A DNA stretch of 64,000 bases, from the IMG/VR virus record IMGVR_UViG_3300017971_000200, positions 62,001 to 126,000 of that record; one strand, written 5' to 3'. Source of the DNA: a virus. Under the pieces are notes generated by a model. That model did not search any database. It saw nothing but the letters and a program-made list of their open reading frames with translations, and had not been told where the DNA came from. This document shows positions 1 to 64,000 of this stretch, piece by piece (position 1 is the first letter of the stretch; the number at the start of each line of letters is the position of its first letter). Made by a program: the position numbers and the translations under genes.

Positions 1-7
1 ATATATA

Positions 8-36
8 AATATACGAAAAAAATGTAAACTTGTCAA
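8..36 (-). promoter_or_regulatory. Sigma70-type promoter, reads out of the window
   Basis: Minus strand shows TTGACA, 17 bases, then TATATT, preceded by the recurrent AAACAG box. It fires leftwards beyond base 1, just downstream of the tRNA array. Confidence 0.8.
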
Positions 37-56
37 CTGTTTTTTCAGATTTTTTG

Positions 57-128
57 TAGGCCTGCAAGGTAACGATCCTTGTTCTCCCGCTTAAAAGGCG
101 GGTGCTTCACCATTAAAGCTTCAGACCC
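57..128 (-). tRNA. tRNA-Lys(TTT)
   Basis: Cloverleaf on the minus strand with acceptor GGGTCTG/CAGGCCT, anticodon loop CTTTTAA giving TTT, and T-arm loop ATCGTTA instead of the usual TTCGAAT. CCA is not encoded. This is the 3'-most gene of the array. Confidence 0.85.
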
Positions 129-136
129 ATAATTTG

Positions 137-209
137 TGGAGCTACTCGGATTCGAACCGAGAACTCAGGCTTGCAAGGCGAGCGTAGTTCCCATTACTAC
201 CATAGCCCC
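137..209 (-). tRNA. tRNA-Ala(TGC), copy 1
   Basis: Acceptor GGGGCTA/TAGCTCC contains the G3:T70 wobble pair that is the alanine identity element. Loop CTTGCAA gives anticodon TGC and the T-arm is canonical. The anticodon stem has two mismatches in the middle. Confidence 0.85.
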
Positions 210-219
210 ATATCATTTG

Positions 220-292
220 TGGAGACGATCGGAATCGAACCGACCACAGTCTGCTTGCAAGGCAGTCTCGCCCCCTTGGCACATGCGCCCCC
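220..292 (-). tRNA. tRNA-Ala(TGC), copy 2
   Basis: Acceptor GGGGGCG/CGTCTCC again has G3:T70. Loop CTTGCAA gives TGC. The D-arm is reduced to a short GCC/GGC hairpin. It is a second, clearly diverged alanine tRNA with the same anticodon as its neighbour. Confidence 0.75.
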
Positions 293-294
293 AT

Positions 295-343
295 AAAAGA
301 CAATCGTTTTAGGTTATCTCAACTCAAACAACCTTTTTTACTT
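295..343 (-). ncRNA. Structured spacer between tRNAs (nested stems)
   Basis: Minus-strand GACAA/TTGTC encloses AGGTT/AACCT, two nested stems like those in several other spacers of the array. There is no T-arm and no ORF. Role unknown: an RNA-processing element or small structured RNA are both possible. Confidence 0.3.
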
Positions 344-416
344 GTCCGCACAGAGAGAATCGAACTCCCATTTACTGGATATAAGCCAGGTGCTCTACCG
401 TTGAACTATGCGCGGA
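344..416 (-). tRNA. tRNA-Ile(TAT)
   Basis: Acceptor TCCGCGC/GTGCGGA, anticodon loop CTTATAT (TAT), canonical TTCGATT T-loop. It reads the rare ATA codon directly, without needing lysidine modification. Confidence 0.85.
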
Positions 417-418
417 TA

Positions 419-498
419 AATGAACAAGTATTGTATTGGAAAGCGGGCATTAGCCCAACTCCATCATGAAAGGATAACCCAATACTTTCGGCTCATTA
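419..498 (-). ncRNA. GAGCCGAA element A, structured RNA
   Basis: Minus strand starts AATGAGCCGAA and ends TTCATT. An outer AATGA/TCATT stem encloses GTATTGG/CCAATAC and a GGGC-TAAT-GCCC hairpin. The start motif followed by TTATC is shared with the elements at 946-1031 and 1193-1265, so this is a repeated RNA family inside the tRNA array. It is not a tRNA because it has no T-arm or anticodon arm. Confidence 0.45.
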
Positions 499-499
499 G

Positions 500-570
500 C
501 AAGGGCGACAGGAATCGAACCCGCCACACCAGGATTTGGAGTCCCGGTCGTCACCTTGACATACGCCCCT
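500..570 (-). tRNA. tRNA-Trp(CCA)
   Basis: Acceptor AGGGGCG/CGCCCTT with discriminator G, anticodon loop CTCCAAA (CCA), short D-arm, canonical T-loop. Confidence 0.85.
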
Positions 571-578
571 ATAATTTG

Positions 579-661
579 TACCGACACTCGGATTCGAACC
601 GAGACGGGATTTCTCCCACTCGCTTTTGAAACGAGCGTGTCTACCATTCCACCATATCGGC
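579..661 (-). tRNA. tRNA-Leu(CAA)
   Basis: Class II tRNA with a long variable arm. Acceptor GCCGATA/TGTCGGT, anticodon loop TTCAAAA (CAA), T-loop TTCGAAT. Confidence 0.9.
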
Positions 662-665
662 ATAA

Positions 666-767
666 TGTCAAGGATTTTCACTACACAAAAGTTGACATAT
701 CTATGTAGTAAAGGCGTTTTACGTTTGTCGGTCTAAGTCAACCTCGACCTTTCCCACGACCTTGACG
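666..767 (-). ncRNA. Structured spacer RNA (nested stems)
   Basis: About 100 bases without an ORF. Minus strand GTCAAGG/CCTTGAC encloses GTTGAC/GTCAAC, the same outer-plus-inner stem plan seen in other spacers of the array. Function unknown. Confidence 0.35.
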
Positions 768-775
768 TACCTTAG

Positions 776-858
776 TAGCACTGGAGAGATTCGAACTCTC
801 ATGTATGTTTCAACCGCCGGGTTTAAGCCGACTGCGTATGCCATTCCGCCACAGTGCC
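776..858 (-). tRNA. tRNA-Leu(TAA)
   Basis: Class II tRNA with long variable arm, acceptor GGCACTG/CAGTGCT, anticodon loop CTTAAAC (TAA), canonical T-arm. Confidence 0.9.
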
Positions 859-868
859 ATATATTTTG

Positions 869-941
869 TAGCACCACCCGGATTCGAACCGAGATCTGTG
901 GGGCGAAAACCCACTATCCTAAACCATTAGACGATGATGCC
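869..941 (-). tRNA. tRNA-Glu(TTC), copy 1
   Basis: Acceptor GGCATCA/TGGTGCT, anticodon stem GTGGG/CCCAC with loop TTTTCGC (TTC), canonical T-arm. Confidence 0.88.
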
Positions 942-945
942 ATAT

Positions 946-1031
946 AATGAGCAAATAGTTGTCAAGGAATAACCCCGAAGGGCTATTGGATTCGAACCAA
1001 TTTAACCGATAACCTTAACATTCGGCTCATT
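946..1031 (-). ncRNA. GAGCCGAA element B, structured RNA
   Basis: Outer stem AATGAGC/GCTCATT (7 bp) and inner stem TGTTAAGG/CCTTGACA (8 bp with one G-T). Inside are an isolated tRNA-like T-arm (ATTGG-TTCGAAT-CCAAT) and a CCC-TTCG-GGG hairpin. It shares the AATGAGCCGAA start and a following TTATC with elements at 419-498 and 1193-1265. The T-arm sits in the middle rather than next to the 3' acceptor strand, so it is not an ordinary tRNA. Confidence 0.5.
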
Positions 1032-1033
1032 TG

Positions 1034-1108
1034 TCGGGATAGACGGATTCGAACCGCCGATCCCATGCTCCCAAAGCATGTGCGTTAGCCAGACTACGCT
1101 ATATCCCG
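1034..1108 (-). tRNA. tRNA-Pro(TGG), copy 1
   Basis: Acceptor CGGGATA/TATCCCG with C1-G72 typical of proline, anticodon loop TTTGGGA (TGG), canonical T-arm. Confidence 0.9.
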
Positions 1109-1115
1109 ATAAAAG

Positions 1116-1187
1116 TCTGAGCGGCTGGGCTCGAACCAGCGCGTTCCCGGTTCCAAGCCGGGGTTCTTCCAACTGAACTACGCCCAG
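1116..1187 (-). tRNA. tRNA-Pro(TGG), copy 2
   Basis: Acceptor CTGGGCG/CGCTCAG, perfect anticodon stem CCCGG/CCGGG with loop CTTGGAA (TGG). Same anticodon as the adjacent gene but diverged in every arm. Confidence 0.8.
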
Positions 1188-1192
1188 ATAAT

Positions 1193-1265
1193 AAAACGAA
1201 CAAGAGTGACCAACGAGTTTTGTTCTTTTTGACAGGAAAGATAATCGTCAATCTTCGGCTCGTTT
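1193..1265 (-). ncRNA. GAGCCGAA element C, structured RNA
   Basis: Starts AAACGAGCCGAA and ends TTCGTTTT. Outer AAACGA/TCGTTT stem, inner GATTGACGA/TCGTTGGTC stem (9 bp with wobbles). TTATC follows the inner strand as in elements A and B. Third member of the family. Confidence 0.45.
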
Positions 1266-1267
1266 AG

Positions 1268-1340
1268 AGTACCATATCGGATTCGAACCGATACCACCGA
1301 CTTGGAAGGACGGAATGCTACCGTTAAACACCAATGGTAC
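1268..1340 (-). tRNA. tRNA-Gly(TCC)
   Basis: Acceptor GTACCAT/ATGGTAC, anticodon loop CTTCCAA (TCC), canonical T-arm with discriminator T. Confidence 0.85.
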
Positions 1341-1347
1341 ATAAAAG

Positions 1348-1419
1348 TTGCGGGAGTGAGAATTGAACTCACGTGGCTCGGCTTATGAAACCGAGTGGGC
1401 GACCAACAGCCTTCCCACA
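1348..1419 (-). tRNA. tRNA-Met(CAT), probably elongator
   Basis: Loop TTCATAA gives anticodon CAT. Acceptor TGTGGGA/TCCCGCA has a paired first position (T1-A72), unlike the mismatched 1:72 of initiator tRNA, so elongator Met is favoured. An Ile(k2C) reading cannot be excluded. Confidence 0.8.
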
Positions 1420-1425
1420 ATAAAA

Positions 1426-1586
1426 GTGCTCCGTTAAGGATTCGAACCTCGTTTAGTTATACCATGCTACACCTTGGCCCAGGACTTTGGTATAACCTAC
1501 TCTTTCATCTTAGTGAACTGACTTGAATCAGTGTAGTAACTCAAGACTTCATTCTAAAACTATTAGACCATCTTCTAACCGGAACA
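1426..1586 (-). ncRNA. Large tRNA-like ornate RNA 1
   Basis: 161-base RNA with a tRNA-like top half: acceptor TGTTCCG/CGGAGCA and a GAGG-TTCGAAT-CCTT T-arm. The rest is not a cloverleaf. It has a TTAGA/TCTAA arm with a GG-containing loop in the D position and a long stepped hairpin ending in CTTGA/TCAAG with a 14-base loop. A 9-bp GTTATACCA/TGGTATAAC arm lies directly before the T-arm. The 14-base loop contains CTACAC, exactly complementary to GTGTAG in the last arm, so a kissing interaction is possible. No anticodon can be assigned. Confidence 0.5.
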
Positions 1587-1593
1587 TATAAGG

Positions 1594-1734
1594 CTGCCTG
1601 AGGCCGGAATCGAACCGGCTTGAAAACCCATTTCGTACTTTGTGGTTTTCTTTAGCGACCCCAGCGATTCTGTCTCAGTTAGTACGAACCAAAACATATT
1701 CTTTTCTGGGCGCCCCACTCCAGTGGGCTCGGGC
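1594..1734 (-). ncRNA. Large tRNA-like ornate RNA 2
   Basis: 141-base RNA with acceptor GCCCGAG/CTCAGGC (one mismatch) and a perfect GCCGG-TTCGATT-CCGGC T-arm. Hairpins are CCCACT/AGTGGG, CCAGAA/TTTTGG and GAAAACC/GGGTTTTC with a 14-base loop. That loop contains GTACGAA, which can pair with TTCGTAC upstream to form a pseudoknot. No usable anticodon loop is seen. It lies directly beside the similar RNA at 1426-1586. Confidence 0.5.
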
Positions 1735-1740
1735 GTTTAG

Positions 1741-1822
1741 TACCTTCGGAGAGATTCGAACTCTCATGTCCTTTGGACGCTGGTTTCTAAAACCAGTGTG
1801 TATGCCGTTCCACCACGAAGGC
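1741..1822 (-). tRNA. tRNA-Leu(TAG)
   Basis: Class II tRNA, acceptor GCCTTCG/CGAAGGT, anticodon stem CTGGT/ACCAG with loop TTTAGAA (TAG). Confidence 0.9.
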
Positions 1823-1828
1823 AAATAG

Positions 1829-1902
1829 TGCGGGAAGTAGGTTTTGTATCCTACAACTTCGGGCTTACTCACCCGATGTTTTTTCTCTTAAACTATTCCC
1901 AC
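1829..1902 (-). tRNA. Aberrant tRNA-like gene, anticodon uncertain
   Basis: tRNA-length (74 bases) cloverleaf with acceptor GTGGGAA/TTCCCGC and D-stem GTTT/AAAC. The anticodon stem TCGGG/CCCGA carries an 8-base loop TGAGTAAG. The T-stem GTAGG/CCTAC has a loop without TTC (ATACAAAA). A sister gene at 3427-3499 shares GGGAATAGTTTAA and CCTACTTCCC. It may be a degenerate or specialised tRNA. Confidence 0.45.
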
Positions 1903-1905
1903 TTG

Positions 1906-1980
1906 TGATGTCGACGGGATTCGAACCCGCATTTACCAGATTGAAAGTCTGGTGTCCTACTCCATTTAGACGACGACATC
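1906..1980 (-). tRNA. tRNA-Glu(TTC), copy 2
   Basis: Acceptor GATGTCG/CGACATC, anticodon stem CCAGA/TCTGG with loop CTTTCAA (TTC). Second Glu isoacceptor, unlike the copy at 869-941. Confidence 0.85.
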
Positions 1981-1986
1981 AATTTG

Positions 1987-2058
1987 AGCTACCTACAGGA
2001 ATCGAACCCGTAACTTGGGCTTACAAAACCCTTGTTTTCCCAGTTAAACTAAGGCAGC
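1987..2058 (-). tRNA. tRNA-Thr(TGT)
   Basis: Acceptor GCTGCCT/AGGTAGC, discriminator T, anticodon loop TTTGTAA (TGT). Confidence 0.87.
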
Positions 2059-2067
2059 ATTCATTTG

Positions 2068-2140
2068 AGCTCCCGATCGGCATCGAACCGATACCACCAA
2101 CTTACCAAGCTGGTATTCTATCCAATTAAACTACAGGAGC
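2068..2140 (-). tRNA. tRNA-Thr(GGT)
   Basis: Acceptor GCTCCTG/CGGGAGC, anticodon stem CCAGC/GTTGG with loop TTGGTAA (GGT). Confidence 0.88.
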
Positions 2141-2147
2141 AACTCAG

Positions 2148-2221
2148 GGTGATCGTCGGGATTCGAACCCGAACCAGCCGAGTCACAATCGACTATGCTC
2201 ACCATTTACACCACGATCACC
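2148..2221 (-). tRNA. tRNA-His(GTG)
   Basis: Anticodon loop TTGTGAC (GTG). The extra G-1 opposite discriminator C, which marks tRNA-His, is encoded. Confidence 0.92.
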
Positions 2222-2228
2222 ATATAAG

Positions 2229-2302
2229 CGAGACCGAAGGGATTCGAACCCTCAGCTACCGGATAGACAGTCCGGTGTGTTGACCAATTACACCACGGCC
2301 CC
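2229..2302 (-). tRNA. tRNA-Asp(GTC)
   Basis: Acceptor GGGGCCG/CGGTCTC, discriminator G, anticodon stem CCGGA/TCCGG with loop CTGTCTA (GTC). Confidence 0.92.
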
Positions 2303-2362
2303 AAATGAACCAAACTCCATTATCATCCGCACGGTTAGTCGGCTTGATCAATTTCATTTGGT
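2303..2362 (-). ncRNA. Structured spacer RNA
   Basis: Sixty bases without an ORF. Minus-strand ends CAAATGAA and TTCATTTG are perfectly complementary and enclose CCGACTAACCGTGCGG. Another of the self-paired inserts in the array. Confidence 0.35.
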
Positions 2363-2366
2363 TTAG

Positions 2367-2438
2367 CTTCTCCAATAGGATTCGAACCTATATCTCCGCC
2401 CCGATTGGGCAGTGTCCTTTCCTTTAGACGATAGAGAA
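2367..2438 (-). tRNA. tRNA with non-standard anticodon loop (CAATCGG)
   Basis: Good acceptor (TTCTCTA/TGGAGAA), D-arm and T-arm (ATAGG-TTCGAAT-CCTAT). The anticodon stem CTGCC/GGCGG holds loop CAATCGG, with A instead of the near-universal T at position 33 and formal anticodon ATC. It may be a decayed gene, an edited tRNA or a different register. Confidence 0.5.
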
Positions 2439-2536
2439 AACGAAACAAAGTGATCAACTTTATATTTCGCCGTGGATAGGAAAGTGATCAGCTCTCCAGC
2501 CCCACTATACCATTGGCATATAAAACCAATGATGTT
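2439..2536 (-). ncRNA. Structured spacer, function unknown
   Basis: No ORF. Contains an ATTGG/CCAAT hairpin and two TGATCAC blocks that can pair through the TGATCA palindrome. Confidence 0.25.
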
Positions 2537-2537
2537 G

Positions 2538-2608
2538 CTGACCCACATGGATTCGAACCATGAACTTCTGATTCAAAGTCAGAGATGTTACCATTACACC
2601 ATGAGCCA
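2538..2608 (-). tRNA. tRNA-Gln(TTG)
   Basis: Acceptor TGGCTCA/TGGGTCA, anticodon stem TCTGA/TCAGA with loop CTTTGAA (TTG), discriminator G. Confidence 0.9.
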
Positions 2609-2611
2609 ATA

Positions 2612-2706
2612 TAAAAAGAATCTCGATATGTTGTGTTAAGTTCCTCATAGGGCAGACGTAACTCCTAAACAACATATCAGCCGTTCTGCTACTCATTGAT
2701 TCTTTT
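2612..2706 (-). ncRNA. Long nested-stem spacer RNA
   Basis: Minus strand AAAAGAATC/GATTCTTTT (9 bp) encloses GATATGTTGT/ACAACATATC (10 bp), which encloses a third imperfect stem. This is the strongest fold among the spacers and has no tRNA features. It could be a processing substrate or a stable small RNA. Confidence 0.45.
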
Positions 2707-2785
2707 GTCCGCGCGGTTGGAATCGAACCAACGTGTAACCTACTACTCTTTCTACGCCTTATCAGAGCGAGGAGATACGCGCGGA
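2707..2785 (-). ncRNA. tRNA-like RNA with 8-bp acceptor, no anticodon arm
   Basis: 79 bases with an 8-bp TCCGCGCG/CGCGCGGA end stem and a GTTGG-TTCGATT-CCAAC T-arm. The middle forms CTCT/AGAG with a 14-base loop instead of D and anticodon arms. The loop size matches the RNAs at 1426-1734. Confidence 0.45.
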
Positions 2786-2795
2786 TATTTTTTCG

Positions 2796-2868
2796 TACTC
2801 TCGGCCGGATTCGAACCGACATTGTTGGTTTCGTAGACCAAAGTCCTATCCTATTGAACGACGAGAGC
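2796..2868 (-). tRNA. tRNA-Arg(ACG)
   Basis: Acceptor GCTCTCG/CGAGAGT, anticodon stem TTGGT/ACCAA with loop CTACGAA (ACG). A34 would need deamination to inosine by host TadA to read CGN fully. Confidence 0.9.
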
Positions 2869-2874
2869 ATATTA

Positions 2875-3060
2875 GCTTCACGAGTGAGATTCGAACTCAT
2901 TGTCTCAGTCGGGCACTTAACCGCATCGACAGTTTAACTTGTCCAACTCTTATCCGGAAAAGAGTAGAAACGTTCATGTTTCGCGAGAACATTACTAAGT
3001 TTCCAGAGGAACTCACCGAAGAAAGTGAGCGACGATTCACCACATCGTCCAGTCGTGAAA
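2875..3060 (-). ncRNA. Large tRNA-like ornate RNA 3
   Basis: 186-base segment with complementary ends TTTCACGA/TCGTGAAG and a TGAG-TTCGAAT-CTCA T-arm next to the 3' end. Between them are successive perfect hairpins: GACGAT/ATCGTC, CTCAC/GTGAG, TTCC/GGAA, ATGTT/AACAT, ACTCTT/AAGAGT and GTCG/CGAC. No anticodon and no tag ORF were found, and it lacks the GGGG start of tmRNA. Confidence 0.45.
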
Positions 3061-3169
3061 TATATTGTCTTAGCAGACAAGGAGCGTTCGGCATCGTCCT
3101 ACTCTATCCTTTTCCCCTTATTTATGTTACCAGCCACTAATGAGTGTCAGGTGGGTAAGTCTACCATTG
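3061..3169 (-). other. Non-coding spacer in tRNA array
   Basis: No ORF or tRNA. Contains a TTGTCT-GCTA-AGACAA hairpin and a GGTA/TACC hairpin, otherwise featureless. Confidence 0.3.
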
Positions 3170-3253
3170 TGAGAGCAATAGGATTCGAACCTATACAGCC
3201 GTTAGGCACCGGGTTTACAATCCGGCTCAGCTCACCGTCTCTGAAGTGCTCCC
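3170..3253 (-). tRNA. tRNA-Tyr(GTA)
   Basis: Acceptor GGGAGCA/TGCTCTC, D-stem TCAG/CTGA, loop TTGTAAA (GTA), long class II variable arm as in bacterial tRNA-Tyr. Confidence 0.88.
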
Positions 3254-3346
3254 AAAAATGTGTGTTTCCATTTTGAACTACAACTGTATGACTTATGTCA
3301 GTGTTGCAGGATCGAGAACGTGTACACACCAAACCAAACTCTTAGC
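3254..3346 (-). other. Non-coding spacer in tRNA array
   Basis: No ORF. Small hairpins TGAC-ATAA-GTCA and AATG/CATT. No tRNA signature. Confidence 0.3.
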
Positions 3347-3419
3347 TTACCCGCTCAGATTCGAACTGAGGTCTCACGGCTTAACAGGCCGGCGTTTTAG
3401 ACCGCTAATACTACGGGCA
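3347..3419 (-). tRNA. tRNA-Asn(GTT)
   Basis: Acceptor TGCCCGT/GCGGGTA, anticodon loop CTGTTAA (GTT), canonical CTCAG-TTCGAAT-CTGAG T-arm. Confidence 0.87.
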
Positions 3420-3426
3420 AATATGG

Positions 3427-3499
3427 TATGGGAAGTAGGATTTTCACCCACAACTCCACCCGACTAAAGGCAGTATTTTGTATTTTAAACTATTCCCAT
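3427..3499 (-). tRNA. Aberrant tRNA-like gene, anticodon uncertain
   Basis: First gene after the array promoter. 73 bases, acceptor ATGGGAA/TTCCCAT, D-stem GTTT/AAAT, T-stem GTGGG/CCTAC whose loop TGAAAAT lacks TTC. Loop TTTAGTC would give TAG, but the anticodon stem has two mismatches and there is no class II arm. Sister of 1829-1902. Confidence 0.4.
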
Positions 3500-3547
3500 A
3501 TGTAAATTTTATGTCAAAGAACTTCTATTGTTTCACAACAATACTAT

Positions 3548-3576
3548 AATATACTAAATAATTTTTATCTTGTCAA
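3548..3576 (-). promoter_or_regulatory. Promoter of the tRNA array
   Basis: TTGACA, 17 bases, TATATT on the minus strand, 50 bases upstream of the first tRNA-like gene. Probably drives the whole 3.5 kb array as one precursor. Confidence 0.85.
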
Positions 3577-3604
3577 CTGTTTTTTTACTTTTTTTTAACT
3601 TTTT

Positions 3605-3730
3605 TTATTCACCAAAAATCCAACTAAATAAGGCAAAAAATCCAAACACCTTCAATACCGCAAATAACAACCCTAATGTTACTACCAACATAATAACTCC
3701 AAGTATTCCAGCTATCCAATCAAAAACCAT
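3605..3730 (-). CDS. Small membrane protein, 41 aa
   Basis: Starts at MVFDWIAGIL with GAAAGGA just upstream. An upstream in-frame extension would run through the promoter at 3761-3789 and is not used. Almost the whole protein is one or two hydrophobic segments. It is the only gene between its promoter and the tRNA-array promoter. No family recognised. Confidence 0.6.
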   Translation of the reverse strand: MVFDWIAGILGVIMLVVTLGLLFAVLKVFGFFALFSWIFGE

Positions 3731-3760
3731 TACTTTTCCTTTCTCAATTTTGTATACTAC

Positions 3761-3789
3761 AATATACAAAATATTAGCATACTTGTCAA
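3761..3789 (-). promoter_or_regulatory. Promoter for the 41-aa membrane protein
   Basis: TTGACA-17-TATATT on the minus strand with CAGAAAACAG upstream, directly after the terminator at 3809-3845. Confidence 0.82.
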
Positions 3790-3808
3790 CTGTTTTCTGG
3801 TTTTTTTT

Positions 3809-3845
3809 CAAAAAAAAAACCCGAACTACTTTCATAATTCGGGCT
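3809..3845 (-). terminator. Rho-independent terminator
   Basis: Minus strand CCCGAA/TTCGGG hairpin followed by a run of T residues, 30 bases after the stop of the gene at 3874-4089. Ends the long leftward operon. Confidence 0.85.
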
Positions 3846-3873
3846 TTATATATTCTTTATGAAAGTAGTTTTC

Positions 3874-4089
3874 TTATGGCGCTCCTGCTGTTGGTTGTTC
3901 ATTATTATGATCATCAGCTTTACGGTTGGCTTTTACCCAATAAATAAAATAGCCAACACCTAAGAGCATAGTAATCCCACCAACGGTACCGGGAGCGGCA
4001 AAACCGAGGGCGTTTACCAATAACGCTAAGGCTAACGGTATAATAAATACCGCTAATAATAATCGTATAATAAGTTGTGATTTTTTCAT
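3874..4089 (-). CDS. Two-pass membrane protein, 71 aa
   Basis: Hydrophobic segments near residues 6-30 and 35-52 joined by a Gly/Pro turn, with a hydrophilic KANRKADDH tail. Last gene before the terminator at 3809-3845. The TATTTATA-type motif about 27 bases upstream of the start may be its own promoter. Family not recognised. Confidence 0.75.
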   Translation of the reverse strand: MKKSQLIIRLLLAVFIIPLALALLVNALGFAAPGTVGGITMLLGVGYFIYWVKANRKADDHNNEQPTAGAP

Positions 4090-4113
4090 TGTTCCTACTT
4101 TCTTTTGTTATCT

Positions 4114-4178
4114 AATATAAATATAAACTAAATTTCATTCCATGTTATATATCTTTATACTCGTATATAAATATAAAG
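4114..4178 (-). promoter_or_regulatory. Two ATATTTATA promoter-like boxes
   Basis: ATATTTATA occurs twice on the minus strand upstream of the gene at 3874-4089, the nearer about 27 bases from its ATG. There is no TTGACA box. It is shared with other gene starts that lack the main promoter. Confidence 0.35.
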
Positions 4179-4190
4179 TTCCAAAATTTT

Positions 4191-4403
4191 TCACTTTTTT
4201 TTAAGTTTTTTACATTCACATTCGTATACTTCCATACCACTCCAGCCAGCCCATATCTCTCCGGTATCTTTACATCTATCACAATCATATTCTCTTAAAA
4301 GTTCCCTTGACTTCTTTACATGATATTTGGTTAAACACCACATCCCAAATGCCGTTAAAAAACCAATAAGACATACAATTATTACTCCCTCAGGATTTTC
4401 CAT
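4191..4403 (-). CDS. Membrane-anchored zinc-binding-type protein, 70 aa
   Basis: N-terminal transmembrane helix (about 7-24) and a cytosolic tail with CDRC and CEC pairs, which look like a small metal site. Overlaps the next upstream gene by 14 bases. No named family. Confidence 0.7.
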   Translation of the reverse strand: MENPEGVIIVCLIGFLTAFGMWCLTKYHVKKSRELLREYDCDRCKDTGEIWAGWSGMEVYECECKKLKKK

Positions 4404-4626
4404 TCTCTTGTTCCCTTATAGTATATTCTTCCACTTCTTTCTCAAATAACGCCAGTTCCTCGGCTTCCATGTCATATACACTCTTTCGTTTTGGAAGATT
4501 CGGGCCCGCCATTATCTCTCTCATAAGTTCTAAATATCTCAACCTACCTATAAAACGATCAGCTTTCGCCATGTCGTTGGCTAAACCGTCACTCATTTTA
4601 CAATTACATTTTACACATCTACACAT
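4390..4626 (-). CDS. Cys-rich small protein, 78 aa
   Basis: Begins MCRCVKCNCK, four Cys within ten residues that probably bind zinc, followed by an acidic helical part. Translationally coupled to the glycosyltransferase at 4619. Function unknown. Confidence 0.7.
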   Translation of the reverse strand: MCRCVKCNCKMSDGLANDMAKADRFIGRLRYLELMREIMAGPNLPKRKSVYDMEAEELALFEKEVEEYTIREQENGKS

Positions 4627-5773
4627 TTTGTATCTCCTTTATCTTTTCTATTACCATGTCACCGGAAATCCTTTTGGTACACTCAAATTGTCTACCACTG
4701 TCTTTGTGATACGGACACCAATTCCAATCACCTTTATCAAATTCTACAAATGTGTCCACAAAACATCCCGTACATACCATACCATCATCTTTTTGAACAT
4801 AATAATTGTTTTCTTTGAACTCAAACCATGACTTTGAAAACCCACTAATCATTATCACTTTCTTTTTCAAGGCCCACGCTAACCAAGATAATCCTGATGT
4901 CAAACCTATAAAAAATATACAACGATTTATTATGTCAATCACGTCTTGTATAGGTTTATCTTTTATCACCGTTACATTATCTAAGTCACATCCCTCTTTT
5001 GAAATTGATACCACTTCATAACCTTGATCTACTAAATAATCTACCACTTGTCGCCAACCATCAGGATTGTTCCAATACTTTGCTTGAGCGGTTGAATGTG
5101 TCGCTATACAAACATATGGTTTCTTCGGTCTTTCCATATTCGAATATGGAATATCTATTTCTGGGCGAATCTCTTTATACTCCAATCCCAACATATCAGT
5201 CGCCGTTTGTTGTAAAGGTATGGTTCTCCAATCCCTTTTATTTTTGAACGGATCATTAGGATTTATTCCGATAACATACATAGCATACAGATCATCCATT
5301 TCTACTCCAGGATTTACAAATTTAATTTTGGGATACTTACTGACGAAAAGTCCATTCCAGAATGTTGAACATATCACTTCGCATTGATGTTTTTTTCTAA
5401 ATTCCTCTACATAAGGTATCCATGCTATTGTATCTCCAAGAGCTTTACTGTCAAGTTGAATATACACTCGTCTATTTTTTGCATTATAATCATGTATAAA
5501 CAATGGTTTCTTATTTTTGAATACTCTTATTTGATAATTGATAAACCATTTGAAATCTTCTTTTATCCAATGATTTATTTTTATTGTATCATGTTTTACT
5601 ATTTCATTGTTTCTATCTTTATCTAATAAAAGTATATCGTAATCATTGTTATTCTTTTCGCCGAGAATCTCTACAAATGGTTGTCCTACAAAATGAAAAT
5701 TCATCCTCTCTCTCATTTCATTCGTACCACGTCTCTTACTATTCTCGTATATGTCTATAAGTCTCTCTTTCAT
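4619..5773 (-). CDS. Heptosyltransferase-like glycosyltransferase with Cys4 site
   Basis: 384-residue GT-B protein. The C-terminal half has the ADP-heptose transferase plan (IATHSTAQAKYWN, then GLTSGLSWLAWALKKKVIMISG). Near the end four Cys (CTGC, WCPY, FECTKR) match the metal site of the autotransporter O-heptosyltransferase (TibC/BAHT) branch of GT9. It may glycosylate a phage or host surface protein, or sugar-decorate an envelope component. It overlaps the start of the next glycosyltransferase's stop (ATGA). Family assignment is from motifs; the substrate is unknown. Confidence 0.75.
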   Translation of the reverse strand: MKERLIDIYENSKRRGTNEMRERMNFHFVGQPFVEILGEKNNNDYDILLLDKDRNNEIVKHDTIKINHWIKEDFKWFINYQIRVFKNKKPLFIHDYNAKNRRVYIQLDSKALGDTIAWIPYVEEFRKKHQCEVICSTFWNGLFVSKYPKIKFVNPGVEMDDLYAMYVIGINPNDPFKNKRDWRTIPLQQTATDMLGLEYKEIRPEIDIPYSNMERPKKPYVCIATHSTAQAKYWNNPDGWRQVVDYLVDQGYEVVSISKEGCDLDNVTVIKDKPIQDVIDIINRCIFFIGLTSGLSWLAWALKKKVIMISGFSKSWFEFKENNYYVQKDDGMVCTGCFVDTFVEFDKGDWNWCPYHKDSGRQFECTKRISGDMVIEKIKEIQNV

Positions 5774-6717
5774 CCTAATACAACTCGTCTTATATTTATC
5801 GCGTCAAATACGGGCTCGCCCGTGAGAAAATATACATCGTCATAGTTGGCGAAACGATTATCATAATACTCAAGATTAAATAAAAATAAAGGTTTCTTCC
5901 AACTCAAAGCTTCCTTAACAACTAAAGGATTACACTCCGCTATATTCGATGGAAATACAACAGCGTCACAGTGTGCGTAGTAATCGTCAACGTTATCTTT
6001 TTCGCCATGAATGAAACAATTCAATGGTTTATCCTCAAATAAAGGTTTCCAATAATCCTCAAAATTCTTGGCGTAATTTCCAACAAAATCAAATACTATT
6101 TTGTCCTTTATATTCTTGTCTAAATAACGCGCCAGTTCAAACGCATATCCTTGATTCTTATTTGGTGTAAATAACCCTACCACTAAGATATGCTTACAAT
6201 TTCTCATTATATCTATATAGGGATACGGACGTTCTTCACCTACTTGTTCTTTTACTTCATATTCCACAATCTCTTTTGGTATATCTATAATGTTATATTG
6301 TTTCACTTGATACGGACTTACCATTACAAATCTATCAGGATAAAACCTTTTCTTTTGTGGATTAAATTCAACCGTATGTGATGTTTCAAAAATCATAAAT
6401 CGTCTACTATGATCATAAACGATTTCAGCAATTTTATCATCCATAAAAAGTTCAGGTACTTCTTGTAAATGAATAATGTCAGGTTGTATTTGTTCTATAT
6501 AAGATAATAACACTTCTTTATCATTATCAAGTGATAAGAAACTATCTCCAAGTAAATCTATTATTTTATTTCGTTGAACCACATAATGATCAGATAACTT
6601 TTCATATTCAACAATATAAATATCGTATGTATCAACCAAAAGTTCTATTGTTCTCAATAGATATTGAGGCATTCCACCAGTTGAAAGATGTGGAACGATG
6701 TACATAACTTTTTTCAT
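5770..6717 (-). CDS. Glycosyltransferase family 4-like (GT-B)
   Basis: 315 residues. The N-terminal MYIVPHLSTGGMPQYLL carries the glycine-rich acceptor loop. The C-terminal half has LVVGLFTPNKNQGYAFELA and the donor-binding PSNIAECNPLVVKEAL segment with the ExxxxxxxxE pattern of GT4 enzymes. Coupled by 4-base overlaps to genes on both sides. It probably works with the heptosyltransferase-like gene on one glycan. Sugar unknown. Confidence 0.85.
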   Translation of the reverse strand: MKKVMYIVPHLSTGGMPQYLLRTIELLVDTYDIYIVEYEKLSDHYVVQRNKIIDLLGDSFLSLDNDKEVLLSYIEQIQPDIIHLQEVPELFMDDKIAEIVYDHSRRFMIFETSHTVEFNPQKKRFYPDRFVMVSPYQVKQYNIIDIPKEIVEYEVKEQVGEERPYPYIDIMRNCKHILVVGLFTPNKNQGYAFELARYLDKNIKDKIVFDFVGNYAKNFEDYWKPLFEDKPLNCFIHGEKDNVDDYYAHCDAVVFPSNIAECNPLVVKEALSWKKPLFLFNLEYYDNRFANYDDVYFLTGEPVFDAINIRRVVLG

Positions 6718-7040
6718 ACAATCTCTTTCATTATTATTTTCGCCCGTTTCGAAGGCTCTTTTGTCATAAATGGAACTGGGCGAGCCGTTGTGTAATCGTA
6801 CTCGTTACGACCACAAGTTATATCGATTATGTCACCGGTCTCAGGATTCCTGAGAAACCAATGCGTGCCTTCCTCAATCTCCATACAATAAGGTTTATAA
6901 CCTTTCTCTTTTCCCTCTAAATGATAATAAACTTCACTCGCGGTATAACAATGACCGAATAACGGTCTATCTTTATCCCTATACTTTTTCTTTATAAGTT
7001 CAGGATGATTTATAAGTGATTTCTTTATTTCATTTATCAA
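6714..7040 (-). CDS. Phage protein with possible Cys-His-Asp catalytic set
   Basis: 108 residues with GHCYTASEVYYHL, THWFLRNPETGDIIDIT. The Cys, His and Asp are placed as in small papain/transglutaminase-fold proteins, so a peptidase-like or inactive fold is possible. In operon with the glycosyltransferases. The assignment is tentative. Confidence 0.65.
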   Translation of the reverse strand: MINEIKKSLINHPELIKKKYRDKDRPLFGHCYTASEVYYHLEGKEKGYKPYCMEIEEGTHWFLRNPETGDIIDITCGRNEYDYTTARPVPFMTKEPSKRAKIIMKEIV

Positions 7041-7215
7041 CCGTTACTCCATATGGTTTTTCACGATGGTTAGGAGTTTTCCCTACCATTTGTGGAATAT
7101 AATTTACTTGTTTATACTCTCTACATCCTTGACAATCACCAACTTGTTTTGCTGATACCAACAACCAAATCCTATCTATATCATAATGTGGAGCACATTC
7201 GTCACATACTAACAT
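7030..7215 (-). CDS. Zinc-ribbon-like small protein, 61 aa
   Basis: Two Cys pairs (CDEC and CQGC) about 28 residues apart suggest a treble-clef or ribbon metal site. First protein gene after the terminator-like structure at 7238-7300. Overlaps the following gene by 11 bases. Confidence 0.68.
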   Translation of the reverse strand: MLVCDECAPHYDIDRIWLLVSAKQVGDCQGCREYKQVNYIPQMVGKTPNHREKPYGVTVDK

Positions 7216-7237
7216 TGTTTTCTCTCGTTTGGAAATA

Positions 7238-7300
7238 AATAAAAAAGGCTTTACAGGTCAGCCACTCGCATCCCACCGGTTTGTTTCACCCGCCAAAGCC
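7238..7300 (-). terminator. Terminator-like structured element after tRNA-Thr
   Basis: AAGGCTTT/AAAGCCTT stem with a 42-base GC-rich loop, followed by T-rich sequence. It probably ends the short tRNA unit at 7326-7540. The long structured loop also leaves room for an attenuator or riboswitch controlling the gene at 7030; no known aptamer recognised. Confidence 0.5.
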
Positions 7301-7325
7301 TTGTCCGCTGCGTAAAACCTTTTTG

Positions 7326-7397
7326 AGCTCCCTATCAGAATCGAACTGATAACTTCTACTTACGAGGCAGATATTTTTCCAATTAAACTAAAGGAGC
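7326..7397 (-). tRNA. tRNA-Thr(CGT)
   Basis: Acceptor GCTCCTT/AGGGAGC, anticodon stem TCTGC/GTAGA with loop CTCGTAA (CGT), T-loop TTCGATT. Separate from the main array, completing the Thr set with 1987 and 2068. Confidence 0.9.
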
Positions 7398-7399
7398 AT

Positions 7400-7483
7400 A
7401 AACGGCAACTAATTTACTTGTCGTGATTTTTTTCGTATAGGAATTTGCTCACGAAACAAACCCTAAAGAATGAGTTGCCGTTT
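7400..7483 (-). ncRNA. Nested-stem RNA next to tRNA-Thr
   Basis: Ends AAACGGCAACT and AGTTGCCGTTT form a perfect 11-bp stem, and inside TCGTGA/TCACGA forms a second. Same plan as the spacers in the 5' array, again abutting a tRNA. No ORF. Confidence 0.5.
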
Positions 7484-7547
7484 GAACCTCGCTGTGATAA
7501 ATCACTAGCGACCGGTCCCGTTATATTTTCGTTCTTGTCTATAAATA
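7484..7547 (-). promoter_or_regulatory. Leader region with ATATTTATA box and hairpin
   Basis: Contains an ATATTTATA box at 7537-7546 on the minus strand and a CGCT-GTGAT/ATCAC-AGCG hairpin. Likely promoter and leader of the tRNA-Thr unit. No TTGACA. Confidence 0.35.
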
Positions 7548-7970
7548 TTATACGTCTGAATTTTCAATAAGTTCCGCGGCTCTCTCTAAAAAGAAAATTT
7601 TATCTGTTTCAAGATCTGTATATACTCTTGTCCATGTTGGAGCACGAAATTCACCATCTACATAATCCAAATCAATTTGATCAACCGCATCACTACCAGT
7701 TTCCATATCTTCATATGTTTTAGCATATGTTTCGAACCATAAAATGTTTTCAGGTTTTGTTCCTTTTGGAAATACATCTTCTTGATTAAATAACTTTGTA
7801 GCAATCGTTTCACAAGCATTTGTTACACTTGTTCCGGTATCAGGAACTCCGGGCTCAGTCATTACAACTACACATTTTCCTTTATGTGTATACACTTGAA
7901 CTATACACCATGAATCATGAATACCATATCCCTTGTATTCAAATCTAAAGTCTACATAATGTTGTTTCAT
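7548..7970 (-). CDS. Conserved-looking phage protein, 140 aa
   Basis: Mixed alpha/beta, acidic, no signal peptide. N-terminal strands (MKQHYVDFRFEYKGYGI) then a central segment with conserved-looking Trp and Tyr. Abuts the upstream coiled-coil genes by one base. Not recognised. Confidence 0.7.
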   Translation of the reverse strand: MKQHYVDFRFEYKGYGIHDSWCIVQVYTHKGKCVVVMTEPGVPDTGTSVTNACETIATKLFNQEDVFPKGTKPENILWFETYAKTYEDMETGSDAVDQIDLDYVDGEFRAPTWTRVYTDLETDKIFFLERAAELIENSDV

Positions 7971-8177
7971 TTACTTACCTTTCCCGGCGACATACCTACC
8001 TTTCGCCAATTCCTCTAAATGTTGTTCAATTTTTATGACCTTTTCCTGAAGCGCGTTTAACTCAACTTGCTTTAGCGCAACAGTTGGTTCAGTTTTTACG
8101 GCATTCAATGACCGAATTGCCGATTCAACTAATTTTTCAAGATGTGTTTTTGTGTTTATTGGTATTGATGTACTCAT
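7971..8177 (-). CDS. Helical small protein, 68 aa
   Basis: Predicted coiled coil across residues 10-60 (LEKLVESAIRSL, QEKVIKIEQHLEEL). Member of a run of three short helical genes. Function unknown. Confidence 0.65.
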   Translation of the reverse strand: MSTSIPINTKTHLEKLVESAIRSLNAVKTEPTVALKQVELNALQEKVIKIEQHLEELAKGRYVAGKGK

Positions 8178-8180
8178 AAC

Positions 8181-8402
8181 TTACTCCTTAAAAATTTCTC
8201 TAAGTTCCTTTTTTAAATCTTCTATTTCTTTTTCTTGTTTCGTCATTCTTTCTATCGCAATTTGTATTGTAGTCATATCCCACGTACCACCATAAACACC
8301 ATATGTAGTTAAAGTTGTACTCAATTCGTCTTTCGCCACTCTTAGTTGGCGACGAAGTTCCTTGTAACGTTTACGTCGAGCTAAATAATCAACCAATTTC
8401 AC
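8181..8402 (-). CDS. Coiled-coil protein, 73 aa
   Basis: Charged heptad-like helices at both ends (LARRKRYKELRRQLR; KQEKEIEDLKKELREI). Overlaps its upstream neighbour by four bases. No family known. Confidence 0.65.
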   Translation of the reverse strand: MKLVDYLARRKRYKELRRQLRVAKDELSTTLTTYGVYGGTWDMTTIQIAIERMTKQEKEIEDLKKELREIFKE

Positions 8403-8638
8403 TTTTTTCTCCCATCGATTTGTTTTTTGATGTCTCTTATTATTTCAATTTCATTTTCAAGAACCTTGATGAACTCATTTAACTCAACTTGAGCCATTGA
8501 ACGTTCAACTTTACTTCCACCATTCTTTAATAAATCTATCAACGTAAGCCCATTGATCTTCCAAAATGATTTCATCTTTGTCGCCCGTAACTTTCGCGCG
8601 TCTCGTATCTCATTTCTAATCCAATCAACTCTCGACAT
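8399..8638 (-). CDS. Helical basic protein, 79 aa
   Basis: Basic N-terminus and helical remainder ending KKQIDGRKK. Stop and start overlap the glycosyltransferase gene by one base. Function unknown. Confidence 0.65.
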   Translation of the reverse strand: MSRVDWIRNEIRDARKLRATKMKSFWKINGLTLIDLLKNGGSKVERSMAQVELNEFIKVLENEIEIIRDIKKQIDGRKK

Positions 8639-9321
8639 TATAATACCATCGCTTTCTCGTGACCTACTATTATACTTGGATCAACCATTATTTTCATTCC
8701 TTTTTCAATTACCGTTCTACAAAATCCCACATCCTCACTCGTAAAGTCTGTCATAATAATTCCATTATCTAAAGGTATATCTTCCCATATAGGCTTAAAC
8801 CAGGGATAACCAACTTTTTCAAATACACCTTTTCGTACTAACATAAAACCCATACCGGTATAGGCGACTTCAATTAATGTGTCTTTATCATATACTTTTA
8901 AATCGTCAACACTCATAAATTTGAATGTACCACTTCTTTTAAAAAATTCCAAATCCCAATTTACAACTGTTGCGAAGTGTTTTTGATCTTCCATTCTATA
9001 TAAACCAGATACTATATCAAGTTGTGGATAACCCTCAAGTGTGGCGACTAACTTAAAAAATTGTTCAGGATTCCATACTATATCCGAATCAATCCACATC
9101 ATGTAATCATAATCTACTTGACCTTGAAAAGGCTTTTGATCCTTACCTCTTAGATTGTCGCCCCCTAAACACATATTACGGGCATAATAAACAACACTAC
9201 TATACTTGTTTATAACCTGAAACTCAATGCCTCGTCTCCATAATTGACCAAGAGTTTCACTCCAAGACATTAAAAACTTGTTCGAATATGTTCTCCCAGG
9301 TATTGCTAAAATTATTTTCAT
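8638..9321 (-). CDS. GT-A glycosyltransferase
   Basis: 227 residues. IILAIPGRTYSNKFLMSW opens a Rossmann-like GT-A fold, and MMWIDSDIVWN carries the DxD metal/nucleotide-sugar motif. MGFMLVRKGVFEKVG and SEDVGFCRTVIEKG match the acceptor-side motifs of GT2/phage glycosyltransferases. Third glycosyltransferase in 5 kb, so a dedicated glycosylation module is likely. Donor and acceptor unknown. Confidence 0.82.
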   Translation of the reverse strand: MKIILAIPGRTYSNKFLMSWSETLGQLWRRGIEFQVINKYSSVVYYARNMCLGGDNLRGKDQKPFQGQVDYDYMMWIDSDIVWNPEQFFKLVATLEGYPQLDIVSGLYRMEDQKHFATVVNWDLEFFKRSGTFKFMSVDDLKVYDKDTLIEVAYTGMGFMLVRKGVFEKVGYPWFKPIWEDIPLDNGIIMTDFTSEDVGFCRTVIEKGMKIMVDPSIIVGHEKAMVL

Positions 9322-9584
9322 ACATTCACCGTTTTGTCCACTGATAAATGATATTCACCTTTGATACGATAACTCGGAAATAGACGAACAAAATCAAGTT
9401 TGATTTTTTGTTCAACATTATTTATAACAGAATCATCTATATATGTTTTGTTTTCTTCCTTTTGATAATATCTTATCACTACAAACCAAGTATCATCTTG
9501 TTCCCAATAATGAATAATATCATGTTCAAAATTTCCATACCAACTATCAATGGCTCGTTGTACGTCTACATTTTGTAACTTCAT
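9318..9584 (-). CDS. Unknown protein, 88 aa
   Basis: Small alpha/beta protein with an aromatic-rich middle (HYWEQDDTWFVVIRYY). Overlaps both neighbours by four bases, so it is translated as part of the same operon. Confidence 0.65.
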   Translation of the reverse strand: MKLQNVDVQRAIDSWYGNFEHDIIHYWEQDDTWFVVIRYYQKEENKTYIDDSVINNVEQKIKLDFVRLFPSYRIKGEYHLSVDKTVNV

Positions 9585-9811
9585 TTCTCTACCTCTTTTT
9601 TATATGTCGCCTGACACACTCGACAACGATATACAATAGTATAATCAAGATACTGCCCATCGTCGTCCTCTTTAATCTCCAAACACTTCTCCGTATATAA
9701 GTGTTCCTCTTTACAATTATGCTCGCCAACATATCGGGGACGCGGAACTACATCCACGTGCCCGATTGTTAACCCCAAATCCCTTAATTTCTTGTACTCT
9801 TTACTCAACAT
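9581..9811 (-). CDS. Zinc-binding-type small protein
   Basis: Start chosen at MLSKEYKKLRDLG because AAGG sits six bases upstream; a longer in-frame reading to 9832 exists. NCKEEH, a central Cys and CRVC near the C-terminus suggest a metal site. Start overlaps the 3' end of the HD-Pnk gene. Confidence 0.65.
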   Translation of the reverse strand: MLSKEYKKLRDLGLTIGHVDVVPRPRYVGEHNCKEEHLYTEKCLEIKEDDDGQYLDYTIVYRCRVCQATYKKEVEK

Positions 9812-10862
9812 AAATAACCTTATTGAACTCACTCTTTAAAGATTGTTCACCTTTCTTGAATAATTTATATTGTTTACGGATAATTGATTCCGGTACAACT
9901 GATCTATCAACTCCATTTTCTATATCCTTGTTTACTCGTTCTAATGAAGTTTCTACATCAGATTCAAATACAACGGCTATCTTTTGCGCACCATTGAAAT
10001 CAGCCATAAACTCAACTCTCAACCATTTATTTACATTGGTAGCATCCAAATACACTTTACCATATCTACGTAACGCGACTTTCATTCTTATTTTCGCGGT
10101 TGGCCAAACTTCAGCATTCATAGATTGATCGGAAACATCACCGGTCAACTCTCTACGAATATCGTCTGGCGAAACAATGTATTTTGGATCAACATTTTTT
10201 AAATAACGAGATTTACCTGAACCAGATATTCCAACCATTACATATACCTTTTTACTGGAATGTCTTTGTTTGAAATATACCCACTTTTCTTTGATAACGT
10301 TTTTCAACCTATCAGACCAATCGGATTCTTTCAAATATAATTGTTTGGATATAACCTTGTCAGCGGTAATAAAATCATCTAAATCGGGATCATCTTGTAA
10401 CTTCTTGTGACCCGGATTCAAATCCATATGTTTATCAATCATACGATAAGTTAAATCATAATGTTTGATTCTATTTTTTATAGATTCTAAATACTTTATA
10501 GATTCTTTTGGATGTCCAAAAGCATATATACGATCATTACCTACATTAGTCTTAGTTCCCTTACCATAATCATGTAAAAAAGCTGCTTCTAACAAATCAG
10601 GACGTTTTAATTTCCATACAGCCATTACTACATAATAAGTGTGATAAAAAGCATCAAACTCAGGGTGATGGTTCAAACCTTGTGGAACGCCCTCTAAAGC
10701 GTTTACAACCTTAGCGGTAATATCATATTCACGTAACGCTCTTTTCCATTCCTCTATATAAGTAGCATTAGTAACAATTCTACGTTGTGGATATTCACGA
10801 ACAATCGCCCGTGAACATAACCAAGTTTCAACCAATATGTTTTTTAAACTTTGTTGTGCCAT
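9801..10862 (-). CDS. HD-Pnk: HD phosphoesterase fused to polynucleotide kinase
   Basis: 353 residues. The N-terminal half is an HD domain (HHPEFDAFYHTYYV, FLHDYGKGTK, IDKHMDLNPGHK). From about residue 205 a P-loop kinase follows (VYVMVGISGSGKS, SPDDIRRELTG, DATNVNK). This is the architecture of Runella HD-Pnk, which removes 2',3'-phosphates and phosphorylates 5'-OH ends of broken RNA. It prepares ends for the RNA ligase encoded one gene upstream, so tRNA repair after anticodon-nuclease attack is the likely role. Confidence 0.88.
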   Translation of the reverse strand: MAQQSLKNILVETWLCSRAIVREYPQRRIVTNATYIEEWKRALREYDITAKVVNALEGVPQGLNHHPEFDAFYHTYYVVMAVWKLKRPDLLEAAFLHDYGKGTKTNVGNDRIYAFGHPKESIKYLESIKNRIKHYDLTYRMIDKHMDLNPGHKKLQDDPDLDDFITADKVISKQLYLKESDWSDRLKNVIKEKWVYFKQRHSSKKVYVMVGISGSGKSRYLKNVDPKYIVSPDDIRRELTGDVSDQSMNAEVWPTAKIRMKVALRRYGKVYLDATNVNKWLRVEFMADFNGAQKIAVVFESDVETSLERVNKDIENGVDRSVVPESIIRKQYKLFKKGEQSLKSEFNKVIYVE

Positions 10863-10884
10863 AATAACCTCTTTTCTTACCTAT

Positions 10885-10913
10885 AAGTTACAAAACTTTT
10901 TACTAAATGTCAA
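10885..10913 (-). promoter_or_regulatory. Promoter for HD-Pnk
   Basis: TTGACA, 17 bases, TAACTT on the minus strand, 22 bases upstream of the HD-Pnk start. It overlaps the last codons of the HD-GYP gene. The -10 is weaker than in the other copies. Confidence 0.65.
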
Positions 10914-11511
10914 GTGTTTTTTTCAATATTTTTTCCTTTTCTAATACCTTATGTAACGCTTGTAAAATAAACAACTCATACTCTTTTCCTGCTCTCGCAT
11001 ACATATGAGTAATAACATTCTTTGGATCAAAACCCTTTCGATATGGGCGATCCTGCGTCATAGCATCATAAACATCAACTATCGCTAATATCTGGGCGAG
11101 CCCGTTGAACTCCGTTCCCTTTAAACCATTTGGATAACCTGTACCATTCAACTTCTCATGATGTTGCTCAACTATCTCAGCTTCAGCATCCATACCAAGT
11201 GACCGTAAAATCGTAGCACTGTCTGATGGATGTTGTTTGATACTCTCATATTCTTCGCCAGTTAATTTACCGGGTTTAAATAAAATACCCTTTGGTATCT
11301 TGATTTTTCCCACATCATGATAATACGCTGCACGTGTTACCAGGTTCGCGGTTTTCAAGTCTAAACCCAACTCTTGGGCGACCATCTTAACAATCCTACC
11401 AACCCTTAAAGAATGTTTTTGGGTATAATCAGAGTCCTCTACGGCTTTCAGAAGACTCATTGTGATTAATACCCTTTGATAGTCTATTTCAAATTTAGTG
11501 TCCTTTGCCAT
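10903..11511 (-). CDS. HD-GYP domain phosphodiesterase
   Basis: 202 residues covering a full HD-GYP catalytic core: HSLRVGRIVKMVAQELG, AAYYHDVGKIKIPKGIL, IKQHP, EQHHEKLNGTGYPNGLKG, IVDVYDAMTQDRPYRKG. Family members hydrolyse c-di-GMP or cGAMP-type dinucleotides. It has no sensor domain. It could lower host c-di-GMP or destroy cyclic-dinucleotide alarm signals of CBASS-type defence (inference). Sits between the two RNA-repair genes and overlaps the ligase stop. Confidence 0.9.
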   Translation of the reverse strand: MAKDTKFEIDYQRVLITMSLLKAVEDSDYTQKHSLRVGRIVKMVAQELGLDLKTANLVTRAAYYHDVGKIKIPKGILFKPGKLTGEEYESIKQHPSDSATILRSLGMDAEAEIVEQHHEKLNGTGYPNGLKGTEFNGLAQILAIVDVYDAMTQDRPYRKGFDPKNVITHMYARAGKEYELFILQALHKVLEKEKILKKTLDI

Positions 11512-12691
11512 TTATTTTCTCTACCAATAAATTTTTTATTCGTTTTAATCCCTTTTGTTCGTACAATCCATGTATTACATCTATCGCCTTTAATTCAGGT
11601 TTATCTACCATAGTGAAAATAAATCCAACTCGATCACGTTTGATTTTATCTTGTATCTCTAACGCTAACTCTTTACGAGACATTTCAGGCGCTCTTTTTC
11701 TATAATACTCACCCTCTTTAGATAAATATTCAATCAATTCAAAATACCTTTTTTTCAACAACTTATATTCTTCTTTTACGGAATCAGGTAACTTGTCCAA
11801 ATATACTTCAAATTCTTCTTCCTCGTTGTCCAATAAAACACCTACCAAGTTGTTAGTCACACCCTCGCCAGTAGCTACATGGTGTAAATGAACATACTTT
11901 GGCGACTTAACTTTTACTCGACCAACTACTAAATCATCTTTGAACTGAACAACTATAAATCCCTCAAATCCATTTCCCTTTTCATTCTCTTTATCAGCAA
12001 TTTCAGATAATTCGGAAACATCCTTAACATCTTTCAAATCAAACAATCTTGGAAAACGTATAGAATATCCCTTGAACATCTTTTCGTATTTCTTCTTTAT
12101 GGATTTATGGAATATATTAAAGTCACGTAATTCACCATCGTTTTCTTTTAAACCAATGAAAACTAACTCTTTTACGCCTTCATAATCAACTACTATTTGA
12201 TTTGATGGATGTACCAACTCAAACATATAAGTCAAATTTGGCGAAAATTCCGCAGTTAACTTTTCAAAATCTTCTTTAGAAACTACATCAAAGAAAATCT
12301 TGGAAAAAGAAATTCCATCCATATTAGACGCATCATCAGCATCAATAGTTCCATTAGTTGCTACTCTCCATTCACCATCATAAAAATATACTTTTATAAT
12401 AGAACCATCTACCTTTTCAACTACATAAGAATCATCTAATATCAAATTGTAAGCATATATTTCACCGTAGTTGAAAAACTTATCAAATGGATGCGCAACT
12501 ATATTCCAAGTTCCCTTTTCTAATATGATACCACGAGATTCTTTTACAATCTTGTTAGAGAAATCGGAATTAAACTGATTATACTTGAATATAACTAAGT
12601 TATCCTTAGCATTAATATGCAAGTTGAACGGGTCTTTACGTAAATCATCTAAAGACCGTATTTTCAATATTTTTTGTAAGTTCAATTTCAC
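11495..12691 (-). CDS. RNA ligase, T4 Rnl1 type
   Basis: 398 residues, GTG start with GGAG upstream. The nucleotidyl-transfer motif KVDGS (about residue 94), SRGIILE, TYMFELVHPSN, FEGFIVV and RVKVKSPKYV correspond to ligase motifs I, Ia/III, IV and V. The C-terminal helical domain resembles the tRNA-specific part of Rnl1. It seals 3'-OH/5'-P RNA ends made by the neighbouring HD-Pnk. A promoter lies just upstream. Confidence 0.88.
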   Translation of the reverse strand: MKLNLQKILKIRSLDDLRKDPFNLHINAKDNLVIFKYNQFNSDFSNKIVKESRGIILEKGTWNIVAHPFDKFFNYGEIYAYNLILDDSYVVEKVDGSIIKVYFYDGEWRVATNGTIDADDASNMDGISFSKIFFDVVSKEDFEKLTAEFSPNLTYMFELVHPSNQIVVDYEGVKELVFIGLKENDGELRDFNIFHKSIKKKYEKMFKGYSIRFPRLFDLKDVKDVSELSEIADKENEKGNGFEGFIVVQFKDDLVVGRVKVKSPKYVHLHHVATGEGVTNNLVGVLLDNEEEEFEVYLDKLPDSVKEEYKLLKKRYFELIEYLSKEGEYYRKRAPEMSRKELALEIQDKIKRDRVGFIFTMVDKPELKAIDVIHGLYEQKGLKRIKNLLVEKINGKGH

Positions 12692-12717
12692 GTTATTTCT
12701 CCATTCATTTATACACC

Positions 12718-12746
12718 AATATACAAAATTAAAGTATAAATGTCAA
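12718..12746 (-). promoter_or_regulatory. Promoter for RNA ligase and HD-GYP
   Basis: TTGACA-17-TATATT on the minus strand, 27 bases before the GTG start of the ligase. Confidence 0.82.
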
Positions 12747-13000
12747 CTGTTATTTTTATTATTTACGCCTTGTTTCGGTTTTGATACATATTCTTCAAAT
12801 AATTTTACAAGATCATCTTCACATCCTAATTCTTCAGCAAGTTCATCTAATTTTAATCCGCCCATACCACCTACAATACCACATAACATATTACCCCAAA
12901 TATCGGCTACCTGTTGATCATGTTTCAAATGAACTTGTCTTTTAATTTCTACCTCTTTTTCATTTTCATCAAGATAGAATTTTTCTCGATCCTCACTCAT
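12743..13000 (-). CDS. Acidic helical protein, 85 aa
   Basis: Charged N-terminus, a Gly-rich turn (CGIVGGMGG) and an acidic C-terminal helix. Ends inside the promoter box and overlaps the next upstream gene by one base. Unknown. Confidence 0.65.
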   Translation of the reverse strand: MSEDREKFYLDENEKEVEIKRQVHLKHDQQVADIWGNMLCGIVGGMGGLKLDELAEELGCEDDLVKLFEEYVSKPKQGVNNKNNS

Positions 13001-13191
13001 TATACCAATGGAAGTTTACCGAATAACAGGACGCCGTAATAGTTTAGAGTAACTAAAAGATTTACTACAAAAGCTACCCACATAAAAAATTTTATCAAGT
13101 TGTTAGCAACGCCTTTTTTATTCCAAAAATACGCTGCTAAAAACAATAAAAATGTGTTTACGATTAAAACAATACCTAATAACATAACCAT
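13000..13191 (-). CDS. Two-pass membrane protein, 63 aa
   Basis: Two hydrophobic helices (about 2-20 and 32-55) linked by a short polar loop. Member of a run of tiny membrane genes. Confidence 0.7.
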   Translation of the reverse strand: MVMLLGIVLIVNTFLLFLAAYFWNKKGVANNLIKFFMWVAFVVNLLVTLNYYGVLLFGKLPLV

Positions 13192-13198
13192 TCTCCTT

Positions 13199-13501
13199 TT
13201 ACTTGTTTCGTTTTGCTGCTCTACGAGCTTTCTTTTTTTCTTTTAACGGGTCTTGACCCTTTTTTACTTTGAATTTTTTCTTACCACTTTTTGAATCTTT
13301 TAAAATAGCATCTTCAATCATATCTCTCAAATCACCCGCATTATCAATTAATTTTTGAAGTCTTTTCCGTTCTTTCTGAGCCCCTTTACCTTTACCATAT
13401 TTGAAATCAAGTTGATCTAATTTCTGAGCTGCGGATATTTTAACTCGTTCTTTTGCTCGTTCTAATGCTTCTTTTTTCTTTTGTTCTTTACTTTTCGCCA
13501 T
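13199..13501 (-). CDS. Highly basic Lys/Ala-rich protein, 100 aa
   Basis: About one third Lys/Arg, with KEQKKKEALERAKERVK at the N-terminus and KEKKKARRAAKRNK at the end. Likely binds nucleic acid. It is not RnpA: no RNR motif is present. Confidence 0.7.
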   Translation of the reverse strand: MAKSKEQKKKEALERAKERVKISAAQKLDQLDFKYGKGKGAQKERKRLQKLIDNAGDLRDMIEDAILKDSKSGKKKFKVKKGQDPLKEKKKARRAAKRNK

Positions 13502-13678
13502 TTACATTACACCTTTTCTTTTCTTCTCTCTTGTAGTCCATATACGATCTAAAATGACCATAATAATTAGTAATACTCCAAATGTCAACCATCCAAATAC
13601 TGCTGTAAATATATGTCCGATACAGATTGATATAATTATTGTAGCAATAACAAATAATATACATTGTCCATCTTCCAT
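13502..13678 (-). CDS. Two-pass membrane protein, 58 aa
   Basis: ORF MEDGQCILFVIATIIISICI onwards with two hydrophobic helices and a basic TTREKKRKG tail. Its stop directly abuts the ATG at 13501. Too short for a length-filtered ORF list. Confidence 0.65.
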   Translation of the reverse strand: MEDGQCILFVIATIIISICIGHIFTAVFGWLTFGVLLIIMVILDRIWTTREKKRKGVM

Positions 13679-13749
13679 AAATATAACCCTTTCTTTTGTT
13701 TAGGTAAGCTGTTCCCTGGCCCCGTTAGTAAGTTTTACTACGCCCGGCA

Positions 13750-13770
13750 GAAAAAGTTCCCAACTTTTTC
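13750..13770 (-). terminator. Hairpin at gene end
   Basis: Perfect inverted repeat GAAAAAGTT/AACTTTTTC directly after, and overlapping, the stop codon of 13769-14095. A second structured stretch follows to 13691. Probable terminator with an atypical tail. Confidence 0.5.
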
Positions 13771-14095
13771 AGATTTTTCTATATTTATTTGCAAGTTTCT
13801 TTTGTCGTTTTGCTTCAATTTTTGCTTCCTCGATAACTCTAATATATTCCTTTAATGTTGTCCTATCATCAAGAGTAATCAAATCATATCCACTCAACAT
13901 ATCAATAAAATCACAGGCAGGAACATAACCTCTTTTCATATATATTTCGTCTACACATTCACGAGCATCAAGAAAATTCATTTGTTTTGACATTATCTTT
14001 CCTATCATCGCCAAAGTCGGCGTTACATAATCTTGTGGATCATATAATTTACTTACTTCCGCTACATTAACACTAAAATATCTTGTTTTACTCAT
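13769..14095 (-). CDS. Unknown protein, 108 aa
   Basis: Helical, with a basic C-terminus (KIEAKRQKKLANKYRKI). Reading further upstream would run through a promoter and into tRNA-Leu, so the start is at or inside MSKTRYFSV. Because the -10 box touches that ATG, the true start may be M at 13993, which has AGGAAAG five bases upstream. Confidence 0.55.
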   Translation of the reverse strand: MSKTRYFSVNVAEVSKLYDPQDYVTPTLAMIGKIMSKQMNFLDARECVDEIYMKRGYVPACDFIDMLSGYDLITLDDRTTLKEYIRVIEEAKIEAKRQKKLANKYRKI

Positions 14096-14124
14096 AATAT
14101 ACGAAATAAAATAACCTTTGTCAA
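14096..14124 (-). promoter_or_regulatory. Promoter between tRNA-Leu and 13769 gene
   Basis: TTGACA-17-TATATT on the minus strand. The -10 box is immediately followed by an ATG, implying leaderless or internal translation start downstream. Confidence 0.75.
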
Positions 14125-14134
14125 CTGTTTTTTG

Positions 14135-14218
14135 TGACCAGAGCGAGACTTGAACTCGCACGAGATTTCTCCCACAACGCCCTCAACGTTGCGCGTCTGC
14201 CTATTCCGCCATCTGGCC
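14135..14218 (-). tRNA. tRNA-Leu(GAG)
   Basis: Class II tRNA, acceptor GGCCAGA/TCTGGTC, anticodon stem CAACG/CGTTG with loop TTGAGGG (GAG). Its 5' end overlaps the last codons of the gene at 14201. Confidence 0.9.
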
Positions 14219-14458
14219 ATTTCCATTATCAAACAATTCACATTCCTCAACTACTTCGTGACCACATCTATAACCGTGAATACAATCTTTACAACAAGAC
14301 TTCTTCCACAATTCTTTGAATGTCGCTCCGTTTTCTTTTATCCAATTCAATACAAACTCAACACCAGGATCAGCATCTATTCTAACACCTTCGCACCATT
14401 TTTCGATGTCGATTTTCTTTATTTGTACCAACATATATTTTCTAAAGGAATGATCCAT
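14201..14458 (-). CDS. Cys-rich protein overlapping a tRNA, 85 aa
   Basis: CCKDC, CGHE and EEC form a likely zinc site in the C-terminal half. The last six codons and the TAG stop lie inside the 5' part of tRNA-Leu, so maturation of the tRNA would cut the mRNA at its 3' end. Confidence 0.65.
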   Translation of the reverse strand: MDHSFRKYMLVQIKKIDIEKWCEGVRIDADPGVEFVLNWIKENGATFKELWKKSCCKDCIHGYRCGHEVVEECELFDNGNGQMAE

Positions 14459-14461
14459 AAC

Positions 14462-14827
14462 CTACTCAACTTGTGAAATTTTCTCCAATACGTTTTCTAC
14501 GTCATTTATCCCAAATCTTTTGTGTAAGAAAAAAACATAAGGATCATTGGACAATTCTGCAAGTGGAAATCCACTCATAAAAATTACCCTCAAATCATTT
14601 GATAATTCTCTTATCTTTTCATATACAACCATTCCATTTACATCTGGCATCATCATATCGACAAATACCAAATCCAATTCATCTATATTCTTTTCGACCT
14701 TTTCTATTCCCTCAACGCCACCTAAGGCGACAATAACCTCAATTCCTAACTCAAGTGATTCTAATATTTCTTGTAAATACTCGACCAATTCTTGTTCGTC
14801 GTCAATTATTAACACCAATTTCGCCAT
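14462..14827 (-). CDS. Stand-alone response-regulator receiver (CheY-like)
   Basis: Start at MAKLVLIIDDEQ, supported by GAGAAAGGGA upstream. All receiver landmarks are present: acidic pair DDE, phospho-acceptor Asp in LVFVDMMMPDVNG, Ser in IFMSGFP and Lys in HKRFG. No output domain. It could take phosphate from the phage hybrid kinase at 26665 or a host kinase. Confidence 0.88.
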   Translation of the reverse strand: MAKLVLIIDDEQELVEYLQEILESLELGIEVIVALGGVEGIEKVEKNIDELDLVFVDMMMPDVNGMVVYEKIRELSNDLRVIFMSGFPLAELSNDPYVFFLHKRFGINDVENVLEKISQVE

Positions 14828-14888
14828 TCCCTTTCTCCACATAGTTCATTGTGATTCTCAACTATAAACCTATTCGTATATATACCTA

Positions 14889-14922
14889 TTAATAAATATG
14901 AGATATAAAATAAATATAATCT
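14889..14922 (-). promoter_or_regulatory. ATATTTAT-type promoter-like stretch
   Basis: Minus strand ATATTTATT twice in an AT-rich gap upstream of the receiver gene; no TTGACA. Variant of the second promoter class. Confidence 0.25.
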
Positions 14923-14964
14923 TTATGAGAAAAAAGTGACGAACTGTTACGCCCGTCACATTTT

Positions 14965-15459
14965 TTATCGGCAATAACGATTTGCAGCATATGTTGCTGC
15001 CCAAGCGTATGGTTTACCCTCTACCTTGAATCCCAAAGAATTCAAGTAACCAATAGCAGAATCGTAAATCATATTGGATGCGTATTGTTTCTTCACGTTA
15101 GCATCAACGTGTGTTCCAATATCATCAATATTAATTCCGTTTTCGCTCAAGAACAACGCGGTTTCGACAATACGTTCAACTTCATTCCACAATCTCTTGA
15201 AGATGCCACCTTTATCTTCGCCAAGTTTATCGTCTCGTTCTCTTGTGTGAATAATGTGTACTCCACGTCCAACTCCATCTACCATACGGTGCATTCCAAT
15301 AACTACAGAATAAATCGTACTTTTACTGTTCACTTGAGAATCACATCCAACAAAAATTTCATATTGAATTTGACCATTAGCGTCACTCATGTAATCTTTC
15401 ATGTATTCCAATACATCTGGAATTTTAGTACCATCGTGTTTAACGAATTGTCTGTTCAT
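14965..15459 (-). CDS. RNase H-like YkuK/DUF458 family protein
   Basis: 164 residues. IFVGCDSQVNSKSTIYSVVIG is the characteristic opening of the DUF458 (YkuK) RNase H-fold family, followed by an acidic THVDANVKK segment and a C-terminal helix. A nuclease activity is predicted for the family but not established. RBS AAAGGAACAAAAA precedes the ATG. Confidence 0.82.
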   Translation of the reverse strand: MNRQFVKHDGTKIPDVLEYMKDYMSDANGQIQYEIFVGCDSQVNSKSTIYSVVIGMHRMVDGVGRGVHIIHTRERDDKLGEDKGGIFKRLWNEVERIVETALFLSENGINIDDIGTHVDANVKKQYASNMIYDSAIGYLNSLGFKVEGKPYAWAATYAANRYCR

Positions 15460-15470
15460 TTTTTGTTCCT

Positions 15471-15857
15471 TTATTTATTTCCAAAATTACTTCTTACATC
15501 CCACTCTTTAAGCATATGTGGGAAAGATTTTAAATATTTACCATTTTCATCATATGGTTCATATGATTCATTTTCAATAAGTTTGATCGGCTTTCCGAGT
15601 ACAAACGCAGCTCCCATATCAAAATGACTACCAGTTGAAGTTGAATCAAAAAAGATATGAATTTCATCAGCCCATTTTATTGCTTCTACATTTTCATCAC
15701 AAATACCTATACTCGTATTATCTTGATTTGTATGTATGTGGGGCAAATGAACTTCATGACCATCACAAATTAACTTTTTTGTATATGATTCTAACTTTTC
15801 TCTTACTTCGTCTGTCGCCTCACGAACACTACATATAATATAAATCTTTTTACCCAT
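15471..15857 (-). CDS. Nucleoside 2-deoxyribosyltransferase-like protein
   Basis: 128 residues. IYIICSVREATDE, an aspartate-rich core and STSTGSHFDMGAAFVLGKPIKL match the Rossmann-like nucleoside deoxyribosyltransferase superfamily, where the GSxxDxG segment binds the ribose. Some phage members act in nucleotide salvage. Activity unproven. Confidence 0.7.
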   Translation of the reverse strand: MGKKIYIICSVREATDEVREKLESYTKKLICDGHEVHLPHIHTNQDNTSIGICDENVEAIKWADEIHIFFDSTSTGSHFDMGAAFVLGKPIKLIENESYEPYDENGKYLKSFPHMLKEWDVRSNFGNK

Positions 15858-16146
15858 CTTCCCCTCTTTCTAAAACCTTTGCGGTCTTTGTATCTTTTTG
15901 TATATAATGTTGCCGAAAAAACTTCATTTCACCAATTAACTGCGACAACAATAAAATAATCTTGTATAATCCCAAGGCGAAAATACCATAAAGAGCAAAC
16001 TCAAATGCTCTATATGCTAACCATAGACCATTTTCGCCAAATACCTCAAGACCAAGTGTAATCAAAAGTAAAACCGCCATGGCTATAAAACAAGCCGTAC
16101 TAAAACCTTTGATTACACTATTTTCATCAATTCCATACATAAACAC
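15850..16146 (-). CDS. Membrane protein, 98 aa
   Basis: Two long hydrophobic segments (about 12-35 and 48-72) and a basic cytosolic tail. Overlaps the deoxyribosyltransferase-like gene by eight bases. Confidence 0.7.
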   Translation of the reverse strand: MFMYGIDENSVIKGFSTACFIAMAVLLLITLGLEVFGENGLWLAYRAFEFALYGIFALGLYKIILLLSQLIGEMKFFRQHYIQKDTKTAKVLERGEDG

Positions 16147-16157
16147 CCCTTTTCTTT

Positions 16158-16334
16158 TTATCTTTTAGTTAATTTCCCTACGGGCTTTTCAACTACTTTA
16201 CCATCTTCCATTACGATACGAACTTTCATCTTTTCATTTGTAGTGTCAATACTTTGACATACAATAGCACTTTCCATACGAATCTTACCTTGAATACTTA
16301 CCTTATCACCACAACTAAAAGACATTCTTTTCAT
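16158..16334 (-). CDS. Small basic beta protein, 58 aa
   Basis: MKRMSFSCGDKVSIQGKIRM onward, with CGDKVSIQGKI and VRIVMEDGKVVEKP strands suggesting an SH3/OB-like barrel. AAGGAG seven bases upstream of ATG. Follows its own promoter at 16365. Confidence 0.6.
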   Translation of the reverse strand: MKRMSFSCGDKVSIQGKIRMESAIVCQSIDTTNEKMKVRIVMEDGKVVEKPVGKLTKR

Positions 16335-16364
16335 GTAAATCTCCTTGTTTTTATATGTTTAGTA

Positions 16365-16393
16365 AATCTACGAAATAAAACCGTATTTGTCAA
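16365..16393 (-). promoter_or_regulatory. Promoter for the 58-aa protein
   Basis: TTGACA-17-TAGATT on the minus strand, immediately upstream of 16334. Confidence 0.75.
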
Positions 16394-16401
16394 AGGCTTT
16401 T

Positions 16402-16866
16402 TTAAAAAAACTTATTTTTTCTTTCTTCCTCTACTTTTATTTCCTCTCGCAACTCCATTAAAAGTTTTCCTAACATATTATAGCCCGCTCCATCTTCATT
16501 TCTACCCCAAAAATAATCTGTTTTACTGTACTCAACTATTTCTGCATTTCCGGTAGACAATAAAAGATTTCTCATACGATCTATCTTTTTGAATTTCGCC
16601 ACAAGGGCTCGCCTCATAACTAATAACTTTACTTCATTCCAATCACTTCTCAAAGGTAAATCGTCTCTACGACCCTCATGTGCAGCACCACCTGGCTTAT
16701 CTTGATTTCGTATGTATTCTTCCCATTCAGTGCCTTCATATTTCTTAGATTGATAATAGTGTTCTGTACTTTTATAATCTCGACCATCAATAGTAATCGT
16801 TATAGGATAAAAATTACTAAACTCTCCAAAAGGCTCTTTAAGTTTCCTGAATATTATTTGTTTCAT
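16402..16866 (-). CDS. NADAR (YbiA/DUF1768) family protein
   Basis: 154 residues with the family signatures GEFSNFYPITITIDGRDY, STEHYYQSKKY, AHEGRRDDLPLRSDW, and WGRNEDGAGYNMLGKLLMELR. Members cleave N-glycosidic bonds of ADP-ribosyl or riboflavin intermediates, and some remove ADP-ribose from guanine in DNA to counter DarT-type toxins. Together with the NAD pathway at 32-36 kb it suggests protection of NAD+ and DNA during infection (inference). Confidence 0.88.
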   Translation of the reverse strand: MKQIIFRKLKEPFGEFSNFYPITITIDGRDYKSTEHYYQSKKYEGTEWEEYIRNQDKPGGAAHEGRRDDLPLRSDWNEVKLLVMRRALVAKFKKIDRMRNLLLSTGNAEIVEYSKTDYFWGRNEDGAGYNMLGKLLMELREEIKVEEERKNKFF

Positions 16867-17077
16867 CTGGAAATCTCGTTTTCTCCATTGTGTCTATAAA
16901 ATCTAAAAGTTGTTTCTTTACATCTTCATTGTTGTTACTATGTGAAATGTTCCAACGAGCACTTGTTAACAACATCCTTGCTTTAGTGTCGCTGGAACTT
17001 CCCACTTGATACGCGAACTTTAACATATAATATGAAATTTTTATAAAATTCATCCATGTTTTTATTTTTTTCACCAT
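16838..17077 (-). CDS. Helical protein, 79 aa
   Basis: Basic amphipathic helices, no motif known. Overlaps NADAR by 29 bases and the phosphoesterase by seven, so it is co-translated with both. Confidence 0.65.
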   Translation of the reverse strand: MVKKIKTWMNFIKISYYMLKFAYQVGSSSDTKARMLLTSARWNISHSNNNEDVKKQLLDFIDTMEKTRFPDETNNIQET

Positions 17078-17778
17078 CGTAGCGGTTTCCTTTTATTATA
17101 GATTTTCCGTATTTGTTCCTTTATCTTTACTATGTTCCAATCAATATCATTTCCAATTCCATCTTCAATTTCATAATCTATATGATCAAGTTCATCTAAA
17201 CAAACGAACTCACATCCCAAAAGGTTGTCCACTCTTGACATATGCCAGTGACCATAAAACCAAATTTTAGGTTTATGAATCTCAAACATTTGATTCAATG
17301 CTGTAGAAGTTCTATTTCCTGTACCATCGTTTATGAACTCTTTCTTAAAGATTTGTTCAATTCCGATTCTCGGACATTCGTGTGTCAGCATTATATCGGG
17401 CTTGACTCTTTCATAATCCGCAATAGCATCCATCAACTCGTTATAGGACAGTTGCTCTTCTTCCCACCAGGAGACGCCAGGGATACGCCAAGACCAATCT
17501 ATTGACCAGGCTCCCCTGACAAAGAAGAATTTAAATCCATTGAACTCAACTTCACCATAACCTTTCCCAAAAGTATATTGTTCTCTTAGGCCTTTGTAAT
17601 CGTCGTGATTACCTGGAATAATTTTATGGTTATATGGATTTACCTTATTAGTAACAAGTGAATACCAATGTTTGGCGAAGCCGAAGTCACCTAATTGAAT
17701 AGAATATTCTGCATCTTTTATTCTTTCCAAATAGGCGTGAAATTTTCCATGTACATCGCCTATTAATCTAATTTTCAT
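17071..17778 (-). CDS. Calcineurin-like metallophosphoesterase
   Basis: 235 residues. All five motifs are seen: GDVHGK, GDFGF, PGNHDDYKG, LTHECP and GHWHMSR, which bind two metal ions. Phage enzymes of this type act on nucleotides, phosphoproteins or nucleic-acid ends. Downstream of the small 17775 gene with a four-base overlap. Confidence 0.87.
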   Translation of the reverse strand: MKIRLIGDVHGKFHAYLERIKDAEYSIQLGDFGFAKHWYSLVTNKVNPYNHKIIPGNHDDYKGLREQYTFGKGYGEVEFNGFKFFFVRGAWSIDWSWRIPGVSWWEEEQLSYNELMDAIADYERVKPDIMLTHECPRIGIEQIFKKEFINDGTGNRTSTALNQMFEIHKPKIWFYGHWHMSRVDNLLGCEFVCLDELDHIDYEIEDGIGNDIDWNIVKIKEQIRKIYNKRKPLRW

Positions 17779-17966
17779 AAAGATTTCTCAATTTTCTCGT
17801 AAAAATATTTTTCCGTTTCATTTAAAGTTTCAAGATATTTTTCAAGTAACTTACGTGTTTTCTTTTTCAAGTCTCCACGTCTTAACAAGAAATTTAATCT
17901 CGTTTTCGCCATACCCAATTCCATCTTTTTTAAACTTTCTAAGATTTCATTTTGAATTGTTTCCAT
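17775..17966 (-). CDS. Helical protein, 63 aa
   Basis: Two basic amphipathic helices (KKMELGMAKTRLNFLLRRG, KTRKLLEKYLETLNETE). Unknown function. Coupled to the phosphoesterase. Confidence 0.65.
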   Translation of the reverse strand: METIQNEILESLKKMELGMAKTRLNFLLRRGDLKKKTRKLLEKYLETLNETEKYFYEKIEKSL

Positions 17967-17981
17967 AACCTTTTCCTTTAT

Positions 17982-18650
17982 TTAAGATAATAATTCTAAT
18001 AATCCATTTATTATTGTTTCTTTATTTTTACGATAATCTTTTTCCCAAATAACAATAACGTTAAATCCCATTGATTCTAATAGTTGTTTTTTTTCTTTAT
18101 CATATTTCCATATTTCTTTTGCTTTAATTTTCTTTTTGTTTTTTGTTATCAAATGATTTTTATCATATACATTTGGATTAGCATGCCAGTAATCTCCATT
18201 ATATTCTACAATTATATTTTTGTTAGGTACAAATATATCTACAAAATACTTTTCAATATGTTTTTGTTTTTCAACTTGTATTTTATTTTTTGTTAATATA
18301 TTTATTATTTCTATTTCAGCTTTTGATGATCTTCCTTTTTGCCAACGAACATCTGAATTGTTCCATATCATTGATTTTTTCATTTTATCATAAAAATTTT
18401 TATCTTTCCATTTTTCTTTAAGAGTTTTACTTATAGAGTTTTTGTGTTCTTGACTTAACTTTTTTCCTATCTTTGCATTTGTTATATTTTTTTTGTGAGA
18501 TTCGGTTTTTGATTTTCCGGATAACGCATTAGATAGATTCTTTTTATGTTCTTCTGAAAAGGGTTTTTTGTTTTTTTGACTACGTTGCATTTTTTCTCTA
18601 TATTCCGGATCGGCCCATAACCTTTTCATTTTTTCAGATCTTGATTCCAT
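17982..18650 (-). CDS. Free-standing homing endonuclease (NUMOD3 plus Vsr-like nuclease)
   Basis: 222 residues. The N-terminal half has repeated NUMOD3-type DNA-binding units (FSEEHKKNLSNALSGK, LSQEHKNSISKTLKE). The C-terminal half is a Vsr-like PD-(D/E)XK fold (YFVDIFVPNKNIIVEYNGDYWH, then LLESMGFNVIVIWEKDY), the EDxHD homing-enzyme arrangement. Lower G+C and Lys/Asn richness than neighbours fit a mobile gene. It lies 62 bases from the RNase P RNA, a possible homing target. Confidence 0.85.
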   Translation of the reverse strand: MESRSEKMKRLWADPEYREKMQRSQKNKKPFSEEHKKNLSNALSGKSKTESHKKNITNAKIGKKLSQEHKNSISKTLKEKWKDKNFYDKMKKSMIWNNSDVRWQKGRSSKAEIEIINILTKNKIQVEKQKHIEKYFVDIFVPNKNIIVEYNGDYWHANPNVYDKNHLITKNKKKIKAKEIWKYDKEKKQLLESMGFNVIVIWEKDYRKNKETIINGLLELLS

Positions 18651-18663
18651 ATAATTTTCCCCT

Positions 18664-18681
18664 TTATAATAAATATAAAGG
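18664..18681 (-). promoter_or_regulatory. Hairpin/ATATTTAT box upstream of homing endonuclease
   Basis: CCTTTAT/ATAAAGG hairpin with an ATATTTAT core 15 bases before the ATG. It may be a promoter of the second class or sequester the ribosome site. Confidence 0.35.
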
Positions 18682-18711
18682 TTTTCATTTTTTTAATAAC
18701 CTCTTAAAAAA

Positions 18712-18914
18712 GTAATTATTTCCTGTAGCCAGGATTCTGTCGTTTAAGATAGTCATTTATCTTTATGTGGCCTCAACCTTGCTATTATCGACCCGCTCAC
18801 CGTCTAAGCTATTTTGAGTTGCATCCTCAGTGGTACAAACGACTTTCGTCTCCCATCTTAAGCAGCGATGTCCTGAGCTTCCTCTCCGTAGAGCGACTAT
18901 CCAGAAATAATTAC
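18712..18914 (-). ncRNA. rnpB: RNase P RNA, compact bacterial type
   Basis: 203-base RNA. The 3' part has AAATGACTATC, ACGACAGAATCCTGGCT, almost the universal CR-V sequence (E. coli AGATGAATGACTGTCC and ACGACAGAACCCGGCTT). The 5' part has GAGGAAGCTCAGGAC (CR-I). P1 is a 13-bp GTAATTATTTC end stem, P2 is GATAGTC/GACTATC, P3 is a tiny CTCT-ACGG-AGAG. P4 pairs AGC-(T)-CAGGA with TCCTGGCT and keeps the bulged T of the catalytic core. P8-like GAC-GAAA-GTC and the ATGCAACTC block mark a shrunken specificity domain. The 3' end runs into TTTTTT. It is expected to trim the 5' ends of phage tRNA precursors with host RnpA. Confidence 0.92.
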
Positions 18915-19417
18915 TCTTTTGGTATTTCTACATTGACCATATCAAAACTATAATACTCTCTATAATATGTGTCAAGGATTAATTTCTTCACATCATAATT
19001 ATGATGATTTATATCATACAAAGTTTCTACATAAACTCCAGGTGTTTTCTTGTCTATATTCAATATCTCCGACAACGCCAGAGCGACAGCAGGCGACCGT
19101 GACAAACCTGCCTCACAATGAATCATAAAGTTTTTGTGTTTTTTATTTTTCAATCCAAACTCAATGATTTTTCGAGCATCACTATCATCAATTTGTTTTG
19201 GTTTAACTACCTCATAAAATGATGAAATTGTACCGTCTGCCCGTTCATCATGAAATCGAAGATACAAAACATCTTTCATAAGTGGATTTTTCACCACTTC
19301 ATATTGTGGATGTTCCGGCGACACTATTGATATACAACTAAATGGTACATCAATTTTGCTCATAAAACCTTGATCAGTAGCCATAGCTACATTGACTACA
19401 ATAAATCTTATATTCAT
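18911..19417 (-). CDS. Dual-specificity/tyrosine phosphatase
   Basis: About 168 residues, start at MNIRFIVVN with AAGG seven bases upstream. FMIHCEAGLSRSPAVALAL is the HCxxGxxRS signature of Cys-dependent phosphatases, and FHDE upstream may hold the general acid. Such phage enzymes dephosphorylate host proteins or nucleotides. The stop codon overlaps the first bases of the RNase P RNA. Confidence 0.85.
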   Translation of the reverse strand: MNIRFIVVNVAMATDQGFMSKIDVPFSCISIVSPEHPQYEVVKNPLMKDVLYLRFHDERADGTISSFYEVVKPKQIDDSDARKIIEFGLKNKKHKNFMIHCEAGLSRSPAVALALSEILNIDKKTPGVYVETLYDINHHNYDVKKLILDTYYREYYSFDMVNVEIPKE

Positions 19418-19427
19418 ACACAACCTT

Positions 19428-19553
19428 TTATTTATGTTTTAATCTATAATCTATATCTTTTAAAATAAAATATGTCACACTCTTTTTAACTACGTGATGT
19501 AACGCGACTAAAAATCCTACAAGTGCTAATCCAACAAGAATTGTTCCAAACAT
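19428..19553 (-). CDS. Small membrane protein, 41 aa
   Basis: Single hydrophobic helix (residues 3-20) then a basic tail. AAAGGA upstream. First gene after the promoter at 19590. Confidence 0.6.
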   Translation of the reverse strand: MFGTILVGLALVGFLVALHHVVKKSVTYFILKDIDYRLKHK

Positions 19554-19589
19554 TGCTAATAATCCTTTCGTTCATTTATGTGTTTCTAT

Positions 19590-19618
19590 AATATACTAAA
19601 ATATTTCCTATTTGTCAA
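19590..19618 (-). promoter_or_regulatory. Promoter for the phosphatase unit
   Basis: TTGACA-17-TATATT on the minus strand. Transcript covers 19428, the phosphatase, RNase P RNA and probably the homing endonuclease. Confidence 0.82.
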
Positions 19619-19626
19619 CTGTTTTT

Positions 19627-20076
19627 TTAAATTTCTATATCCAATGGTTTCATTTCATAACCAACAATGTCACATAATATATTTATCCATGTTTGTTCAG
19701 AATAAATACCATCAGCTAAATCAGTACCCCGTGTCCAATTTTCCCCAACTCGCGGCTTACGAGTAGATGCTTGACAACCAAGATAACCTAAATCTTTTTC
19801 ACCTTTATTTTTTCTATCTTTACGGCGAGCACTAATACTATAAGTATGTGTTTCAGTGAATAGTTTTATCACAACTCTTTTTGTATCTTTGTGATAAAAT
19901 ATTAAAGCGGCTTTTTCGAAACGAGCAATGATAGCTTTCAACCATCTTGCTAATTCAGGAAATATATGGGTAAGTTCATCACTTTGAATCAATCGACCAC
20001 CATAAGTTTCTTCAAGACGATTAATAGTTGATTCAAGTTGATCTAACATTTCTACGGCATCTTTTTTCTCATTCAA
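19627..20076 (-). CDS. Unknown protein, 149 aa
   Basis: TTG start chosen because GGAG lies eight bases upstream and a longer reading would enter tRNA-Ser(CGA). Helical N-terminus, then a basic middle (SISARRKDRKNKGEKDLG) and a C-terminal part with WTRGTDLADG. Not recognised. Confidence 0.6.
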   Translation of the reverse strand: MNEKKDAVEMLDQLESTINRLEETYGGRLIQSDELTHIFPELARWLKAIIARFEKAALIFYHKDTKRVVIKLFTETHTYSISARRKDRKNKGEKDLGYLGCQASTRKPRVGENWTRGTDLADGIYSEQTWINILCDIVGYEMKPLDIEI

Positions 20077-20094
20077 TGTATTTCTCCGGTTTAG

Positions 20095-20178
20095 CGGAAG
20101 ATAAAGGGATTGAACCTTTGATCCCAAAGGGAAGCCTCGGTTTTCGAAACCGGCACATTACCACTCTGTCAATCTTCC
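20095..20178 (-). tRNA. tRNA-Ser(CGA)
   Basis: Class II tRNA, acceptor GGAAGAT/ATCTTCC, discriminator G, loop TTCGAAA (CGA), long variable arm. Confidence 0.9.
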
Positions 20179-20234
20179 ATATAGTCATTGACTTCTATTC
20201 GCCTCATTATCAATGACCTTTTCTCGTTTGAGTG

Positions 20235-20318
20235 CGGAGAGTATAGGGATTGAACCTATGCAGGGAAACCCCGGCCTCCGCTTTCCAAGCGGGCACATTA
20301 CCACTCTGTCAACTCTCC
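20235..20318 (-). tRNA. tRNA-Ser(GGA)
   Basis: Class II tRNA, acceptor GGAGAGT/ACTCTCC, discriminator G, loop TTGGAAA (GGA). Confidence 0.9.
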
Positions 20319-20324
20319 AATATT

Positions 20325-20633
20325 TTATTTCAACATCAAACGGTACGGATGTGTTTTTTGGTTTAAAGTGACTACTCTTTTTGTAGTACAAAAATCATTG
20401 ATCAATGGAATATGAGTATTGATTAAATCCAATAAATGATTCGCTTGTGTCATTGTATCAAACATTATTTTGATTTCTTCAAGACCAATTTCATATCCTC
20501 TAAATCCCGGCAAATCAGCATGAAAAACTTTTCTTATTTTTTCATATTGTGTATTATGAGCATCCGTCCATTCTGATATATCGTGTGTAGTCAGCCACGT
20601 ATCAACACTTATTTTTACTATTACACCTATCAT
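20325..20633 (-). CDS. Unknown protein, 102 aa
   Basis: Alpha/beta protein beginning MIGVIVKISVDTWLTTHD. GGAGAAATTAA precedes the start. Located just before two tRNA-Ser genes. No family recognised. Confidence 0.68.
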   Translation of the reverse strand: MIGVIVKISVDTWLTTHDISEWTDAHNTQYEKIRKVFHADLPGFRGYEIGLEEIKIMFDTMTQANHLLDLINTHIPLINDFCTTKRVVTLNQKTHPYRLMLK

Positions 20634-20672
20634 TTAATTTCTCCTGTATAGGTTTATATTTTATGTGTGACC

Positions 20673-20765
20673 TTATTCACTTAACATAATATATAACGTT
20701 GCCATACCGGAAATTATAAACACTCCAAGAATTCCGCCTACCACTAATGATAATATTATTTCCAT
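20673..20765 (-). CDS. Tiny membrane protein, 30 aa
   Basis: One hydrophobic helix (MEIILSLVVGGILGVFIISG). The ATG overlaps the stop of the upstream gene (TAATG), a clear coupling signal. Confidence 0.55.
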   Translation of the reverse strand: MEIILSLVVGGILGVFIISGMATLYIMLSE

Positions 20766-21055
20766 TAAGCGTGATTTGTTTTCATCCTTTCAATTTCAAC
20801 TTCCAATGAATTATCATTTCGTAATTCAACATCATTTTTAATTTGTGGCATTTTCTCTTTTTTGTCCGAAACTGCTTCTATATAATCACCAATCATTTTA
20901 TCCATCGCGTCACTATTATCCATAAGTGGAGTTTCACCTTCAATTTCCACCGTAACAGTTTCATATTTATCTTTTTTACCAAAAGCCTTTTCCCAATTAT
21001 CCACATATTCATCATATGTAACATTCATCGGTCTCGGTTTATCACCTTTACTCAT
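20765..21055 (-). CDS. Acidic protein, 96 aa
   Basis: Hydrophilic, helical C-terminal half; no motif. Overlaps genes on both sides. Confidence 0.65.
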   Translation of the reverse strand: MSKGDKPRPMNVTYDEYVDNWEKAFGKKDKYETVTVEIEGETPLMDNSDAMDKMIGDYIEAVSDKKEKMPQIKNDVELRNDNSLEVEIERMKTNHA

Positions 21056-21257
21056 TGTTTAACCTCTTTTCATTCTTATTCATTAACATTGTTGGTTTAC
21101 TATAATCTGCTGGTTCGGAATATGAATATACCATTTCACATTCACAATAACCACAAATCGGAATATCGCTATCTTCGGCGACAACCCTAACATATTTCCT
21201 ACCATAATTTTTATAATGTTTACAACCTACATATTCACATAAAAATATATCACTCAA
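21048..21257 (-). CDS. Zinc-ribbon-like protein, 69 aa
   Basis: TTG start with GGAGAGG six bases upstream. CEYVGC and CGYCEC give a four-to-five Cys metal site. Function unknown. Confidence 0.65.
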   Translation of the reverse strand: MSDIFLCEYVGCKHYKNYGRKYVRVVAEDSDIPICGYCECEMVYSYSEPADYSKPTMLMNKNEKRLNNE

Positions 21258-21270
21258 TAAACCTCTCCAT

Positions 21271-21285
21271 ATTTACATATAAATA
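21271..21285 (-). promoter_or_regulatory. ATATTTATA promoter-like box
   Basis: ATATTTATA on the minus strand about 20 bases before the start at 21257, with no TTGACA upstream. Confidence 0.35.
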
Positions 21286-21291
21286 TATAAG

Positions 21292-21519
21292 TTATTTTGT
21301 TTCCTCTTTTTTTCCAAAATACTTTTTCAATATAAGATGAAATACAAATAATGATATCGGAAACGCTAAAATATTACTCAATAAATCGGTATTTATTTTA
21401 CTCGTATCTCCACCAAGAGCAAAAACTAATAAACCTATAATAAATCCCGCTCCAAAAGCAAATACAATATATCTCCATACAAACGACCACCAAACTTCCA
21501 ATGTCTTTCCAAATTCCAT
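21292..21519 (-). CDS. Two-pass membrane protein, 75 aa
   Basis: Helices at about 13-33 and 42-62, Lys-rich C-terminus. AAGGAGAAAGTT precedes ATG. Confidence 0.7.
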   Translation of the reverse strand: MEFGKTLEVWWSFVWRYIVFAFGAGFIIGLLVFALGGDTSKINTDLLSNILAFPISLFVFHLILKKYFGKKEETK

Positions 21520-21529
21520 AACTTTCTCC

Positions 21530-21949
21530 TTAGTTTAAATACCACATATACCAACTAAATACATTTAATAATAAAAAGGCGACCCACAAAATGACTTGTG
21601 ACCATACTTTCTTTTTTATCGCCCAATAAATCCAAAAAAAGTTTGATACTATCCATACTGGCCAACACCATATCACTTTTAATCCACATAATACAATCCC
21701 TATAAGTGAAAATGTAGTAGCAATACGACCTATAATAGTTAACTTTTTCTTTTCTTTACCTTCCCAATCAAACTCTTTTAGGTTTACATTTCCTATCTTT
21801 ACAGGATCAACTTTTTTAGTTTTCCCTACAGCCTTTTCTATTGTTTTTTTCGCTTGTGTTGCTGCGGCTTTATTCTTTTCTTCCTCAATTATTGGATCAA
21901 ATGTTTTATCAAGTTCTTGTGTAAAATCATCTAAATTATCATCTGCCAT
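21530..21949 (-). CDS. Membrane protein with acidic cytosolic domain, 139 aa
   Basis: Start at MADDNLDDFTQ because AAGGGGG sits five bases upstream. N-terminal half hydrophilic, then three hydrophobic segments ending in a Trp-rich stretch. Unknown. Confidence 0.7.
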   Translation of the reverse strand: MADDNLDDFTQELDKTFDPIIEEEKNKAAATQAKKTIEKAVGKTKKVDPVKIGNVNLKEFDWEGKEKKKLTIIGRIATTFSLIGIVLCGLKVIWCWPVWIVSNFFWIYWAIKKKVWSQVILWVAFLLLNVFSWYMWYLN

Positions 21950-21983
21950 ATAACCCCCTTGCGTTGATTTGTACATAACTAAG

Positions 21984-22069
21984 CGGAAGATGTAGGATTC
22001 GAACCCACGCTACCAAAGGTAGACCTCGGTTTTCAAAACCGGTGCATTACCAGACTCTGCCAATCTTCC
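21984..22069 (-). tRNA. tRNA-Ser(TGA)
   Basis: Class II tRNA, acceptor GGAAGAT/ATCTTCC, loop TTTGAAA (TGA), discriminator G. Confidence 0.9.
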
Positions 22070-22074
22070 AAAGT

Positions 22075-22121
22075 GGCGGGAGTTTAAAAACATCAACTCT
22101 TGATCACCACCTACTCCCGCT
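22075..22121 (-). ncRNA. Nested-stem spacer RNA between Ser tRNAs
   Basis: GCGGGAGT/ACTCCCGC (8 bp) encloses ATCAA-GAG-TTGAT. Compact version of the spacer RNAs of the main array, again between two tRNA genes. Confidence 0.4.
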
Positions 22122-22151
22122 TAGTATGATGAATAGACCTGATGCTATGAG

Positions 22152-22237
22152 CGGAGAGTACAGGATTCGAACCTGTGTGTCCAAAGGACAACCTCCGGGT
22201 AGCAACCGGGTACATTACCTGACTCTGTCAACTCTCC
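22152..22237 (-). tRNA. tRNA-Ser(GCT)
   Basis: Class II tRNA, acceptor GGAGAGT/ACTCTCC, loop TTGCTAC (GCT), discriminator G. Completes all four Ser anticodon classes. Confidence 0.9.
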
Positions 22238-22242
22238 ATATA

Positions 22243-22617
22243 TTATTTCATTTTCTTTTCTGCTAACTTTATTACTTGTTTTAAATATTTTACATATAAT
22301 TTAAAATCTTTTTCTAAATTTGATGGTTTATACGGAATTTTTTTCTTAACAACAGGATCATGACTTCCATCTAATACATCAAATAAAAAATTAATTGGCG
22401 GATAATCATATCCCGCGGAAGCAATTATTATCCAATCATCTTCTGGCGAACCTTTTCTATCACTATGCCAGTATACAAGTCCGTCCCTGGAATCCCATTC
22501 AGCTTCCCAACCATCAATTTTTTTGTTATTAACTTTTTTACCAATATAATTATCTAAATCAGCAGGATATTCATCTAAATCAATTTTCTCTACTAATTTT
22601 TTCATCTTTATCGACAT
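22243..22617 (-). CDS. Unknown protein, 124 aa
   Basis: MSIKMKKL start shared with the gene at 22965, followed by an acidic alpha/beta region rich in Trp and Asp. May be a paralogous pair or only share the first residues. Confidence 0.65.
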   Translation of the reverse strand: MSIKMKKLVEKIDLDEYPADLDNYIGKKVNNKKIDGWEAEWDSRDGLVYWHSDRKGSPEDDWIIIASAGYDYPPINFLFDVLDGSHDPVVKKKIPYKPSNLEKDFKLYVKYLKQVIKLAEKKMK

Positions 22618-22619
22618 TC

Positions 22620-22844
22620 TTATTCTCCATATAAGTCATTTAGTTCAACAATCATATCGTCCATATCTTCTAAAATTTCCTTGTCTCTTTCTTCGCCGTT
22701 GTCTTTAAAATATTCACTTTTTAATTGATTAAAGTCACGACGATGTTGAATAATTTTTCGTCTATCATCCCCACTTTGCATGGCGACTCTCCACATATCC
22801 ATAAAATGATTCATTTTTTTACGTATAATTTCGCGTTTAGTCAT
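22620..22844 (-). CDS. Helical protein, 74 aa
   Basis: Basic N-terminus (MTKREIIRKKMNHFMD) and acidic C-terminus; likely two helices. Unknown. Confidence 0.65.
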   Translation of the reverse strand: MTKREIIRKKMNHFMDMWRVAMQSGDDRRKIIQHRRDFNQLKSEYFKDNGEERDKEILEDMDDMIVELNDLYGE

Positions 22845-22869
22845 TTACTTTCTCCACATAATAAATTTG

Positions 22870-22959
22870 AGTCGGTGACAGGATTTGAACCTGCGACAGG
22901 GTTTCCCCTTTTGCTGGTTTTGCAGACCAGCCCCTTAGACCAGACTCGGGCACACCGAC
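22870..22959 (-). tRNA. Class II tRNA-Cys(GCA) with long variable arm
   Basis: Acceptor GTCGGTG/CACCGAC with discriminator T, the cysteine identity base. Anticodon stem CTGGT/ACCAG with loop CTGCAAA (GCA). The variable region is long (AAGGGGAAACCC-type arm), whereas ordinary tRNA-Cys is class I. Confidence 0.85.
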
Positions 22960-22964
22960 ATTAC

Positions 22965-23291
22965 TTACCACGGTTCTTCTAAAAAACGTAAAGCAGCTCT
23001 AATTAAACTACGATTGCCTATTGGATCATAGCTTTTTGTATGAGCTCTAAAATGATTTCTTTTATACCAAATATCCAATCCTTTAACTTTACTTCTATCA
23101 ACTACTCTTGAACCGGCTCTACTTGGCGAATCATAAGTCATATCTCTAACTTCGGCTTTAACATCTTTCATTTTGTTAATTTCATCTACAAACTTTTTCA
23201 AAGATAGCCGTTTTTTATTATCTTCAAACCACTTTTCAATATCTTTAAGTGTTGTTTTACCTTCCAATAATGATTTAAGTTTTATAGACAT
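22965..23291 (-). CDS. Basic unknown protein, 108 aa
   Basis: Helical, Lys-rich first half (KWFEDNKKRLSLKKFVDEI) and Arg-rich second half. May bind nucleic acid. Shares the MSIKxK start with 22243. Confidence 0.65.
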   Translation of the reverse strand: MSIKLKSLLEGKTTLKDIEKWFEDNKKRLSLKKFVDEINKMKDVKAEVRDMTYDSPSRAGSRVVDRSKVKGLDIWYKRNHFRAHTKSYDPIGNRSLIRAALRFLEEPW

Positions 23292-23292
23292 T

Positions 23293-23577
23293 CTATTTCA
23301 CCAACTTAAATGATACTACTTCCCATTTCGCCTTTTTTGAAGTCAATAAAATGGGAGTTTTACCTTTCCAACCTACTCTTACATGACGTTTCAACTCAAC
23401 AATATATCCACCATTCTTACCAATACCCTCTAATCGAACCGTCCTATTCGTTTGTTTCATTGACTCAACTCGACCAACTTGCTGATATACAGGAAGTCTC
23501 GTCAAAAACATTTTAGAAACTAATGGATACATTTCTTCAATTACATTTTTTTCTACTAACTTGTCTTTTAGTTTCAT
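23293..23577 (-). CDS. Basic small protein, 94 aa
   Basis: Start at MKLKDKLVEK, supported by GGAG seven bases upstream and by the promoter at 23604, which leaves an earlier ATG without a leader. Beta-rich C-terminus. Unknown. Confidence 0.65.
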   Translation of the reverse strand: MKLKDKLVEKNVIEEMYPLVSKMFLTRLPVYQQVGRVESMKQTNRTVRLEGIGKNGGYIVELKRHVRVGWKGKTPILLTSKKAKWEVVSFKLVK

Positions 23578-23603
23578 TGAATTCTCCATAATTTTCATAT
23601 ATA

Positions 23604-23632
23604 AATATACGAAAATAAAATAACGTTGTCAA
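23604..23632 (-). promoter_or_regulatory. Promoter for 23577 operon
   Basis: TTGACA-17-TATATT on the minus strand, with ATATTTATA overlapping the -10 region. Confidence 0.8.
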
Positions 23633-23633
23633 G

Positions 23634-24053
23634 TTATTTTTTGGCTTTTTTTACCGTTTTCGTTTTATCATTTGTACGTCTATTATATTTTGCTTGTTTC
23701 GCCTTTGCTTGAGCGGGTGTCTCATTTTTCCTACGATCTGCAATACCCATCTTTTCACGAACTACATAATTTGTATTTTGTTTTACCTGTGTGTCCATAT
23801 TCTTTTTCTTCTTATATAAAAATATAGGAATAAGAATAGGTAAAAGTGTTTTCAACATATCCAATATATCTTTTTGAGCTAAGAACTTCAACAATTCTTT
23901 CCCAAACTCAACACTTTCGCCTGCTGCTTCTTTAGCATCAGCTGCTATCGCTGCAGGCTCCCAGACATTCGTGTACCCTGTATATAAAAACCAACCAACG
24001 ACTAAAATGATAATCAAGGTATATGTTCTGTGTTCTAAAATCCATCTAAACAC
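23634..24053 (-). CDS. Membrane protein with basic tail, 139 aa
   Basis: N-terminal helix (YTLIIILVVGWFLY), amphipathic middle, second hydrophobic hairpin LKTLLPILIPIFLYKKKK, then a Lys-rich tail ending in the promoter. The TLLPxxIPxF hairpin is shared with 24425, so the two may interact. A lysis or membrane-remodelling role is possible but unproven. Confidence 0.7.
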   Translation of the reverse strand: MFRWILEHRTYTLIIILVVGWFLYTGYTNVWEPAAIAADAKEAAGESVEFGKELLKFLAQKDILDMLKTLLPILIPIFLYKKKKNMDTQVKQNTNYVVREKMGIADRRKNETPAQAKAKQAKYNRRTNDKTKTVKKAKK

Positions 24054-24065
24054 CTTCTTTCTCCG

Positions 24066-24428
24066 TTAATATTTCTTTTGATAAATCCCCAAATCAAAAA
24101 CTACTTTATCTAATTCATTAACAACCTTGATCAACATCATTCTTTTACCATAAAATTTTTGTAACTCTTTTGGCTTGATTTTTATTTCCTTTCCAAAAGA
24201 TTCTATCTCATTTCCCTCTTTATCATACATATAAACCACTAACCACGCATTATATGGTTTACTCTTTCCTTGTATCTCTACTTCATAAAGAAAATCTACA
24301 AATATGGTTTTTCCTTTACGATATTCTATATCATATACTCCACTTTTTATTTTAGGAAGGGGCGACTCGCCAGAAAACAATGATCCCACAAATAAAAGTA
24401 TCAATATGATTATCAATGACTTTTTCAT
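24066..24428 (-). CDS. Secreted protein, 120 aa
   Basis: Signal peptide (MKKSLIIILILLFVGSLFSG) and a beta-rich domain of about 100 residues. Placed between two membrane proteins with matching C-terminal hairpins. Confidence 0.7.
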   Translation of the reverse strand: MKKSLIIILILLFVGSLFSGESPLPKIKSGVYDIEYRKGKTIFVDFLYEVEIQGKSKPYNAWLVVYMYDKEGNEIESFGKEIKIKPKELQKFYGKRMMLIKVVNELDKVVFDLGIYQKKY

Positions 24429-24889
24429 TTCTTTACCTCTTTCTTAAAGACGGTTATTTCCTTATCATGACTCTTTCTTGTAAAATATGGAATTATTACA
24501 GGTAACAATGTTGTAACTATTGCTAATATACTATCCATCGTTCCCTCTTTATTCGCATTATTTTCCGTATGAGAAGCTTTCAATTCTGCTTCTAACTTCT
24601 CGTAATCTTCCTCTAATTCTTGTATTCTATATTTCAACAATTCCATTTGTAAATACAATTCAGTATCAAATTCGTCCATATTTTCAGGAACAGATTCCGC
24701 TATAGCGGGTTCTTCGACAGATTCCTCAGCTACTTCAGGTCTCTCAGCACTTTTTGTATGATGTTCTTTTGTAATGAATTCACCAAAGACAACATTATAT
24801 GCCTTATCGAGTGTACCTTGACCATAGGCGAAAAGTAAAAAAAGAGTAATAGACAATCCCCAAACAAGTTTGCCAACTGTAAACTTCAT
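24425..24889 (-). CDS. Membrane protein with coiled coil, 154 aa
   Basis: N-terminal hydrophobic helix, Glu-rich linker, coiled coil (about 75-105, YRIQELEEDYEKLEAELK) and a second hydrophobic segment TLLPVIIPYF. Same terminal hairpin as 23634. It overlaps 24066 by four bases. Confidence 0.7.
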   Translation of the reverse strand: MKFTVGKLVWGLSITLFLLFAYGQGTLDKAYNVVFGEFITKEHHTKSAERPEVAEESVEEPAIAESVPENMDEFDTELYLQMELLKYRIQELEEDYEKLEAELKASHTENNANKEGTMDSILAIVTTLLPVIIPYFTRKSHDKEITVFKKEVKK

Positions 24890-24905
24890 AAAATTTCTCC
24901 TGATA

Positions 24906-24920
24906 TTCTCTATATATAAA
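24906..24920 (-). promoter_or_regulatory. ATATTTATA promoter-like box
   Basis: Minus strand ATATTTATA 21 bases before the ATG at 24889 and no TTGACA. Confidence 0.35.
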
Positions 24921-24933
24921 TATAAGTGAAATT

Positions 24934-25134
24934 TTATTTTATCTTGTTTACCGCTTTCTTTATTTCATTTAACGCTTCAAGAATTTCATAATATGTCGCC
25001 GATACAACATCAATTTCTTTAGTAATTTTACGAATTTTACTTATTTGAAATTGATAGTATACGACAAAACCAACAAAGACTAACATAACCATAAATAAGA
25101 TTGCGACTACAATCCATAATATCTCTGTTATCAT
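24934..25134 (-). CDS. Single-pass membrane protein, 66 aa
   Basis: Hydrophobic helix at 5-27, then a coiled-coil-like cytosolic tail. Overlaps 25131 by four bases. Confidence 0.7.
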   Translation of the reverse strand: MITEILWIVVAILFMVMLVFVGFVVYYQFQISKIRKITKEIDVVSATYYEILEALNEIKKAVNKIK

Positions 25135-25568
25135 TTTTTGACTTCTTTAGTTTCACCAGGACCACCATCAAGCTGATCGGCTTTCTCTTTCCATTCCTTA
25201 AATACTTCAAAAAAGTTACTCAACTTCGCATGAAGCGCATGACTAAACTCAACTTCCTCATTCATATCCAAACGACTATTCATTTCTTTCGCGACATAAT
25301 CAACACTAAAATCTTGATATTGTCTAAGAAGTTTTTCTACTTCACTATGAATTGTTGAATATAATAATCGTTGAAATTGATCCCTGTCTCTCCAACTAAT
25401 ATCAAGGGCTTCGACTATTACCCTTATAATTTCTCTTGTAAGCCGTTTTTCAATATCATGATTTGGATTACTTATTTCACAATTTCCTTGACGTTGATAA
25501 GGATTGAATATTTCATTGTGTCCACTAAAATTTCTATAATCCGTCGGACATTTATCATCTTTACTCAT
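25131..25568 (-). CDS. Helical acidic protein, 145 aa
   Basis: N-terminal Cys-containing region, then several helices (EKRLTREIIRVIVEALDI onward). No recognised domain. Confidence 0.65.
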   Translation of the reverse strand: MSKDDKCPTDYRNFSGHNEIFNPYQRQGNCEISNPNHDIEKRLTREIIRVIVEALDISWRDRDQFQRLLYSTIHSEVEKLLRQYQDFSVDYVAKEMNSRLDMNEEVEFSHALHAKLSNFFEVFKEWKEKADQLDGGPGETKEVKK

Positions 25569-25576
25569 TTCGCCTC

Positions 25577-26047
25577 CTATAAACCAAATCTATCTAATTT
25601 AGCTGGTTCAATATCATAAACACTTGAGAATTGAGTTTTGAGATTTCCAAACCAATCAATACCGTGTTTTTGAATAATGGTATAAAAATCTTGAACATCA
25701 TGATCACGAAGTTTGTAATCCCATTCACCGGTCTTTTCATTCATAACTGGATGAACGTGTAACAATTCATGATACATCAAAATTTCTCGTGTTTCATCGT
25801 CAAGTTGATCCCACAAATCACCGGACATTTGAATAACATAATCACAATTACCAAATACTTTCAATAAGTTATTCGCCCTTGAACAATGACCAGCCGTAAA
25901 CTTATTGATAAATGGATATACCAACAAATACTTTATCCTAACATTTTCGATGCCCATATTTTTGTCGTGCATAACCTTGTCCGCTAATACTTCTAAGTCT
26001 TGACTTTTCACATACTCGCGATTCTTAATTTTTACAGTCTCACTCAT
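25577..26047 (-). CDS. Putative phage metallopeptidase
   Basis: 156 residues. IQMSGDLWDQLDDETREIL then HELLHVHP gives the HExxH zinc motif in the context of the phage metallopeptidase domain (PhageMetallopep), with downstream His/Asp as possible third ligand. Substrate unknown. Confidence 0.8.
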   Translation of the reverse strand: MSETVKIKNREYVKSQDLEVLADKVMHDKNMGIENVRIKYLLVYPFINKFTAGHCSRANNLLKVFGNCDYVIQMSGDLWDQLDDETREILMYHELLHVHPVMNEKTGEWDYKLRDHDVQDFYTIIQKHGIDWFGNLKTQFSSVYDIEPAKLDRFGL

Positions 26048-26062
26048 AACATTTTTTCCTTT

Positions 26063-26260
26063 CTATGCTTTTTGTGTTACTCCACAATATTTACATTTCT
26101 CATAACTGTGATGTGAATCTCGCCCATCAGGTTCAAATTCATGTTCACATATTTCCTGAAGCGCTTTAATAGCCTTTTCGATTTTAATAACTTGTTGATT
26201 TAAATCAACTCGTTTTTGTTCTAAATCTTCAACGGCTACTTGTAATACGGCTTGTTCCAT
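26063..26260 (-). CDS. Coiled-coil zinc protein, 65 aa
   Basis: Start at MEQAVLQVAVED, supported by AGGAGG nine bases upstream. Coiled coil over the first 45 residues, then CEHEF and CKYCG, a likely metal site. Confidence 0.7.
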   Translation of the reverse strand: MEQAVLQVAVEDLEQKRVDLNQQVIKIEKAIKALQEICEHEFEPDGRDSHHSYEKCKYCGVTQKA

Positions 26261-26261
26261 A

Positions 26262-26618
26262 TTATACCTCCTGATTTGGAATAAACATTTCGTCTGCCAA
26301 ATAAACTTCATGGCGACTATGAGATTTGGGATGAAGTCTTTTAGCTAACACTTTAATTACTCTACGATCTTTCGGAACTCTAAACATTTTTTGTAGAAAT
26401 TCGTCACATTGTTCTTTAGTTTTTAGTACATGGAAACCTGATTCATAATATGTAGCACAAGAACCATCTTTGACTGTTTTCCTGTCAGCAGATAACCATT
26501 TACCAACTTCTAATTTCCTTGAACCACGTTCATTTTTACCTTTAATCCCATGAAATAAAGTATGATATTCACCATTAATAACTTCAACTATTCTATAACA
26601 TTCAATAATTTGATCCAT
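26262..26618 (-). CDS. Unknown protein, 118 aa
   Basis: Alpha/beta protein with ATYYESGFHVLKTKEQCDEFL and RVIKVLAKRLHPKSHSRHE, a pattern I associate with small phage proteins of unknown function. No catalytic set evident. Confidence 0.65.
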   Translation of the reverse strand: MDQIIECYRIVEVINGEYHTLFHGIKGKNERGSRKLEVGKWLSADRKTVKDGSCATYYESGFHVLKTKEQCDEFLQKMFRVPKDRRVIKVLAKRLHPKSHSRHEVYLADEMFIPNQEV

Positions 26619-26664
26619 AACCTTTTCCTTTCACCTATATAACCTTTATACTACTCAATTTTAA

Positions 26665-28926
26665 TTAAGTTCCATCTAATATTTCTCTTATCTTTCTCGC
26701 CAATGATGTCGGCGTCACAGGTTTCTGAATAAAATTAGTTCCAGGATCTAATACCCCACGATGAACTATTGTGTTATCGGTGTAACCGGACATATACAAA
26801 ACTTTTAGATTTGGTATAAAATCACTTAACTGGATCGCAAGTTCTCTACCGTCCATTCTCGGCATCACGACATCAGTCACCAACATATTTATTTTTGTTT
26901 GATTATTTTTCATCACTTCTATAGCTTCAATACCATTGGACGCACAAATAACTTTATATCCCATATCTCTTAACGCGTCACAAAGTAATAGACGAACTTC
27001 TTTTTCATCTTCTACTAATAACAATGATTCATTTCCACTATAATCTAATATCTCTCCATTTATTTGTATTTCGTTTTTTGTCTCTCTATCCACTCTTGGC
27101 AAATATACCTTGAACGCCGTTCCTTGTCCAATCTCACTATATACCCAAACAAAACCACCACTTTGTTTTATTATTCCATACGCCGTAGACAATCCTAAAC
27201 CAACTCCCTTACCCATTTCTTTTGTCGTAAAAAATGGTTCAAAGATTCTTTCTTTTGTCGCCATATCCATTCCAACACCATCATCCGTAACAGAAAACAT
27301 TATGTAACGACCTTTATCAATCATCTTTTGTTTTCGTTCAACGTGATCTTCATCAAAATATATATTTTTTGTCTCAAGTCTAATCAATCCTACATCTTGT
27401 TCAGGTATAGCATCCCGAGCATTGATTATCATATTCATCATAACCAAACTAATTTGATTGACATCAACAAAACAATTACCCAAATCAGGATCAAGATGTT
27501 TAGCGATTTCTATATCTTCTCTTATCAGTGTCGCCAAAACTTTTATTTCATTTTCAAGAATGTTATTTAAGTTAACAACTTCTGGCGTCAAAATTTGTTT
27601 TCTACTAAAAGCAAGAAGTTGTTTTGTAAGTGCCTCGGCTCTATCAGCCGCATTATCTATTTTTTCTAATTTTGTTTGTAAATATATATGTGGTTCTGTT
27701 TCAGGACATTTTTGACTTCTCCTAATAAGAAGTTCAGTGTGACCACGAATAACGGTAAGAATGTTATTGAAATCGTGAGCAACTCCACCCGCTAATAAAC
27801 CAATAGCTTCCAATTTAGCAGCTTGTCGTAATTGTTCTTCAAGATTTAATTTTTCTGATATATCATAAAAAATTACAAGTATAGATTGTTTATTTTTATA
27901 TATTATTGGTTTAGCAACAACTTCAACATCTATGATACTACCATCTTTTTTAAAGAATTTTTCGTCTAACGGTTCATTAGTTTCTCCTGTTTCTATCATA
28001 TTTTTTATTCTTCCTTTAACAACACTTCTATAATCAGGATGAACATAATCCATTACTTTGTCGCCAACCAAATCTTTATAATTGTCAGCTCCAATTAATT
28101 GACATGCAGCAGGATTGGCGAAAACAATCTCCATACTTTTTATATTGTAAACTATGATTGAAGATGGTAAAAGTTCCACTAAATCTTTATATTGTCTTTC
28201 AAGAGATTCAAGTTTTAGTTTTTCACTTATATCATTGAACAAAACCATACTTGCTTTTTGATTCTTATAAGTTATTAATTTAGAAATCACTTCCATTTCA
28301 ATAGCTTCTTTTTTATCATGTGATAAAAATTTCATTCTACTCGCTGGACAATATCCTTTTTCTTGTAATTCCTTTATTCGCCGTTTTCCTTCCTCAATAG
28401 AATCAGGATGGACGGATTCAAAAACACTTTCAGGTTTATCATCGTCCAATGGACGATTTATCATTTTTCTCGCTTGTTTGTTGGAAAATAATTTTTGTTT
28501 TGTTTTTAAACTATAAACTGCCATTCCGATTGGCAAAAGTTCAACTAAATCTTCATAGTATTGTTCTTTTTCTATTTGTTTAGTAATATCTATACCAAAA
28601 CTTAAAAATGTATTATTTGGAGTTATTTCTGCAGAAAATAAACCATGACGTGTTTCACCATTTTTATGTAATATGGTAAACTCTCTATTTAATACTTTAC
28701 CTTTTTCACGTAATTCATTACTAATCGCGATCCGTTCTTCCGGATACTTCCACATATTAAATTCAAGAGAAGTTTTACCAATTATTTCTTCTCGTGCATA
28801 ACCGGTCATTTCACAAAATAAATCATTTACTTTTATAAACTTTCCAGTGTCCAATTCGCTATATGCTACCGCAATAGGTAACGAACCATATACTTTATCA
28901 AATGAAATTGTTATATCGTCGTTCAA
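26665..28926 (-). CDS. Hybrid sensor histidine kinase (three PAS, HisKA, HATPase, REC)
   Basis: 753 residues, TTG start with GGAGAG upstream. Three PAS domains (about 10-120, 125-240, 245-365), the last two with the same LVELLPxxIxVY opening. The H-box is IGLLAGGVAHDFNNILTVIR. An ATP domain follows (MNMIINARDAIPEQ N-box, VTDDGVGM, GVGLGLSTAYGIIKQSGG). A C-terminal receiver has VEDEKE, TDVVMPRMDG, YMSGY and QKPVT. No transmembrane helix, so a soluble sensor. Rare in phages. It may relay to the receiver at 14462 or to host regulators. Confidence 0.93.
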   Translation of the reverse strand: MNDDITISFDKVYGSLPIAVAYSELDTGKFIKVNDLFCEMTGYAREEIIGKTSLEFNMWKYPEERIAISNELREKGKVLNREFTILHKNGETRHGLFSAEITPNNTFLSFGIDITKQIEKEQYYEDLVELLPIGMAVYSLKTKQKLFSNKQARKMINRPLDDDKPESVFESVHPDSIEEGKRRIKELQEKGYCPASRMKFLSHDKKEAIEMEVISKLITYKNQKASMVLFNDISEKLKLESLERQYKDLVELLPSSIIVYNIKSMEIVFANPAACQLIGADNYKDLVGDKVMDYVHPDYRSVVKGRIKNMIETGETNEPLDEKFFKKDGSIIDVEVVAKPIIYKNKQSILVIFYDISEKLNLEEQLRQAAKLEAIGLLAGGVAHDFNNILTVIRGHTELLIRRSQKCPETEPHIYLQTKLEKIDNAADRAEALTKQLLAFSRKQILTPEVVNLNNILENEIKVLATLIREDIEIAKHLDPDLGNCFVDVNQISLVMMNMIINARDAIPEQDVGLIRLETKNIYFDEDHVERKQKMIDKGRYIMFSVTDDGVGMDMATKERIFEPFFTTKEMGKGVGLGLSTAYGIIKQSGGFVWVYSEIGQGTAFKVYLPRVDRETKNEIQINGEILDYSGNESLLLVEDEKEVRLLLCDALRDMGYKVICASNGIEAIEVMKNNQTKINMLVTDVVMPRMDGRELAIQLSDFIPNLKVLYMSGYTDNTIVHRGVLDPGTNFIQKPVTPTSLARKIREILDGT

Positions 28927-28946
28927 CTATTCTCTCCGTAAATAAG

Positions 28947-29026
28947 AATCCCCGGTGAGAATCGAACTCACATTCTCAGCTCCGGTTACGGCTACAAGCT
29001 TAGGAGGCTTGCCCGGCTACGGGGAC
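28947..29026 (-). tRNA. Unusual tRNA, anticodon CCT (Arg)
   Basis: Acceptor GTCCCCG/CGGGGAT and T-arm GTGAG-TTCGATT-CTCAC are normal. The anticodon arm CAAGC-CTCCTAA-GCTTG gives CCT. Only six bases (GCCGGG) replace the D-arm, and the variable region is 23 bases long with a CCG-TAAC-CGG hairpin, so D and variable regions may pair with each other. Confidence 0.6.
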
Positions 29027-29029
29027 ATT

Positions 29030-29236
29030 CTATTTTTTATCTTTCTCCACTTTCATTCTTTTTACAAAACCATCAGGGTCTTTTTTGTATTCCACAATCA
29101 TATCAGTAAATGCTTTACTGATACCTTCCTCAATCGTCATACCCAAACTTTGAATTTTTTCTACAATATCATCTTCTAATTCTACGACAGTAAAAACTTC
29201 TCCAGTTTTTTCGTCGATAAGTTCTACTTCAACCAT
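29030..29236 (-). CDS. Acidic small protein, 68 aa
   Basis: Strand-rich first half and charged helical second half; not recognised. GGAGAGAAATGAC upstream. Last gene before the odd tRNA-Arg. Confidence 0.65.
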   Translation of the reverse strand: MVEVELIDEKTGEVFTVVELEDDIVEKIQSLGMTIEEGISKAFTDMIVEYKKDPDGFVKRMKVEKDKK

Positions 29237-29252
29237 GTCATTTCTCTCCTAC

Positions 29253-29262
29253 TATATAAATA
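29253..29262 (-). promoter_or_regulatory. ATATTTATA promoter-like box
   Basis: CATATTTATA on the minus strand 21 bases before the ATG at 29236. Confidence 0.3.
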
Positions 29263-29279
29263 TGTATAGATATAAAAAA

Positions 29280-29957
29280 TCAAACAACACTGCAATTTTC
29301 TTTTATATATCTTTCTCTGGCTAAAACCATTCCTCTAAATTGATCCAATGTATCAACCATCATAAAAGGTATATCATTATTATCTCTACGATACCAACCA
29401 TTACCACGTTCCCGTTTAAACAGGACACCTACACTACCATTTTCACTGGCATGTATAGTTTCTACTGTTTGTGGTTTATCGTCCAACAAATAATTCGGAT
29501 GATACAACTCTTTTTGACTTGAGAAAATCAAATCTTCATACGTTATTTTATTTTCTTCTAACCATTCAATAGTACCCACTTTTGATTCCGGTGTATATTG
29601 ATGTGTTGATAAAACTATACGACAATTCGGCAGTTTTTCTTTCAAGATGTTGAAATGTTTATACCATTGTCCTGGCGTCACAAGCGCCGGAGCATGGCGA
29701 AACACATCATAAGTCAAATCACCACCAAAAAATAACTCAGTCATAAGTTTATCGACTTCCTCACCTTTTTCTTCCGGCCAGTATTCATCTTTGAACCACC
29801 AACCACGTATTTCACTCGGATGAACTTTATATTGTTCATATTGTGGATAACGTTCAAAGAATAATTTCTCTGAATAGCCATGAAAATCGCGCAATACGCC
29901 ATCTATATCGTGATGAATCGTAATAATTCTATTTGTAATAACTTCTATTTTTCCCAT
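29280..29957 (-). CDS. HAD-family 5'(3')-nucleotidase-like protein
   Basis: 225 residues. HHDIDGVLRDF (motif I), IVLSTHQ (motif II) and LLDDKPQTVE (motif IV) define a HAD phosphatase of the 5'-nucleotidase C type, often used by phages in nucleotide metabolism. Motif III lysine not certain. Confidence 0.78.
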   Translation of the reverse strand: MGKIEVITNRIITIHHDIDGVLRDFHGYSEKLFFERYPQYEQYKVHPSEIRGWWFKDEYWPEEKGEEVDKLMTELFFGGDLTYDVFRHAPALVTPGQWYKHFNILKEKLPNCRIVLSTHQYTPESKVGTIEWLEENKITYEDLIFSSQKELYHPNYLLDDKPQTVETIHASENGSVGVLFKRERGNGWYRRDNNDIPFMMVDTLDQFRGMVLARERYIKENCSVV

Positions 29958-29966
29958 AAGCCCCCT

Positions 29967-30203
29967 TTATACATACGTTTTATACATATCAAACAACTTC
30001 TCTAATGTTTCCTTTTCTATTTCCTTATCTTGATGTATCTTTCCTATTGTCGCCAGAATCGTCTGGGCTCGCCCAGAACGAGACTGGTTTAATGTCTTTT
30101 CATTTGGATCATAACCATTAGTCTCAAATGTCTTTACTAAATACTTCTTTAGTAATACATTTAACTTCTTTATCGTCTCGTCCTTTTTTGAATCAGGTAT
30201 CAT
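29967..30203 (-). CDS. Small helical protein with LYK-type C-terminal module
   Basis: ATG at 30203 chosen (an upstream TTG is possible). C-terminal IEKETLEKLFDMYKTYV resembles the end of several other proteins here (30206, 42394, 43664, 63645), suggesting a shared small module. Confidence 0.6.
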   Translation of the reverse strand: MIPDSKKDETIKKLNVLLKKYLVKTFETNGYDPNEKTLNQSRSGRAQTILATIGKIHQDKEIEKETLEKLFDMYKTYV

Positions 30204-30205
30204 TA

Positions 30206-30628
30206 TCAAGATACACCACCATTCTCTACAATGTCCTCTACAAACTTCTTAGCCTCAATCAATGACATCTTTTCACCACTTGTCGGTATTACATTTTCCC
30301 TGGCGTATTTTATCGCTTCCACTTTACCCATTGTATGATTAGCGTATATGTCTTTTATCATCCAATCAATAACCTGTTCATATGACATATCTTCACCATT
30401 GTTATCGGCTCGCCACTTTTTGATAGTTTGATTTTTACGCCAAATAAAATTCATCCGTTTTAACGTTTCCGGTGTTACTTCATTGTCTCGTTTAATTCTT
30501 GTTATAGTATCAGTAACTTCAATCCAATCTTCATGAAAAAGATTATCTGGATTATTATCATGAATTTCATCTAATAATTCAGCTAACTTTTGAAGTTTGT
30601 CCAAAACTCTTTGTTTCTTGTCTAACAT
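30206..30628 (-). CDS. Unknown protein, 140 aa, with LYK-type module
   Basis: N-terminal helices (LDKLQKLAELLDEIHD), then VTPETLKRMNFIWRKNQ, the shared module, then a helical C-terminus. Function unknown. Confidence 0.65.
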   Translation of the reverse strand: MLDKKQRVLDKLQKLAELLDEIHDNNPDNLFHEDWIEVTDTITRIKRDNEVTPETLKRMNFIWRKNQTIKKWRADNNGEDMSYEQVIDWMIKDIYANHTMGKVEAIKYARENVIPTSGEKMSLIEAKKFVEDIVENGGVS

Positions 30629-30931
30629 TTAGAAACCCTTTTTATCTAATCTCCGATCATAAAACTTTAATACTGTTTGATTGTCAACTTCCCAATGATC
30701 AACATATTGTTCTTGTAACTCAAAGATCATTGTTTTCGCCCCTTCCACATCACCATCTATTATACGAAACCAAATACGTCTGAGTTCCAAATATAAAATA
30801 TTACTGTTAGTATTCGCCATCCATTGACGTAAATCTCTTTCAAAACTAAATGTGTCGCCTTTATCAAGACAATCTAAATAATGTTCAAAAATCTCCGCTG
30901 CGGGTTTTGCATGTTTTCCTACATATCTCAT
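30629..30931 (-). CDS. Unknown helical protein, 100 aa
   Basis: All-helical, no motif. Four-base overlap with 30928 and two-base gap to 30206. Confidence 0.65.
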   Translation of the reverse strand: MRYVGKHAKPAAEIFEHYLDCLDKGDTFSFERDLRQWMANTNSNILYLELRRIWFRIIDGDVEGAKTMIFELQEQYVDHWEVDNQTVLKFYDRRLDKKGF

Positions 30932-31215
30932 TCGTCGCCCCTTTCTTCCGTTTTATTTGTATGTTCATCTAAAAATTGTTGTGATCTATTATGTGTAATT
31001 TCTCGTATGTCTATATCAGCAACTGCTTTTATTATCGCTATTACCGTAATACGAAAAGGTCGGCGTAGTGACCATTTAGTTTCTACACCGACCAAGTTGT
31101 AATCCCCAGCCTTCAAGTTAGCTATTATTTTACGATAATTAAAAATTGTACCATCAAAAGTAGTTTCGAACGTATAACTTTTTTGTATTAATTTTTGTGG
31201 TATTTCATTACGCAT
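30928..31215 (-). CDS. Unknown protein, 95 aa
   Basis: Beta-rich, basic centre (KWSLRRPFRITVIAI). Overlaps 31208 by eight bases. Confidence 0.65.
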   Translation of the reverse strand: MRNEIPQKLIQKSYTFETTFDGTIFNYRKIIANLKAGDYNLVGVETKWSLRRPFRITVIAIIKAVADIDIREITHNRSQQFLDEHTNKTEERGDE

Positions 31216-31561
31216 TCTTTTTCCTCAACCAACCTTCATAAATTTTAAATTCTTCACGATATGGAGCAACAATGTCGCCATTAGCAATCTTGGCTAATTG
31301 ACCAGCATACCGCAACATTTTTTTCTTGACGTGTTTGAACTGACCTTCTGAAACAAATCCATGTTCCAAAAACCACTTGGCGACTGAAGTCATAAAGTCA
31401 CCATCAAAACCACTAAACCCAACACCATTAGCATATTTGGTGTATTCAGCACTTTGTTCATCAGCAGTTTGAAGTTCATAAATACGTATCAAACCCTTGA
31501 TAACTGCTACGTCATTAGTCTCAAGTAAATTCTTGATTTCGTCTTTAGTCCACTTTTTCAT
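31208..31561 (-). CDS. Conserved phage protein of unknown function, 117 aa
   Basis: The run LQTADEQSAEYTKYANGVGF and KKMLRYAGQLAKIANG resembles a small family I recall from many phages, without assigned function. RBS TAGGAG upstream and promoter at 31601. Confidence 0.7.
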   Translation of the reverse strand: MKKWTKDEIKNLLETNDVAVIKGLIRIYELQTADEQSAEYTKYANGVGFSGFDGDFMTSVAKWFLEHGFVSEGQFKHVKKKMLRYAGQLAKIANGDIVAPYREEFKIYEGWLRKKNA

Positions 31562-31600
31562 TATATACTCCTATTAGTTGTTATCTCAATTAACTACTAT

Positions 31601-31629
31601 AATATACAACATTTCGGAGTATTTGTCAA
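31601..31629 (-). promoter_or_regulatory. Promoter for 31561 operon
   Basis: TTGACA-17-TATATT on the minus strand. Its TCAGAAAACAGTTGA forms the codons S-E-N-S-stop of the upstream gene at 31626. Confidence 0.87.
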
Positions 31630-32174
31630 CTGTTTTCTGATTTATTTTTTACTAATTCGTTAGCGAACTTTCTAACTGACTCCCAATACAATAAATAGTC
31701 TGTTCTTCGTCTTTCTCTTATAGGATTTCGCCATCTTTCGTCAGGTCTATTATCTTGTCTCAACCAATGATAAATATCAGCCCACTCGGTTTCTGCATCA
31801 AATCCGGCTTTATCGTCCAAGTAAACATCAAAATATGGTTTATTTGTATAGTCACCATAATCGCCTTCACCTATCTCAGGATTATCATTTACATATTCAA
31901 ACTCTATATTATGTAACGACAACAAATTAATATAGTGTCTTATTTGATCTTTATGTGAACAAGTATAAAGAATCGTCCTTATATCTGGGCGAGCCGTAAG
32001 TAATTGTAATGACGGTTTCGCCCATTCGTAAAAATCTAACTTGTTTACTAACTTTTCCTTGTGATTCGGACGTATGATCACACCATGCATGTCGATTAAC
32101 CAATAGGTTTCATACCATTGTTGTCTCATTTGTTTATCATATTGACGATGTATAACGTCTATAATTGCTCCCAT
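31626..32174 (-). CDS. HAD-like protein at the end of the NAD operon
   Basis: 182 residues. YWLIDMHGVIIRP looks like HAD motif I (Asp-x-His), followed by TILYTCSHKDQ and VYLDDKAGFD (motif IV). Start overlaps the pncA stop by one base, so it could be a nucleotidase acting on a pathway intermediate. Ends SENS inside the promoter. Confidence 0.65.
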   Translation of the reverse strand: MGAIIDVIHRQYDKQMRQQWYETYWLIDMHGVIIRPNHKEKLVNKLDFYEWAKPSLQLLTARPDIRTILYTCSHKDQIRHYINLLSLHNIEFEYVNDNPEIGEGDYGDYTNKPYFDVYLDDKAGFDAETEWADIYHWLRQDNRPDERWRNPIRERRRTDYLLYWESVRKFANELVKNKSENS

Positions 32175-32794
32175 TAATATCTTTCCTCAATAACATTTGA
32201 AACAATCAACTCAACATCATTTTCCTGCATTTCTATCAAAGCATCATCCGCTCCATCAAGACCCGCAACACCATCAACAACAACATAAGTTATAAATCCC
32301 AAACTTTCAGCATCAAGAGCTGTAAACTTTACACAATAGTCTGTCGCCAAACCAACAATATAAACTTCGTCAATCGCTTGATCATCTAAAATGTCACATA
32401 AATCTGTTTCAAACAATTTACCATTGTCAAAAAATCCACTGTAAGAATCTACTTCGGGATTCGTTCCTTTTACAACATATTCATTAATCCATTCTAAATG
32501 TAAATCCTTATGTAATTCAGCACCGTTTGTTCCTTGAACACAGTGATCCGGCCACAAAACTTGTTCTACACCATTTAAATTAATAACATCAAACAACATA
32601 CTGCCTTCATGACTTGACGCAAATGACTTATGACCCTCAGGATGCCAATCTTTCGTGGCGACAATTAAATCCCAATCAACGTTTGCGGTAAGTTTATTTA
32701 CAACAGGAATGATTTTTCCGGCGTTCGGTACTTCCAATGATCCGCCTTCCATAAAATCATTTTGAATGTCTACTAAAATCAAAGCTTTTCTCAT
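32174..32794 (-). CDS. pncA: Nicotinamidase
   Basis: 206 residues, isochorismatase-fold. ILVDIQNDFMEGGSL holds the catalytic Asp, DWHPEGHKSF the metal His, VKGTN the Lys, and LATDYCVKFTALDA the nucleophile Cys. Converts nicotinamide to nicotinic acid, first step of Preiss-Handler salvage. Three bases after nadE. Confidence 0.92.
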   Translation of the reverse strand: MRKALILVDIQNDFMEGGSLEVPNAGKIIPVVNKLTANVDWDLIVATKDWHPEGHKSFASSHEGSMLFDVINLNGVEQVLWPDHCVQGTNGAELHKDLHLEWINEYVVKGTNPEVDSYSGFFDNGKLFETDLCDILDDQAIDEVYIVGLATDYCVKFTALDAESLGFITYVVVDGVAGLDGADDALIEMQENDVELIVSNVIEERY

Positions 32795-32797
32795 ATC

Positions 32798-33544
32798 TTA
32801 CCTCCTGTATATCGGTGGATATTTAGTTTTATGTTCATTTATCCTAATCATTTTCTTTACTTTTTCAATCTTATCGGCATGATCAATAGGATATTCTTTA
32901 CCGGTTTCAAGATAATATAGAATAGAATCTAATACATCATAACTCATTCCAATATCTTTTTCATCAGTCTGCCCTTCCCAAAGAGCAGCAGTAGGCGTTC
33001 TCTCAACCAAATCGTCGGGAATACCTAAGTTTCTCGCCATCCCTTTTACTTCCCACTTGTAATATTCTGCTATCGGAAGCACATCAACTCCACCATCACC
33101 GTATTTAGTAAAATATCCAATCATATCTTCACTCTTATTTCCGGTTCCGGCGACCAACATATTATTTTTTCCAGCGACAGCATAAAGGAAAGTCATTCTC
33201 AATCTTGCTCTTATATTCGCTTGTTCTAACCTACCCAACAAAATCGGAGCTTCCTCGACCATCGCGTTATATGTTTCTCTCATATCATAAAAGACAGTTT
33301 CAATACCAAGAAGTTTAGCAACTCTATCAGCGTCAAGTTCATCTTGTTCACCAGAATAAATCGGCATAATAACACCAATAACATTTTCTTTACCAACGGC
33401 TTTTACCGCGAGAGCGGCGACAAGAGTAGAATCAATACCACCACTCAAACCAACGACATAACCATTAGTTCCAGAAATAGTATTATAATTCTCTAACCAA
33501 CTTGCAATGTCTTTTATTTCCGGTTCAAAATTAAGATTACTCAT
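32798..33544 (-). CDS. nadE: NH3-dependent NAD+ synthetase
   Basis: 248 residues. VVGLSGGIDSTLVAALA is the PP-loop, AGTGNKSEDMIGYFTKYGDG binds the deamido-NAD, and PTAALWEGQTDE follows. No glutaminase domain, so ammonia is the donor. Final step, nicotinate adenine dinucleotide to NAD+. First gene of its unit behind the promoter at 33573. Confidence 0.93.
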   Translation of the reverse strand: MSNLNFEPEIKDIASWLENYNTISGTNGYVVGLSGGIDSTLVAALAVKAVGKENVIGVIMPIYSGEQDELDADRVAKLLGIETVFYDMRETYNAMVEEAPILLGRLEQANIRARLRMTFLYAVAGKNNMLVAGTGNKSEDMIGYFTKYGDGGVDVLPIAEYYKWEVKGMARNLGIPDDLVERTPTAALWEGQTDEKDIGMSYDVLDSILYYLETGKEYPIDHADKIEKVKKMIRINEHKTKYPPIYRR

Positions 33545-33572
33545 TTATATACCTTTCTTTATGTACTTTCTT

Positions 33573-33601
33573 AATATACAAAATTAAGTTCACTTTGTCA
33601 A
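33573..33601 (-). promoter_or_regulatory. Promoter for nadE-pncA-HAD
   Basis: TTGACA-17-TATATT on the minus strand. Overlaps the last codons (ENS-stop) of pncB. Confidence 0.87.
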
Positions 33602-34776
33602 CTGTTTTCTATAATTCTTTTCGCTAAATCTATCATTTCAGGATCACCGGTGTGTTTTCCCTCAACATCACTCAACTTGATTGTCGGTATCCATTTTTTA
33701 CCTTGTGGTTTAGCAGAAACCATCTTGATAACAATATTCAATGGAGTAACATCAGGAATATCATTAGAAAGATTAGTTCCCATTCCATATGAAATTTTAA
33801 TTCTACCATGTCCAAAATGACTATTTATTCTTTCAATTTCCTTTGGATTCAACCCATCGGAGAATACAATCGTTTTAGTTCTTGGATCAATACCAAGTTT
33901 CTTGTAATGTTCAATAGCTCTTTTTCCAAACTCAATAGGATCACCAGAATCGTGTCTAACACCATCAAATAATTTAGCATACATTGTGTCAAACGATCCA
34001 AAAAAATTCTTTGTGGTGAAAGTGTCCGTGAGTGCTATACCCAACTCTCCATTATAAACATCGACCCAACGACCAAGAGCAACAGCGTTTGCTTGATGAA
34101 AACCATATTTCGCAGCGTGAAACATAAACCATTCATGAGCTTGTGTTCCAATAGGTTTTATTCCATACTTACGAGCTAAGTGGACATTACTTGTACCAAC
34201 AAAATGATTTGATTTACTAAATGTTCTAACCATTCTACTTTGACTCTTGTAAGAATGTCGCCGTCTTGTTCCAAAATCGGCTAAACTTATAGTAGGTACT
34301 AAATCAAATAAGAAATCTCTTTTTGATTCATTATGATTTTCTATATCTCCCCAATGTACATTACCAATACCTTTACCGGTATGAATGAAATAAAGTTCTG
34401 AAATCAAAGCCATAAGCGGAACTTCCCATAAGATTGTTCTATACCATAATCCCTCAATCTCTACTGAAAGTTCACCATCATTCCAAAAAATCTTTATTTC
34501 ATCAGCGTTATAGCGATAACCTTTCAGGAAATCTATATAAACAGGATCAAAGAAATAAAGGTTTTCTCTCAAATAATCTTCCTCACCATCGGTAAGAAAA
34601 AGTTTTTCCATATCCCAAACCATGTCGCCCAAATCCTTAGCAACTGCTTCAGGAATGTAAGTTTTCCCACGATTGAAAAACTTATACTTTACTTCGGCAC
34701 GCGGGTACAACTTCGTAACTGCGTTCTGCATTGTAAACTTATATAAATCATTGTCTAAAATAGATTTGATTAACAT
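33598..34776 (-). CDS. pncB: Nicotinate phosphoribosyltransferase
   Basis: 392 residues, close to the length and motif order of bacterial PncB: LDNDLYKFTMQNAV, LWEVPLMALISEL, LADFGTRRRHS, GTSNVHLARK, GTQAHEWFM, GIALTDTFTT, RHDSGDPIEFG, VFSDGLN and ISYGMGTNL. It makes nicotinate mononucleotide from nicotinate and PRPP. It is not the NadV/NAMPT type usually found in phages. Confidence 0.93.
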   Translation of the reverse strand: MLIKSILDNDLYKFTMQNAVTKLYPRAEVKYKFFNRGKTYIPEAVAKDLGDMVWDMEKLFLTDGEEDYLRENLYFFDPVYIDFLKGYRYNADEIKIFWNDGELSVEIEGLWYRTILWEVPLMALISELYFIHTGKGIGNVHWGDIENHNESKRDFLFDLVPTISLADFGTRRRHSYKSQSRMVRTFSKSNHFVGTSNVHLARKYGIKPIGTQAHEWFMFHAAKYGFHQANAVALGRWVDVYNGELGIALTDTFTTKNFFGSFDTMYAKLFDGVRHDSGDPIEFGKRAIEHYKKLGIDPRTKTIVFSDGLNPKEIERINSHFGHGRIKISYGMGTNLSNDIPDVTPLNIVIKMVSAKPQGKKWIPTIKLSDVEGKHTGDPEMIDLAKRIIENS

Positions 34777-34785
34777 TATAACCTC

Positions 34786-35658
34786 TTAAAATATTAGTGA
34801 ACCTTTATCATCCCATTTGGTATAAATCTTACCATCTTCTCGGATGATCATATATTTCAAAACATTTTTCATTTCTTTACTCATACAATCATCGTCCACC
34901 ACCGTAGAAATTCCCTCAACCGAATACTTCATAGCTCCAAAGGGTAATCTTTCCAACTCGTGACCATGATATTTAATATAATTAATAATCGTTTTCAACG
35001 TTTCCTTTTTAGCAGCATTTTCCACAATCCATTTGTCTTGTTTTGTATCTTCATCACTTGTATACAACTTTCTAAAAGTAACTTGATCAACTTCCATTTC
35101 AATTAATCTATTGAAGATTCTTTTTACATAAACATCGTCATATATATCAGTAAGATTGATAGACAACCTTACATTAAAATTCATTTTCTTTAAATTATCA
35201 ACAACATAACTAATATCAACTTGTCGATCTATAGGCATAACCATTATATCAGCATTATTGTTAGAATCAAAAATATCTACTACACTCAAACTAATAGTGG
35301 AAATATCCTCAAACCAATCGGCATAAAGTTCAATTACTTCCAACAAACCAACACTACTTGCAATACCACTTGTTTGTAACTCAATCCACTTAAAAGGGCT
35401 ACTCAAATTACGATTTATACTAAGAATATCAACTACCGCATCCATATTATCAAGAGGCTCACCGGTTGAAGTCAACATTAAAGTGTTAGTTCCATTATCC
35501 CTTGCAAACTCCATACGTTTCTTTACGTTTCTCAAATATTGAAGTCTGTCCTCGGATTTTTTAAACTTTCTATTCTCTTTGTTCATGTGAGAAACACAAA
35601 AAGGACATCTATTAGGACATTTAGCTGGGATAACGATTGATAAACTTTGTACTTCCAC
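34786..35658 (-). CDS. Radical SAM protein of unknown role in the NAD cluster
   Basis: 290 residues, GTG start. CPNRCPFC (Cys14, Cys18, Cys21) binds the 4Fe-4S cluster, and TSTGEPL is the GGEP-like SAM motif. Lacks the extra C-terminal Cys set of SPASM proteins. Not viperin by motif. Nine bases upstream of pncB, so it may modify a pyridine or its precursor, or a peptide; unknown. Confidence 0.85.
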   Translation of the reverse strand: MEVQSLSIVIPAKCPNRCPFCVSHMNKENRKFKKSEDRLQYLRNVKKRMEFARDNGTNTLMLTSTGEPLDNMDAVVDILSINRNLSSPFKWIELQTSGIASSVGLLEVIELYADWFEDISTISLSVVDIFDSNNNADIMVMPIDRQVDISYVVDNLKKMNFNVRLSINLTDIYDDVYVKRIFNRLIEMEVDQVTFRKLYTSDEDTKQDKWIVENAAKKETLKTIINYIKYHGHELERLPFGAMKYSVEGISTVVDDDCMSKEMKNVLKYMIIREDGKIYTKWDDKGSLIF

Positions 35659-35688
35659 TCTATAACCTTTCTCTTTTTAAACTACCTA

Positions 35689-35717
35689 AATATACGAAAT
35701 AAATGTGGATTTGTCAA
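35689..35717 (-). promoter_or_regulatory. Promoter for radical SAM-pncB
   Basis: TTGACA-17-TATATT on the minus strand; doubles as the SENS-stop end of nadD. Confidence 0.87.
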
Positions 35718-36358
35718 CTGTTTTCTGATCTTTTTTCATATAATTTATGTTCTCTAATGTAGTTTAAAACCTTACGGGGCAAGTATCTTCCTGCAACGGT
35801 AACTCCACTTTTCAACCAATTACGTACCAATGTTGCTGATAAACTATTCCGTTTTACATCAATTACGATAATCTTATTAATGTTTTTTGATAGAATAGGA
35901 TTAGAACTAATAATTTTTGCAATATCATCTGTACCTCTACCAATAACTACAAGGCTCGCCATTTCAAAAATCTTTTCTGGTTGTTTCCAATTATGAAATT
36001 CTTTTAGATTATCACTCCCCATAACGAAGAACAACTCACTTTCTCTAAACATATTTTTATATCGGCGTAACAGCTCATATGTATACATTTTTCCAAATGA
36101 AAGAGCATCTACTCCACCAACACTATAAATACATCCATCAATCGGAGCACTATCATCGAAAATTTCCTGAATCATATTGATTCTATGTTCGACATCTTCT
36201 AAACCATTTTTGTCATATTCATTATTTGTTGGCTCAAACATTAACCAACTTAGACTTAATTTTTTCGCCACTAATTCAGCAATCTGAACGTGCGCAGTTG
36301 TTATCGGATTGAATGATCCGCCATAAATACCAACTTTACCCGTCAATCTCTGTGTCAT
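35714..36358 (-). CDS. nadD: Nicotinate-nucleotide adenylyltransferase
   Basis: 214 residues. GIYGGSFNPITTAHVQIAE carries the nucleotidyltransferase GSFNPxxxxH motif, FFVMGSDNLKEFHNWKQPEKI and SLSATLVRNWLKSG (the xxTxxR ATP motif) complete it. Makes deamido-NAD from nicotinate mononucleotide. Its start overlaps the upstream gene by 23 bases. Confidence 0.92.
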   Translation of the reverse strand: MTQRLTGKVGIYGGSFNPITTAHVQIAELVAKKLSLSWLMFEPTNNEYDKNGLEDVEHRINMIQEIFDDSAPIDGCIYSVGGVDALSFGKMYTYELLRRYKNMFRESELFFVMGSDNLKEFHNWKQPEKIFEMASLVVIGRGTDDIAKIISSNPILSKNINKIIVIDVKRNSLSATLVRNWLKSGVTVAGRYLPRKVLNYIREHKLYEKRSENS

Positions 36359-36713
36359 CTGGTAACTCCACTTCTATTAAATCCAATATAAAATACCATG
36401 ATTCATTCCTATCTTCTTCTGATACTTGAGCCAACAACTTACCTGCTTCTTCTGGCGAAATCCTAAACGTTACTCGATTTCCATGATTATATAAAAAAGG
36501 AATAAGTTCAGATACATCAGCATCCATCGCTATAAACTCAAGTAACAATGAATACAAATCTAAATCCCATACACATTGACCCAACTCTTTGGCTTGTTCT
36601 TGAACAAATTCAACAAACTTGTCCTCGTCTATACATGAATCATATACCCATGAATCAAGTTCATTAACATCTTCAATCGACAAACCTAACAATTTTTCCA
36701 TCCATTTATCCAT
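36336..36713 (-). CDS. Acidic helical protein, 125 aa
   Basis: Strongly acidic, all-helical. Co-translated with nadD (23-base overlap). May be a partner of the NAD enzymes, but nothing recognisable. Confidence 0.65.
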   Translation of the reverse strand: MDKWMEKLLGLSIEDVNELDSWVYDSCIDEDKFVEFVQEQAKELGQCVWDLDLYSLLLEFIAMDADVSELIPFLYNHGNRVTFRISPEEAGKLLAQVSEEDRNESWYFILDLIEVELPDDTEIDG

Positions 36714-36767
36714 AATATATCTCCCACGTTATATTATATTAAACGAACTAAAAACATAAAAGTTCAT

Positions 36768-36780
36768 TCATATATAAATA
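36768..36780 (-). promoter_or_regulatory. ATATTTATA promoter-like box
   Basis: Minus-strand ATATTTATA about 60 bases upstream of the nadD-operon start at 36713; a GAAC/GTTC hairpin lies between. No TTGACA. Confidence 0.3.
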
Positions 36781-37023
36781 TTATGGTAATTCACATCCCA
36801 CTTCTGTAATCTCAGTTTGTAACCCTAAATACTCAAGTTTGTCTTTCATTTCAATAGCTTTTTCTTTGTCAATGTTCTCTACTATCGGACAAGAACCATT
36901 TACGTGAGTGATTAAAGTAAATGATTGAGCTTCGTCAAGTTCCAAACCGCATACTTCCATCAGTGCCATCTGCACATCCGAGTGATGATTTACATCGTCA
37001 TTGATTAGGTGTAAACTATACAT
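36781..37023 (-). CDS. ClpS-like protease adaptor
   Basis: 80 residues matching the ClpS core: YSLHLINDDVNHHSDVQ (the NDD of the N-degron pocket), then QSFTLITHVNGSCPIVENI in place of the usual HxxGxxxxG segment and the final strand LGLQTEIT. ClpS delivers N-end-rule substrates to ClpAP. A phage copy could redirect or block host ClpS. Short N-terminal extension, so may be an inhibitor. Confidence 0.78.
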   Translation of the reverse strand: MYSLHLINDDVNHHSDVQMALMEVCGLELDEAQSFTLITHVNGSCPIVENIDKEKAIEMKDKLEYLGLQTEITEVGCELP

Positions 37024-37180
37024 CTTTCTTACCTTTCTTTTCGTTCTCTATTATATCCATTATTCGCCGTGTGGCTACATCGGTTATTCGTTTCTTAGCC
37101 ATTTTTGAGTGACCGTCCATTACCTGTTGAACGGTCACTATGACTTCATGAATTTTGTTTTCTAAATCTTTGTTAGACAT
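37016..37180 (-). CDS. Small helical protein, 54 aa
   Basis: MSNKDLENKIHEVIVTVQQV onward; ends overlapping the ClpS-like start by eight bases. Basic Lys-rich C-terminus. Unknown. Confidence 0.6.
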   Translation of the reverse strand: MSNKDLENKIHEVIVTVQQVMDGHSKMAKKRITDVATRRIMDIIENEKKGKKDV

Positions 37181-37487
37181 TTCTATCCAAAATTTGAAAT
37201 TCTAAAGGTTTCCAACCTTTTGCTTTACGAATCTTATTGAAGTTTTTTACGTAGGCACGAGTTTCATCAAGCTCCATCGGAATGATTCTTACTTTGAGAC
37301 CTGTCTTTTCATCCAAGTTCATACGTTCAGCAAAAACTGTTGAATCAACGCCAGTAATCAAAGAATCTCCACGATTCTTTTTCAAGTATGTTCCATTCGG
37401 CATACATACAATCATATCATAATCATCATTAATTACTTTGACACGAAATTCAAAGTGTCCTCTAATATCCATTTTTCTAAACTTCAT
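37173..37487 (-). CDS. Unknown protein, 104 aa
   Basis: Beta-rich with basic C-terminus (NFNKIRKAKGWKPLEF). Overlaps neighbours. No family. Confidence 0.65.
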   Translation of the reverse strand: MKFRKMDIRGHFEFRVKVINDDYDMIVCMPNGTYLKKNRGDSLITGVDSTVFAERMNLDEKTGLKVRIIPMELDETRAYVKNFNKIRKAKGWKPLEFQILDRNV

Positions 37488-37744
37488 ACACGTTCCTTTC
37501 TTTGTTTTTCTTTATATGAAATGATCCAATTAGGCTGTGTTGCTAACCATTCATCTTCGTCGGGAATATCCCATTCAATGTTACCACAATCGTAACATCT
37601 TACACCATAAGCGCCACTGGCCTGTTCGCACAAGGCGTTCCAGGCTCGATTCCAAGACCCACGATCAAGAAATAATGATCCACATTTTTCACAAGTAGGT
37701 ATTTTAAAGAAGTGACAAAACGATTTAAAAAATGCTTTAATCAT
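37484..37744 (-). CDS. Zinc-ribbon protein, 86 aa
   Basis: CEKCG and CYDCGN, about 30 residues apart, form a clear four-Cys ribbon; the rest is aromatic-rich. May bind nucleic acid or be structural. Confidence 0.7.
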   Translation of the reverse strand: MIKAFFKSFCHFFKIPTCEKCGSLFLDRGSWNRAWNALCEQASGAYGVRCYDCGNIEWDIPDEDEWLATQPNWIISYKEKQRKERV

Positions 37745-37994
37745 TTAAAAATAATCTTTCTAACTGTTTTTCTGTTATATCATAAAATCCATCTGGCCAA
37801 GTGTGACAACGACCATCCGAATCTATCTCAATTTTGTGTTCATTAAACATTACATAATATCCACTTAACTTTTGTTCCATAATCTGAACGCGAACATCAT
37901 TAAAAGAATATTCACTTTCAATAGTTCCAATGAAGTTATCTTTAGGATCATATAAAAAACACATGATTTGTGGTATGTTATTTATTTTAATCAT
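37737..37994 (-). CDS. Unknown beta-rich protein, 85 aa
   Basis: Alternating strands (GYYVMFNEHKIEIDSDG) suggest a small beta domain. Unknown. Confidence 0.65.
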   Translation of the reverse strand: MIKINNIPQIMCFLYDPKDNFIGTIESEYSFNDVRVQIMEQKLSGYYVMFNEHKIEIDSDGRCHTWPDGFYDITEKQLERLFLND

Positions 37995-38004
37995 AATATC
38001 CTCA

Positions 38005-38202
38005 TTACATATTTGCTATCATTTCTTCAACTAAAATCAAATCTTCAGCAACAATATTCAACTCTCGTTGTTTTTCTGCTAACAAATCATTCAACACTTC
38101 AACTTTATTTTGATAAATTATTTCTTTGAGTTCGGCAATTTCAGCTTCCAAACGTTCTTTTTTAGCATACATCTTTTTTACATAACTAAAATCTTGTTCC
38201 AT
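38005..38202 (-). CDS. Coiled-coil protein, 65 aa
   Basis: Start at MEQDFSYVKKM, supported by AAGGA ten bases upstream. Almost all heptad-like helix (ERLEAEIAELKEIIYQ). Confidence 0.65.
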   Translation of the reverse strand: MEQDFSYVKKMYAKKERLEAEIAELKEIIYQNKVEVLNDLLAEKQRELNIVAEDLILVEEMIANM

Positions 38203-38213
38203 TTTATATATCC

Positions 38214-38495
38214 TTATTTTACGGGATTCCAAATAGTTAATCTATGTTTTAATTTACCTATTCTTTCTATATCAGTAAAACCCTCAGGAATTTCTCGACC
38301 AGTTCTTTTCCAATTTTTACGAGCTTCACCTTTAGACCGAAACAATCCAAACATAACTAATATATCAAACATATCTTCATCAGGTCCAACACCAACAAAA
38401 CCTTCATCTTCACCAAACAAATGTTTGAATAAATCTACATTTGATTCTAAATTATCATTTTGTACGATAACATTAAACTCTTGACCCATACTCAT
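38214..38495 (-). CDS. Unknown protein, 93 aa
   Basis: Start at MSMGQEFNVI with GAAAGGA upstream. Acidic N-terminal half and basic C-terminal half. First gene after the promoter at 38525. Confidence 0.65.
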   Translation of the reverse strand: MSMGQEFNVIVQNDNLESNVDLFKHLFGEDEGFVGVGPDEDMFDILVMFGLFRSKGEARKNWKRTGREIPEGFTDIERIGKLKHRLTIWNPVK

Positions 38496-38524
38496 TTTAT
38501 TTTTTCCTTTCTCAAACATACCTA

Positions 38525-38553
38525 AATATACGAAAAAACGGCGTCTTTGTCAA
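38525..38553 (-). promoter_or_regulatory. Leftward promoter at divergent junction
   Basis: TTGACA-17-TATATT on the minus strand. Faces away from the plus-strand island starting at 38624. Confidence 0.85.
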
Positions 38554-38595
38554 CTGTTTTTTTCAATATTTGTAACTTTTTTTCATTTTTTCTCG

Positions 38596-38601
38596 TATAC
38601 T
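38596..38601 (+). promoter_or_regulatory. Possible -10 box for the plus-strand island
   Basis: TATACT 23 bases before the first plus-strand ATG. No clear TTGACA at the right distance. Confidence 0.3.
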
Positions 38602-38623
38602 ATATAAACGAAAGGAATAAACC

Positions 38624-38761
38624 ATGTTTACAAACATTATTTTAGGAATTATTATTTTGATTTTCGCCATACCATTTGTCTACATTATTATTGCAGACCT
38701 ATTTGACGTGGCGAAACGATTAAAACCATACATCATATTAGCGTTCAACAAACTCACATAA
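38624..38761 (+). CDS. Small membrane protein, 45 aa
   Basis: MFTNIILGIIILIFAIPFVY onward, one long hydrophobic helix and a basic tail. GAAAGGAATAAACC precedes ATG. First gene of the only plus-strand block in the window. Confidence 0.65.
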   Translation: MFTNIILGIIILIFAIPFVYIIIADLFDVAKRLKPYIILAFNKLT

Positions 38762-38772
38762 GGAGGCTTATC

Positions 38773-39168
38773 ATGAAACTTTTACTAACTTTTTTACTTG
38801 TCATTTTATTCGTGTCGCCAACATTAGCAAACAGCGAACGACTTATTAAAAATGCGTTACCAAATTATGAACTTGCATTAAGTTCAAATAATAACGGGCT
38901 AATCATTTCTGCCGTTGAAAATGTAGTTGAATTAAAAATTCGTGCTCCATATTTAGATTTGTCAAAGATCATAACTAAACTTGATAAATTGTCTGAAAGT
39001 GAAACACCTGAAATTAAATACAAATCTTTTGTTGTTAGTTCATTTCTTAAAAATCCACACTTTTTTACTTGGCTAAAAGATAAAAACGATCAAGAAAAAC
39101 TTGAGTTAATGAAAAAAATGTTGTCTCATTTAGAACAATTCGCTAACAAAAAACATAAGGAGAATTAA
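38773..39168 (+). CDS. Secreted helical protein, 131 aa
   Basis: Signal peptide (MKLLLTFLLVILFVSPTLAN) followed by helical repeats (RLIKNALPNYELAL, VENVVELKIRAPYLDLSKI). The style resembles periplasmic proteins of FCB-group bacteria, so it may be host-acquired. AAGGAGG upstream. Confidence 0.72.
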   Translation: MKLLLTFLLVILFVSPTLANSERLIKNALPNYELALSSNNNGLIISAVENVVELKIRAPYLDLSKIITKLDKLSESETPEIKYKSFVVSSFLKNPHFFTWLKDKNDQEKLELMKKMLSHLEQFANKKHKEN

Positions 39169-39170
39169 TT

Positions 39171-39572
39171 ATGAAACAATTTTTTATTATTCTACTTTCA
39201 TTGTTGTTTGTTGTTCCTGTAATGTCTCAAGATACTTTATCTGTCAGGACTTTTGATGATCTTGGCCCAGCCCTTGAGAAAAAACTTGAGCCTCTCAAAC
39301 AACTTGAATCATTACCACACGACGATTGTAATTGCGAAGAATGTATGGTAATCAAAAACAAGGTTGCTGACGAAGTTGACGCCATCGTTTTAGATGTCGA
39401 TATTCAACTTGAACCCTGGCAATCTCGTACATTCCATGAAAAAATAAAATATGGTATGAACAAGATTGAAACACTTAATAAACTGGGCGAAAAAATTCGT
39501 AACAAGGAGCGTCTTCGGCATAGACACCACGATCACGAATGCGAAAAATGCCCGAAAACATTGGAAAATTAA
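39171..39572 (+). CDS. Secreted Cys/His-rich protein, 133 aa
   Basis: Signal peptide ending VMSQ. Mature part has CNCEEC near residue 53 and RHRHHDHECEKC at the end, suggesting a metal-binding periplasmic protein. Three bases after the previous gene with AAGGAG. Confidence 0.7.
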   Translation: MKQFFIILLSLLFVVPVMSQDTLSVRTFDDLGPALEKKLEPLKQLESLPHDDCNCEECMVIKNKVADEVDAIVLDVDIQLEPWQSRTFHEKIKYGMNKIETLNKLGEKIRNKERLRHRHHDHECEKCPKTLEN

Positions 39573-39588
39573 TCATAGGAGTAATAAC

Positions 39589-39909
39589 ATGGAACTTGGA
39601 TTTTTAGTACCTGTAGCATTTTTGTTCTTAATCGGTTGGATTGTTAAAACAATCTCTGACAACAAAGTAAGAAAACGTGCTTTAGAAAATGGTAATCTCA
39701 ATGAAAGTATCAAACATCTATGGCAAAAATCTTACGCGAATCGTCCACTACAAAACATTAAATGGGCTATTATATTTGCCGGAATTGGATTCGTAATACT
39801 TCTTGCTCACCTGTTCGCCCTTGCTGAAGCTGTCGCTATTGGATTCGTATGTATTGTTGTCGCTGTTGCTTTACTTGTATATTATAAAATGGAAAAAAAT
39901 AAATGTTAA
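39589..39909 (+). CDS. Membrane protein, 106 aa
   Basis: Start at MELGFLVPVAF, preceded by ATAGGAG. Three hydrophobic segments (3-20, about 58-75, 80-97) with a basic loop. It resembles small DUF6249-type membrane proteins of Bacteroidota (weak). Confidence 0.68.
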   Translation: MELGFLVPVAFLFLIGWIVKTISDNKVRKRALENGNLNESIKHLWQKSYANRPLQNIKWAIIFAGIGFVILLAHLFALAEAVAIGFVCIVVAVALLVYYKMEKNKC

Positions 39910-39924
39910 AACAATCCTACCTAA

Positions 39925-39964
39925 TAAAAAGGGCGTCATTCTAACCCCCAGACGCCCTTTTTTT
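39925..39964 (+). terminator. Bidirectional terminator
   Basis: GGGCGTC/GACGCCC hairpin flanked by A-run and T-run, so it serves the plus-strand island and the convergent minus-strand gene at 39963. Confidence 0.9.
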
Positions 39965-40178
39965 AATTCAAATCCTCTTTTGATTCTACTATTACCGTTA
40001 CATCGGGACGCCCTAACGCTTTAGCAAGAGTTTCTAACATAAATGTCGTCTCAACCTTTTCTTCAGTTGTCACTGGACTATTCACTCTAATTTTGAATGT
40101 TCCATCCGACGGCAATGAACTTATTTCTTTAATCAACCTATTTGCTAAATCATCTACCTCTTTCTCATAATCTGTCAT
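39963..40178 (-). CDS. Unknown acidic protein, 71 aa
   Basis: Two helices and a strand-rich core (FKIRVNSP); last gene before the shared terminator. Not recognised. Confidence 0.65.
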   Translation of the reverse strand: MTDYEKEVDDLANRLIKEISSLPSDGTFKIRVNSPVTTEEKVETTFMLETLAKALGRPDVTVIVESKEDLN

Positions 40179-40179
40179 A

Positions 40180-40437
40180 TTATATTCCTTTCCCTAAATC
40201 GTCTAAAAACTTTAACATTCCTTTTTCAATAAAATCATATACGTGTTGGGCGACATACTCAAGTTTATCTACATGAAATGAATCATGAGAAGGATTTTCA
40301 CTAACTCCACTTGAGCAGTTACATGCGCTCATAGAGATTAATCCAAACCATTGACCTCTTTCATCTTCGCCAACTTCCGAGATAATCCAAAAAGAGTTAC
40401 CAAACTTTACTACATTTCCTTTATTATAACGTCTCAT
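40180..40437 (-). CDS. Unknown beta-rich protein, 85 aa
   Basis: GNVVKFGNSFWIISEVGED suggests a small beta-barrel like the KOW/SH3 modules at 42394 and 43664. Cys pair ACNCSS. Confidence 0.65.
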   Translation of the reverse strand: MRRYNKGNVVKFGNSFWIISEVGEDERGQWFGLISMSACNCSSGVSENPSHDSFHVDKLEYVAQHVYDFIEKGMLKFLDDLGKGI

Positions 40438-40595
40438 TTGTCTTTTACTATAACAGTTTTTTCATTTATCAAACCAACAATAAGTTGTGTTTGTAACTCA
40501 ACAAATTCTTCTAATTCATCTACACTCATTTTATCCAATATCTCTTGTCGCTCTTTCGCGGGTTTCCCCATAAATTCTAATATATCAATTTCCAT
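40434..40595 (-). CDS. Helical protein, 53 aa
   Basis: MEIDILEFMGKPAKERQEIL onward; overlaps 40585 by eleven bases and 40180 by four. Below the usual length cut-off. Confidence 0.6.
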   Translation of the reverse strand: MEIDILEFMGKPAKERQEILDKMSVDELEEFVELQTQLIVGLINEKTVIVKDK

Positions 40596-41217
40596 ATGCG
40601 TCTACGCCTCCAAATGATTTATACAAACTATTTAATGTTACTATTTCTATTTTTTCCAATCCACCAGTTCGCTGATCAAATTTTCTCTCTATATCATAAA
40701 CAACCTTTGACGCCTTTTCTATCGATTCTTCACTTAAATTAAACCTATTACTTTCAATCGCACTTTTTATTCTTCTAAACTTACCACGAATGGATGCTCT
40801 TTTCTCAGTATATTCAACAATATTATTTGCATCTTCAAATGACTTTATAGGATCACTCCAAGTTTTTATAGGCGTCGATCCGTGATACAAATCCCAATCA
40901 CCGGTTTCTTTATTAAATGATAAAATCCAATTACCTTTACGACGAAATTCCGTGACCTCAATCATTTCCCAATCTTGATCTTTCGCCCATTCTTTTATAA
41001 CGAAATCAAGTGCTTCTCCCTTTGACGAAAATTCAGCGACCCGGTTATCAACTTTCTTAGCGTTTACAATCCACCTTTCTTTACCATCACCTGGCATCAA
41101 TACTCTACTTACACCATAAACACCTAATGTAAATAATTTATTATCCATAGGCGAATTATCACTAATTTGACCAAAAAAATCTAAAGCGATTCTATATTCT
41201 AATGCAGTACCACTCAT
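40585..41217 (-). CDS. Unknown protein, 210 aa
   Basis: N-terminal beta region, WILSFNKETGDWDLYHGS, then a helical C-terminal part ending IEIVTLNSLYKSFGG, similar to the LYK module in other proteins here. No enzymatic motif. Confidence 0.65.
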   Translation of the reverse strand: MSGTALEYRIALDFFGQISDNSPMDNKLFTLGVYGVSRVLMPGDGKERWIVNAKKVDNRVAEFSSKGEALDFVIKEWAKDQDWEMIEVTEFRRKGNWILSFNKETGDWDLYHGSTPIKTWSDPIKSFEDANNIVEYTEKRASIRGKFRRIKSAIESNRFNLSEESIEKASKVVYDIERKFDQRTGGLEKIEIVTLNSLYKSFGGVDAYGN

Positions 41218-41651
41218 GGTATATCCTTTTTCACAAATGAATATGATTCATAAACATCTAATCCTACCACTCGTCCAAATGTCGCCGTTGAATCACTCGT
41301 CAGGCGAAAAGCAAACATAAAAGGTTTTCCATTTTCATCATGAAAGTTTGATGGTTTATTGTTAAACAATCGTTTCTCAACTTTACATACAATAATATTT
41401 TTATATACACCTTTTAATTTGAAATATCGTCCACTCATATATTGTGATGTCGCCACCTTTTTCGTGGGCTCGCCATCTAAATTTCTCAAATATGAGTTGT
41501 ACTCAAATATCCATATATCTAATTCGGCTTGAAAATATACCTCGGTGTAAAAATGTTGATCCCAATGTTTTATTTGCCATAAGCCAGAATGCGGGTGTCC
41601 GGCGACACCCACACTAACTAATATAATGAATATTAAAATAAGTTTTTTCAT
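41214..41651 (-). CDS. Secreted protein, 145 aa
   Basis: Signal peptide (MKKLILIFIILVSVGVAG) and a beta-rich domain with many aromatic residues. Overlaps 41648 by four bases. Confidence 0.7.
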   Translation of the reverse strand: MKKLILIFIILVSVGVAGHPHSGLWQIKHWDQHFYTEVYFQAELDIWIFEYNSYLRNLDGEPTKKVATSQYMSGRYFKLKGVYKNIIVCKVEKRLFNNKPSNFHDENGKPFMFAFRLTSDSTATFGRVVGLDVYESYSFVKKDIP

Positions 41652-42202
41652 TTAGACGCTTCCGTATCGGGACGACTTGCTTCAGTTTTATTTGTTCCAT
41701 TAGCAACCAAATCCAAAAGTTCTTCTGTATGTAATAGATCGGCAGCTTTTTTGACTTTAGGAACAATTACTTTGTATATTTCTTTTACCAATCCCAAGAA
41801 AATATATTTCATGAAAACAAATGTTATTCCAAATACAATCGCCGTCCAAATACTACCGGTAGACGCGATTAAAACTGCTAAACTTGTATATAACACACTC
41901 GACATACTTGTTTGAAATTTATACCATTTTGAGTTAAGTTTTTTATCCCACTTCAAAATAGATTCAATCTTTTTCTTGTCCTTTAAATCCTTACTACCGA
42001 AAATCGTATCACCGTCTAACATTCCTATAACAATAAGTAATACAACAGTGATTACAAGTTCAAGAATAAACATAATCCACATATAAAAAATCGTTATCGA
42101 CTCACATGCCGAATTTCCGTAGTAATAACCATAAATAACTACGGCAGGAATAACTAACCAACCTAAGATATTACCTAAAGTTGTTTTAATTGCTTGCTTC
42201 AT
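41648..42202 (-). CDS. Multi-pass membrane protein, 184 aa
   Basis: Four hydrophobic segments (about 10-27, 37-60, 102-118, 120-137) and a soluble helical C-terminus. Unknown. Confidence 0.7.
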   Translation of the reverse strand: MKQAIKTTLGNILGWLVIPAVVIYGYYYGNSACESITIFYMWIMFILELVITVVLLIVIGMLDGDTIFGSKDLKDKKKIESILKWDKKLNSKWYKFQTSMSSVLYTSLAVLIASTGSIWTAIVFGITFVFMKYIFLGLVKEIYKVIVPKVKKAADLLHTEELLDLVANGTNKTEASRPDTEASK

Positions 42203-42224
42203 AACATTCTCCTTATTTTATTGT

Positions 42225-42413
42225 TTATATTCCAATCCAATCTTCAAAATCTTCTTTTTCGACTTCTTTATCCCACGAAAAATTAAATCCCAACCAACAA
42301 TATATCGCAGGATTCTTTTTCAATGTCAATCGTCTCGGTATGATATAACGATACCATATAACATATACACCTTTTACAGGTGACCCGAGTAACCTATACA
42401 ACTTGTTTAGCAT
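42225..42413 (-). CDS. Unknown small protein, 62 aa
   Basis: Aromatic-rich, basic N-terminal half, acidic end. Overlaps 42394 by 20 bases. Confidence 0.6.
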   Translation of the reverse strand: MLNKLYRLLGSPVKGVYVIWYRYIIPRRLTLKKNPAIYCWLGFNFSWDKEVEKEDFEDWIGI

Positions 42414-43251
42414 TAGCTTCTGCCTCCATTTGTTTAAATTCTAAATCTATATCTTTACTTACTTGTATATTTTCTTTATATAATGTATTTAATCGTTTCG
42501 CCGTCTCTTTTGTGAATATTCTCTTGTCCATAAATTCTTTATAATAACTTTCTAATACATTAAAATCTTGTTCAACTATTTCAAGAGCATCATCAGCCAT
42601 ATGAAATTGTAACAACTTGTCTCTATTCTCTCGGATTAATTGAGAAATTATATAAAACTTTTTTCTTATGTGTTCGTCTTTATCTTCCCATATACGAATA
42701 CTATCTTTTTTATATGAAGCATGATTTTCTTCTGTACGATAACGTTTTACACCATCACTATCTTTCAATACAAGACGTACTTTCATTACTTTATACTTAA
42801 ACTCACCATTCTTTAAAACAAGAACTCTATCACCTACATGAATATCACTATTTGTATTGACGCCAACTAAATCGTTCGGCCCCACAGTTTGAAAATGTAT
42901 GTTACCATTACCTGATGGTTTTGTTGGTTGAATAACATATTCTAATTGTCTATCATGAACTTGAACTCTCGCAACACTCCACGTATCAGTATTATTGTAA
43001 CCGAGTTCCGGATGATTCTCTCCAAACCTAACAATGTCGCCCAACGCAAATGTTTTCGCTAAAGTAACTTCTTTAGTAGAGAATATTTTTTTCGTTCCCT
43101 CTACATGAATAAGTACACTACCCGTTTGCACTATTGGTTGACCAACGGTTTCTACAACAAAATAACTTCCTTTTGGAAATGTTGTATTTTTATACTTACA
43201 ATCTTTTGTCGTAACTACAATGTCACGCGGGTTTATTTTGTTTGCGCTCAT
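42394..43251 (-). CDS. Protein with repeated SH3-like strands and LYK module, 285 aa
   Basis: Beta repeats such as FALGDIVRFGEN and IHVGDRVLVLKNGEF look like KOW/SH3-type barrels. DSIRIWEDKDEHIRKKF then leads into helices ending FTKETAKRLNTLYKEN. Same overall plan as 43664. May be a paralogous pair; role unknown. Confidence 0.68.
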   Translation of the reverse strand: MSANKINPRDIVVTTKDCKYKNTTFPKGSYFVVETVGQPIVQTGSVLIHVEGTKKIFSTKEVTLAKTFALGDIVRFGENHPELGYNNTDTWSVARVQVHDRQLEYVIQPTKPSGNGNIHFQTVGPNDLVGVNTNSDIHVGDRVLVLKNGEFKYKVMKVRLVLKDSDGVKRYRTEENHASYKKDSIRIWEDKDEHIRKKFYIISQLIRENRDKLLQFHMADDALEIVEQDFNVLESYYKEFMDKRIFTKETAKRLNTLYKENIQVSKDIDLEFKQMEAEANAKQVV

Positions 43252-43360
43252 TTCTCAACTTTTGATTTAATTCTAATTTTCTAATCTTTTCGTCTACTCT
43301 TTCCTTTTCCACAAGAAGTTCGGCTAAATCGAGTGCGGAATCACTTCCATGTATTCGCAT
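43223..43360 (-). CDS. Small basic helical protein, 45 aa
   Basis: MRIHGSDSALDLAELLVEKE onward. Overlaps the 42394 start by 29 bases, so some doubt. Confidence 0.5.
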   Translation of the reverse strand: MRIHGSDSALDLAELLVEKERVDEKIRKLELNQKLRNERKQNKPA

Positions 43361-43363
43361 GAT

Positions 43364-43492
43364 TTACCTCGCTTCCAGAACTTCCACATTCATACCGTAT
43401 ATACTTGCAGCGGCGTGTGTGGCATCAAAAATATTATACTCAAAAACAGTTCCAACTTTCATTTCACCAACGAATACATTATAGGCTCTCAT
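43364..43492 (-). CDS. Small protein, 42 aa
   Basis: MRAYNVFVGEMKVGTVFEYN onward; GGAG eight bases upstream. Overlaps 43479 by 14 bases. Confidence 0.55.
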   Translation of the reverse strand: MRAYNVFVGEMKVGTVFEYNIFDATHAAASIYGMNVEVLEAR

Positions 43493-43589
43493 AGATAACT
43501 CCAGTCTTATATGATTTATATGTTTTATAAAGTGCTTGAACTACTTGAATCACAATTAAAGTTATAAAAATAATCCAAAATAATGACAT
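43479..43589 (-). CDS. Tiny membrane protein, 36 aa
   Basis: MSLFWIIFITLIVIQVVQAL, single hydrophobic helix. AAGGAAAGAAAAG upstream and promoter at 43617. Confidence 0.6.
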   Translation of the reverse strand: MSLFWIIFITLIVIQVVQALYKTYKSYKTGVIYESL

Positions 43590-43616
43590 CTTTTCTTTCC
43601 TTTTTTAATGTACCTA

Positions 43617-43645
43617 AATATACGAAAAAATATAACCTTTGTCAA
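43617..43645 (-). promoter_or_regulatory. Promoter for the 43589 operon
   Basis: TTGACA-17-TATATT on the minus strand with TCAGAAAACAG upstream. Confidence 0.87.
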
Positions 43646-43663
43646 CTGTTTTCTGATATTTTT

Positions 43664-44440
43664 TTATGTACTCGGTGTGTGTATAACCGCGTGAGCATTA
43701 GGTATTTCAAAATTCATCAAAGTTCTATATTCTTCTATACTATATTTTGGTTCATAACCGGTTGGAACATTACCATCATATACCCATTTAGGATCAGCGT
43801 AAAAGACTTGACTTTTCTTTTCGATTTTCCAAATCTCATTCAACTTCCTAATATCTTCTTTAGAAAATTCTTCGTGATATAAAAACTTATCAAACTTATA
43901 TTTGACGTGTCTCATATTCGCCACGTGTTGATCGATTAACGCTTTAACAAAATTTTCTTTCTTACGAAGCTCAAGAGTTGTCTTGTTTGTATTCATCAAG
44001 GCGAATAACTTCTTGAATTTCATACATATATCATCGTCTTTTTCTCTCCATATACGGACATCGTCACAATCTACATAAAATCCAATATCACCACCACCAA
44101 TAGAATCAGCGACCAGATATAACTTACCGGTTTCATCCCATTCTTTTACAATACCGATAACACCTTGAGATTCTCCACATTTGACTATAACCCGACCACC
44201 TTTACACGCTATCAAAACTTCCTCACCATTTGGTTTCCTATCTATTAAACTCGAGGCATCCCAATAAAGTTCCATTTCACTTTCATAAAATCCAACATTG
44301 GTTTCTTTGACGCCCCACAAATGATCGTCTGACAAATACTTCCCGTGATAAACTTTAAGAGTTAATATATCACCTTTCTTAAAGCGTTCCATTCCACGTT
44401 TGACATCAACCTTTAGTTTTACCTGATCACCGGATTTCAT
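43664..44440 (-). CDS. SH3-like repeat protein with LYK-type module, 258 aa
   Basis: MKSGDQVKLKVDVKRGMERF and FKKGDILTLKVYHGKYL are KOW-like strands. CDDVRIWREKDDDICMKF parallels the 42394 protein and is followed by helices ending FSKEDIRKLNEIWKIE. Tail rich in Pro and Tyr. Confidence 0.68.
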   Translation of the reverse strand: MKSGDQVKLKVDVKRGMERFKKGDILTLKVYHGKYLSDDHLWGVKETNVGFYESEMELYWDASSLIDRKPNGEEVLIACKGGRVIVKCGESQGVIGIVKEWDETGKLYLVADSIGGGDIGFYVDCDDVRIWREKDDDICMKFKKLFALMNTNKTTLELRKKENFVKALIDQHVANMRHVKYKFDKFLYHEEFSKEDIRKLNEIWKIEKKSQVFYADPKWVYDGNVPTGYEPKYSIEEYRTLMNFEIPNAHAVIHTPST

Positions 44441-44682
44441 TATAGTTTCACCACTCCACCTGATGTTTTACGTCTCACATTAAAGTCTTTAATTCTCTTG
44501 GCGAAATCCCTATTAAGTTTACGAGATTCATAACGTCTTTCCATTTCAGCGTTCGCCAGAGACTCGTTCTTGTACTTATCAACTAAACGATATACCTTTT
44601 CACTTGTATCATAACGATACAACAACCATTCTTTCTTACTATACTCAACAACCAAAAATAACTTCGGTCTACCCACTCTCAT
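44440..44682 (-). CDS. Basic small protein, 80 aa
   Basis: Strand-rich N-terminus and Arg/Lys-rich helical C-terminus. One-base overlap with 43664. Unknown. Confidence 0.65.
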   Translation of the reverse strand: MRVGRPKLFLVVEYSKKEWLLYRYDTSEKVYRLVDKYKNESLANAEMERRYESRKLNRDFAKRIKDFNVRRKTSGGVVKL

Positions 44683-44685
44683 GAC

Positions 44686-44874
44686 TTACCTACTTTCTTT
44701 TTTAGTGTAAACCCTGTTACATACAGGGCACTTTAGTTCGGCAGTAACCACACTCGGCTCATTGGAACGCCATACAAATCTTTCTGTATATTCCAATGCG
44801 ACCTGTTCATTATTATTTTTACAACTTGGACATAAATAATTTTTTCGTCCAACTTTCTTTTTCGTCTCAAACAC
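44686..44874 (-). CDS. Zinc-ribbon protein, 62 aa
   Basis: GTG start chosen because GGAGG sits six bases upstream and the overlap with 44867 is then minimal; an ATG at 44955 is also in frame. CPSC and CPVC about 30 residues apart form a ribbon. Confidence 0.65.
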   Translation of the reverse strand: MFETKKKVGRKNYLCPSCKNNNEQVALEYTERFVWRSNEPSVVTAELKCPVCNRVYTKKESR

Positions 44875-45181
44875 TTTGCGCCTCCGTAACCCTTTTGATT
44901 TGGTGGCGCAAACGTGATTCGTGTTTGTCCATTTCACGTAATCTATTTTCTTCATTTACCATATCATTCTTTTTTGTAGATTTGGCAATAGTTGAATACT
45001 TTTCGCCATTCCACTTCATTAAATGATATCGGTTTTCCCATGCAACAATCACATATTTCAGCTTTCGTCCAGGGTCATTGAATTTCTTCATGTTTTTTGC
45101 CTCCCGAGCAACTTTCTTTTTCAACGGAATAACCTTTACGGTTATCTCGTCATTATCTTCATTAAACTTGTATATTTTCAT
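44867..45181 (-). CDS. Basic unknown protein, 104 aa
   Basis: Lys/Arg-rich, with ITVKVIPLKKKVAREAK and a central beta part. Possibly nucleic-acid binding. Confidence 0.65.
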   Translation of the reverse strand: MKIYKFNEDNDEITVKVIPLKKKVAREAKNMKKFNDPGRKLKYVIVAWENRYHLMKWNGEKYSTIAKSTKKNDMVNEENRLREMDKHESRLRHQIKRVTEAQSV

Positions 45182-45480
45182 CGTAAGTAATTAACTCCAT
45201 ATACATCAGTTCCAGCTAAAGGATCATCATTATAGATGTTTCCACGAGCATGTTTAGCAGGAGCACTCCAGCTCGCAGGTTTATAAATATCTCCAGTAGC
45301 GATTTCAACAAAAGCATAAACCGAACGATCATGGACAACTTTAGCAAATTTACGACCAAACGTTAAATCCCAGGGTTTGGGCGACAAATTAGAAAAGTTC
45401 TCCAAAATGTGTTTTTCGTCACGTTCACGTAACAAAACCATAAAGTTCATAATCGCTTCATCAAAATTTTTATTACTCAT
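45178..45480 (-). CDS. Unknown protein, 100 aa
   Basis: Start at MSNKNFDEAIM with GAAAGGA upstream, downstream of the promoter at 45512. Contains KPWDLTFGRKFAKVV. Not recognised. Confidence 0.68.
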   Translation of the reverse strand: MSNKNFDEAIMNFMVLLRERDEKHILENFSNLSPKPWDLTFGRKFAKVVHDRSVYAFVEIATGDIYKPASWSAPAKHARGNIYNDDPLAGTDVYGVNYLR

Positions 45481-45511
45481 TTTCAAATCCTTTCTTGACT
45501 TGTTATACCCA

Positions 45512-45540
45512 AATATAATCAATTCGGGCATAACAGTCAA
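45512..45540 (-). promoter_or_regulatory. Promoter for 45480 operon
   Basis: TTGACT-17-TATATT on the minus strand, just after the VWA gene. Confidence 0.82.
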
Positions 45541-45552
45541 GGGCTTTTTTAA

Positions 45553-48126
45553 TTATTTTTCAGTAAATAGTTTATTCAACGCACGGGCAAGAGGTACAAC
45601 TTGAGTAACATTAATATGTGTAGCATCTTTACCATACATCATTTTAAATCTACTCATATCAGGATCAACTTTTGATGTGATGAAGAATGACAAGATTTTC
45701 ACACCATTCGCCCGAATCTTATCTACATTATGTTTCGCGATTTCATAAGCATTCATTCTTGAATACTCAGGAAGATTCTCATTTACCATATTAGGATAAC
45801 CATCAGAGAAGTTTATAAAGTAACCATCTTTACCGCTCATTGATTTGAGAATGTCTTTCATCACCGCTTCATAACATAGACCTTCTGGAGTAATTCCAAA
45901 AGTTCCGATATAAGGAAAGAGTTTTTGAATCTTTTTGAACTTATCTTTCCTTGAATCATATGCGATAACCATCAGAGGAATTTGATCATAATTATACCAT
46001 TTACTCCGACGAGTTTTGGGTTTAGAATAAGTTCCACGAAATGAAATCACAACTTCAAGATTTTCAACTTGAGTAGCAGCGTAAGCAATCGCTACTGCAG
46101 CGATCATTGTGTTTTTCCATTTTTCACCACTCATTGAACCACTCGCATCAATAGTAATATGAACAACAGCGTTACCGTATTGATCTTTGTTGATTGTCTC
46201 AAAGATTTGAGTAGTACCAACACCTAATTGATGTAATAGGCGACGATCTACTTTCCCAAAGGTTTTACGTTTACTTTTATATACCTTAGTTTCATTTCTA
46301 ACTTGTAGTTTCTTCGCCAGAAGTTTTCCTAAACGAGTACCAGTAGTCACAGCTTCTTGTGATTCAGAATCAATCTTCGCTTCGTAAATAGGGTTATAAT
46401 CTTCGTCACGTTCCCCTGTGTAATCCTTATCACAAATCCCAAATGTCAACATAATGTCTTTGTTGAGTTTTCTAACTACATAAACATCGGTACCGGTTTT
46501 AGAATCACCTTGAACGTGTTCAACTGTCGTTCCAGCATCCTCAATATCTTTCAATGTCTTAGCATCTTTTTTACTCAAACCTTGTTTCTTAACGTCACCG
46601 TCTAACATATCGGATTGAGTTTCCAACTCTTTTTCAAGTTTCTTTTCATCTTTAGAATCTAAATCTTCAGGTTCTTCTTCGGGTTCTTCATCTTCCGATT
46701 CATCGTCAGAATCTTCATCGTCGCTCTCATTACTTTCACTACCATTACTATCAGATTCATCATCAGTTTCATCTTCGTCTGATTCTTCGTCACCATCTTC
46801 ACTTTCGTTACTATCGTTACTATCGTTACTTTCGTTATCATCGTCATTTTCGTCTATATCTTCATCAGTTCCATCAGCATTTCCGCCTTTGGAATTTTCA
46901 CTATCGTCGGATTCTTCATCATTTTCAGTCTCGTCAGTATCACCATTACCAGATTCATCAGATTCGTTTTCATCATTTTCATCAGATTCGTCGTTTTCAC
47001 CGTTTGTTGAAACACCATCATCGGATGAAACATCGTCGTTTTCATCTTCGTTTTCAACGGAATCGTCATTTTCATTTTCATCAGATTCTTCTGATGGTTC
47101 ATTACTTGGCTCAGGTGTTCCGCTATCACCAGGATCAGAATCATCTAAATCACCAGCATCTTCGTAATCGTCTCTATTATCATTTTCTTCAGGAACATCT
47201 TGACTTGATCCATCACCGTCCTGCGGATCGCCTTGATCTGAAGATTCTTCGTTTTCATTTTCTTCATCTTGTTCGGGCTGCGGTGTAGGAATATTTTTAA
47301 CAATCATTCTAACAACTTCAATCGCAACGTCAATAACTTCTTGAGTATTCTCAAGACGAGAAATGTTGGCGACATCAATAAGATTAATAATATCTTCTAA
47401 TCCAGGAAGAGCTTTAGGATCACTCGCGGGATTAATGTGATTGACAATTCTAAAATTGTATGATTTAAAATTTGGTTCACGACCAAAAGAACTTTCCAAA
47501 CCTTTAGTGATAAGTTTAGAATGAAAATATTTCTTATACAATGCTGTATAATATGGTTCGTAACCAGGAATCATCTTAATCATTTTATCATCAATACGAC
47601 GATCTTCAATATAATTTTCATAACTTTTTACGATTTTACGAATAATAACATCTAAATTATGATGTTCCGCATAACCAATTCTTGTAAATTCGTCAATCAA
47701 ATCTTGTGGAATTGTCCAAACATTTTTGGCTCCCCAACTATCCATCAAGTTTTTAAGAGCTTCCCAATCAGTCCAAAGAATATGACTTGACTCATGAAGT
47801 GCTAAACCAACAACAGAATCAAACTCTTTATTCTTACATACAGCAGAAAGAATAACCTTATCTTCTTGATCGGTTACGTATGAATGACCTTTAAGATTAT
47901 ATACAACAGGAATGTCTTTACGTGTAGCGATTTTTACGAATCGAGCGACTGCTCTACGATATGAAGCAAGAGTAATCAAATCTTTGTTATGTTTTGGAAG
48001 TTGACCTAACCAATAATTTGAATACAAATCATCAGTAGAATTTTCATCTTCGTCGCCAAAACCATAACGATCTTTAATTACTTCCTCTAAATAGTCAACA
48101 TCGTTATATGTAAGTTCTTTACTCAT
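45553..48126 (-). CDS. CobT-like VWA protein with HExxH motif and acidic linker
   Basis: 857 residues. The N-terminal third has GLALHESSHILWTDWE, an HExxH-type motif, within a helical domain. Residues about 285-500 are an extremely acidic Asp/Glu/Ser/Asn linker. The C-terminal part is a von Willebrand A domain with the MIDAS sequence ITIDASGSMSG and INFSDGYPN. The layout matches CobT-type partners of MoxR/CobS AAA+ ATPases; the likely partner is at 60088. May remodel or insert metal into a target complex. Confidence 0.85.
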   Translation of the reverse strand: MSKELTYNDVDYLEEVIKDRYGFGDEDENSTDDLYSNYWLGQLPKHNKDLITLASYRRAVARFVKIATRKDIPVVYNLKGHSYVTDQEDKVILSAVCKNKEFDSVVGLALHESSHILWTDWEALKNLMDSWGAKNVWTIPQDLIDEFTRIGYAEHHNLDVIIRKIVKSYENYIEDRRIDDKMIKMIPGYEPYYTALYKKYFHSKLITKGLESSFGREPNFKSYNFRIVNHINPASDPKALPGLEDIINLIDVANISRLENTQEVIDVAIEVVRMIVKNIPTPQPEQDEENENEESSDQGDPQDGDGSSQDVPEENDNRDDYEDAGDLDDSDPGDSGTPEPSNEPSEESDENENDDSVENEDENDDVSSDDGVSTNGENDESDENDENESDESGNGDTDETENDEESDDSENSKGGNADGTDEDIDENDDDNESNDSNDSNESEDGDEESDEDETDDESDSNGSESNESDDEDSDDESEDEEPEEEPEDLDSKDEKKLEKELETQSDMLDGDVKKQGLSKKDAKTLKDIEDAGTTVEHVQGDSKTGTDVYVVRKLNKDIMLTFGICDKDYTGERDEDYNPIYEAKIDSESQEAVTTGTRLGKLLAKKLQVRNETKVYKSKRKTFGKVDRRLLHQLGVGTTQIFETINKDQYGNAVVHITIDASGSMSGEKWKNTMIAAVAIAYAATQVENLEVVISFRGTYSKPKTRRSKWYNYDQIPLMVIAYDSRKDKFKKIQKLFPYIGTFGITPEGLCYEAVMKDILKSMSGKDGYFINFSDGYPNMVNENLPEYSRMNAYEIAKHNVDKIRANGVKILSFFITSKVDPDMSRFKMMYGKDATHINVTQVVPLARALNKLFTEK

Positions 48127-48154
48127 TTAGTCCTATCCTTAATTTTTATACTTA

Positions 48155-48183
48155 AATATAACGAATTCCGACGTATTTGTCAA
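48155..48183 (-). promoter_or_regulatory. Promoter for the VWA gene
   Basis: TTGACA-17-TATATT on the minus strand; its upstream box encodes the PENS-stop end of the 48180 gene. Confidence 0.87.
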
Positions 48184-48308
48184 CTGTTTTCTGGTTTTTC
48201 TGGTGAAAAAATTTTATCCCACCAACATATAATTGTTGCGATTATGGCGAGCCCGATAAAAAATACTAAACCACCAATAAATATAATTACAAATAATGTT
48301 CCTATCAT
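48180..48308 (-). CDS. Small membrane protein ending ENS, 42 aa
   Basis: MIGTLFVIIFIGGLVFFIGL onward; one or two hydrophobic helices. Its last codons and TGA stop are the upstream box and -35 of the VWA promoter. Confidence 0.65.
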   Translation of the reverse strand: MIGTLFVIIFIGGLVFFIGLAIIATIICWWDKIFSPEKPENS

Positions 48309-48317
48309 TTTAATCCT

Positions 48318-48443
48318 TTATGAACAAAATAATGCTATTAAACCACAAATCCCTATAAACATGAATCGAGACTTTTGTTCTTCTGATGAAACTAAATATC
48401 CTATTACTCCAATGAATAAAAAAAGTAACGCGAGTGATGTCAT
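48318..48443 (-). CDS. Two-pass membrane protein, 41 aa
   Basis: MTSLALLFLFIGVIGYLVSS then a short polar turn and a second helix. AAAGGATTAAAT upstream. Confidence 0.6.
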   Translation of the reverse strand: MTSLALLFLFIGVIGYLVSSEEQKSRFMFIGICGLIALFCS

Positions 48444-48445
48444 AT

Positions 48446-48700
48446 TTAATCCTTTAATATTTTTGTATGTTGATATAAATAATATGGGAATGAAAACATT
48501 GTGATAAGTCCGGCGACAACTCCAATGATTTGAAAGATACCAAATAATATAACCATGAAATATATATCCTTAAACCATACACCAATAACGGTACAAATAA
48601 TAGTACATCCAAGTAATATTAAAAATCCAACCGTCATAACTAATGATTCTCTTTTCTCAAGATTCTTTATATCTACAAAATAGTTCCCTGTGAATTTCAT
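48446..48700 (-). CDS. Membrane protein, 84 aa
   Basis: Two hydrophobic helices (about 20-40, 47-70). Part of a run of five membrane genes. Confidence 0.68.
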   Translation of the reverse strand: MKFTGNYFVDIKNLEKRESLVMTVGFLILLGCTIICTVIGVWFKDIYFMVILFGIFQIIGVVAGLITMFSFPYYLYQHTKILKD

Positions 48701-48701
48701 A

Positions 48702-48962
48702 TCAGTCCTCTAATTTCTCTATCAAATATTGTGGGTATAAAAAACTCGCGACATATAAAACACAAACTGCTAAACAACCAACAATAACAATCGGTAATCC
48801 TATCATCTTTGTTTCTAATGATGAATTCAACCATGTATTGAAAACTAACCACCATTCAGCATAATTGAAATAATGTATTAGTGTCGGAGCAAATTTGATC
48901 GCTAAATATAATTGAACCCAAAATGTTAATAACTGTAACGCTACAACTTTTCCTTTTTTCAT
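48702..48962 (-). CDS. Membrane protein, 86 aa
   Basis: Hydrophobic segments at about 7-25 and 52-75; overlaps 48959 by four bases. Unknown. Confidence 0.68.
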   Translation of the reverse strand: MKKGKVVALQLLTFWVQLYLAIKFAPTLIHYFNYAEWWLVFNTWLNSSLETKMIGLPIVIVGCLAVCVLYVASFLYPQYLIEKLED

Positions 48963-49276
48963 AATACCTTTCCCTCAACCTTTACCTTTTTATATGTCTT
49001 AATTTCGTGTGGGCGAATAATATGAACTTTCTTAGTTCGTTCATCAACTAAATGAAGATATACAACCTTATTAAAGTTTTCTACACGAGCATAATTATCA
49101 TCGTTGTCGCCATCAAGTAATATATTCAACACGCGACCATCATGATAATAATATGTCATATCATATATTCCATCCATGTCTACTGTCGCCGTCGATTCAA
49201 CTGTACAACTCGATAACAATAACCCAACTAATAACAATAACAAAAATCCCTTTAACTCTTTTGTAAATTCTATCAT
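48959..49276 (-). CDS. Probable lipoprotein, 105 aa
   Basis: Hydrophobic signal followed by the lipobox LLLSSC (Cys24), then a beta-rich domain. Likely anchored in an envelope membrane of the host. Confidence 0.72.
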   Translation of the reverse strand: MIEFTKELKGFLLLLLVGLLLSSCTVESTATVDMDGIYDMTYYYHDGRVLNILLDGDNDDNYARVENFNKVVYLHLVDERTKKVHIIRPHEIKTYKKVKVEGKVL

Positions 49277-49674
49277 TCTTCATCCCCTTTCGGTTTTAAA
49301 TGTGGAAATAACTTGTAAAAACGCTTCCACGCCGTCTTTCGTTTTTTTCTTGGATAACGTAACCAACCACGCTGCGGGTGACCACTACCCTTATTTATAA
49401 AATCCTTGTTATCTTGTCTGGGACGCTTAGGCATCTTGTTATACTTTTGACGTTCCTCACAAAATTTACTTCCTCTATAATTTTCCCACCATATCTCCCG
49501 AACATCCCCTAATACCTTTAGATTCTTCGCCAGTTCAAAGATTTCATCAAGTATAGGATTACGATAATCACATTCATCTTTCAACTCTACAAACTTGTCA
49601 TATTCCATCGGCCAAGTTATTGACATTAAATATATCATTCGTCGGTTCATCTTATTTCTTGACATCTTTTTCAT
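49273..49674 (-). CDS. Basic protein, 133 aa
   Basis: Arg/Lys-rich throughout, with KMPKRPRQDNKDF and RYPRKKRKTAWKRF. Probably nucleic-acid binding. Unknown. Confidence 0.65.
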   Translation of the reverse strand: MKKMSRNKMNRRMIYLMSITWPMEYDKFVELKDECDYRNPILDEIFELAKNLKVLGDVREIWWENYRGSKFCEERQKYNKMPKRPRQDNKDFINKGSGHPQRGWLRYPRKKRKTAWKRFYKLFPHLKPKGDEE

Positions 49675-49904
49675 TAGAACTCTCCATCATTTGCTAAATG
49701 CCACTTTTGACAATATGGACAAAAATAAACTTTCCATACTATACGTTCCCTATATCTCTCATTAGCTTCCCGGCCCCAAGCGAGTGCTTCTAACTCACTA
49801 TTATATTGTTTCTTGTCACCACACATCTTTCGTCGCCGTTCTGCTTCTTCCTGTAACTCAGTGTCCCTGAGTTTCTTTTGTCGTCTTTTCTTTCTTCGTG
49901 TCAT
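49674..49904 (-). CDS. Basic zinc-finger-like protein, 76 aa
   Basis: MTRRKKRRQKKLRD start, helical middle, CPYCQKWH near the C-terminus. Resembles small phage C2HC-type fingers. Overlaps 49273 by one base. Confidence 0.68.
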   Translation of the reverse strand: MTRRKKRRQKKLRDTELQEEAERRRKMCGDKKQYNSELEALAWGREANERYRERIVWKVYFCPYCQKWHLANDGEF

Positions 49905-49905
49905 A

Positions 49906-50196
49906 TCAATTCAACGGTTTAATATACAATCCATCTTTATAGGCGATAAAACCCTCTCCACCAAACCAACTCTCGGCTTCCCTACACATTTCGCCAGGTT
50001 TATGATCAAAACCACATTTTACACATTTACCATTTAGATAATTTTTCTTAAAGTTATCACAAAAATCTGCGATGCTCATAACAGTAAAATATTGATCAAG
50101 ATAAATATCCCATAATTCTTCACAAGTCATTTTTGTCGTCTGACTCAACTTCCATATTCTACGTTTATTACGATTTCGTAACCTATTGAGATTCAT
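49906..50196 (-). CDS. Basic protein with Cys pair, 96 aa
   Basis: Arg-rich N-terminus (MNLNRLRNRNKRRIWKL), then CVKCGFDHKPGEMC, a likely zinc site. Unknown. Confidence 0.66.
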   Translation of the reverse strand: MNLNRLRNRNKRRIWKLSQTTKMTCEELWDIYLDQYFTVMSIADFCDNFKKNYLNGKCVKCGFDHKPGEMCREAESWFGGEGFIAYKDGLYIKPLN

Positions 50197-50366
50197 TGTA
50201 ACTCTCCATCTAAATAACCCAATATCAACTTTACAAGAGCATATATCAATGTAACACCACCAAAGAATATAAATCCTGCTGCGAGTGTTTGGAACGCTAA
50301 TGATAATCCTACTGAAAATAATAATGCTCCCATAAATAATACTTTTACCAATTCACTTTTATTCAT
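50193..50366 (-). CDS. Two-pass membrane protein, 57 aa
   Basis: Start at MNKSELVKVLFM because GAAAGGA lies upstream. Two hydrophobic helices with a Gly-rich turn. Confidence 0.66.
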   Translation of the reverse strand: MNKSELVKVLFMGALLFSVGLSLAFQTLAAGFIFFGGVTLIYALVKLILGYLDGELQ

Positions 50367-50740
50367 TACATAATCCTTTCTATTATGTTTGTCGCCTTTT
50401 CCCAATTCCTGGCGAAAAATCTATTAATCTCAAATTTATTTAAACTATATATCAAAGTAATCAACAAACCAATTACTATAACAACCATATAAAGCAATAA
50501 CACAGATTTAAGTTCTATACTATAAGTTTGATGAATCCAAAGAGCTAATACGGCGAGCCCGTAAAGAGCAGCAAAAACACCTAATGAAGTTAAAGTTGTT
50601 TTCCACTTTTTAATCATAATAACCCAGGGACGCCAGAACAAAAATCGTAACAACTCAAAAATCTTCAAGGCGACAAAAACAAGAATTGTCAATATAAACT
50701 TCAATACTCTTAATATGTAATATAAAATTATCCCAAACAT
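50366..50740 (-). CDS. Membrane protein, 124 aa
   Basis: Three hydrophobic segments (about 2-22, 45-63, 75-98). Overlaps neighbours at both ends. Confidence 0.68.
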   Translation of the reverse strand: MFGIILYYILRVLKFILTILVFVALKIFELLRFLFWRPWVIMIKKWKTTLTSLGVFAALYGLAVLALWIHQTYSIELKSVLLLYMVVIVIGLLITLIYSLNKFEINRFFARNWEKATNIIERIM

Positions 50741-50844
50741 TTCTTAATCTCCTTTATTAAAAGTACTGTCACAAATAAAGTAATTCCACCTAATATACCA
50801 ACTATAAATGCTTCTACTAAAAAATTTACAAACGGACTTAACAT
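50728..50844 (-). CDS. Tiny membrane protein, 38 aa
   Basis: MLSPFVNFLVEAFIVGILGG onward, one long hydrophobic stretch. Overlaps the next gene by 13 bases. Confidence 0.58.
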   Translation of the reverse strand: MLSPFVNFLVEAFIVGILGGITLFVTVLLIKEIKKCLG

Positions 50845-50864
50845 AACCTCTGTTCCTTATAATA

Positions 50865-52109
50865 TTATTTAACAAGATTCATTCTTTTAATTGAACGATT
50901 ACTACTTGTACTCAATACATAAAAATAAGTTCCACTCGCTAACTCACTACCATCAAAATCTACGGAATAACTACCAACATTCAATCGACCATTAACTAAT
51001 ACTTCAACAACCCTACCCTGAATGTCATATACAACTAACTTAACATTGTCGGTATTAGGAATACTAAATTCAATCGTAGTGTTCGGATTAAATGGATTCG
51101 GATAGTTTTGAAAAACATTAAACTCAATAGGAATGTCGCCTAACGTCTCAATAGAATTTGGTTCTTCTACCTTTGGTTCGGTTAACGGACTCTCGTAGGC
51201 ACCTAAATCAGGTAACCCAGGACCACATCTCGGATTTCCCTCTATATCTAATTCGGGAGCATAATACATCGTTGAATCAACTAATATGGAATCAACTCCA
51301 GCTCCAATAGCGGATGAATAATCACTTAAATGATAATCGTTGTTTTCAAGTGAAACAAACACTGTGTCGCCCAATGTCTCACCGAATGGGGCATAAATCG
51401 AATTTGATATTGTCGCTTCTCCATCATGTGCGTTTAAAGTAACACTTTTTGTAATAATAGAATTGATAACTGTTATCTTTAATCTACTCTTGTCGGTTTC
51501 TTGATAGCCTTCAATCGGACCGGTAACAGTTGAATTCATAATAATAGAATGAAAAACTTCCTTTGGTTCTTTACGTTCACTCTCACTATAAAGATAAATA
51601 CCAGTATAAAAATCAAGTCCATAAACTATACTATTCGTCATTTCAGTAGAAGTAGATATGAAAGCAACTCCGGCGAAATGATTTGAATTCACAATAAGAT
51701 TGCGTAATTTACAAGAAATGTTTTCATTAAAATTATTAGACATACATAAAACTTGAGCGCCATAGTCTTCAAATCCCCAACTAATTGCTCTACCCCCTTT
51801 AATAGTAAATCCAATTACTTCACTACTATCAGCTTGTACCCATAATGCTTCGCCAGAACCTAAATCACCATCAATAATTGTATTCAAAATATGAAAATAT
51901 CTGGCGTCCAATATAAATTCTGAAGCTAAAACAATACTCTTGTTAAGTATAACATTTGAGTATGTTCCATCACGAACGATTATTGTATCACCATCTGCTA
52001 CGGAATCAATAGCCGTTTGAATCGTCGGATAATTATCCGGTACATATACCGTTTCACCAAACGATAACGACACTAAAACTAAACTTAACAAAATAACTAA
52101 ATACTTCAT
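50865..52109 (-). CDS. Secreted beta-helix protein with T9SS-type sorting domain
   Basis: 414 residues from MKYLVILLSL, supported by GAAAGGG upstream. Signal peptide, then PDNYPTIQTAIDSVADGDTI typical of right-handed parallel beta-helix (pectate-lyase-like) proteins. The last 90 residues form a type A sorting domain (NVFQNYPNPFNPNTTIEF, LVVYDIQGRVVEVLV, ASGTYFYVL). In Bacteroidota such tails direct export through type 9 secretion. It may degrade or coat host surface glycans. Confidence 0.85.
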   Translation of the reverse strand: MKYLVILLSLVLVSLSFGETVYVPDNYPTIQTAIDSVADGDTIIVRDGTYSNVILNKSIVLASEFILDARYFHILNTIIDGDLGSGEALWVQADSSEVIGFTIKGGRAISWGFEDYGAQVLCMSNNFNENISCKLRNLIVNSNHFAGVAFISTSTEMTNSIVYGLDFYTGIYLYSESERKEPKEVFHSIIMNSTVTGPIEGYQETDKSRLKITVINSIITKSVTLNAHDGEATISNSIYAPFGETLGDTVFVSLENNDYHLSDYSSAIGAGVDSILVDSTMYYAPELDIEGNPRCGPGLPDLGAYESPLTEPKVEEPNSIETLGDIPIEFNVFQNYPNPFNPNTTIEFSIPNTDNVKLVVYDIQGRVVEVLVNGRLNVGSYSVDFDGSELASGTYFYVLSTSSNRSIKRMNLVK

Positions 52110-52128
52110 AATATAACCCTTTCTTTGT

Positions 52129-52392
52129 TTATTTACTTTCATCTAATATATTATCTATATACCAAATATCTGCTTCGGTAATCGGATCAAATTCTTCCTT
52201 GAAATATTTACGACCAAATGAATCTTCTATATATCCACTTTCGCCCACATTCCACTGATCACGAAACATCAATCCATCATATTCTTCCTGAGTAATGTAT
52301 ATCCGCATCCAGAATCGCGGTGGTACATCATACATCGCTTTTACATACCTGTACTTCTGTCCTCGGTATTCCATCTTAAACTCCATATCCAT
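52129..52392 (-). CDS. Unknown protein, 87 aa
   Basis: Aromatic, acidic, alpha/beta; starts MDMEFKMEYRGQ. Overlaps 52376 by 17 bases. Confidence 0.64.
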   Translation of the reverse strand: MDMEFKMEYRGQKYRYVKAMYDVPPRFWMRIYITQEEYDGLMFRDQWNVGESGYIEDSFGRKYFKEEFDPITEADIWYIDNILDESK

Positions 52393-52543
52393 TTATCAAC
52401 TGAAATTGTTTCAACTTCTCAATCTCAATCTTAGTTCTAATAATATCCAACTCCAATTTAATTATTTGAGCTTGACGCTGATCGATGATCTTACTTTTGA
52501 GTAATCTCATAACATCTTTGTATACATCACTATTTCTTGACAT
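52376..52543 (-). CDS. Coiled-coil protein, 55 aa
   Basis: MSRNSDVYKDVMRLLKSKII onward, heptad-like helix. AAAGGAAATAAAA upstream and promoter at 52563. Confidence 0.6.
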   Translation of the reverse strand: MSRNSDVYKDVMRLLKSKIIDQRQAQIIKLELDIIRTKIEIEKLKQFQLINGYGV

Positions 52544-52817
52544 TTTTATTTCCTTTTACACTAATATAAGACTTTTTAGAATACTTGTCAACTGTTTTTT
52601 TCAGATACCATTGATAAATGGCGAAAATCTTATCAAAAAATGTAACATCACTTACTAAGTAACAACTGTGTTCTTGACCAGTATACTTCACTTTATTATC
52701 ATGAAATATCTTTTCTTTTCCATACTTAGTACAATAAATGTATTTACCATGTTCATTCTTGAATATACATTTTTCGCCAACTAAAATGTTATTAAAATAC
52801 TTTTTTTCTAACTTCAT
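52530..52817 (-). CDS. Unknown basic protein, 95 aa
   Basis: Beta-rich first half, Lys-rich second half whose codons run through the promoter at 52563-52591. One-base overlap with 52817. Confidence 0.6.
   Translation of the reverse strand: MKLEKKYFNNILVGEKCIFKNEHGKYIYCTKYGKEKIFHDNKVKYTGQEHSCYLVSDVTFFDKIFAIYQWYLKKTVDKYSKKSYISVKGNKNVKK
52563..52591 (-). promoter_or_regulatory. Promoter inside the 3' end of 52530 gene
   Basis: TTGACA-17-TATATT on the minus strand, read as TVDKYSKKS by the overlapping gene. Confidence 0.8.
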
Positions 52818-53131
52818 TAAAATATCCCACTAAAACTTTGAAATGAAAATCCCATTATTAAAATTAAAAATACACCGATCGCCGTCAACAATGAAAATAT
52901 CGATATTCCTACAAATTCCATCGGTGTCATACTTTGCAATGTTGTATTCTTGTCATATGTAAAATACAAAAATAAAACTCCAACAACTATCAAGAAAATT
53001 CCAGGGTTATCGGCGAAAACAAAAATAATCGACACCAATACACTTATTATTACTGAAATTAAAAGTATACCTACAAATAACCCTACTAACCAATGACTAC
53101 CTTGATTAAAATTTTGTCTACTCGTGTACAT
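52817..53131 (-). CDS. Membrane protein, 104 aa
   Basis: Three hydrophobic segments (13-38, 40-58, 75-98). Start overlaps the stop of 53131 gene. Confidence 0.68.
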   Translation of the reverse strand: MYTSRQNFNQGSHWLVGLFVGILLISVIISVLVSIIFVFADNPGIFLIVVGVLFLYFTYDKNTTLQSMTPMEFVGISIFSLLTAIGVFLILIMGFSFQSFSGIF

Positions 53132-53262
53132 TATATTTCCCTCGTGTTTAATTCAACTATAACTTTGTTTATCTCGCCCATTTCTTGTATGGAAGCACAA
53201 ATGTAGCCAATAAGATAGGCGACAACCATCAAAAGAATACCTAATATAATCCATAAAAACAT
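53131..53262 (-). CDS. Single-pass membrane protein, 43 aa
   Basis: MFLWIILGILLMVVAYLIGY then a polar tail. TAATG overlap with the next gene. Confidence 0.6.
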   Translation of the reverse strand: MFLWIILGILLMVVAYLIGYICASIQEMGEINKVIVELNTREI

Positions 53263-53265
53263 AAT

Positions 53266-53472
53266 TTACTCCATCAAATATTTATCTAAATAATTTTTAA
53301 TTATTGTAAGTTTCTTTACTGTACCATGTACGTAAAACATACTTGTATAAAATGAAATCTTTGTTTCTGTCCAAAACTCAATATACTTTTTTTCTTCACA
53401 CTCAATACAAAATCGTCTGAAATCAGCCTTCCCAAAACCACTAACCTCATATCTCATTTTCGCTTCACTCAT
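53266..53472 (-). CDS. Unknown protein, 68 aa
   Basis: Small alpha/beta protein with Cys near the centre (RRFCIECEEKKY). Function unknown. Confidence 0.63.
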   Translation of the reverse strand: MSEAKMRYEVSGFGKADFRRFCIECEEKKYIEFWTETKISFYTSMFYVHGTVKKLTIIKNYLDKYLME

Positions 53473-53474
53473 TA

Positions 53475-53738
53475 TTAACCCTTTCCAAATAATCTAATCA
53501 AAATTGCTAATAACGCGGATAATATAACTAAATCTTGTACCTTTAAATCACTCACTGGTTTATCAAACCAACTAGCAACTTGTGGTGAAGTAGCTATCAT
53601 TTCTAATACATGGGCGAGAAAATAAACAATACAAAATAAAACAAATAATCCTATAATTGTTCCCACAATTAAAAGTATAGCCTTTCCAAACCACGAATCT
53701 AAAATACTCCAAAATCCTAATGTAATCTTATTCCACAT
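53475..53738 (-). CDS. Membrane protein, 87 aa
   Basis: Start at MWNKITLGFWS, preceded by GGAAAGG. Hydrophobic helices at about 16-42 and 68-84. Confidence 0.66.
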   Translation of the reverse strand: MWNKITLGFWSILDSWFGKAILLIVGTIIGLFVLFCIVYFLAHVLEMIATSPQVASWFDKPVSDLKVQDLVILSALLAILIRLFGKG

Positions 53739-53760
53739 ATAAAACCTTTCCACAAGTTAA

Positions 53761-53792
53761 AGTGTCAACTAAATATTAAAGTGTCAACTAAA
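53761..53792. repeat. Tandem 19-bp repeat with TTGACA boxes
   Basis: AGTGTCAACTAAAT occurs twice, 19 bases apart, giving two minus-strand TTGACA boxes. No TATATT at 17 bases, so it may be an operator or a broken promoter pair. Confidence 0.5.
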
Positions 53793-53967
53793 TTCGTTTT
53801 GTATATGTTATCAACACTGAATATTTCCTATCACTCATTTGATATTGTAACTCACATGAAACCCGTTCGTCGGGATATAGTGAATCTAAAAAATCATTTA
53901 CCTTTTTCTCAAAACTTACTTCACGAGTATCTTCTATTAATTTAACCTGAAATTTCTTTGGTGACAT
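53788..53967 (-). CDS. Unknown protein, 59 aa
   Basis: MSPKKFQVKLIEDTREVSFE onward, helix plus strand pattern. AAAGGAATAAGTT precedes ATG. Its stop lies in the tandem repeat. Confidence 0.62.
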   Translation of the reverse strand: MSPKKFQVKLIEDTREVSFEKKVNDFLDSLYPDERVSCELQYQMSDRKYSVLITYTKRI

Positions 53968-53983
53968 AACTTATTCCTTTTAA

Positions 53984-54271
53984 TTAGTCATTTATTAATA
54001 ATAATCTTATTCCATCTTCACTTTTATAATTCCATCCAGCTATCTCGTCACTGTTCATATCATTGTGCGTATGAAAAAATACCTTGTGATTCTCGGTCTC
54101 AACATTGATAACTTCCACGGAATCAAAATGTAACTTACCCTTACTATCCCTACGAGCGGGACCGGAAAAATCGTCAAAACGACCATCTAACTCGGATACT
54201 TCCCAAACTAAACTACGGTTCTTCTTGTTCCAAGCACGTTTCATCAATTCCTTTGTTACATATAATCTCAT
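53984..54271 (-). CDS. Unknown protein, 95 aa
   Basis: Start at MRLYVTKELM with GAAAGGA upstream, behind the promoter at 54305. Contains FHTHNDMN, too little for a family call. Confidence 0.66.
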   Translation of the reverse strand: MRLYVTKELMKRAWNKKNRSLVWEVSELDGRFDDFSGPARRDSKGKLHFDSVEVINVETENHKVFFHTHNDMNSDEIAGWNYKSEDGIRLLLIND

Positions 54272-54304
54272 TCCTAAAATCCTTTCAAATTTTATCAGTA
54301 CTAT

Positions 54305-54333
54305 AATATACAAAATAAAACCGTATTTGTCAA
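54305..54333 (-). promoter_or_regulatory. Promoter for 54271 gene
   Basis: TTGACA-17-TATATT on the minus strand; forms the SENS-stop end of 54330. Confidence 0.88.
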
Positions 54334-54581
54334 CTGTTTTCTGATAAATCTGGTAACTTTGGTAAATCCACTTTCATAAAATGTGCTTCCTCTACCTCAC
54401 TCTCGTACATAAACTGCCCGCTCGCTACATACATAAATCCATTAGCACACCTGTGTACTTCCATAAACATTAACTCCGGTTTAACGGTCTCACCATTCGG
54501 TCTGTCATACTTACCATATCGATAACCATAAAACCAATAACAACCTTCCTCTTTCGGAAATTCTCTACTCCATTTACTCAT
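54330..54581 (-). CDS. Unknown protein ending SENS, 83 aa
   Basis: Aromatic and acidic (CYWFYGYRYGKYDRPNG), possibly a small beta domain. The last four residues come from the promoter box. Confidence 0.65.
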   Translation of the reverse strand: MSKWSREFPKEEGCYWFYGYRYGKYDRPNGETVKPELMFMEVHRCANGFMYVASGQFMYESEVEEAHFMKVDLPKLPDLSENS

Positions 54582-54697
54582 TCTAATTCTCCATTTCTCG
54601 GGGCGAGCCCGATACCAATCACTCTTTTAATAATTTTACGTTCGGAAACGGCGACTCCACCAATAATTACTTTAATTAATTTCTCGCCGCTAACCAA
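54578..54697 (-). CDS. Possible small protein, 39 aa
   Basis: TTG start near AAAGGA; ends with an ATGA overlap to the next gene. Short and weakly supported. Confidence 0.4.
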   Translation of the reverse strand: MVSGEKLIKVIIGGVAVSERKIIKRVIGIGLAPRNGELE

Positions 54698-54703
54698 TAT
54701 CCT

Positions 54704-54895
54704 TTAATTAAAAATAATCGTTTCGGAAACTTCTCTGGGTTGCGGAATATAAATAACTTCACCATCGGTAAATATGTTCATTTCCTTAAACTCGTATAAA
54801 GGAAGTTCCTCAATATCATCTACTAAATCAATCGGTACGTTTCGTATAACCTTTTCACCTGAATCGTTGTGAAATATCATCTTGACTGTAACCAT
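54704..54895 (-). CDS. Unknown protein, 63 aa
   Basis: Beta-rich, acidic. GAAAGGTTATTTA before ATG. Confidence 0.6.
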   Translation of the reverse strand: MVTVKMIFHNDSGEKVIRNVPIDLVDDIEELPLYEFKEMNIFTDGEVIYIPQPREVSETIIFN

Positions 54896-54914
54896 TAAAT
54901 AACCTTTCCTTTCT

Positions 54915-55529
54915 TTACCTCTGTAATACTAACTTCTTAGTGTCTCTAAAATACGTTGTCGTCATTTGATAAAAATATACACCACTCGATACCTGTTCAC
55001 CATTATCATTCCTACCATCCCACCGTATCTTGTAATGTCCTATATCCTTACTCTCGTCAACTAAAACCCTAACCTTGTTCCCTAACATATCATAAACTAC
55101 TATCGTTACACTCGTGTTCTTTGCTATACTATACTCAATCGTCGTTATGGGATTAAACGGGTTCAGATAATTTTGAGATAAATCATACGATTTATCTCCG
55201 TCATTATCCTCACCAACAATTCGTGTAACTGTCGTGCTGACTTCATTCGACGGCCCACTCTCTAATACATTTAAAGAATCATCATGATATACTGCTGTGA
55301 CTTTCCAATAATATGTCTCTCCCTCTGTAATCTGGTAATCATAATAAAAGGAATCTAAACCCGCTACATTATCTAAATATACCATCGTTCCTGCTTGTAT
55401 ATCCCTATACATCCTATAATCAATAAGTGTATAATTTGGATCATTAGGTGGCGTCCACTCTAAATGTATATATTCCTGAGAAAATAACCCTTGACTTAAT
55501 AAAAATAAAAATATTAATAATTTTCTCAA
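54915..55529 (-). CDS. Secreted fibronectin-type protein with sorting domain
   Basis: 204 residues, start MRKLLIFLFLLSQGLFSQ (signal peptide). A fibronectin III-like domain (HLEWTPPNDPNYTLIDYRMY to GETYYWKVTAV) precedes a type A sorting/FlgD-like domain (LSQNYLNPFNPITTIEYSI, IVVYDMLGNKVRVLV, ASSGVYFYQM-like end). Second protein of this type after 50865, so both may use the host type 9 system. Confidence 0.83.
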   Translation of the reverse strand: MRKLLIFLFLLSQGLFSQEYIHLEWTPPNDPNYTLIDYRMYRDIQAGTMVYLDNVAGLDSFYYDYQITEGETYYWKVTAVYHDDSLNVLESGPSNEVSTTVTRIVGEDNDGDKSYDLSQNYLNPFNPITTIEYSIAKNTSVTIVVYDMLGNKVRVLVDESKDIGHYKIRWDGRNDNGEQVSSGVYFYQMTTTYFRDTKKLVLQR

Positions 55530-55557
55530 TGCGCCTCTCCGGTTACGGCGACAATCC

Positions 55558-55740
55558 TTATTTCTTCTTGTCCACCAATTCTGCTTTCATGATACTTACA
55601 TCAACTACTATATATGCTAAAGCTAATAATACCATTCTCTCAAATGTATATATTCCAACATCAACACTTATTACAAATACAAAGTATACTATTAAATATG
55701 ATCCAATTCTTTGAAAAACTCTTTTTGTGTGTTTATCCAT
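55558..55740 (-). CDS. Two-pass membrane protein, 60 aa
   Basis: Helices at 13-30 and 33-52, basic ends. Overlaps 55733 by eight bases. Confidence 0.65.
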   Translation of the reverse strand: MDKHTKRVFQRIGSYLIVYFVFVISVDVGIYTFERMVLLALAYIVVDVSIMKAELVDKKK

Positions 55741-56125
55741 TCTTTAATATCCCTTTTATTACATCAGCTAATGCTTTTAATCCCTCTAATGTGTCTACAT
55801 GATATAAACCTACTCCAAATCCCTTATACCATTCTTTAGGTGACGGACATCCACAATGACCAGCAACCCGAACAACCTGACCATATTCCTTATGTAACTT
55901 CTCGGCGACATCCGCAGGAATACCCGGCCCTCGACATACCCAATATGTCCACGCTCTCTCAAATCCCCAACCTGAACCCTTAATCTCTCCAATTACGGAT
56001 GTAGGTACTTCACCATCAAAAGGGCGACTGAATTTCGTATACTCAATACCAGCATACTTTAATTCTCTGATAATACCATCGTCACAATCCGCAACACCAG
56101 CATAATTCTTTAAATAATCATCCAT
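55733..56125 (-). CDS. Unknown protein, 130 aa
   Basis: Contains WGFERAWTYWVCRGPGIP and VRVAGHCGCPSPKEW, a dense conserved-looking Cys/Trp core. GLYHVDTLEGLKALADVI ends it. Looks like a small enzyme or binding domain, but I cannot name it. Confidence 0.68.
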   Translation of the reverse strand: MDDYLKNYAGVADCDDGIIRELKYAGIEYTKFSRPFDGEVPTSVIGEIKGSGWGFERAWTYWVCRGPGIPADVAEKLHKEYGQVVRVAGHCGCPSPKEWYKGFGVGLYHVDTLEGLKALADVIKGILKNG

Positions 56126-56141
56126 TTCTAATACCTTTCTC

Positions 56142-56276
56142 TTATCCTAATACCTCTATTTCATATCTACCATCAGGTAAATCATTAATTCTGTATGTTA
56201 AATGTTTCTTATCCAACTCTTTGATAGCTTTACCGAGTTTGCTGACTACAAATCTCGCTATTACTCGTCCTTTCAT
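56142..56276 (-). CDS. Small basic protein, 44 aa
   Basis: MKGRVIARFVVSKLGKAIKE onward; beta-alpha pattern. AAAGG upstream. Confidence 0.58.
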   Translation of the reverse strand: MKGRVIARFVVSKLGKAIKELDKKHLTYRINDLPDGRYEIEVLG

Positions 56277-56292
56277 TGTGTCGCCTTTCTTT

Positions 56293-56736
56293 TTATAAAT
56301 TTCTTATCTCTATTGAATCATCATACTCTAAATCGTATACATACTCTGTAGAATCACTTAAAATCTCAATCGTAGTCTCAACTAAAAAATCTGTATATAC
56401 ACCTAATGAATCCTTTGGTACAATATATATCTGCTGAGCTAATGTGTAATACTCATAATAATCTTCATCCCACGCGTACCAGATCATCGAAATCGCTAAT
56501 ACACTGTCACTCGTCAATTTTGTGATGTCTGCCATATCAGGTGATAAAAATAACATTCCATCGTCGCCATTTGTAATACAAAATAAATCACTATCATCAA
56601 AACTCGTTTCAAGTGAATCTAAAAATTGTGTTTCTAATGAACTATATTCAAGACCATCGGTTACCCAAATCGTTGTCGGTAACTCTTGACCAAAACTTAT
56701 TCCAACTAATAAAATGAATATTAAACTAAATCTCAT
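56293..56736 (-). CDS. Secreted acidic protein, 147 aa
   Basis: Signal peptide (MRFSLIFILLVGISFGQ) and a strongly acidic Tyr-rich mature part. Likely periplasmic or surface. Confidence 0.7.
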   Translation of the reverse strand: MRFSLIFILLVGISFGQELPTTIWVTDGLEYSSLETQFLDSLETSFDDSDLFCITNGDDGMLFLSPDMADITKLTSDSVLAISMIWYAWDEDYYEYYTLAQQIYIVPKDSLGVYTDFLVETTIEILSDSTEYVYDLEYDDSIEIRNL

Positions 56737-56890
56737 TAACCCATTTCTCCCATTCTTTACGGGTATACCATTTATCTCTATAATAATGTCCTTTACACTT
56801 CGGACAAAATATGTGAATTAAATCCATACCACTAAGATTTTGCGTTCCCTTGTTACCACAAAATTTACATTTCTTTGATTTTATCTCCAT
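56726..56890 (-). CDS. Zinc-ribbon protein, 54 aa
   Basis: CKFCG and CPKCKG 19 residues apart make a compact ribbon; Trp-rich end. Overlaps both neighbours by about ten bases. Confidence 0.62.
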   Translation of the reverse strand: MEIKSKKCKFCGNKGTQNLSGMDLIHIFCPKCKGHYYRDKWYTRKEWEKWVNEI

Positions 56891-57144
56891 GACTTACTAA
56901 ATCTCATTGCTGATTCAGCACTACCACAATGCTTAATAGCTATAACAAAATGTGATCTTTCATCGTCACTAAAATTTCCATCTTTAAGACGTTCACTTTT
57001 ATATTCGGCCCATGTCAATAAACGAAATAGATTTCCGGTACGTTTTAATATCTTCATAATATTTTGAGCAACAGTCTCTGTTTCGCTCTTATATACTATT
57101 GATTCATACGGAAAATTTGTAAAATCTGCTGGATATTTTTTCAT
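56881..57144 (-). CDS. Unknown helical protein, 87 aa
   Basis: No motif; basic middle. GAAAGGAAACGTT upstream. Confidence 0.64.
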   Translation of the reverse strand: MKKYPADFTNFPYESIVYKSETETVAQNIMKILKRTGNLFRLLTWAEYKSERLKDGNFSDDERSHFVIAIKHCGSAESAMRFSKSWR

Positions 57145-57164
57145 AACGTTTCCTTTCTTATTTA

Positions 57165-57392
57165 TTAGTTTTTGTCAAAAACTCCATCAATCTCTACACT
57201 TAATCTTTCTTCTTCTGTCATTTCTCTAAATGAATAAATAGCACGTTCCATCTTATTCAAGTCAGCAAAATGTGTTCCCGTTACGCGCCAATCTCTCGGT
57301 GATACATCCTTTGTAAACTCGTCGTAAACTTCTTTGAATTCCTGAAGTTTTTCTAACATTTTCTTTTTCTTCTTGTCAAATGACTTACTCAT
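57165..57392 (-). CDS. Charged helical protein, 75 aa
   Basis: Lys-rich start (MSKSFDKKKKKMLEKLQEF) and acidic end. Overlaps 57385 by eight bases. Confidence 0.64.
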   Translation of the reverse strand: MSKSFDKKKKKMLEKLQEFKEVYDEFTKDVSPRDWRVTGTHFADLNKMERAIYSFREMTEEERLSVEIDGVFDKN

Positions 57393-57675
57393 TGTTAATC
57401 CTTTCTTCTATCGGTACATTAAGTTCAAATGAAGCAATCGGGTCGCCCATTGAATAAGGTACATACGCTTCAAAATCCTTAATCTCTTGAAGTGTACTTA
57501 CTTCTTTACTTGTGTATATATGGATCACTCCGTCTTTGCCCTTTATATAATGATATAACGTTTTAAGACTTTCAACATATACTAATAATGTATATCCCAC
57601 GGGCTTGAGCCAGGTGTTCGGTTCAACTTCCCTATATCCCATCTTAGTTAGTTCTTCTTTCATTTGTTTTCCCAA
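57385..57675 (-). CDS. Unknown protein, 96 aa
   Basis: Alpha/beta, MKEELTKMGYREVEPNTWLK opening followed by strands (YTLLVYVESLKTLYHYI). Unknown. Confidence 0.64.
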   Translation of the reverse strand: MGKQMKEELTKMGYREVEPNTWLKPVGYTLLVYVESLKTLYHYIKGKDGVIHIYTSKEVSTLQEIKDFEAYVPYSMGDPIASFELNVPIEERINNE

Positions 57676-58109
57676 AATTTCTTGACTGCTTCTAAATACT
57701 CATTTAATTCATTCCATTCAGCTTCGCTGATACGCTCATACATTTCTACACTATACGTATCATATCTCTGGTAATCCTTTACCTCTTTCTTTATATTGAT
57801 TTCTCCCTTTCTCATAGGGCTTCTTGGCTCGTCGCCGAAGAAAACTATTATAGCATCGGCTTCTACCCATATAACGCCATTAGAATCTAAATCAGCACTA
57901 TGTAATTTGTAATAAAAACGCTGATCATTTCCAAAAGTACCTTTGTAATAAGCACCATTCTCATTGATGTCTTTTACTATCGCTAAATTTTTAGCATTAA
58001 TCCTCTCAAATTCTTTCTCGTCGTTTATCTTGTCTTGCTTTTGAATCTCAAGATATTCGGCGCCTGTCTTGTCGGGATATTCACGCGCTAACTGATCAAT
58101 AGTTCTCAT
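57660..58109 (-). CDS. Unknown protein, 149 aa
   Basis: Helical N-terminus, central beta region (IWVEADAIIVFFG), helical C-terminus. Overlaps 57385 by 16 bases. Confidence 0.65.
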   Translation of the reverse strand: MRTIDQLAREYPDKTGAEYLEIQKQDKINDEKEFERINAKNLAIVKDINENGAYYKGTFGNDQRFYYKLHSADLDSNGVIWVEADAIIVFFGDEPRSPMRKGEINIKKEVKDYQRYDTYSVEMYERISEAEWNELNEYLEAVKKFWENK

Positions 58110-58403
58110 TTATTTTCCCTCTTTATCATTCTCACTGAAATATTCATCTTCCCAAATGTTGTTCAACGGATATGGTTCTTCTTTCGCTATAATGTCGGAT
58201 TCGGATACTAATATCGATCCACCGTCCTTACATAATATACCATACCATCTACCTTTTCTTTCTTCATCTGTTACAGGAACTTGTTGGGCATCTAACCATT
58301 CCTGACTTTGACCGGTTTCACTAAATACTAAATAAATGTTAAATACACGTCCCTGATGTCCGTGTTTTCCTGTCCTTACATATTCGCCTAAATATGACTT
58401 CAT
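58110..58403 (-). CDS. Unknown protein, 97 aa
   Basis: Beta-rich with HQGRVFNIYLVFSETG; acidic C-terminus. Abuts its neighbours. Confidence 0.64.
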   Translation of the reverse strand: MKSYLGEYVRTGKHGHQGRVFNIYLVFSETGQSQEWLDAQQVPVTDEERKGRWYGILCKDGGSILVSESDIIAKEEPYPLNNIWEDEYFSENDKEGK

Positions 58404-58405
58404 TT

Positions 58406-58612
58406 CTATTCCTCTCTTATTTTATCTATTGTGTCTTTAACGTCTTGTAACTCTTTATATACTTGTGTCGTGTTTTCGCCAATAATAAACCTAATCCGCT
58501 TCCGTTTATTTGGAAAAAACGGTAATGCGGGAACGGTTATATAATACTTAATCTTCCTTACTCTATATCCCTTATATTCGCCTTCTAACAATGTGTCAAA
58601 TTTCTTTATCAT
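58406..58612 (-). CDS. Unknown basic protein, 68 aa
   Basis: Beta-rich with FPNKRKRIRFIIGEN, helical end. Unknown. Confidence 0.62.
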   Translation of the reverse strand: MIKKFDTLLEGEYKGYRVRKIKYYITVPALPFFPNKRKRIRFIIGENTTQVYKELQDVKDTIDKIREE

Positions 58613-58615
58613 GAT

Positions 58616-58855
58616 TTATCCTAATTTGTTGATAATCCAAATACCAATTCCAGCAACTACCATTGATCCATGTATAATGTATTCAGCTAATATGAATGTT
58701 TCTTTGATTTCAACTGATGTTAATTGTGTGTCTAATGACATAACTGAAAGTATAAAAGCTATAACTAAAGCTATGAAAAGTTCAAAAAATAATATCCTCT
58801 TTCCATAATACTTAACAAACGCCCAAATTATATCCCACTTCGTTATATCCCACAT
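58616..58855 (-). CDS. Membrane protein, 79 aa
   Basis: Start at MWDITKWDIIW because GGAGAG lies upstream. Two hydrophobic helices (22-42, 56-73). Confidence 0.65.
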   Translation of the reverse strand: MWDITKWDIIWAFVKYYGKRILFFELFIALVIAFILSVMSLDTQLTSVEIKETFILAEYIIHGSMVVAGIGIWIINKLG

Positions 58856-58856
58856 A

Positions 58857-59027
58857 TTACTCTCCTTTATATGACCATTCAAAGTTCGGTTCTAATTTTA
58901 ATATCTTGTTTTCAATATCCCAAAATCGTTTTAATGCTTCATCCGCAGCTTTCATCGTATAAGCTTTACTTACTTCCTCTTTGTATATTCTTTCATGTTC
59001 AACTTTTAATTTTTCTAATGTAGTCAT
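58857..59027 (-). CDS. Helical protein, 56 aa
   Basis: Start at MTTLEKLKVEH with GAGGAAAG upstream, behind the promoter at 59055. Charged helix bundle. Confidence 0.62.
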   Translation of the reverse strand: MTTLEKLKVEHERIYKEEVSKAYTMKAADEALKRFWDIENKILKLEPNFEWSYKGE

Positions 59028-59038
59028 TTTTTCTTTCC

Positions 59039-59194
59039 TCATTTATTATATCTAAATATACGAAAAAATAGCGTATTTGTCAACTGTTTTCTGATATTTC
59101 TGAAATCAATAAGCCTCTCAGCATTCAAAATCCCAATACCTAAAATCAACATCAATAATAACCAACTACCTAATAAAATGATTCTGATGTCCAC
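59039..59194 (-). CDS. Possible GTG-start membrane peptide
   Basis: GTG overlaps the stop of 59194 gene (TAGTG). Hydrophobic helix, then the frame runs through the promoter at 59055. Weak. Confidence 0.3.
   Translation of the reverse strand: MDIRIILLGSWLLLMLILGIGILNAERLIDFRNIRKQLTNTLFFRIFRYNK
59055..59083 (-). promoter_or_regulatory. Promoter for 59027 operon
   Basis: TTGACA-17-TATATT on the minus strand with ATCAGAAAACAG upstream. Confidence 0.87.
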
Positions 59195-59535
59195 TACATA
59201 TTCTCCAATTTCTCTTTTAATCTTTTCGCCTTGTTCGCGAAAAATTCGTAATGTAAATCACCCTCACCAAGCGCGTCTCTCATATATTCAGCATCCTCGA
59301 TTTCCTGCTTCAATCTGTATTCGTAACTGTCCTCTACAAAATCTAAATCAAATGATTCCTTTGAAGCGGATCGCGATCCAGGTCCATCCCACCTGTCTAT
59401 AAAAATGTTGTCGTTTTTATATCCATTATCTTTCAACCATCTATCCCTCGCCAAAATCGTCCTAAAATACTTCGTGTCAACATGAACGTCACTACGATCA
59501 TATTCCTCGTAAATCTTGACTACATGAACTTTCAT
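59194..59535 (-). CDS. Acidic protein, 113 aa
   Basis: Beta N-terminus (MKVHVVKIYEEYDRSDVHVD), helical C-terminus. AAGGAG upstream and promoter at 59564. Unknown. Confidence 0.67.
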   Translation of the reverse strand: MKVHVVKIYEEYDRSDVHVDTKYFRTILARDRWLKDNGYKNDNIFIDRWDGPGSRSASKESFDLDFVEDSYEYRLKQEIEDAEYMRDALGEGDLHYEFFANKAKRLKEKLENM

Positions 59536-59563
59536 CTTCTGACTCCTTTTTTAATGTCACTAT

Positions 59564-59592
59564 AATATAATACATTTTAGCGTCATTGTCAA
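59564..59592 (-). promoter_or_regulatory. Promoter for 59535 gene
   Basis: TTGACA-17-TATATT on the minus strand. Confidence 0.87.
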
Positions 59593-59772
59593 CTGTTTTC
59601 TGATATTTCTTTCAATGCTGGCAATATATTTTATCCTCTCATATCATATACACCGGGGCGCGTCTCAAAAAGCGACCTCACGACACAAGCACACAATGTT
59701 GAGCGCACCGGTGCTGCTGCTCTTCTGTTTTCCTGACTTTCCCCCTGTCTCCGTGTACCCGTGTCCAGCGCA
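59593..59772. other. GC-richer non-coding segment with dyad element
   Basis: No supported gene. Noticeably richer in G+C than the rest. Holds ACACAAGCACAC (59683-59694) followed by the palindrome GCACCGGTGC. The same 12-mer and a related dyad recur at 62117-62136. Confidence 0.5.
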
Positions 59773-59803
59773 TAAAAAAAACCGGACTCAAAAGAATCCG
59801 GTT
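59773..59803 (-). terminator. Rho-independent terminator
   Basis: Minus strand ACCGGA/TCCGGT hairpin followed by eight T residues. Second of two tandem terminators. Confidence 0.85.
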
Positions 59804-59918
59804 CGCGGGGTGCGCTACCATGCAGCTCGTATACGTTATAACTCGTTTGTCTACTCGTAAGTATGACTCACTCTTATATATTATACTCAGGGATACGGTT
59901 AAAAGTTCCCTAAAATAG
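59804..59918 (-). ncRNA. Candidate small RNA between terminators
   Basis: Non-coding 115 bases bounded by a terminator on each side. A minus-strand TATAAT near 59880 could start a transcript ending at 59773. No ORF. Evidence is positional only. Confidence 0.3.
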
Positions 59919-59949
59919 AAAAAACCGAGGTGTGACCAGCACCTCGGCT
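59919..59949 (-). terminator. Rho-independent terminator of the MoxR unit
   Basis: CCGAGGTG/CACCTCGG hairpin with a T-run on the minus strand. Confidence 0.87.
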
Positions 59950-60009
59950 TTCCTTGCAAGAACGAGTAGGTATAGGAAAGGAGTTAACTATACCATACTC
60001 TTGTTTATA

Positions 60010-60058
60010 GTCCGAGACACCACTCTCAGACTTATTAACCGGGACACCACTCCCGGTT
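60010..60058 (-). ncRNA. Twin hairpins with identical GTGGTG loops
   Basis: In the 3' untranslated part of the MoxR transcript are two 8-bp hairpins (60037-60058 and 60010-60031). Their stem sequences differ but their hexaloops are the same, GTGGTG. This suggests a protein-binding or loop-pairing RNA element. Confidence 0.55.
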
Positions 60059-60087
60059 ATCCCCAACTAACCACCTATCCTATATAA

Positions 60088-61374
60088 TTAGTTTGTAAAG
60101 AAATCTTCGTCCTCGTTGAATAGATCATCCGTTTCATTGTTTTCCGATTCCTCTACTTCCTGTACTTCTACTTTTGGTTTCGCCATTGGAAATGTGTCTA
60201 CATTATCCAAATGACTTTCACCTTGTACAACTTGTCTCATGTGCGCTCTCTCAGATTCCCCGACTCCGCCTTCATCGTCGTACATTGGAAATACGACAGC
60301 TTCCATTACCTCGGTGAACTTGAAACCATCAATCAATAACGCGACCTGCTCAACAGTTGACCGTGTCGAAATAATAGTTGATAATTCCGGTTCCTCGGAT
60401 ATAACGTTTTCTCGTGTATACCAAGCAACTTTGGCGATACCCTTGAGTAATTCTTTATTCACTTTAGGATATAACAACTTCAAAAGATTATATTCTTCAT
60501 CTTCCGTTAAAACAGGTATATCTACTATTGTGGTGAATCTATCTTTTGTCGCCCGATCAATCTGACGAGTTGATGTATATTCCGTACCAACGTTCTCAGT
60601 ACCAAAGAAACATACACCATCAGCAACCTCAACTACAGGGGTATCAGGATGTTCGTCAATTCTGAGATAACGTTGATCTTTGTCAAGTACCGTTAAAAGG
60701 ATATTCTCGGCGTCATTGGAAAGCCGTGAGACTTCATCCAAAACTACCACTGCACCCGGAGTAGTAATCGCTGTAACGAATTCACTTTTGGCGAAATACG
60801 TACCTTTATCAGGATCGTAGTGAGTATTACCAATCAAAGCTGTACGAGCGTCCTGCATCGCTCCAAGATTAAACTTGAAAACTGGGCGACCATACGCTTT
60901 TGCTAATGTAGTAGCAGTTAAAGTTTTTCCACCACCACTATGACCATTAAATAATATATTTTCTCCGCGTAACAGAGCACGTACACTATATTTCCAATGA
61001 AGTTCTGAAAGAACTAAGGTATTAGGTTTTTTAGCGTAAGCGTTCATTACACCGGTTCTTACTTCATCATCAGTAAGTTTCTTATACTCATTATCATTAG
61101 AGTTTTCGCCAGACGAAACACCGGGATCGGCGAACGGACTCGTATACGATTTTGGTAACTTGTCCTTTTCAATACGACGCCAGATAACGTTCCCCGCTTT
61201 GGAAACTTTCTTACCAAGATAACGTTCCCTGTCTACGGCGAAACGGCGAGCCCCATAAGGAATAGTTTCATTCACCGGTTCACGGGATAAAACTTCCACG
61301 GGTACTAATTTGTTTCCCTCTCTTATTACTTCTACAATAATGTCAAATGAATCTTGTTTTTTATTTTTCGCCAT
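60088..61374 (-). CDS. MoxR/CobS-like AAA+ ATPase
   Basis: 428 residues. Walker A GHSGGGKTLTATTLA, Walker B GAVVVLDEVSRL, sensor GVCFFGTENVG, arginine-finger region RATKDRFTTIVDI, as in CobS/MoxR chaperone ATPases. An N-terminal 100-residue extension resembles the CobS N-domain. Acidic tail. Expected to act with the VWA protein at 45553 to insert metal into, or remodel, a target. Start after AAGGAG. Confidence 0.9.
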   Translation of the reverse strand: MAKNKKQDSFDIIVEVIREGNKLVPVEVLSREPVNETIPYGARRFAVDRERYLGKKVSKAGNVIWRRIEKDKLPKSYTSPFADPGVSSGENSNDNEYKKLTDDEVRTGVMNAYAKKPNTLVLSELHWKYSVRALLRGENILFNGHSGGGKTLTATTLAKAYGRPVFKFNLGAMQDARTALIGNTHYDPDKGTYFAKSEFVTAITTPGAVVVLDEVSRLSNDAENILLTVLDKDQRYLRIDEHPDTPVVEVADGVCFFGTENVGTEYTSTRQIDRATKDRFTTIVDIPVLTEDEEYNLLKLLYPKVNKELLKGIAKVAWYTRENVISEEPELSTIISTRSTVEQVALLIDGFKFTEVMEAVVFPMYDDEGGVGESERAHMRQVVQGESHLDNVDTFPMAKPKVEVQEVEESENNETDDLFNEDEDFFTN

Positions 61375-61409
61375 TTGGCGACTCCTTAATTAGTGATCAA
61401 TAATACTAT

Positions 61410-61438
61410 AATATAATAAATATAATCTACAATGTCAA
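61410..61438 (-). promoter_or_regulatory. Promoter for the MoxR gene
   Basis: TTGACA-17-TATATT on the minus strand, 36 bases before the ATG. Confidence 0.87.
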
Positions 61439-61450
61439 CTGTTTTCTGGT

Positions 61451-61735
61451 TTATTTTCTAAGTTTATCGTTTATACTTTTTGGATAATGCTTACCTGCTC
61501 TCTTAGATACATAGTTGAAAATCCGTGATCCGCATTCCATACATTCGCCGAAATGACCTTTCATTTTTATAGTTCCAACGGAAAACTTAGTGTCGTTCGG
61601 CAAGAAACCAAACCCTGTCGGTAACTCCAGAGTCCCTGTTCCATCGGCCCATACATCGCCCCCACCTTTACAATCGGGACACTCCATATAGTTTTTCTTC
61701 TTGTCATACTTTTTAATCTTTGGTAAATCTGACAT
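61451..61735 (-). CDS. Zinc-binding DnaJ-like Cys-pair protein, 94 aa
   Basis: CPDCKGGG near residue 19 and CMECGS near residue 68 form a four-Cys zinc site; CPDCKGGG resembles DnaJ repeats. Function unknown. Confidence 0.7.
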   Translation of the reverse strand: MSDLPKIKKYDKKKNYMECPDCKGGGDVWADGTGTLELPTGFGFLPNDTKFSVGTIKMKGHFGECMECGSRIFNYVSKRAGKHYPKSINDKLRK

Positions 61736-61764
61736 CTTAGTTCCTTTCTAAATGTTACAATACA

Positions 61765-61793
61765 AATATAACTAATTACCGCTTAACAGTCAA
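61765..61793 (-). promoter_or_regulatory. Promoter for 61735 gene
   Basis: TTGACT-17-TATATT on the minus strand. Confidence 0.83.
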
Positions 61794-62221
61794 CTGTTTT
61801 CTGATCTTTTTTTCATTAACCTTTTCGCCAACGAGCTCGGAAAAAGAGGCGAACCGCGCACGGAGTCTGGCCTGTTATCCCACAATACAATATAATAAAT
61901 TAATAGTCAACAGTCAACTGTTTTCTGAGAAAAGCGTCCCAGCTAAATGGACACTGGAACACGGTTTATTTTCGCGCACTCGGAAAAAGAGGCTATACCT
62001 TTATTTCAGGAAGCCATTAGCATGCCCGTATTTTTATTGTAGGACGGCGTCCCTGTGACACGGTTTATACCCTTGTTGGAAATGATCTTTGGAAATGGGG
62101 CGCCAATAACGCCGTCACACAAGCACACCGTGGTGCTGAGACAATTTGATATTCTTTTATGGGCGTTATGGAATACTAAGTGTATAACTGAAAGTGGTTG
62201 ACAGTGGTGTAAAGTGGTTGA
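61794..62221. other. Candidate replication origin region with repeats
   Basis: No gene. Direct repeats: CTCGGAAAAAGAGGC at 61836 and 61979, ACACGGTTTAT at 61959 and 62058, AAAGTGGTTGA at 62191 and 62211 (20-base period). A dyad follows ACACAAGCACAC at 62117. Plus-strand composition is C-rich to the left and strongly G-rich to the right (84 G, 24 C in 62161-62460, counted by eye) while genes stay on the minus strand. Confidence 0.55.
61889..61917 (-). promoter_or_regulatory. Promoter inside the repeat region
   Basis: TTGACT-17-TATATT on the minus strand, 125 bases upstream of the promoter for the 61735 gene. Could give a leader or primer RNA. Confidence 0.75.
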
Positions 62222-62486
62222 TTGTGGATATTTGAAAAATATTTCAAAAGCGTAAAGACAATAACGAGACTCTTTACAGAATATGTGATAAAGTATTGAG
62301 GCTCAACGGAGTTAGATGAACTGTAGTACAGTAATGGTGGGATATGAATGGCGAAGGTACAACTGTGTCATTTTGGTATATGATAAGGTGTGAACAGGGA
62401 CACTGAGAATAGTGGAGTAGTTTACAGGGATGAAAGGAATGAGTAGATTTATATTAAAAAAGGATTTTATGAGTTGAATAAATTTC
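62222..62486. other. G-rich non-coding segment with AT inverted repeat
   Basis: Contains TTTGAAA/TTTCAAA (62231-62248), an AT-rich inverted repeat next to the iteron-like repeats that could be a melting site. No convincing ORF on either strand. Confidence 0.45.
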
Positions 62487-62747
62487 TTATTGTTGACCGA
62501 TTGTTTTAGATTTAGATTTACCACATCGTATACATTTGTATTGTACGATAAAGGGAATTAAGGGAGTAGTCAGGAACGCTGTTAGTATACCGGTAATAGG
62601 GTTAGATGAATTTGGTTGTTTAATATCATTAGGGTTAGAGATTTCATATTTATGAATTCCGAGTATACATCTAACAGAGAATGATTTCTTTTTAGGTTTA
62701 TTTCTTAGAGTAATTCCGTGAGTGTCATATAGATTTCTTTTATTCAT
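62487..62747 (-). CDS. Zinc-binding membrane-associated protein, 86 aa
   Basis: CILGIHKYEI and CIRCGKSKSK give a Cys/His metal site as seen in short phage proteins of the HKY-CxxC type. A Pro-rich hydrophobic stretch lies between. Unknown. Confidence 0.65.
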   Translation of the reverse strand: MNKRNLYDTHGITLRNKPKKKSFSVRCILGIHKYEISNPNDIKQPNSSNPITGILTAFLTTPLIPFIVQYKCIRCGKSKSKTIGQQ

Positions 62748-62765
62748 ATTACTATGTCCTTTATA

Positions 62766-63032
62766 TTAGTCAAATAGTTTTTTACATTTTTCAGCAGTTT
62801 CATTTACAGTATCATTATTATTTTTGTTGTCGCCACAAAAGATGTAATGAAGTTTTTTGAGTAGTTCTCTCAATGGATAATTTCCCGGTTCCAGGAGTTG
62901 TTCTTTTTTGACGATCATTTTATGTACTTTTTTATGATGTTTGAATACCCATCTTAACATTTCTATTTCGTCTTTATTAAATGTAAGTGTTAATTCTTCT
63001 ATCGTATTATTTGTTTTGATTGATGCTTTCAT
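62766..63032 (-). CDS. Helical protein, 88 aa
   Basis: Basic central helix (EMLRWVFKHHKKVHKMIVKK). AAAGGATCACAAT upstream. Unknown. Confidence 0.65.
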   Translation of the reverse strand: MKASIKTNNTIEELTLTFNKDEIEMLRWVFKHHKKVHKMIVKKEQLLEPGNYPLRELLKKLHYIFCGDNKNNNDTVNETAEKCKKLFD

Positions 63033-63053
63033 ATTGTGATCCTTTATTTTTTA

Positions 63054-63314
63054 TTATGTCGCCTCGACATCATGAGTATTTACTAATGTAGAATGATTAG
63101 TTTGTTGACATTCATGTAATGTCATTAGAATAAGATTTCTTACAGCGTTATCGTATACAAATGATCTTGAAAGTGAATCAGTCCATTGACCGAGTTTCAG
63201 TCTCAGGTAGTGATATTGTTCTCTATACTCAGCGTCACTGATATGCGGTTCATGAAGTGATCCCATATTAAATTGATGTAGAGTTTGACAAATTTCAAGT
63301 ATATTTTTATTCAT
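63054..63314 (-). CDS. Helical protein, 86 aa
   Basis: No motif; several His and Cys. AAAGGAATAAAAA precedes ATG. Overlaps 63307. Confidence 0.64.
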   Translation of the reverse strand: MNKNILEICQTLHQFNMGSLHEPHISDAEYREQYHYLRLKLGQWTDSLSRSFVYDNAVRNLILMTLHECQQTNHSTLVNTHDVEAT

Positions 63315-63471
63315 TTTTTATTCCTTTTTCTTTATTGATTTGATTTATCAGTGATTGTATATATTGTAAATGAGCGTAATAGGAACCTGAGTAAGTCCAA
63401 TTTCCATTTTCTTCAAGACGTTTTGCTTCTATTAATTCACGTTCTAAACGTTCAAGTTTAGTCATTTTCAT
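63307..63471 (-). CDS. Small helical protein, 54 aa
   Basis: MKMTKLERLERELIEAKRLE onward; coiled-coil first half. GGAGAGGAT directly upstream, overlaps both neighbours. Confidence 0.62.
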   Translation of the reverse strand: MKMTKLERLERELIEAKRLEENGNWTYSGSYYAHLQYIQSLINQINKEKGIKNE

Positions 63472-63601
63472 ATCCTCTCCAGATGATGATTACGATTTTT
63501 TTGTAGTCATATATTTCAAATAGTTTATAGTTATGTGGTTTCTTTTTATGTTTATGGAATGTAAGAGTATGTGGATTCCATTCATATATTTCTTTTTTCA
63601 T
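63458..63601 (-). CDS. Small basic protein, 47 aa
   Basis: MKKEIYEWNPHTLTFHKHKK onward, His/Lys-rich. AAAGGACACTAA before ATG; overlaps 63307 by 14 bases. Confidence 0.6.
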   Translation of the reverse strand: MKKEIYEWNPHTLTFHKHKKKPHNYKLFEIYDYKKIVIIIWRGYEND

Positions 63602-63644
63602 TTAGTGTCCTTTCATCAGAGAACCGAATGTTTTTTATTAAAGA

Positions 63645-63851
63645 TTAACTGGTATCTTTTGTCATTTGATTATACAGGGAAGTAAGACATCTTTTTTGTT
63701 CTTTAGACAGTTTACCTTGATTAAGTTGTAGGAATAGTTCTCTTATTTTTTTAATCGCCTCATTAATATCGTCTTGGATCAAGATTCTATTAGGTTGAGT
63801 AGACAGAATAATAGCTCCCTTTGTAGTAAATTCTTTTGGTTGATTTTTCAT
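63645..63851 (-). CDS. Small protein with LYK-type module, 68 aa
   Basis: C-terminal GKLSKEQKRCLTSLYNQM matches the helical module at the ends of 29967, 30206, 42394 and 43664. Function unknown. Confidence 0.63.
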   Translation of the reverse strand: MKNQPKEFTTKGAIILSTQPNRILIQDDINEAIKKIRELFLQLNQGKLSKEQKRCLTSLYNQMTKDTS

Positions 63852-63888
63852 TGTATTATATTTTACCTCTTATGTATTCAATTTTTAT

Positions 63889-63929
63889 ACGTCACCGAGG
63901 CGTAATTTAATTAAAGATTAATTGGTGAC
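63889..63929. repeat. Inverted repeat GTCACC/GGTGAC and shared 3' motif
   Basis: GTCACC and GGTGAC enclose an AT-rich loop containing ATTAAAGATTAA. The same ATTAAAGATTAA lies at the end of the 63645 gene, so this may be a repeated 3' hairpin of this gene block. Confidence 0.35.
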
Positions 63930-63933
63930 TCTC

Positions 63934-64000
63934 TCACTCCGTGAAATAGAATTCTTTAAGTTCTTTAATTATTTCATGAACTTGTGCTAATGCTATAGAG
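63934..64000 (-). CDS. Partial CDS at window edge
   Basis: Open frame running off the right edge, ending IIKELKEFYFTE and TGA. Only 22 codons visible. Confidence 0.45.
   Translation of the reverse strand, partial: SIALAQVHEIIKELKEFYFTE

Follow-up and report, generated by a model that had tools for sequence, protein, structure and literature searches.

The question raised by a short stretch of viral DNA is whether a tRNA-rich phage encodes the RNA subunit of RNase P itself. RNase P is one of a handful of RNA enzymes that almost all cells possess, and tRNA-carrying phages, for which T4 is the model, are known to use the enzyme of the host. The stretch lies within 64,000 nucleotides (positions 62,001 to 126,000; hereafter the window) of the IMG/VR record IMGVR_UViG_3300017971_000200, a linear record of 161,620 bases, and a sequence-only reading had proposed that the minus strand of the window carries a very small RNase P RNA at 18712-18914. 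A search of positions 18200-19400 against all Rfam models (cmscan) returned the bacterial class A model RNaseP_bact_a (RF00010) on the minus strand at 18710-18912, with 50.7 bits, an E-value of 2.3e-14 and an alignment that covers the whole model (1-367 of 367); the remaining four matches listed for this interval have E-values from 1.4 to 5.5. The proposed strand is thus borne out and the proposed ends were right to within 2 bases; that reading was to be given up if no covariance model matched, and a match was found. The RNA is approx. 203 nt long, whereas the RNase P RNAs detected with RF00010 in ordinary bacteria (10 of 11 genomes) measure 314-416 nt, in agreement with the unusually small size that had been claimed. 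The gathering threshold of RF00010 is 100 bits, so the score of the window RNA falls below it, and at this threshold Rfam reports tRNAs alone in the window; therefore, routine annotation would miss the RNA. In the RF00010 alignment the specificity domain is represented by 37 nt over 140 hidden model positions, and the full P7-P12 specificity domain is absent; on account of this domain and of the cut-off, the RNA is not placed in RF00010. Its single-sequence folding energy is unexceptional (z -1.57; 16 of 200 shuffled sequences are equally or more stable), hence the case rests on homology and covariation. We regard it as almost certain that the element is an RNase P RNA, of which it is a phage-borne, core-only variant.

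Counted with all of P1, the miniature RNA extends over 18706-18920 of the minus strand, on which all its parts lie (RF00010 covers 18710-18912, and the phage-only model R1 described below 18724-18887). P1 is formed by a 5' strand at 18904-18920 and a 3' strand at 18706-18722, with 17 of 17 pairs, which makes it longer than had been claimed. Inside the 5' strand lies the stop codon of the ORF directly upstream (18911-19423), which has a weak dual-specificity phosphatase match below cut-off, and the endonuclease-like ORF 17982-18650 lies downstream of the RNA. The 3' strand of P1 ends in a run of six T that is a possible terminator; a terminator scan found none. A promoter-like TTGACA-17-TATAGT at 18975-18947 is within chance (6 found, against a mean of 4.7 in shuffles). 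P2 is formed by 18895-18901 and 18748-18754 (7 of 7 pairs), its 3' strand being pseudoknotted relative to P4, and P3 is a short hairpin (18881-18894) with four pairs in the window, whose columns covary across relatives. CR-I and the 5' strand of P4 (18871-18879), with its bulged T, occupy 18870-18884, while CR-V and the 3' strand of P4 (18727-18734) occupy 18722-18740, and 8 of 8 P4 positions pair. The 5' strand of P5 (18867-18870) makes 4 of 4 pairs with GATG, and its 3' strand lies together with CR-IV at 18809-18825. The specificity domain is reduced to one 25-nt hairpin (18831-18855) with the conserved internal-loop letters GGAG ... CGTT ... AC. The L15/P15 region, assigned by sequence at 18771-18783, contains the GGU that in bacterial RNase P RNA binds the tRNA 3' CCA, and a conserved AGAnAAATG joining segment (18752-18762) precedes the 3' strand of P2. 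The GGT is invariant in the 53 rows of the model alignment; in alignment A2 it is lacking at the aligned columns of a single row, L091. All the elements named by the sequence-only reading (CR-I, CR-V, P4 with its bulged T, P1, P2 and a P3 of four pairs) are therefore present, and with them the features by which an RNase P RNA is recognized, namely P4 with the bulged U, P1-P3 with a pseudoknotted P2, and CR-IV with the P15/L15 GGU. What is kept serves catalysis and docking of the tRNA 3' end; what is lost serves to bind the tRNA elbow.

Relatives of this RNA were sought among viral sequences. By blastn, the RNA region of the window matches three annotated phage records, all of huge uncultured phages, and the matches fall inside the RNA. 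A search pattern for a short RNase P RNA was built from the window and two huge-phage records, and a scan of IMG/VR with it gave 91 stretches, 82 of which were judged real by inspection. These 82 rows, together with LR756501, LR756502 and the window, make 85 rows; removal of 23 that are at least 90% alike left 62 non-redundant rows. The contigs of the 82 IMG/VR relatives range from 4.5 to 494 kb, and the phage records reach 735 kb. The RNA family is present in at least 62 non-redundant phage loci, often inside tRNA arrays. The letters fixed by the pattern (GAGGAA, TC, GCAA, ACAGRA and GRYTW) say nothing about conservation among the 82 IMG/VR rows, and the pattern finds only part of the family, as the RNA of LR745206 differs from it. 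The gathering cut-off of RF00010 is reached by none of 50 related IMG/VR records, and in just seven of them does the model give any match to the RNA with E up to 1, which amounts to an annotation blind spot.

Single relatives differ in what they resemble. In blastn searches, relatives L045, L053 and L039 have no match among annotated phages; relative L072 matches only LR756501, LR756502 and LR756503 there, and L015 matches only over 40 bases, with 87.5% identity, the RNase P RNA annotated in a record of Salmonella. Relative L001 gives a match to the archaeal model RF00373 (32.4 bits, E 5.6e-6), and in locus L058 a second, partial RNase P RNA copy (3409-3509, minus strand) lies directly upstream of the complete one. 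The nine rejected IMG/VR pattern matches are coding sequence by inspection, the best of them scoring 14.1 bits (E 0.19) with R1. A large protein of the window, used as query in a related-locus search, gave no relative.

The 62 rows allowed the proposed structure to be examined for compensatory change, with the limit that the whole-structure measures include some columns fixed by the pattern. The named structure pairs in 96.9% of 1650 cells versus 67.3% in shuffles and 29-39% when slid; cells with changes on both sides number 476 versus 139, and the covariation score is 0.751 versus 0.198. None of 500 shuffles reaches the observed value of any of these three measures; a weaker measure, which counts the pairs that show any double change, gives 22 of 27 versus 19.5 in shuffles, and seven of 500 shuffles reach 22. 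The individual P4 pairs quoted here are free columns: 118-369, 119-368 and 120-367 are kept in all 62 rows, with 27, 30 and 7 double changes, respectively, and 121-366 is kept in 60 of 62 with 12. Overall 99.6% of P4 cells are paired, so that P4, whose covariation in related phages was at stake in the sequence-only reading, is kept with compensatory changes. Its bulged T occurs in 62 of 62 rows, a base that the search pattern fixes for the IMG/VR rows. The columns of P5 are 100% paired, and RNAalifold, unaided, finds P4 and P5 with compensatory changes. P2 is free of the pattern: in the rows with a CGC anchor, six of six pairs form in 50 of 55, versus 4.6% with partners swapped, and three rows of this test form only two of six. 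Over the 62 rows the P2 columns are 93-94% paired, with double changes at all six pairs. An unanchored helix search found P2 with at least six pairs in 57 of 62 rows versus 39% in the control, and P1 with at least seven pairs in 45 of 62 versus 35%; these controls are permissive, and the evidence relied on is the anchored test, the pair count and the pairing seen in the window RNA itself.

A second approach used a covariance model, R1, built from 53 rows, from which the window and eight rows with long inserts had been left out. R1 finds the window RNA at 18724-18887 with 122.4 bits (E 9.5e-31, R1 E-values being rough), the next best score in the 64 kb being 8.9 bits, and it recovers the other eight held-out rows at 85-115 bits. 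The RNase P loci of 10 ordinary bacterial genomes, which score 197-336 bits with RF00010, reach no more than 22.3 bits with R1, and none of these loci appeared in a whole-genome run of R1 that scored 150 candidates per genome. These low scores on bacterial RNAs indicate a family of its own and not many fresh captures. The same pattern applied to genomes gave at least 117 stretches; among those listed, a motif filter and R1 picked out four RNase P RNAs, three of them from Micrarchaeota (L124, L137 and L157, with 27.2, 49.7 and 47.9 bits), and the best R1 score among the other stretches listed is 17.6 bits. Since the Micrarchaeota RNAs match, R1 is not wholly phage-specific, and scores of 27-50 bits point to a relation between the phage and Micrarchaeota RNA cores. 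The fourth, L105, is a 3,053-base contig filed as a Roizmanbacteria MAG that carries 13 tRNAs on one strand and an RNase P RNA of 103.4 bits, and is probably a misbinned phage piece. We conclude that the RNA is conserved under selection in many diverged phages.

The context of the RNA agrees with a role in tRNA metabolism. The phage had been said to carry about 30 tRNAs, and in the window 30 are detected by ARAGORN and 27 by Rfam, all 30 of the former on the strand of the RNA. The 161,620-base record also encodes a baseplate wedge protein, two helicases (one Dda-like), an NAD-dependent DNA ligase and a thymidylate synthase; the baseplate wedge protein and the replication genes identify it as a tailed phage, and the terminase family PF03237 has no match in it. 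The main cluster of 23 tRNAs lies at 56-3420 and four tRNA-Ser and one tRNA-Cys lie upstream of the RNA at 20094-22959, all on the minus strand, and both groups are presumed substrates. The RNA has no adjoining tRNA in the window, the nearest being about 1.2 kb upstream and the first one downstream ending at 14218. After the discriminator, the window tRNA genes (56-22959) read mostly CAA (15) or CTA (7). None of the 30 encodes CCA, compared with 307 of 683 tRNAs over the 62 loci, and for this reason pairing with the GGU would be possible in the window phage only after CCA addition.

Across the 62 loci, every one of the 683 tRNAs detected by ARAGORN is on the strand of the RNA; 55 loci have at least one tRNA, and in 46 a tRNA lies within 1 kb of the RNA. 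A tRNA within approx. 60 nt is found upstream in 20 loci, downstream in 20 and on both sides in 8. The distance from the end of the CR-V motif GRYTW to the start of the next tRNA, measured in 61 loci, is 13-24 bases in 18 of them; at this distance, about one P1 strand past CR-V, the 5' cut of the tRNA would also free the 3' end of the RNA. In the 735-kb phage (locus L002, 6200-6260), a terminator-like hairpin and a T run follow the RNA, as judged by eye, which suggests the end of its transcription unit.

At 9801-12691 the window phage encodes, one after the other, an AAA_33 protein that weakly matches HD, a protein with an HD_5 domain and an RNA ligase of the T4 Rnl1 type; this is a likely tRNA-repair cassette, in which the ligase and the AAA_33 protein look like the repair pair. 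A protein of PHROG family 850 ('RNA-binding protein'), encoded in the record outside the window (L236, 2156-3853), may bear on RNA handling. Two ORFs (50865-52142 and 54915-55529) carry type IX secretion C-terminal sorting domains, the first well above the cut-off and the second just at it, which we take to point to a Bacteroidota host; these phage proteins are possibly secreted. Bacteroidetes hosts have been predicted for phage genomes larger than 634 kb (Al-Shayeb 2020, PMC7162821). The window also encodes a hybrid histidine kinase with PAS domains and a response-regulator receiver (26665-28926), and an NAD synthetase beside a nicotinamide phosphoribosyltransferase-like gene (32798-34776); with a nicotinamide-nucleotide adenylyltransferase gene elsewhere in the record, the latter two make up a phage NAD salvage set.

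Bacterial RNase P RNA works with the protein RnpA, and the distribution of this protein (PF00825) among the phages is uneven. No match was found in the 161-kb record of the window or in the 735-kb phage; matches above the cut-off occur in LR756502 (642 kb) and in one of the 50 IMG/VR records searched, of 476 kb, many of the 50 being likely fragments. Because RnpA is found in so few records, most of the phage RNAs would need the RnpA of the host. The proteins of the 642-kb and 476-kb records are 56% identical and share the motif KKFKRAVDRNR(I/V)KRLM; known RnpA structures match the protein of the 476-kb record with E-values of 3.4e-4 and 5.1e-4, and PHROG families give no match to either protein up to E 0.01. 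Further RnpA relatives were found by tblastn in LR745206, in a 4.9-kb record (GenBank unverified) and in three more IMG/VR contigs. The RNA is present in four of the seven viral records with an RnpA relative, of 476, 642 (LR756502), 634 (LR745206) and 58 kb, and the three without it are pieces of 159, 15.7 and 4.9 kb. The RNAs of LR745206 and of the 58-kb record have GAGAAAC in CR-I instead of the GAGGAA of the pattern, and as they were found only through the protein and differ in CR-I, they constitute a check that is independent of the pattern; the RNA of the 58-kb record scores lower, with 57.6 bits. In the RnpA-bearing phages L231 (1460-1690) and L233 (1490-1720), the RNAs share the changed CR-I GAGAAAC and a changed CR-V, and such RNAs are perhaps a sub-family that goes with phage RnpA.

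From these results we propose that the RNA probably functions in the phage as an RNase P RNA, maturing phage tRNAs together with RnpA, and we infer that it is catalytic. The RNA would pair with RnpA, that of the host in the case of the window phage (as far as the 161-kb piece shows) and that of the phage itself in the huge relatives, and the two would cut the 5' leaders off phage tRNA precursors, including long polycistronic tRNA transcripts. With the specificity domain nearly gone, docking of the precursor would occur not through the tRNA elbow but mainly through its 3' end at the GGU and through the leader, which RnpA would hold. A bacterial catalytic domain alone is described as still cleaving, although less efficiently (PMC5839562). 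The gain for the phage would be tRNA maturation without dependence on the host rnpB, so that phage tRNAs could still be supplied once host RNAs have been shut down or come under attack. For T4-infected cells, the RNase P RNA of the host is reported to be relatively stable and has been suggested to serve the phage tRNAs (PMC9697503), hence the need for a phage copy would not be universal.

Other explanations have to be weighed. The fold might be kept as a decoy that binds or holds host RnpA or pre-tRNAs and so slows the host RNase P; the near loss of the specificity domain would fit this, and so would the presence of an RnpA gene in only one of the 50 IMG/VR records, since the RNA would then compete for the host protein. 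However, a decoy would have no need of covariation in P4, P5, P2 and P15 or of the GGU, and it is not expected to go with a phage RnpA or to lie in tRNA arrays, so that we consider it unlikely. It is also quite unlikely that the RNA, though active as a ribozyme, acts mainly on targets other than phage tRNAs, such as host RNAs, messages of the phage or structures that resemble tRNAs: the CCA-binding GGU is retained, and tRNAs, without exception on the strand of the RNA, accompany it in 55 of the loci, even though in the stretch examined the other seven have no tRNA detected by ARAGORN. In favour of such other targets, recognition of the tRNA elbow should be looser with the specificity domain nearly gone, as would be expected from the role described for that domain (PMC5839562).

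Two further readings are less likely still. A captured host gene in decay could be much shortened and fall below the Rfam cut-off, and the broken second copy beside the complete one in locus L058 is what decay would leave; nevertheless, the RNA is common to many diverged phages with hundreds of compensatory changes, and R1 matches the 10 bacterial RNase P loci only weakly, which makes this reading very improbable. We give equally little credit to cellular contamination, that is, to contigs that are pieces of bacterial chromosomes. The window's record is metagenome-derived and lacks a PF03237 terminase match, and the relative L105 is on a 3-kb contig filed as a Roizmanbacteria MAG; against this stand the baseplate wedge protein and phage replication genes of the record, and the RNA also occurs in huge phage records of 634, 642 and 735 kb. 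Complete curated phage genomes of 634, 636, 642 and 735 kb have been reported (Al-Shayeb 2020, PMC7162821).

Returning to a functional phage RNase P RNA, we lean slightly towards the broader view that phages own an RNase P lineage that serves host-independent tRNA maturation and whose evolution has been separate from that of the enzyme in any present host; its core-only RNA ranges over tRNA-rich phage sequences from small contigs to 735-kb genomes, and in some of the largest a phage RnpA would complete it to a viral RNase P holoenzyme. An RNase P RNA of their own, in some huge phages with its protein, would alter the picture in which phages use the host enzyme only; the phage RNAs would offer natural minimal RNase P ribozymes for work on structure and mechanism, and the takeover of tRNA maturation by a phage would become directly testable. 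No report of a phage RNase P RNA was found in the literature searched, whose scope leaves bioRxiv and most subscription journals outside, so that an earlier report is possible. RNase P is unmentioned in the main text of Al-Shayeb 2020 (PMC7162821) and of a paper on jumbo-phage comparative genomics (PMC7824862), and it has no occurrence in a 2026 jumbo-phage review.

Among the closest known systems is bacterial class A RNase P RNA (RF00010), with which the phage RNA shares an alignment over 1-367, CR-I, CR-IV and CR-V, P1-P5, the P15 GGU and the bulged U of P4; it differs in being shorter, with a reduced specificity domain and a score below gathering, and in being phage-encoded. The archaeal type T (= type P) RNase P RNA of Pyrobaculum (RF02357) likewise joins a catalytic domain that is kept to a specificity domain that is degenerate (PMC5839562, PMC4919922). 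The window RNA has this architecture, and the likeness is one of architecture only; the RF02357 model (RNaseP-T), searched up to E 10, matches nothing in the 161-kb record, and for that reason the RNA is kept out of type T. The RNase P RNAs of CPR bacteria are divergent, some of them without P12 (PMC8172020), and like the phage RNA they miss helices of the specificity domain and score below model cut-offs; they differ in that they are cellular and belong to the cell's own enzyme. For two megaphages, Lui 2021 (PMC8172020) reports that Rfam showed only tRNAs and a tmRNA. Theta ribozymes lie beside phage tRNAs and have been proposed to process them without certain host nucleases (PMC10879173), and are thus alike as phage ribozymes proposed for the processing of phage tRNAs; they are, however, self-cleaving HDV-like ribozymes that act in cis on 3' trailers, whereas the phage RNase P RNA would act in trans on 5' leaders. 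The tRNA precursors of T4 are cut by the host RNase P (PMC11143913, PMC9697503). Both T4 and the window phage bring tRNA precursors and RNase P together, in the latter case as we infer, but T4 uses the host enzyme, whereas the window phage encodes an RNA subunit of its own.

Follow-up and report, generated by a model that had tools for sequence, protein, structure and literature searches.

The window analysed here is a stretch of 64,000 nucleotides, bases 62001-126000 of a 161,620-bp virus record in IMG/VR (IMGVR_UViG_3300017971_000200), and its minus strand carries at 26665-28926 a single open reading frame for a hybrid histidine kinase of 753 aa, arranged as PAS-PAS-PAS-HisKA-HATPase_c-REC and assigned from the reading frame, Pfam, an AlphaFold model and an ortholog in a related phage. 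A ribosome binding site, GGAGAG (28937-28932), lies 5 nt 5' of the TTG start. The Pfam matches (PAS 3.6e-24, HATPase_c 5.1e-17, Response_reg 1.1e-16 and HisKA 1.3e-9) all pass the curated cut-offs, with values that chance would not produce. Pfam clearly recognizes the first PAS domain (28582-28851, minus strand; PAS_9, 37.2 bits) and the third (27859-28194, minus strand, residues 245-356; PAS_9, 47.9 bits), whereas the middle one (28228-28566, minus strand) gives a weak sequence match (PAS_12, 4e-4). In the AlphaFold model, which is of moderate overall confidence (pLDDT 75), each of the three nevertheless has a PAS-like fold, and the DHp region, formed by two long helices, the ATPase and the receiver can be seen as well. 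The three PAS domains listed in the earlier note are thus recovered as folds, with only the middle one falling short at the level of sequence.

The catalytic part of the protein is complete. The HisKA dimerization and phosphoacceptor domain (27595-27798, minus strand, residues 377-444) carries the invariant H384 in the motif HDFNN, which also fits the HDxxN phosphatase pattern, and is followed by the HATPase_c domain (27094-27465, minus strand, residues 488-611), where N498/N502, D548-G550-G552, FEPFFTTK and GxGLGLS provide the N, G1, F and G2 boxes. The C-terminal receiver found by Pfam (26689-27021, minus strand) has its acceptor D685, together with D640 of the acidic pocket, S713 and K735. 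The intact hybrid kinase announced in the earlier note is therefore there, its reading frame spanning exactly that interval and every catalytic residue being present, and such a protein is very probably catalytically active. No transmembrane stretch was found in the kinase (the best 19-residue Kyte-Doolittle mean is 1.28), which makes it a cytosolic protein. Just upstream, at 28947-29026 on the minus strand, lies a tRNA-like element with a CCU anticodon (Rfam tRNA, 34 bits; not called by ARAGORN), in which the acceptor and T arms are normal but the D arm is cut short. A CCGG within its 20-nt insert is able to base-pair with the D region, and the element folds with that odd pairing.

The record contains phage genes (baseplate wedge, a Dda-like helicase and a T4 RNA ligase, T4 Rnl1) and 30 tRNAs, and nearly all of its genes lie on one strand; a Terminase_6N search of the record gave no match, which fits a fragment. 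Its relative IMGVR_UViG_3300032053_000002 (G001; 292,723 bp, terminase present) has many genes in common with it in preserved order, and there a kinase ortholog of 500 aa and 45% identity sits between the same two neighbours as here, a PhageMetallopep protein downstream (25577-26047, minus strand, Pfam; 59% in G001) and an NT5C-like nucleotidase upstream (29280-29957, minus strand, Pfam; 39% in G001). The ortholog has one PAS domain in place of three and retains the catalytic core and receiver, as would be expected of a working kinase with altered input. Host contamination of the assembly, which the earlier note had offered as grounds for rejecting its reading, is ruled out because the synteny of the kinase is kept in this divergent phage. 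The kinase family is overwhelmingly cellular, as bacterial contamination or the recent accidental pick-up of a host gene would have it, but the locus and flanking genes are the same in a divergent phage, the base composition is phage-like (kinase GC 0.316; mean over the genes 0.345, sd 0.030) and the catalytic residues have been retained across deep divergence, so that almost no weight is left for such an origin. On the evidence of its locus, the kinase is a phage gene and not host contamination. Elsewhere in the record, outside the window and among phage genes, a TonB-dependent receptor with plug and beta-barrel and a phage-like GC is encoded at record bases 28198-30171 (L004:8198-10171, minus strand); a phage-encoded receptor of this type is unusual and points to a Gram-negative host.

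The 161.6-kb record has only two receiver domains, the C-terminus of the kinase and a single-domain protein of 126 aa at 14462-14842 on the minus strand. The latter, already named as a receiver in the earlier note, is real: it matches Response_reg at 8.8e-16, its residues D14/D15, D62, S90 and K108 are intact, and its predicted fold is CheY-like (pLDDT 91), with receivers as the best PDB matches (TM about 0.8). It has no output domain, and in the model a short loop, PLAELSND, with the same sequence in G001, takes the place of its alpha-4 helix. Its gene belongs to a region of RNA-repair and NAD genes (RNA ligase, PNK, NADAR), between a gene for a NADAR-domain protein (16402-16866, minus strand, 3.1e-33; syntenic in G001, 54%) and a T4-type RNA ligase (11495-12691, minus strand; syntenic in G001, 63%), and its ortholog in G001 (53%, E 1e-44) is flanked by the same two genes. 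Fifteen phage records with a homologous RNA ligase gave no receiver above the cut-off, and receivers are therefore not a common background in such phages. At 32174-34776 (minus strand) the window also holds an NAD+ cluster of an isochorismatase-like protein, NadE and nicotinamide phosphoribosyltransferase, which together with the NADAR gene may possibly rebuild NAD+ against NAD-depleting defences. A Vsr/DUF559-like endonuclease is encoded at 17982-18650 (minus strand).

Jumbo phages carry cREC, a receiver-like domain, in just such RNA-repair and NAD neighbourhoods (PMC7824862, PMC9503650), and the identity was put to a direct test because of this setting. If the lone receiver were a cREC-type enzyme, it would act on cyclic phosphates in RNA repair or ADP-ribose processing and would take no part in a phosphorelay. 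The RNA ligase, PNK and NADAR genes around it are those described for cREC, but the Pfam cREC_REC model (PF20274) has no match in this record (G000) or in G001, whereas the same search is positive in records W03 and G018. The lone receiver moreover matches Response_reg strongly, has the conventional D/D, D, S and K residues and coexists with a histidine kinase, while cREC is reported never to occur together with one, the only mention of histidine kinases that a text search found in the jumbo-phage survey (PMC7824862). We thus reject a cREC identity as very improbable. The true cREC_REC genes of G018 and W03 occur in records that also encode conventional receivers.

Adjacent to the RNA ligase, at 10903-11511 on the minus strand, is a stand-alone HD-GYP phosphodiesterase of 202 aa (HDVGK, HHEKLNGTGYP and DVYDAM; HD_5, 3.9e-30) with an ortholog in G001 (55%, motif HHERLDGSGYP). 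The metal ligands H33, H65, D66, H94, H117/H118 and D146 are all present, as is the HHExxxGxGYP motif in both phages, and the enzyme is expected to break down cyclic dinucleotides, with c-di-GMP and cGAMP as candidate substrates. The best PDB match is the HD-GYP protein 4mcw (1.3e-33), an enzyme acting on c-di-GMP, and the second is 5z7c, a 3'3'-cGAMP phosphodiesterase. A search for GGDEF domains gave no match, either here or in four further records, so that the phage could, on this evidence, lower but not make c-di-GMP. The gene adjoins, besides the ligase, a polynucleotide kinase (9801-10862, minus strand) whose N-terminal HD-type domain resembles that of the CCA-adding enzyme, and polynucleotide kinase and RNA ligase form an RNA healing and sealing set. 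Given this RNA-repair and NAD setting, the HD-GYP enzyme could serve counter-defence alone, destroying the cyclic nucleotides of CBASS or type III CRISPR with no link to the kinase, and the receiver could have another protein as its target. Such a role has been predicted for the HD-GYP enzymes of jumbo phages (PMC7824862), and the 3'3'-cGAMP phosphodiesterase among the two top structures agrees with it. The closest structure is nevertheless the c-di-GMP enzyme 4mcw, and about 19 other phage loci have no HD-GYP gene in the vicinity of their RNA ligase (the records being without receivers where checked), so that HD-GYP is no standard part of that cassette. Two further contigs, G003 and G009, encode a receiver directly N-terminal to HD-GYP in one reading frame, and both records also have hybrid kinases; G009 owes its viral standing to a terminase match and G003 is a putative viral contig. 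An independent counter-defence enzyme is in our judgement a serious contender, if somewhat below an even chance.

The fourth signalling gene is a PAS-only protein of 400 aa with three PAS domains at record bases 51579-52781 (L005:11579-12781, minus strand), outside the window, with an ortholog of 45% identity in G001; it may provide the kinase with a cue or serve some other purpose. Kinase, receiver, HD-GYP enzyme and PAS-only protein occupy matching positions in both phages, a set backed by these two related genomes only, whose other common proteins are about 30-67% identical. The HD-GYP and PAS-only genes are conserved with the pair and were absent from the earlier note, which had proposed a phosphorelay between the kinase and the lone receiver and had suggested looking for the pair in related phages. 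This search was positive, the order, strand and neighbours of the two genes all being the same in G001, and the simplest account of their matching positions is that both were present in the common ancestor and then retained. The observation behind the earlier note is confirmed, and its interpretation is supported in part: a complete hybrid kinase resides in a true phage and the pair recurs, but the rarity claimed for phage sensor kinases was overstated. The two genes are 11.8 kb apart and non-adjacent, which counts against pairing. Defence-system models matched neither the kinase nor the receiver. IMG/VR scans with the metallopeptidase, receiver and HD-GYP sequences found G001 as the only close relative, plus one weak HD-GYP match; single-protein scans for kinase, receiver and DNA ligase returned nothing, their patterns probably being too specific, and alignment queries worked. 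We lean slightly towards regarding the four genes as a cytosolic two-component module that belongs to the phage and passes down by vertical inheritance, with a proposed split circuit.

Bacterial versions of such kinases are ordinary. The nearest cellular relatives are common hybrid kinases of Myxococcota, Gemmatimonadota and Cloacimonadota with 48-52% identity over the core, and bacterial PAS-HisKA-HATPase-REC kinases of the HDFNN type, including CckA, resemble the phage kinase in domain order and motifs as well; in the PDB its core is closest to CckA-type 5idj. It differs from them in its fixed phage neighbourhood and its lack of a membrane segment, and the two phage kinases differ from each other in the number of N-terminal PAS domains (3 and 1). 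They pair in a tree of 101 sequences with an SH-aLRT of 94, just under the tool's mark of 95, and many branches of this tree are poorly supported, so that it singles out no bacterial donor.

Among phages, sensor kinases are uncommon, though not "very rare", the words of the earlier note. Relatives of the kinase occur at 94 IMG/VR loci, some of them probably host-derived, and a terminase is also present in several of the larger kinase-bearing contigs examined, among them G011, G015, G018, G020 and G009. Two of these, G011 and G015, represent a separate terminase-positive lineage with a hybrid kinase, a lone receiver (that of G011 scoring just below the Pfam cut-off) and a PAS-only protein, here with four PAS domains and no kinase. 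The 735-kb phage LR756501 encodes a PAS-HisKA-HATPase-REC kinase of 737 aa and, elsewhere, a separate lone receiver; it is comparable in this architecture and pairing, whereas the kinases are only about 24% identical, there is no sign of a common neighbourhood, and a search for HD-GYP in that phage found none. The kinase also matches the PHROG family phrog_5982 over PAS-HisKA-HATPase-REC (7e-106), a family of similar proteins annotated without function. Many tblastn matches to the kinase among public phage sequences are apparently bacterial DNA under a phage label and were left out as precedent. In the literature searched, phrases for phage-encoded or viral histidine kinases returned no papers, and no comparable module retained by vertical descent in phages came to light. 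Phage-borne phoR genes have been described in soil phages (PMC10987575), and the kinase may, as phage phoR might, be directed at the host, phosphorylating or dephosphorylating host Hpt proteins or response regulators in place of the lone receiver and so altering host transcription. The record's lack of an Hpt and of any response regulator with a DNA-binding output would suit this role, as would the closeness to common bacterial kinases; a lone receiver conserved alongside the kinase with its acceptor site intact, and the second lineage (G011/G015) that again combines the two, speak for a partner of the phage's own. A host-directed kinase is possible but less likely than not. Both this role and a counter-defence HD-GYP enzyme are compatible with the kinase/receiver pair.

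That kinase and lone receiver belong to one pathway seems to us marginally the better supposition. In the circuit that we propose, the PAS domains would respond during infection to a cytosolic ligand that they bind or to a redox or energy cue, and the dimeric kinase would phosphorylate H384 from ATP. From H384 the phosphate could move on to D685 within the kinase and to D62 in the lone receiver, with or without a host Hpt protein as intermediate, and the HDxxN phosphatase motif would allow the flow to run backwards. Lacking an output domain, the phosphorylated receiver would act by protein contact, for which the likeliest phage-encoded target is the HD-GYP enzyme; once switched, this enzyme would break down c-di-GMP (or 3'3'-cGAMP) in the infected cell. 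Such a circuit would be a split version of RpfC/RpfG, a hybrid kinase with a REC-HD-GYP regulator. Hybrid kinase, receiver and HD-GYP likewise occur here in one genome, but the receiver and the HD-GYP enzyme are encoded apart, at 14462 and 10903, the record has only two receivers, the kinase has cytosolic PAS sensors, and the link is putative. Hybrid kinases often work through Hpt, and the RpfC kinase carries an Hpt domain, whereas searches of the present record and of four others gave no Hpt match, and the ORFs of this phage contain no HPt-like motif. The receiver-HD-GYP fusions of G003 and G009 would be the physical link that a split model predicts. That the HD-GYP enzyme is the output of the kinase/receiver pathway is a tentative assignment, less probable than the pairing itself. 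The complete scheme, in which a PAS hybrid kinase, a helix-4-less receiver and a stand-alone HD-GYP enzyme form a split phosphorelay that, upon an infection cue, controls the host's cyclic-dinucleotide pool, be it the c-di-GMP lifestyle signal or a CBASS-type alarm, is more doubtful still.

Phages are usually pictured as running a fixed programme or as listening via simple repressors. The virus studied here probably monitors signalling in the infected cell and rewires it. If this is true, a decision circuit of bacterial style would be part of the equipment of some large phages, with kinase, receiver and phosphodiesterase kept through deep divergence.
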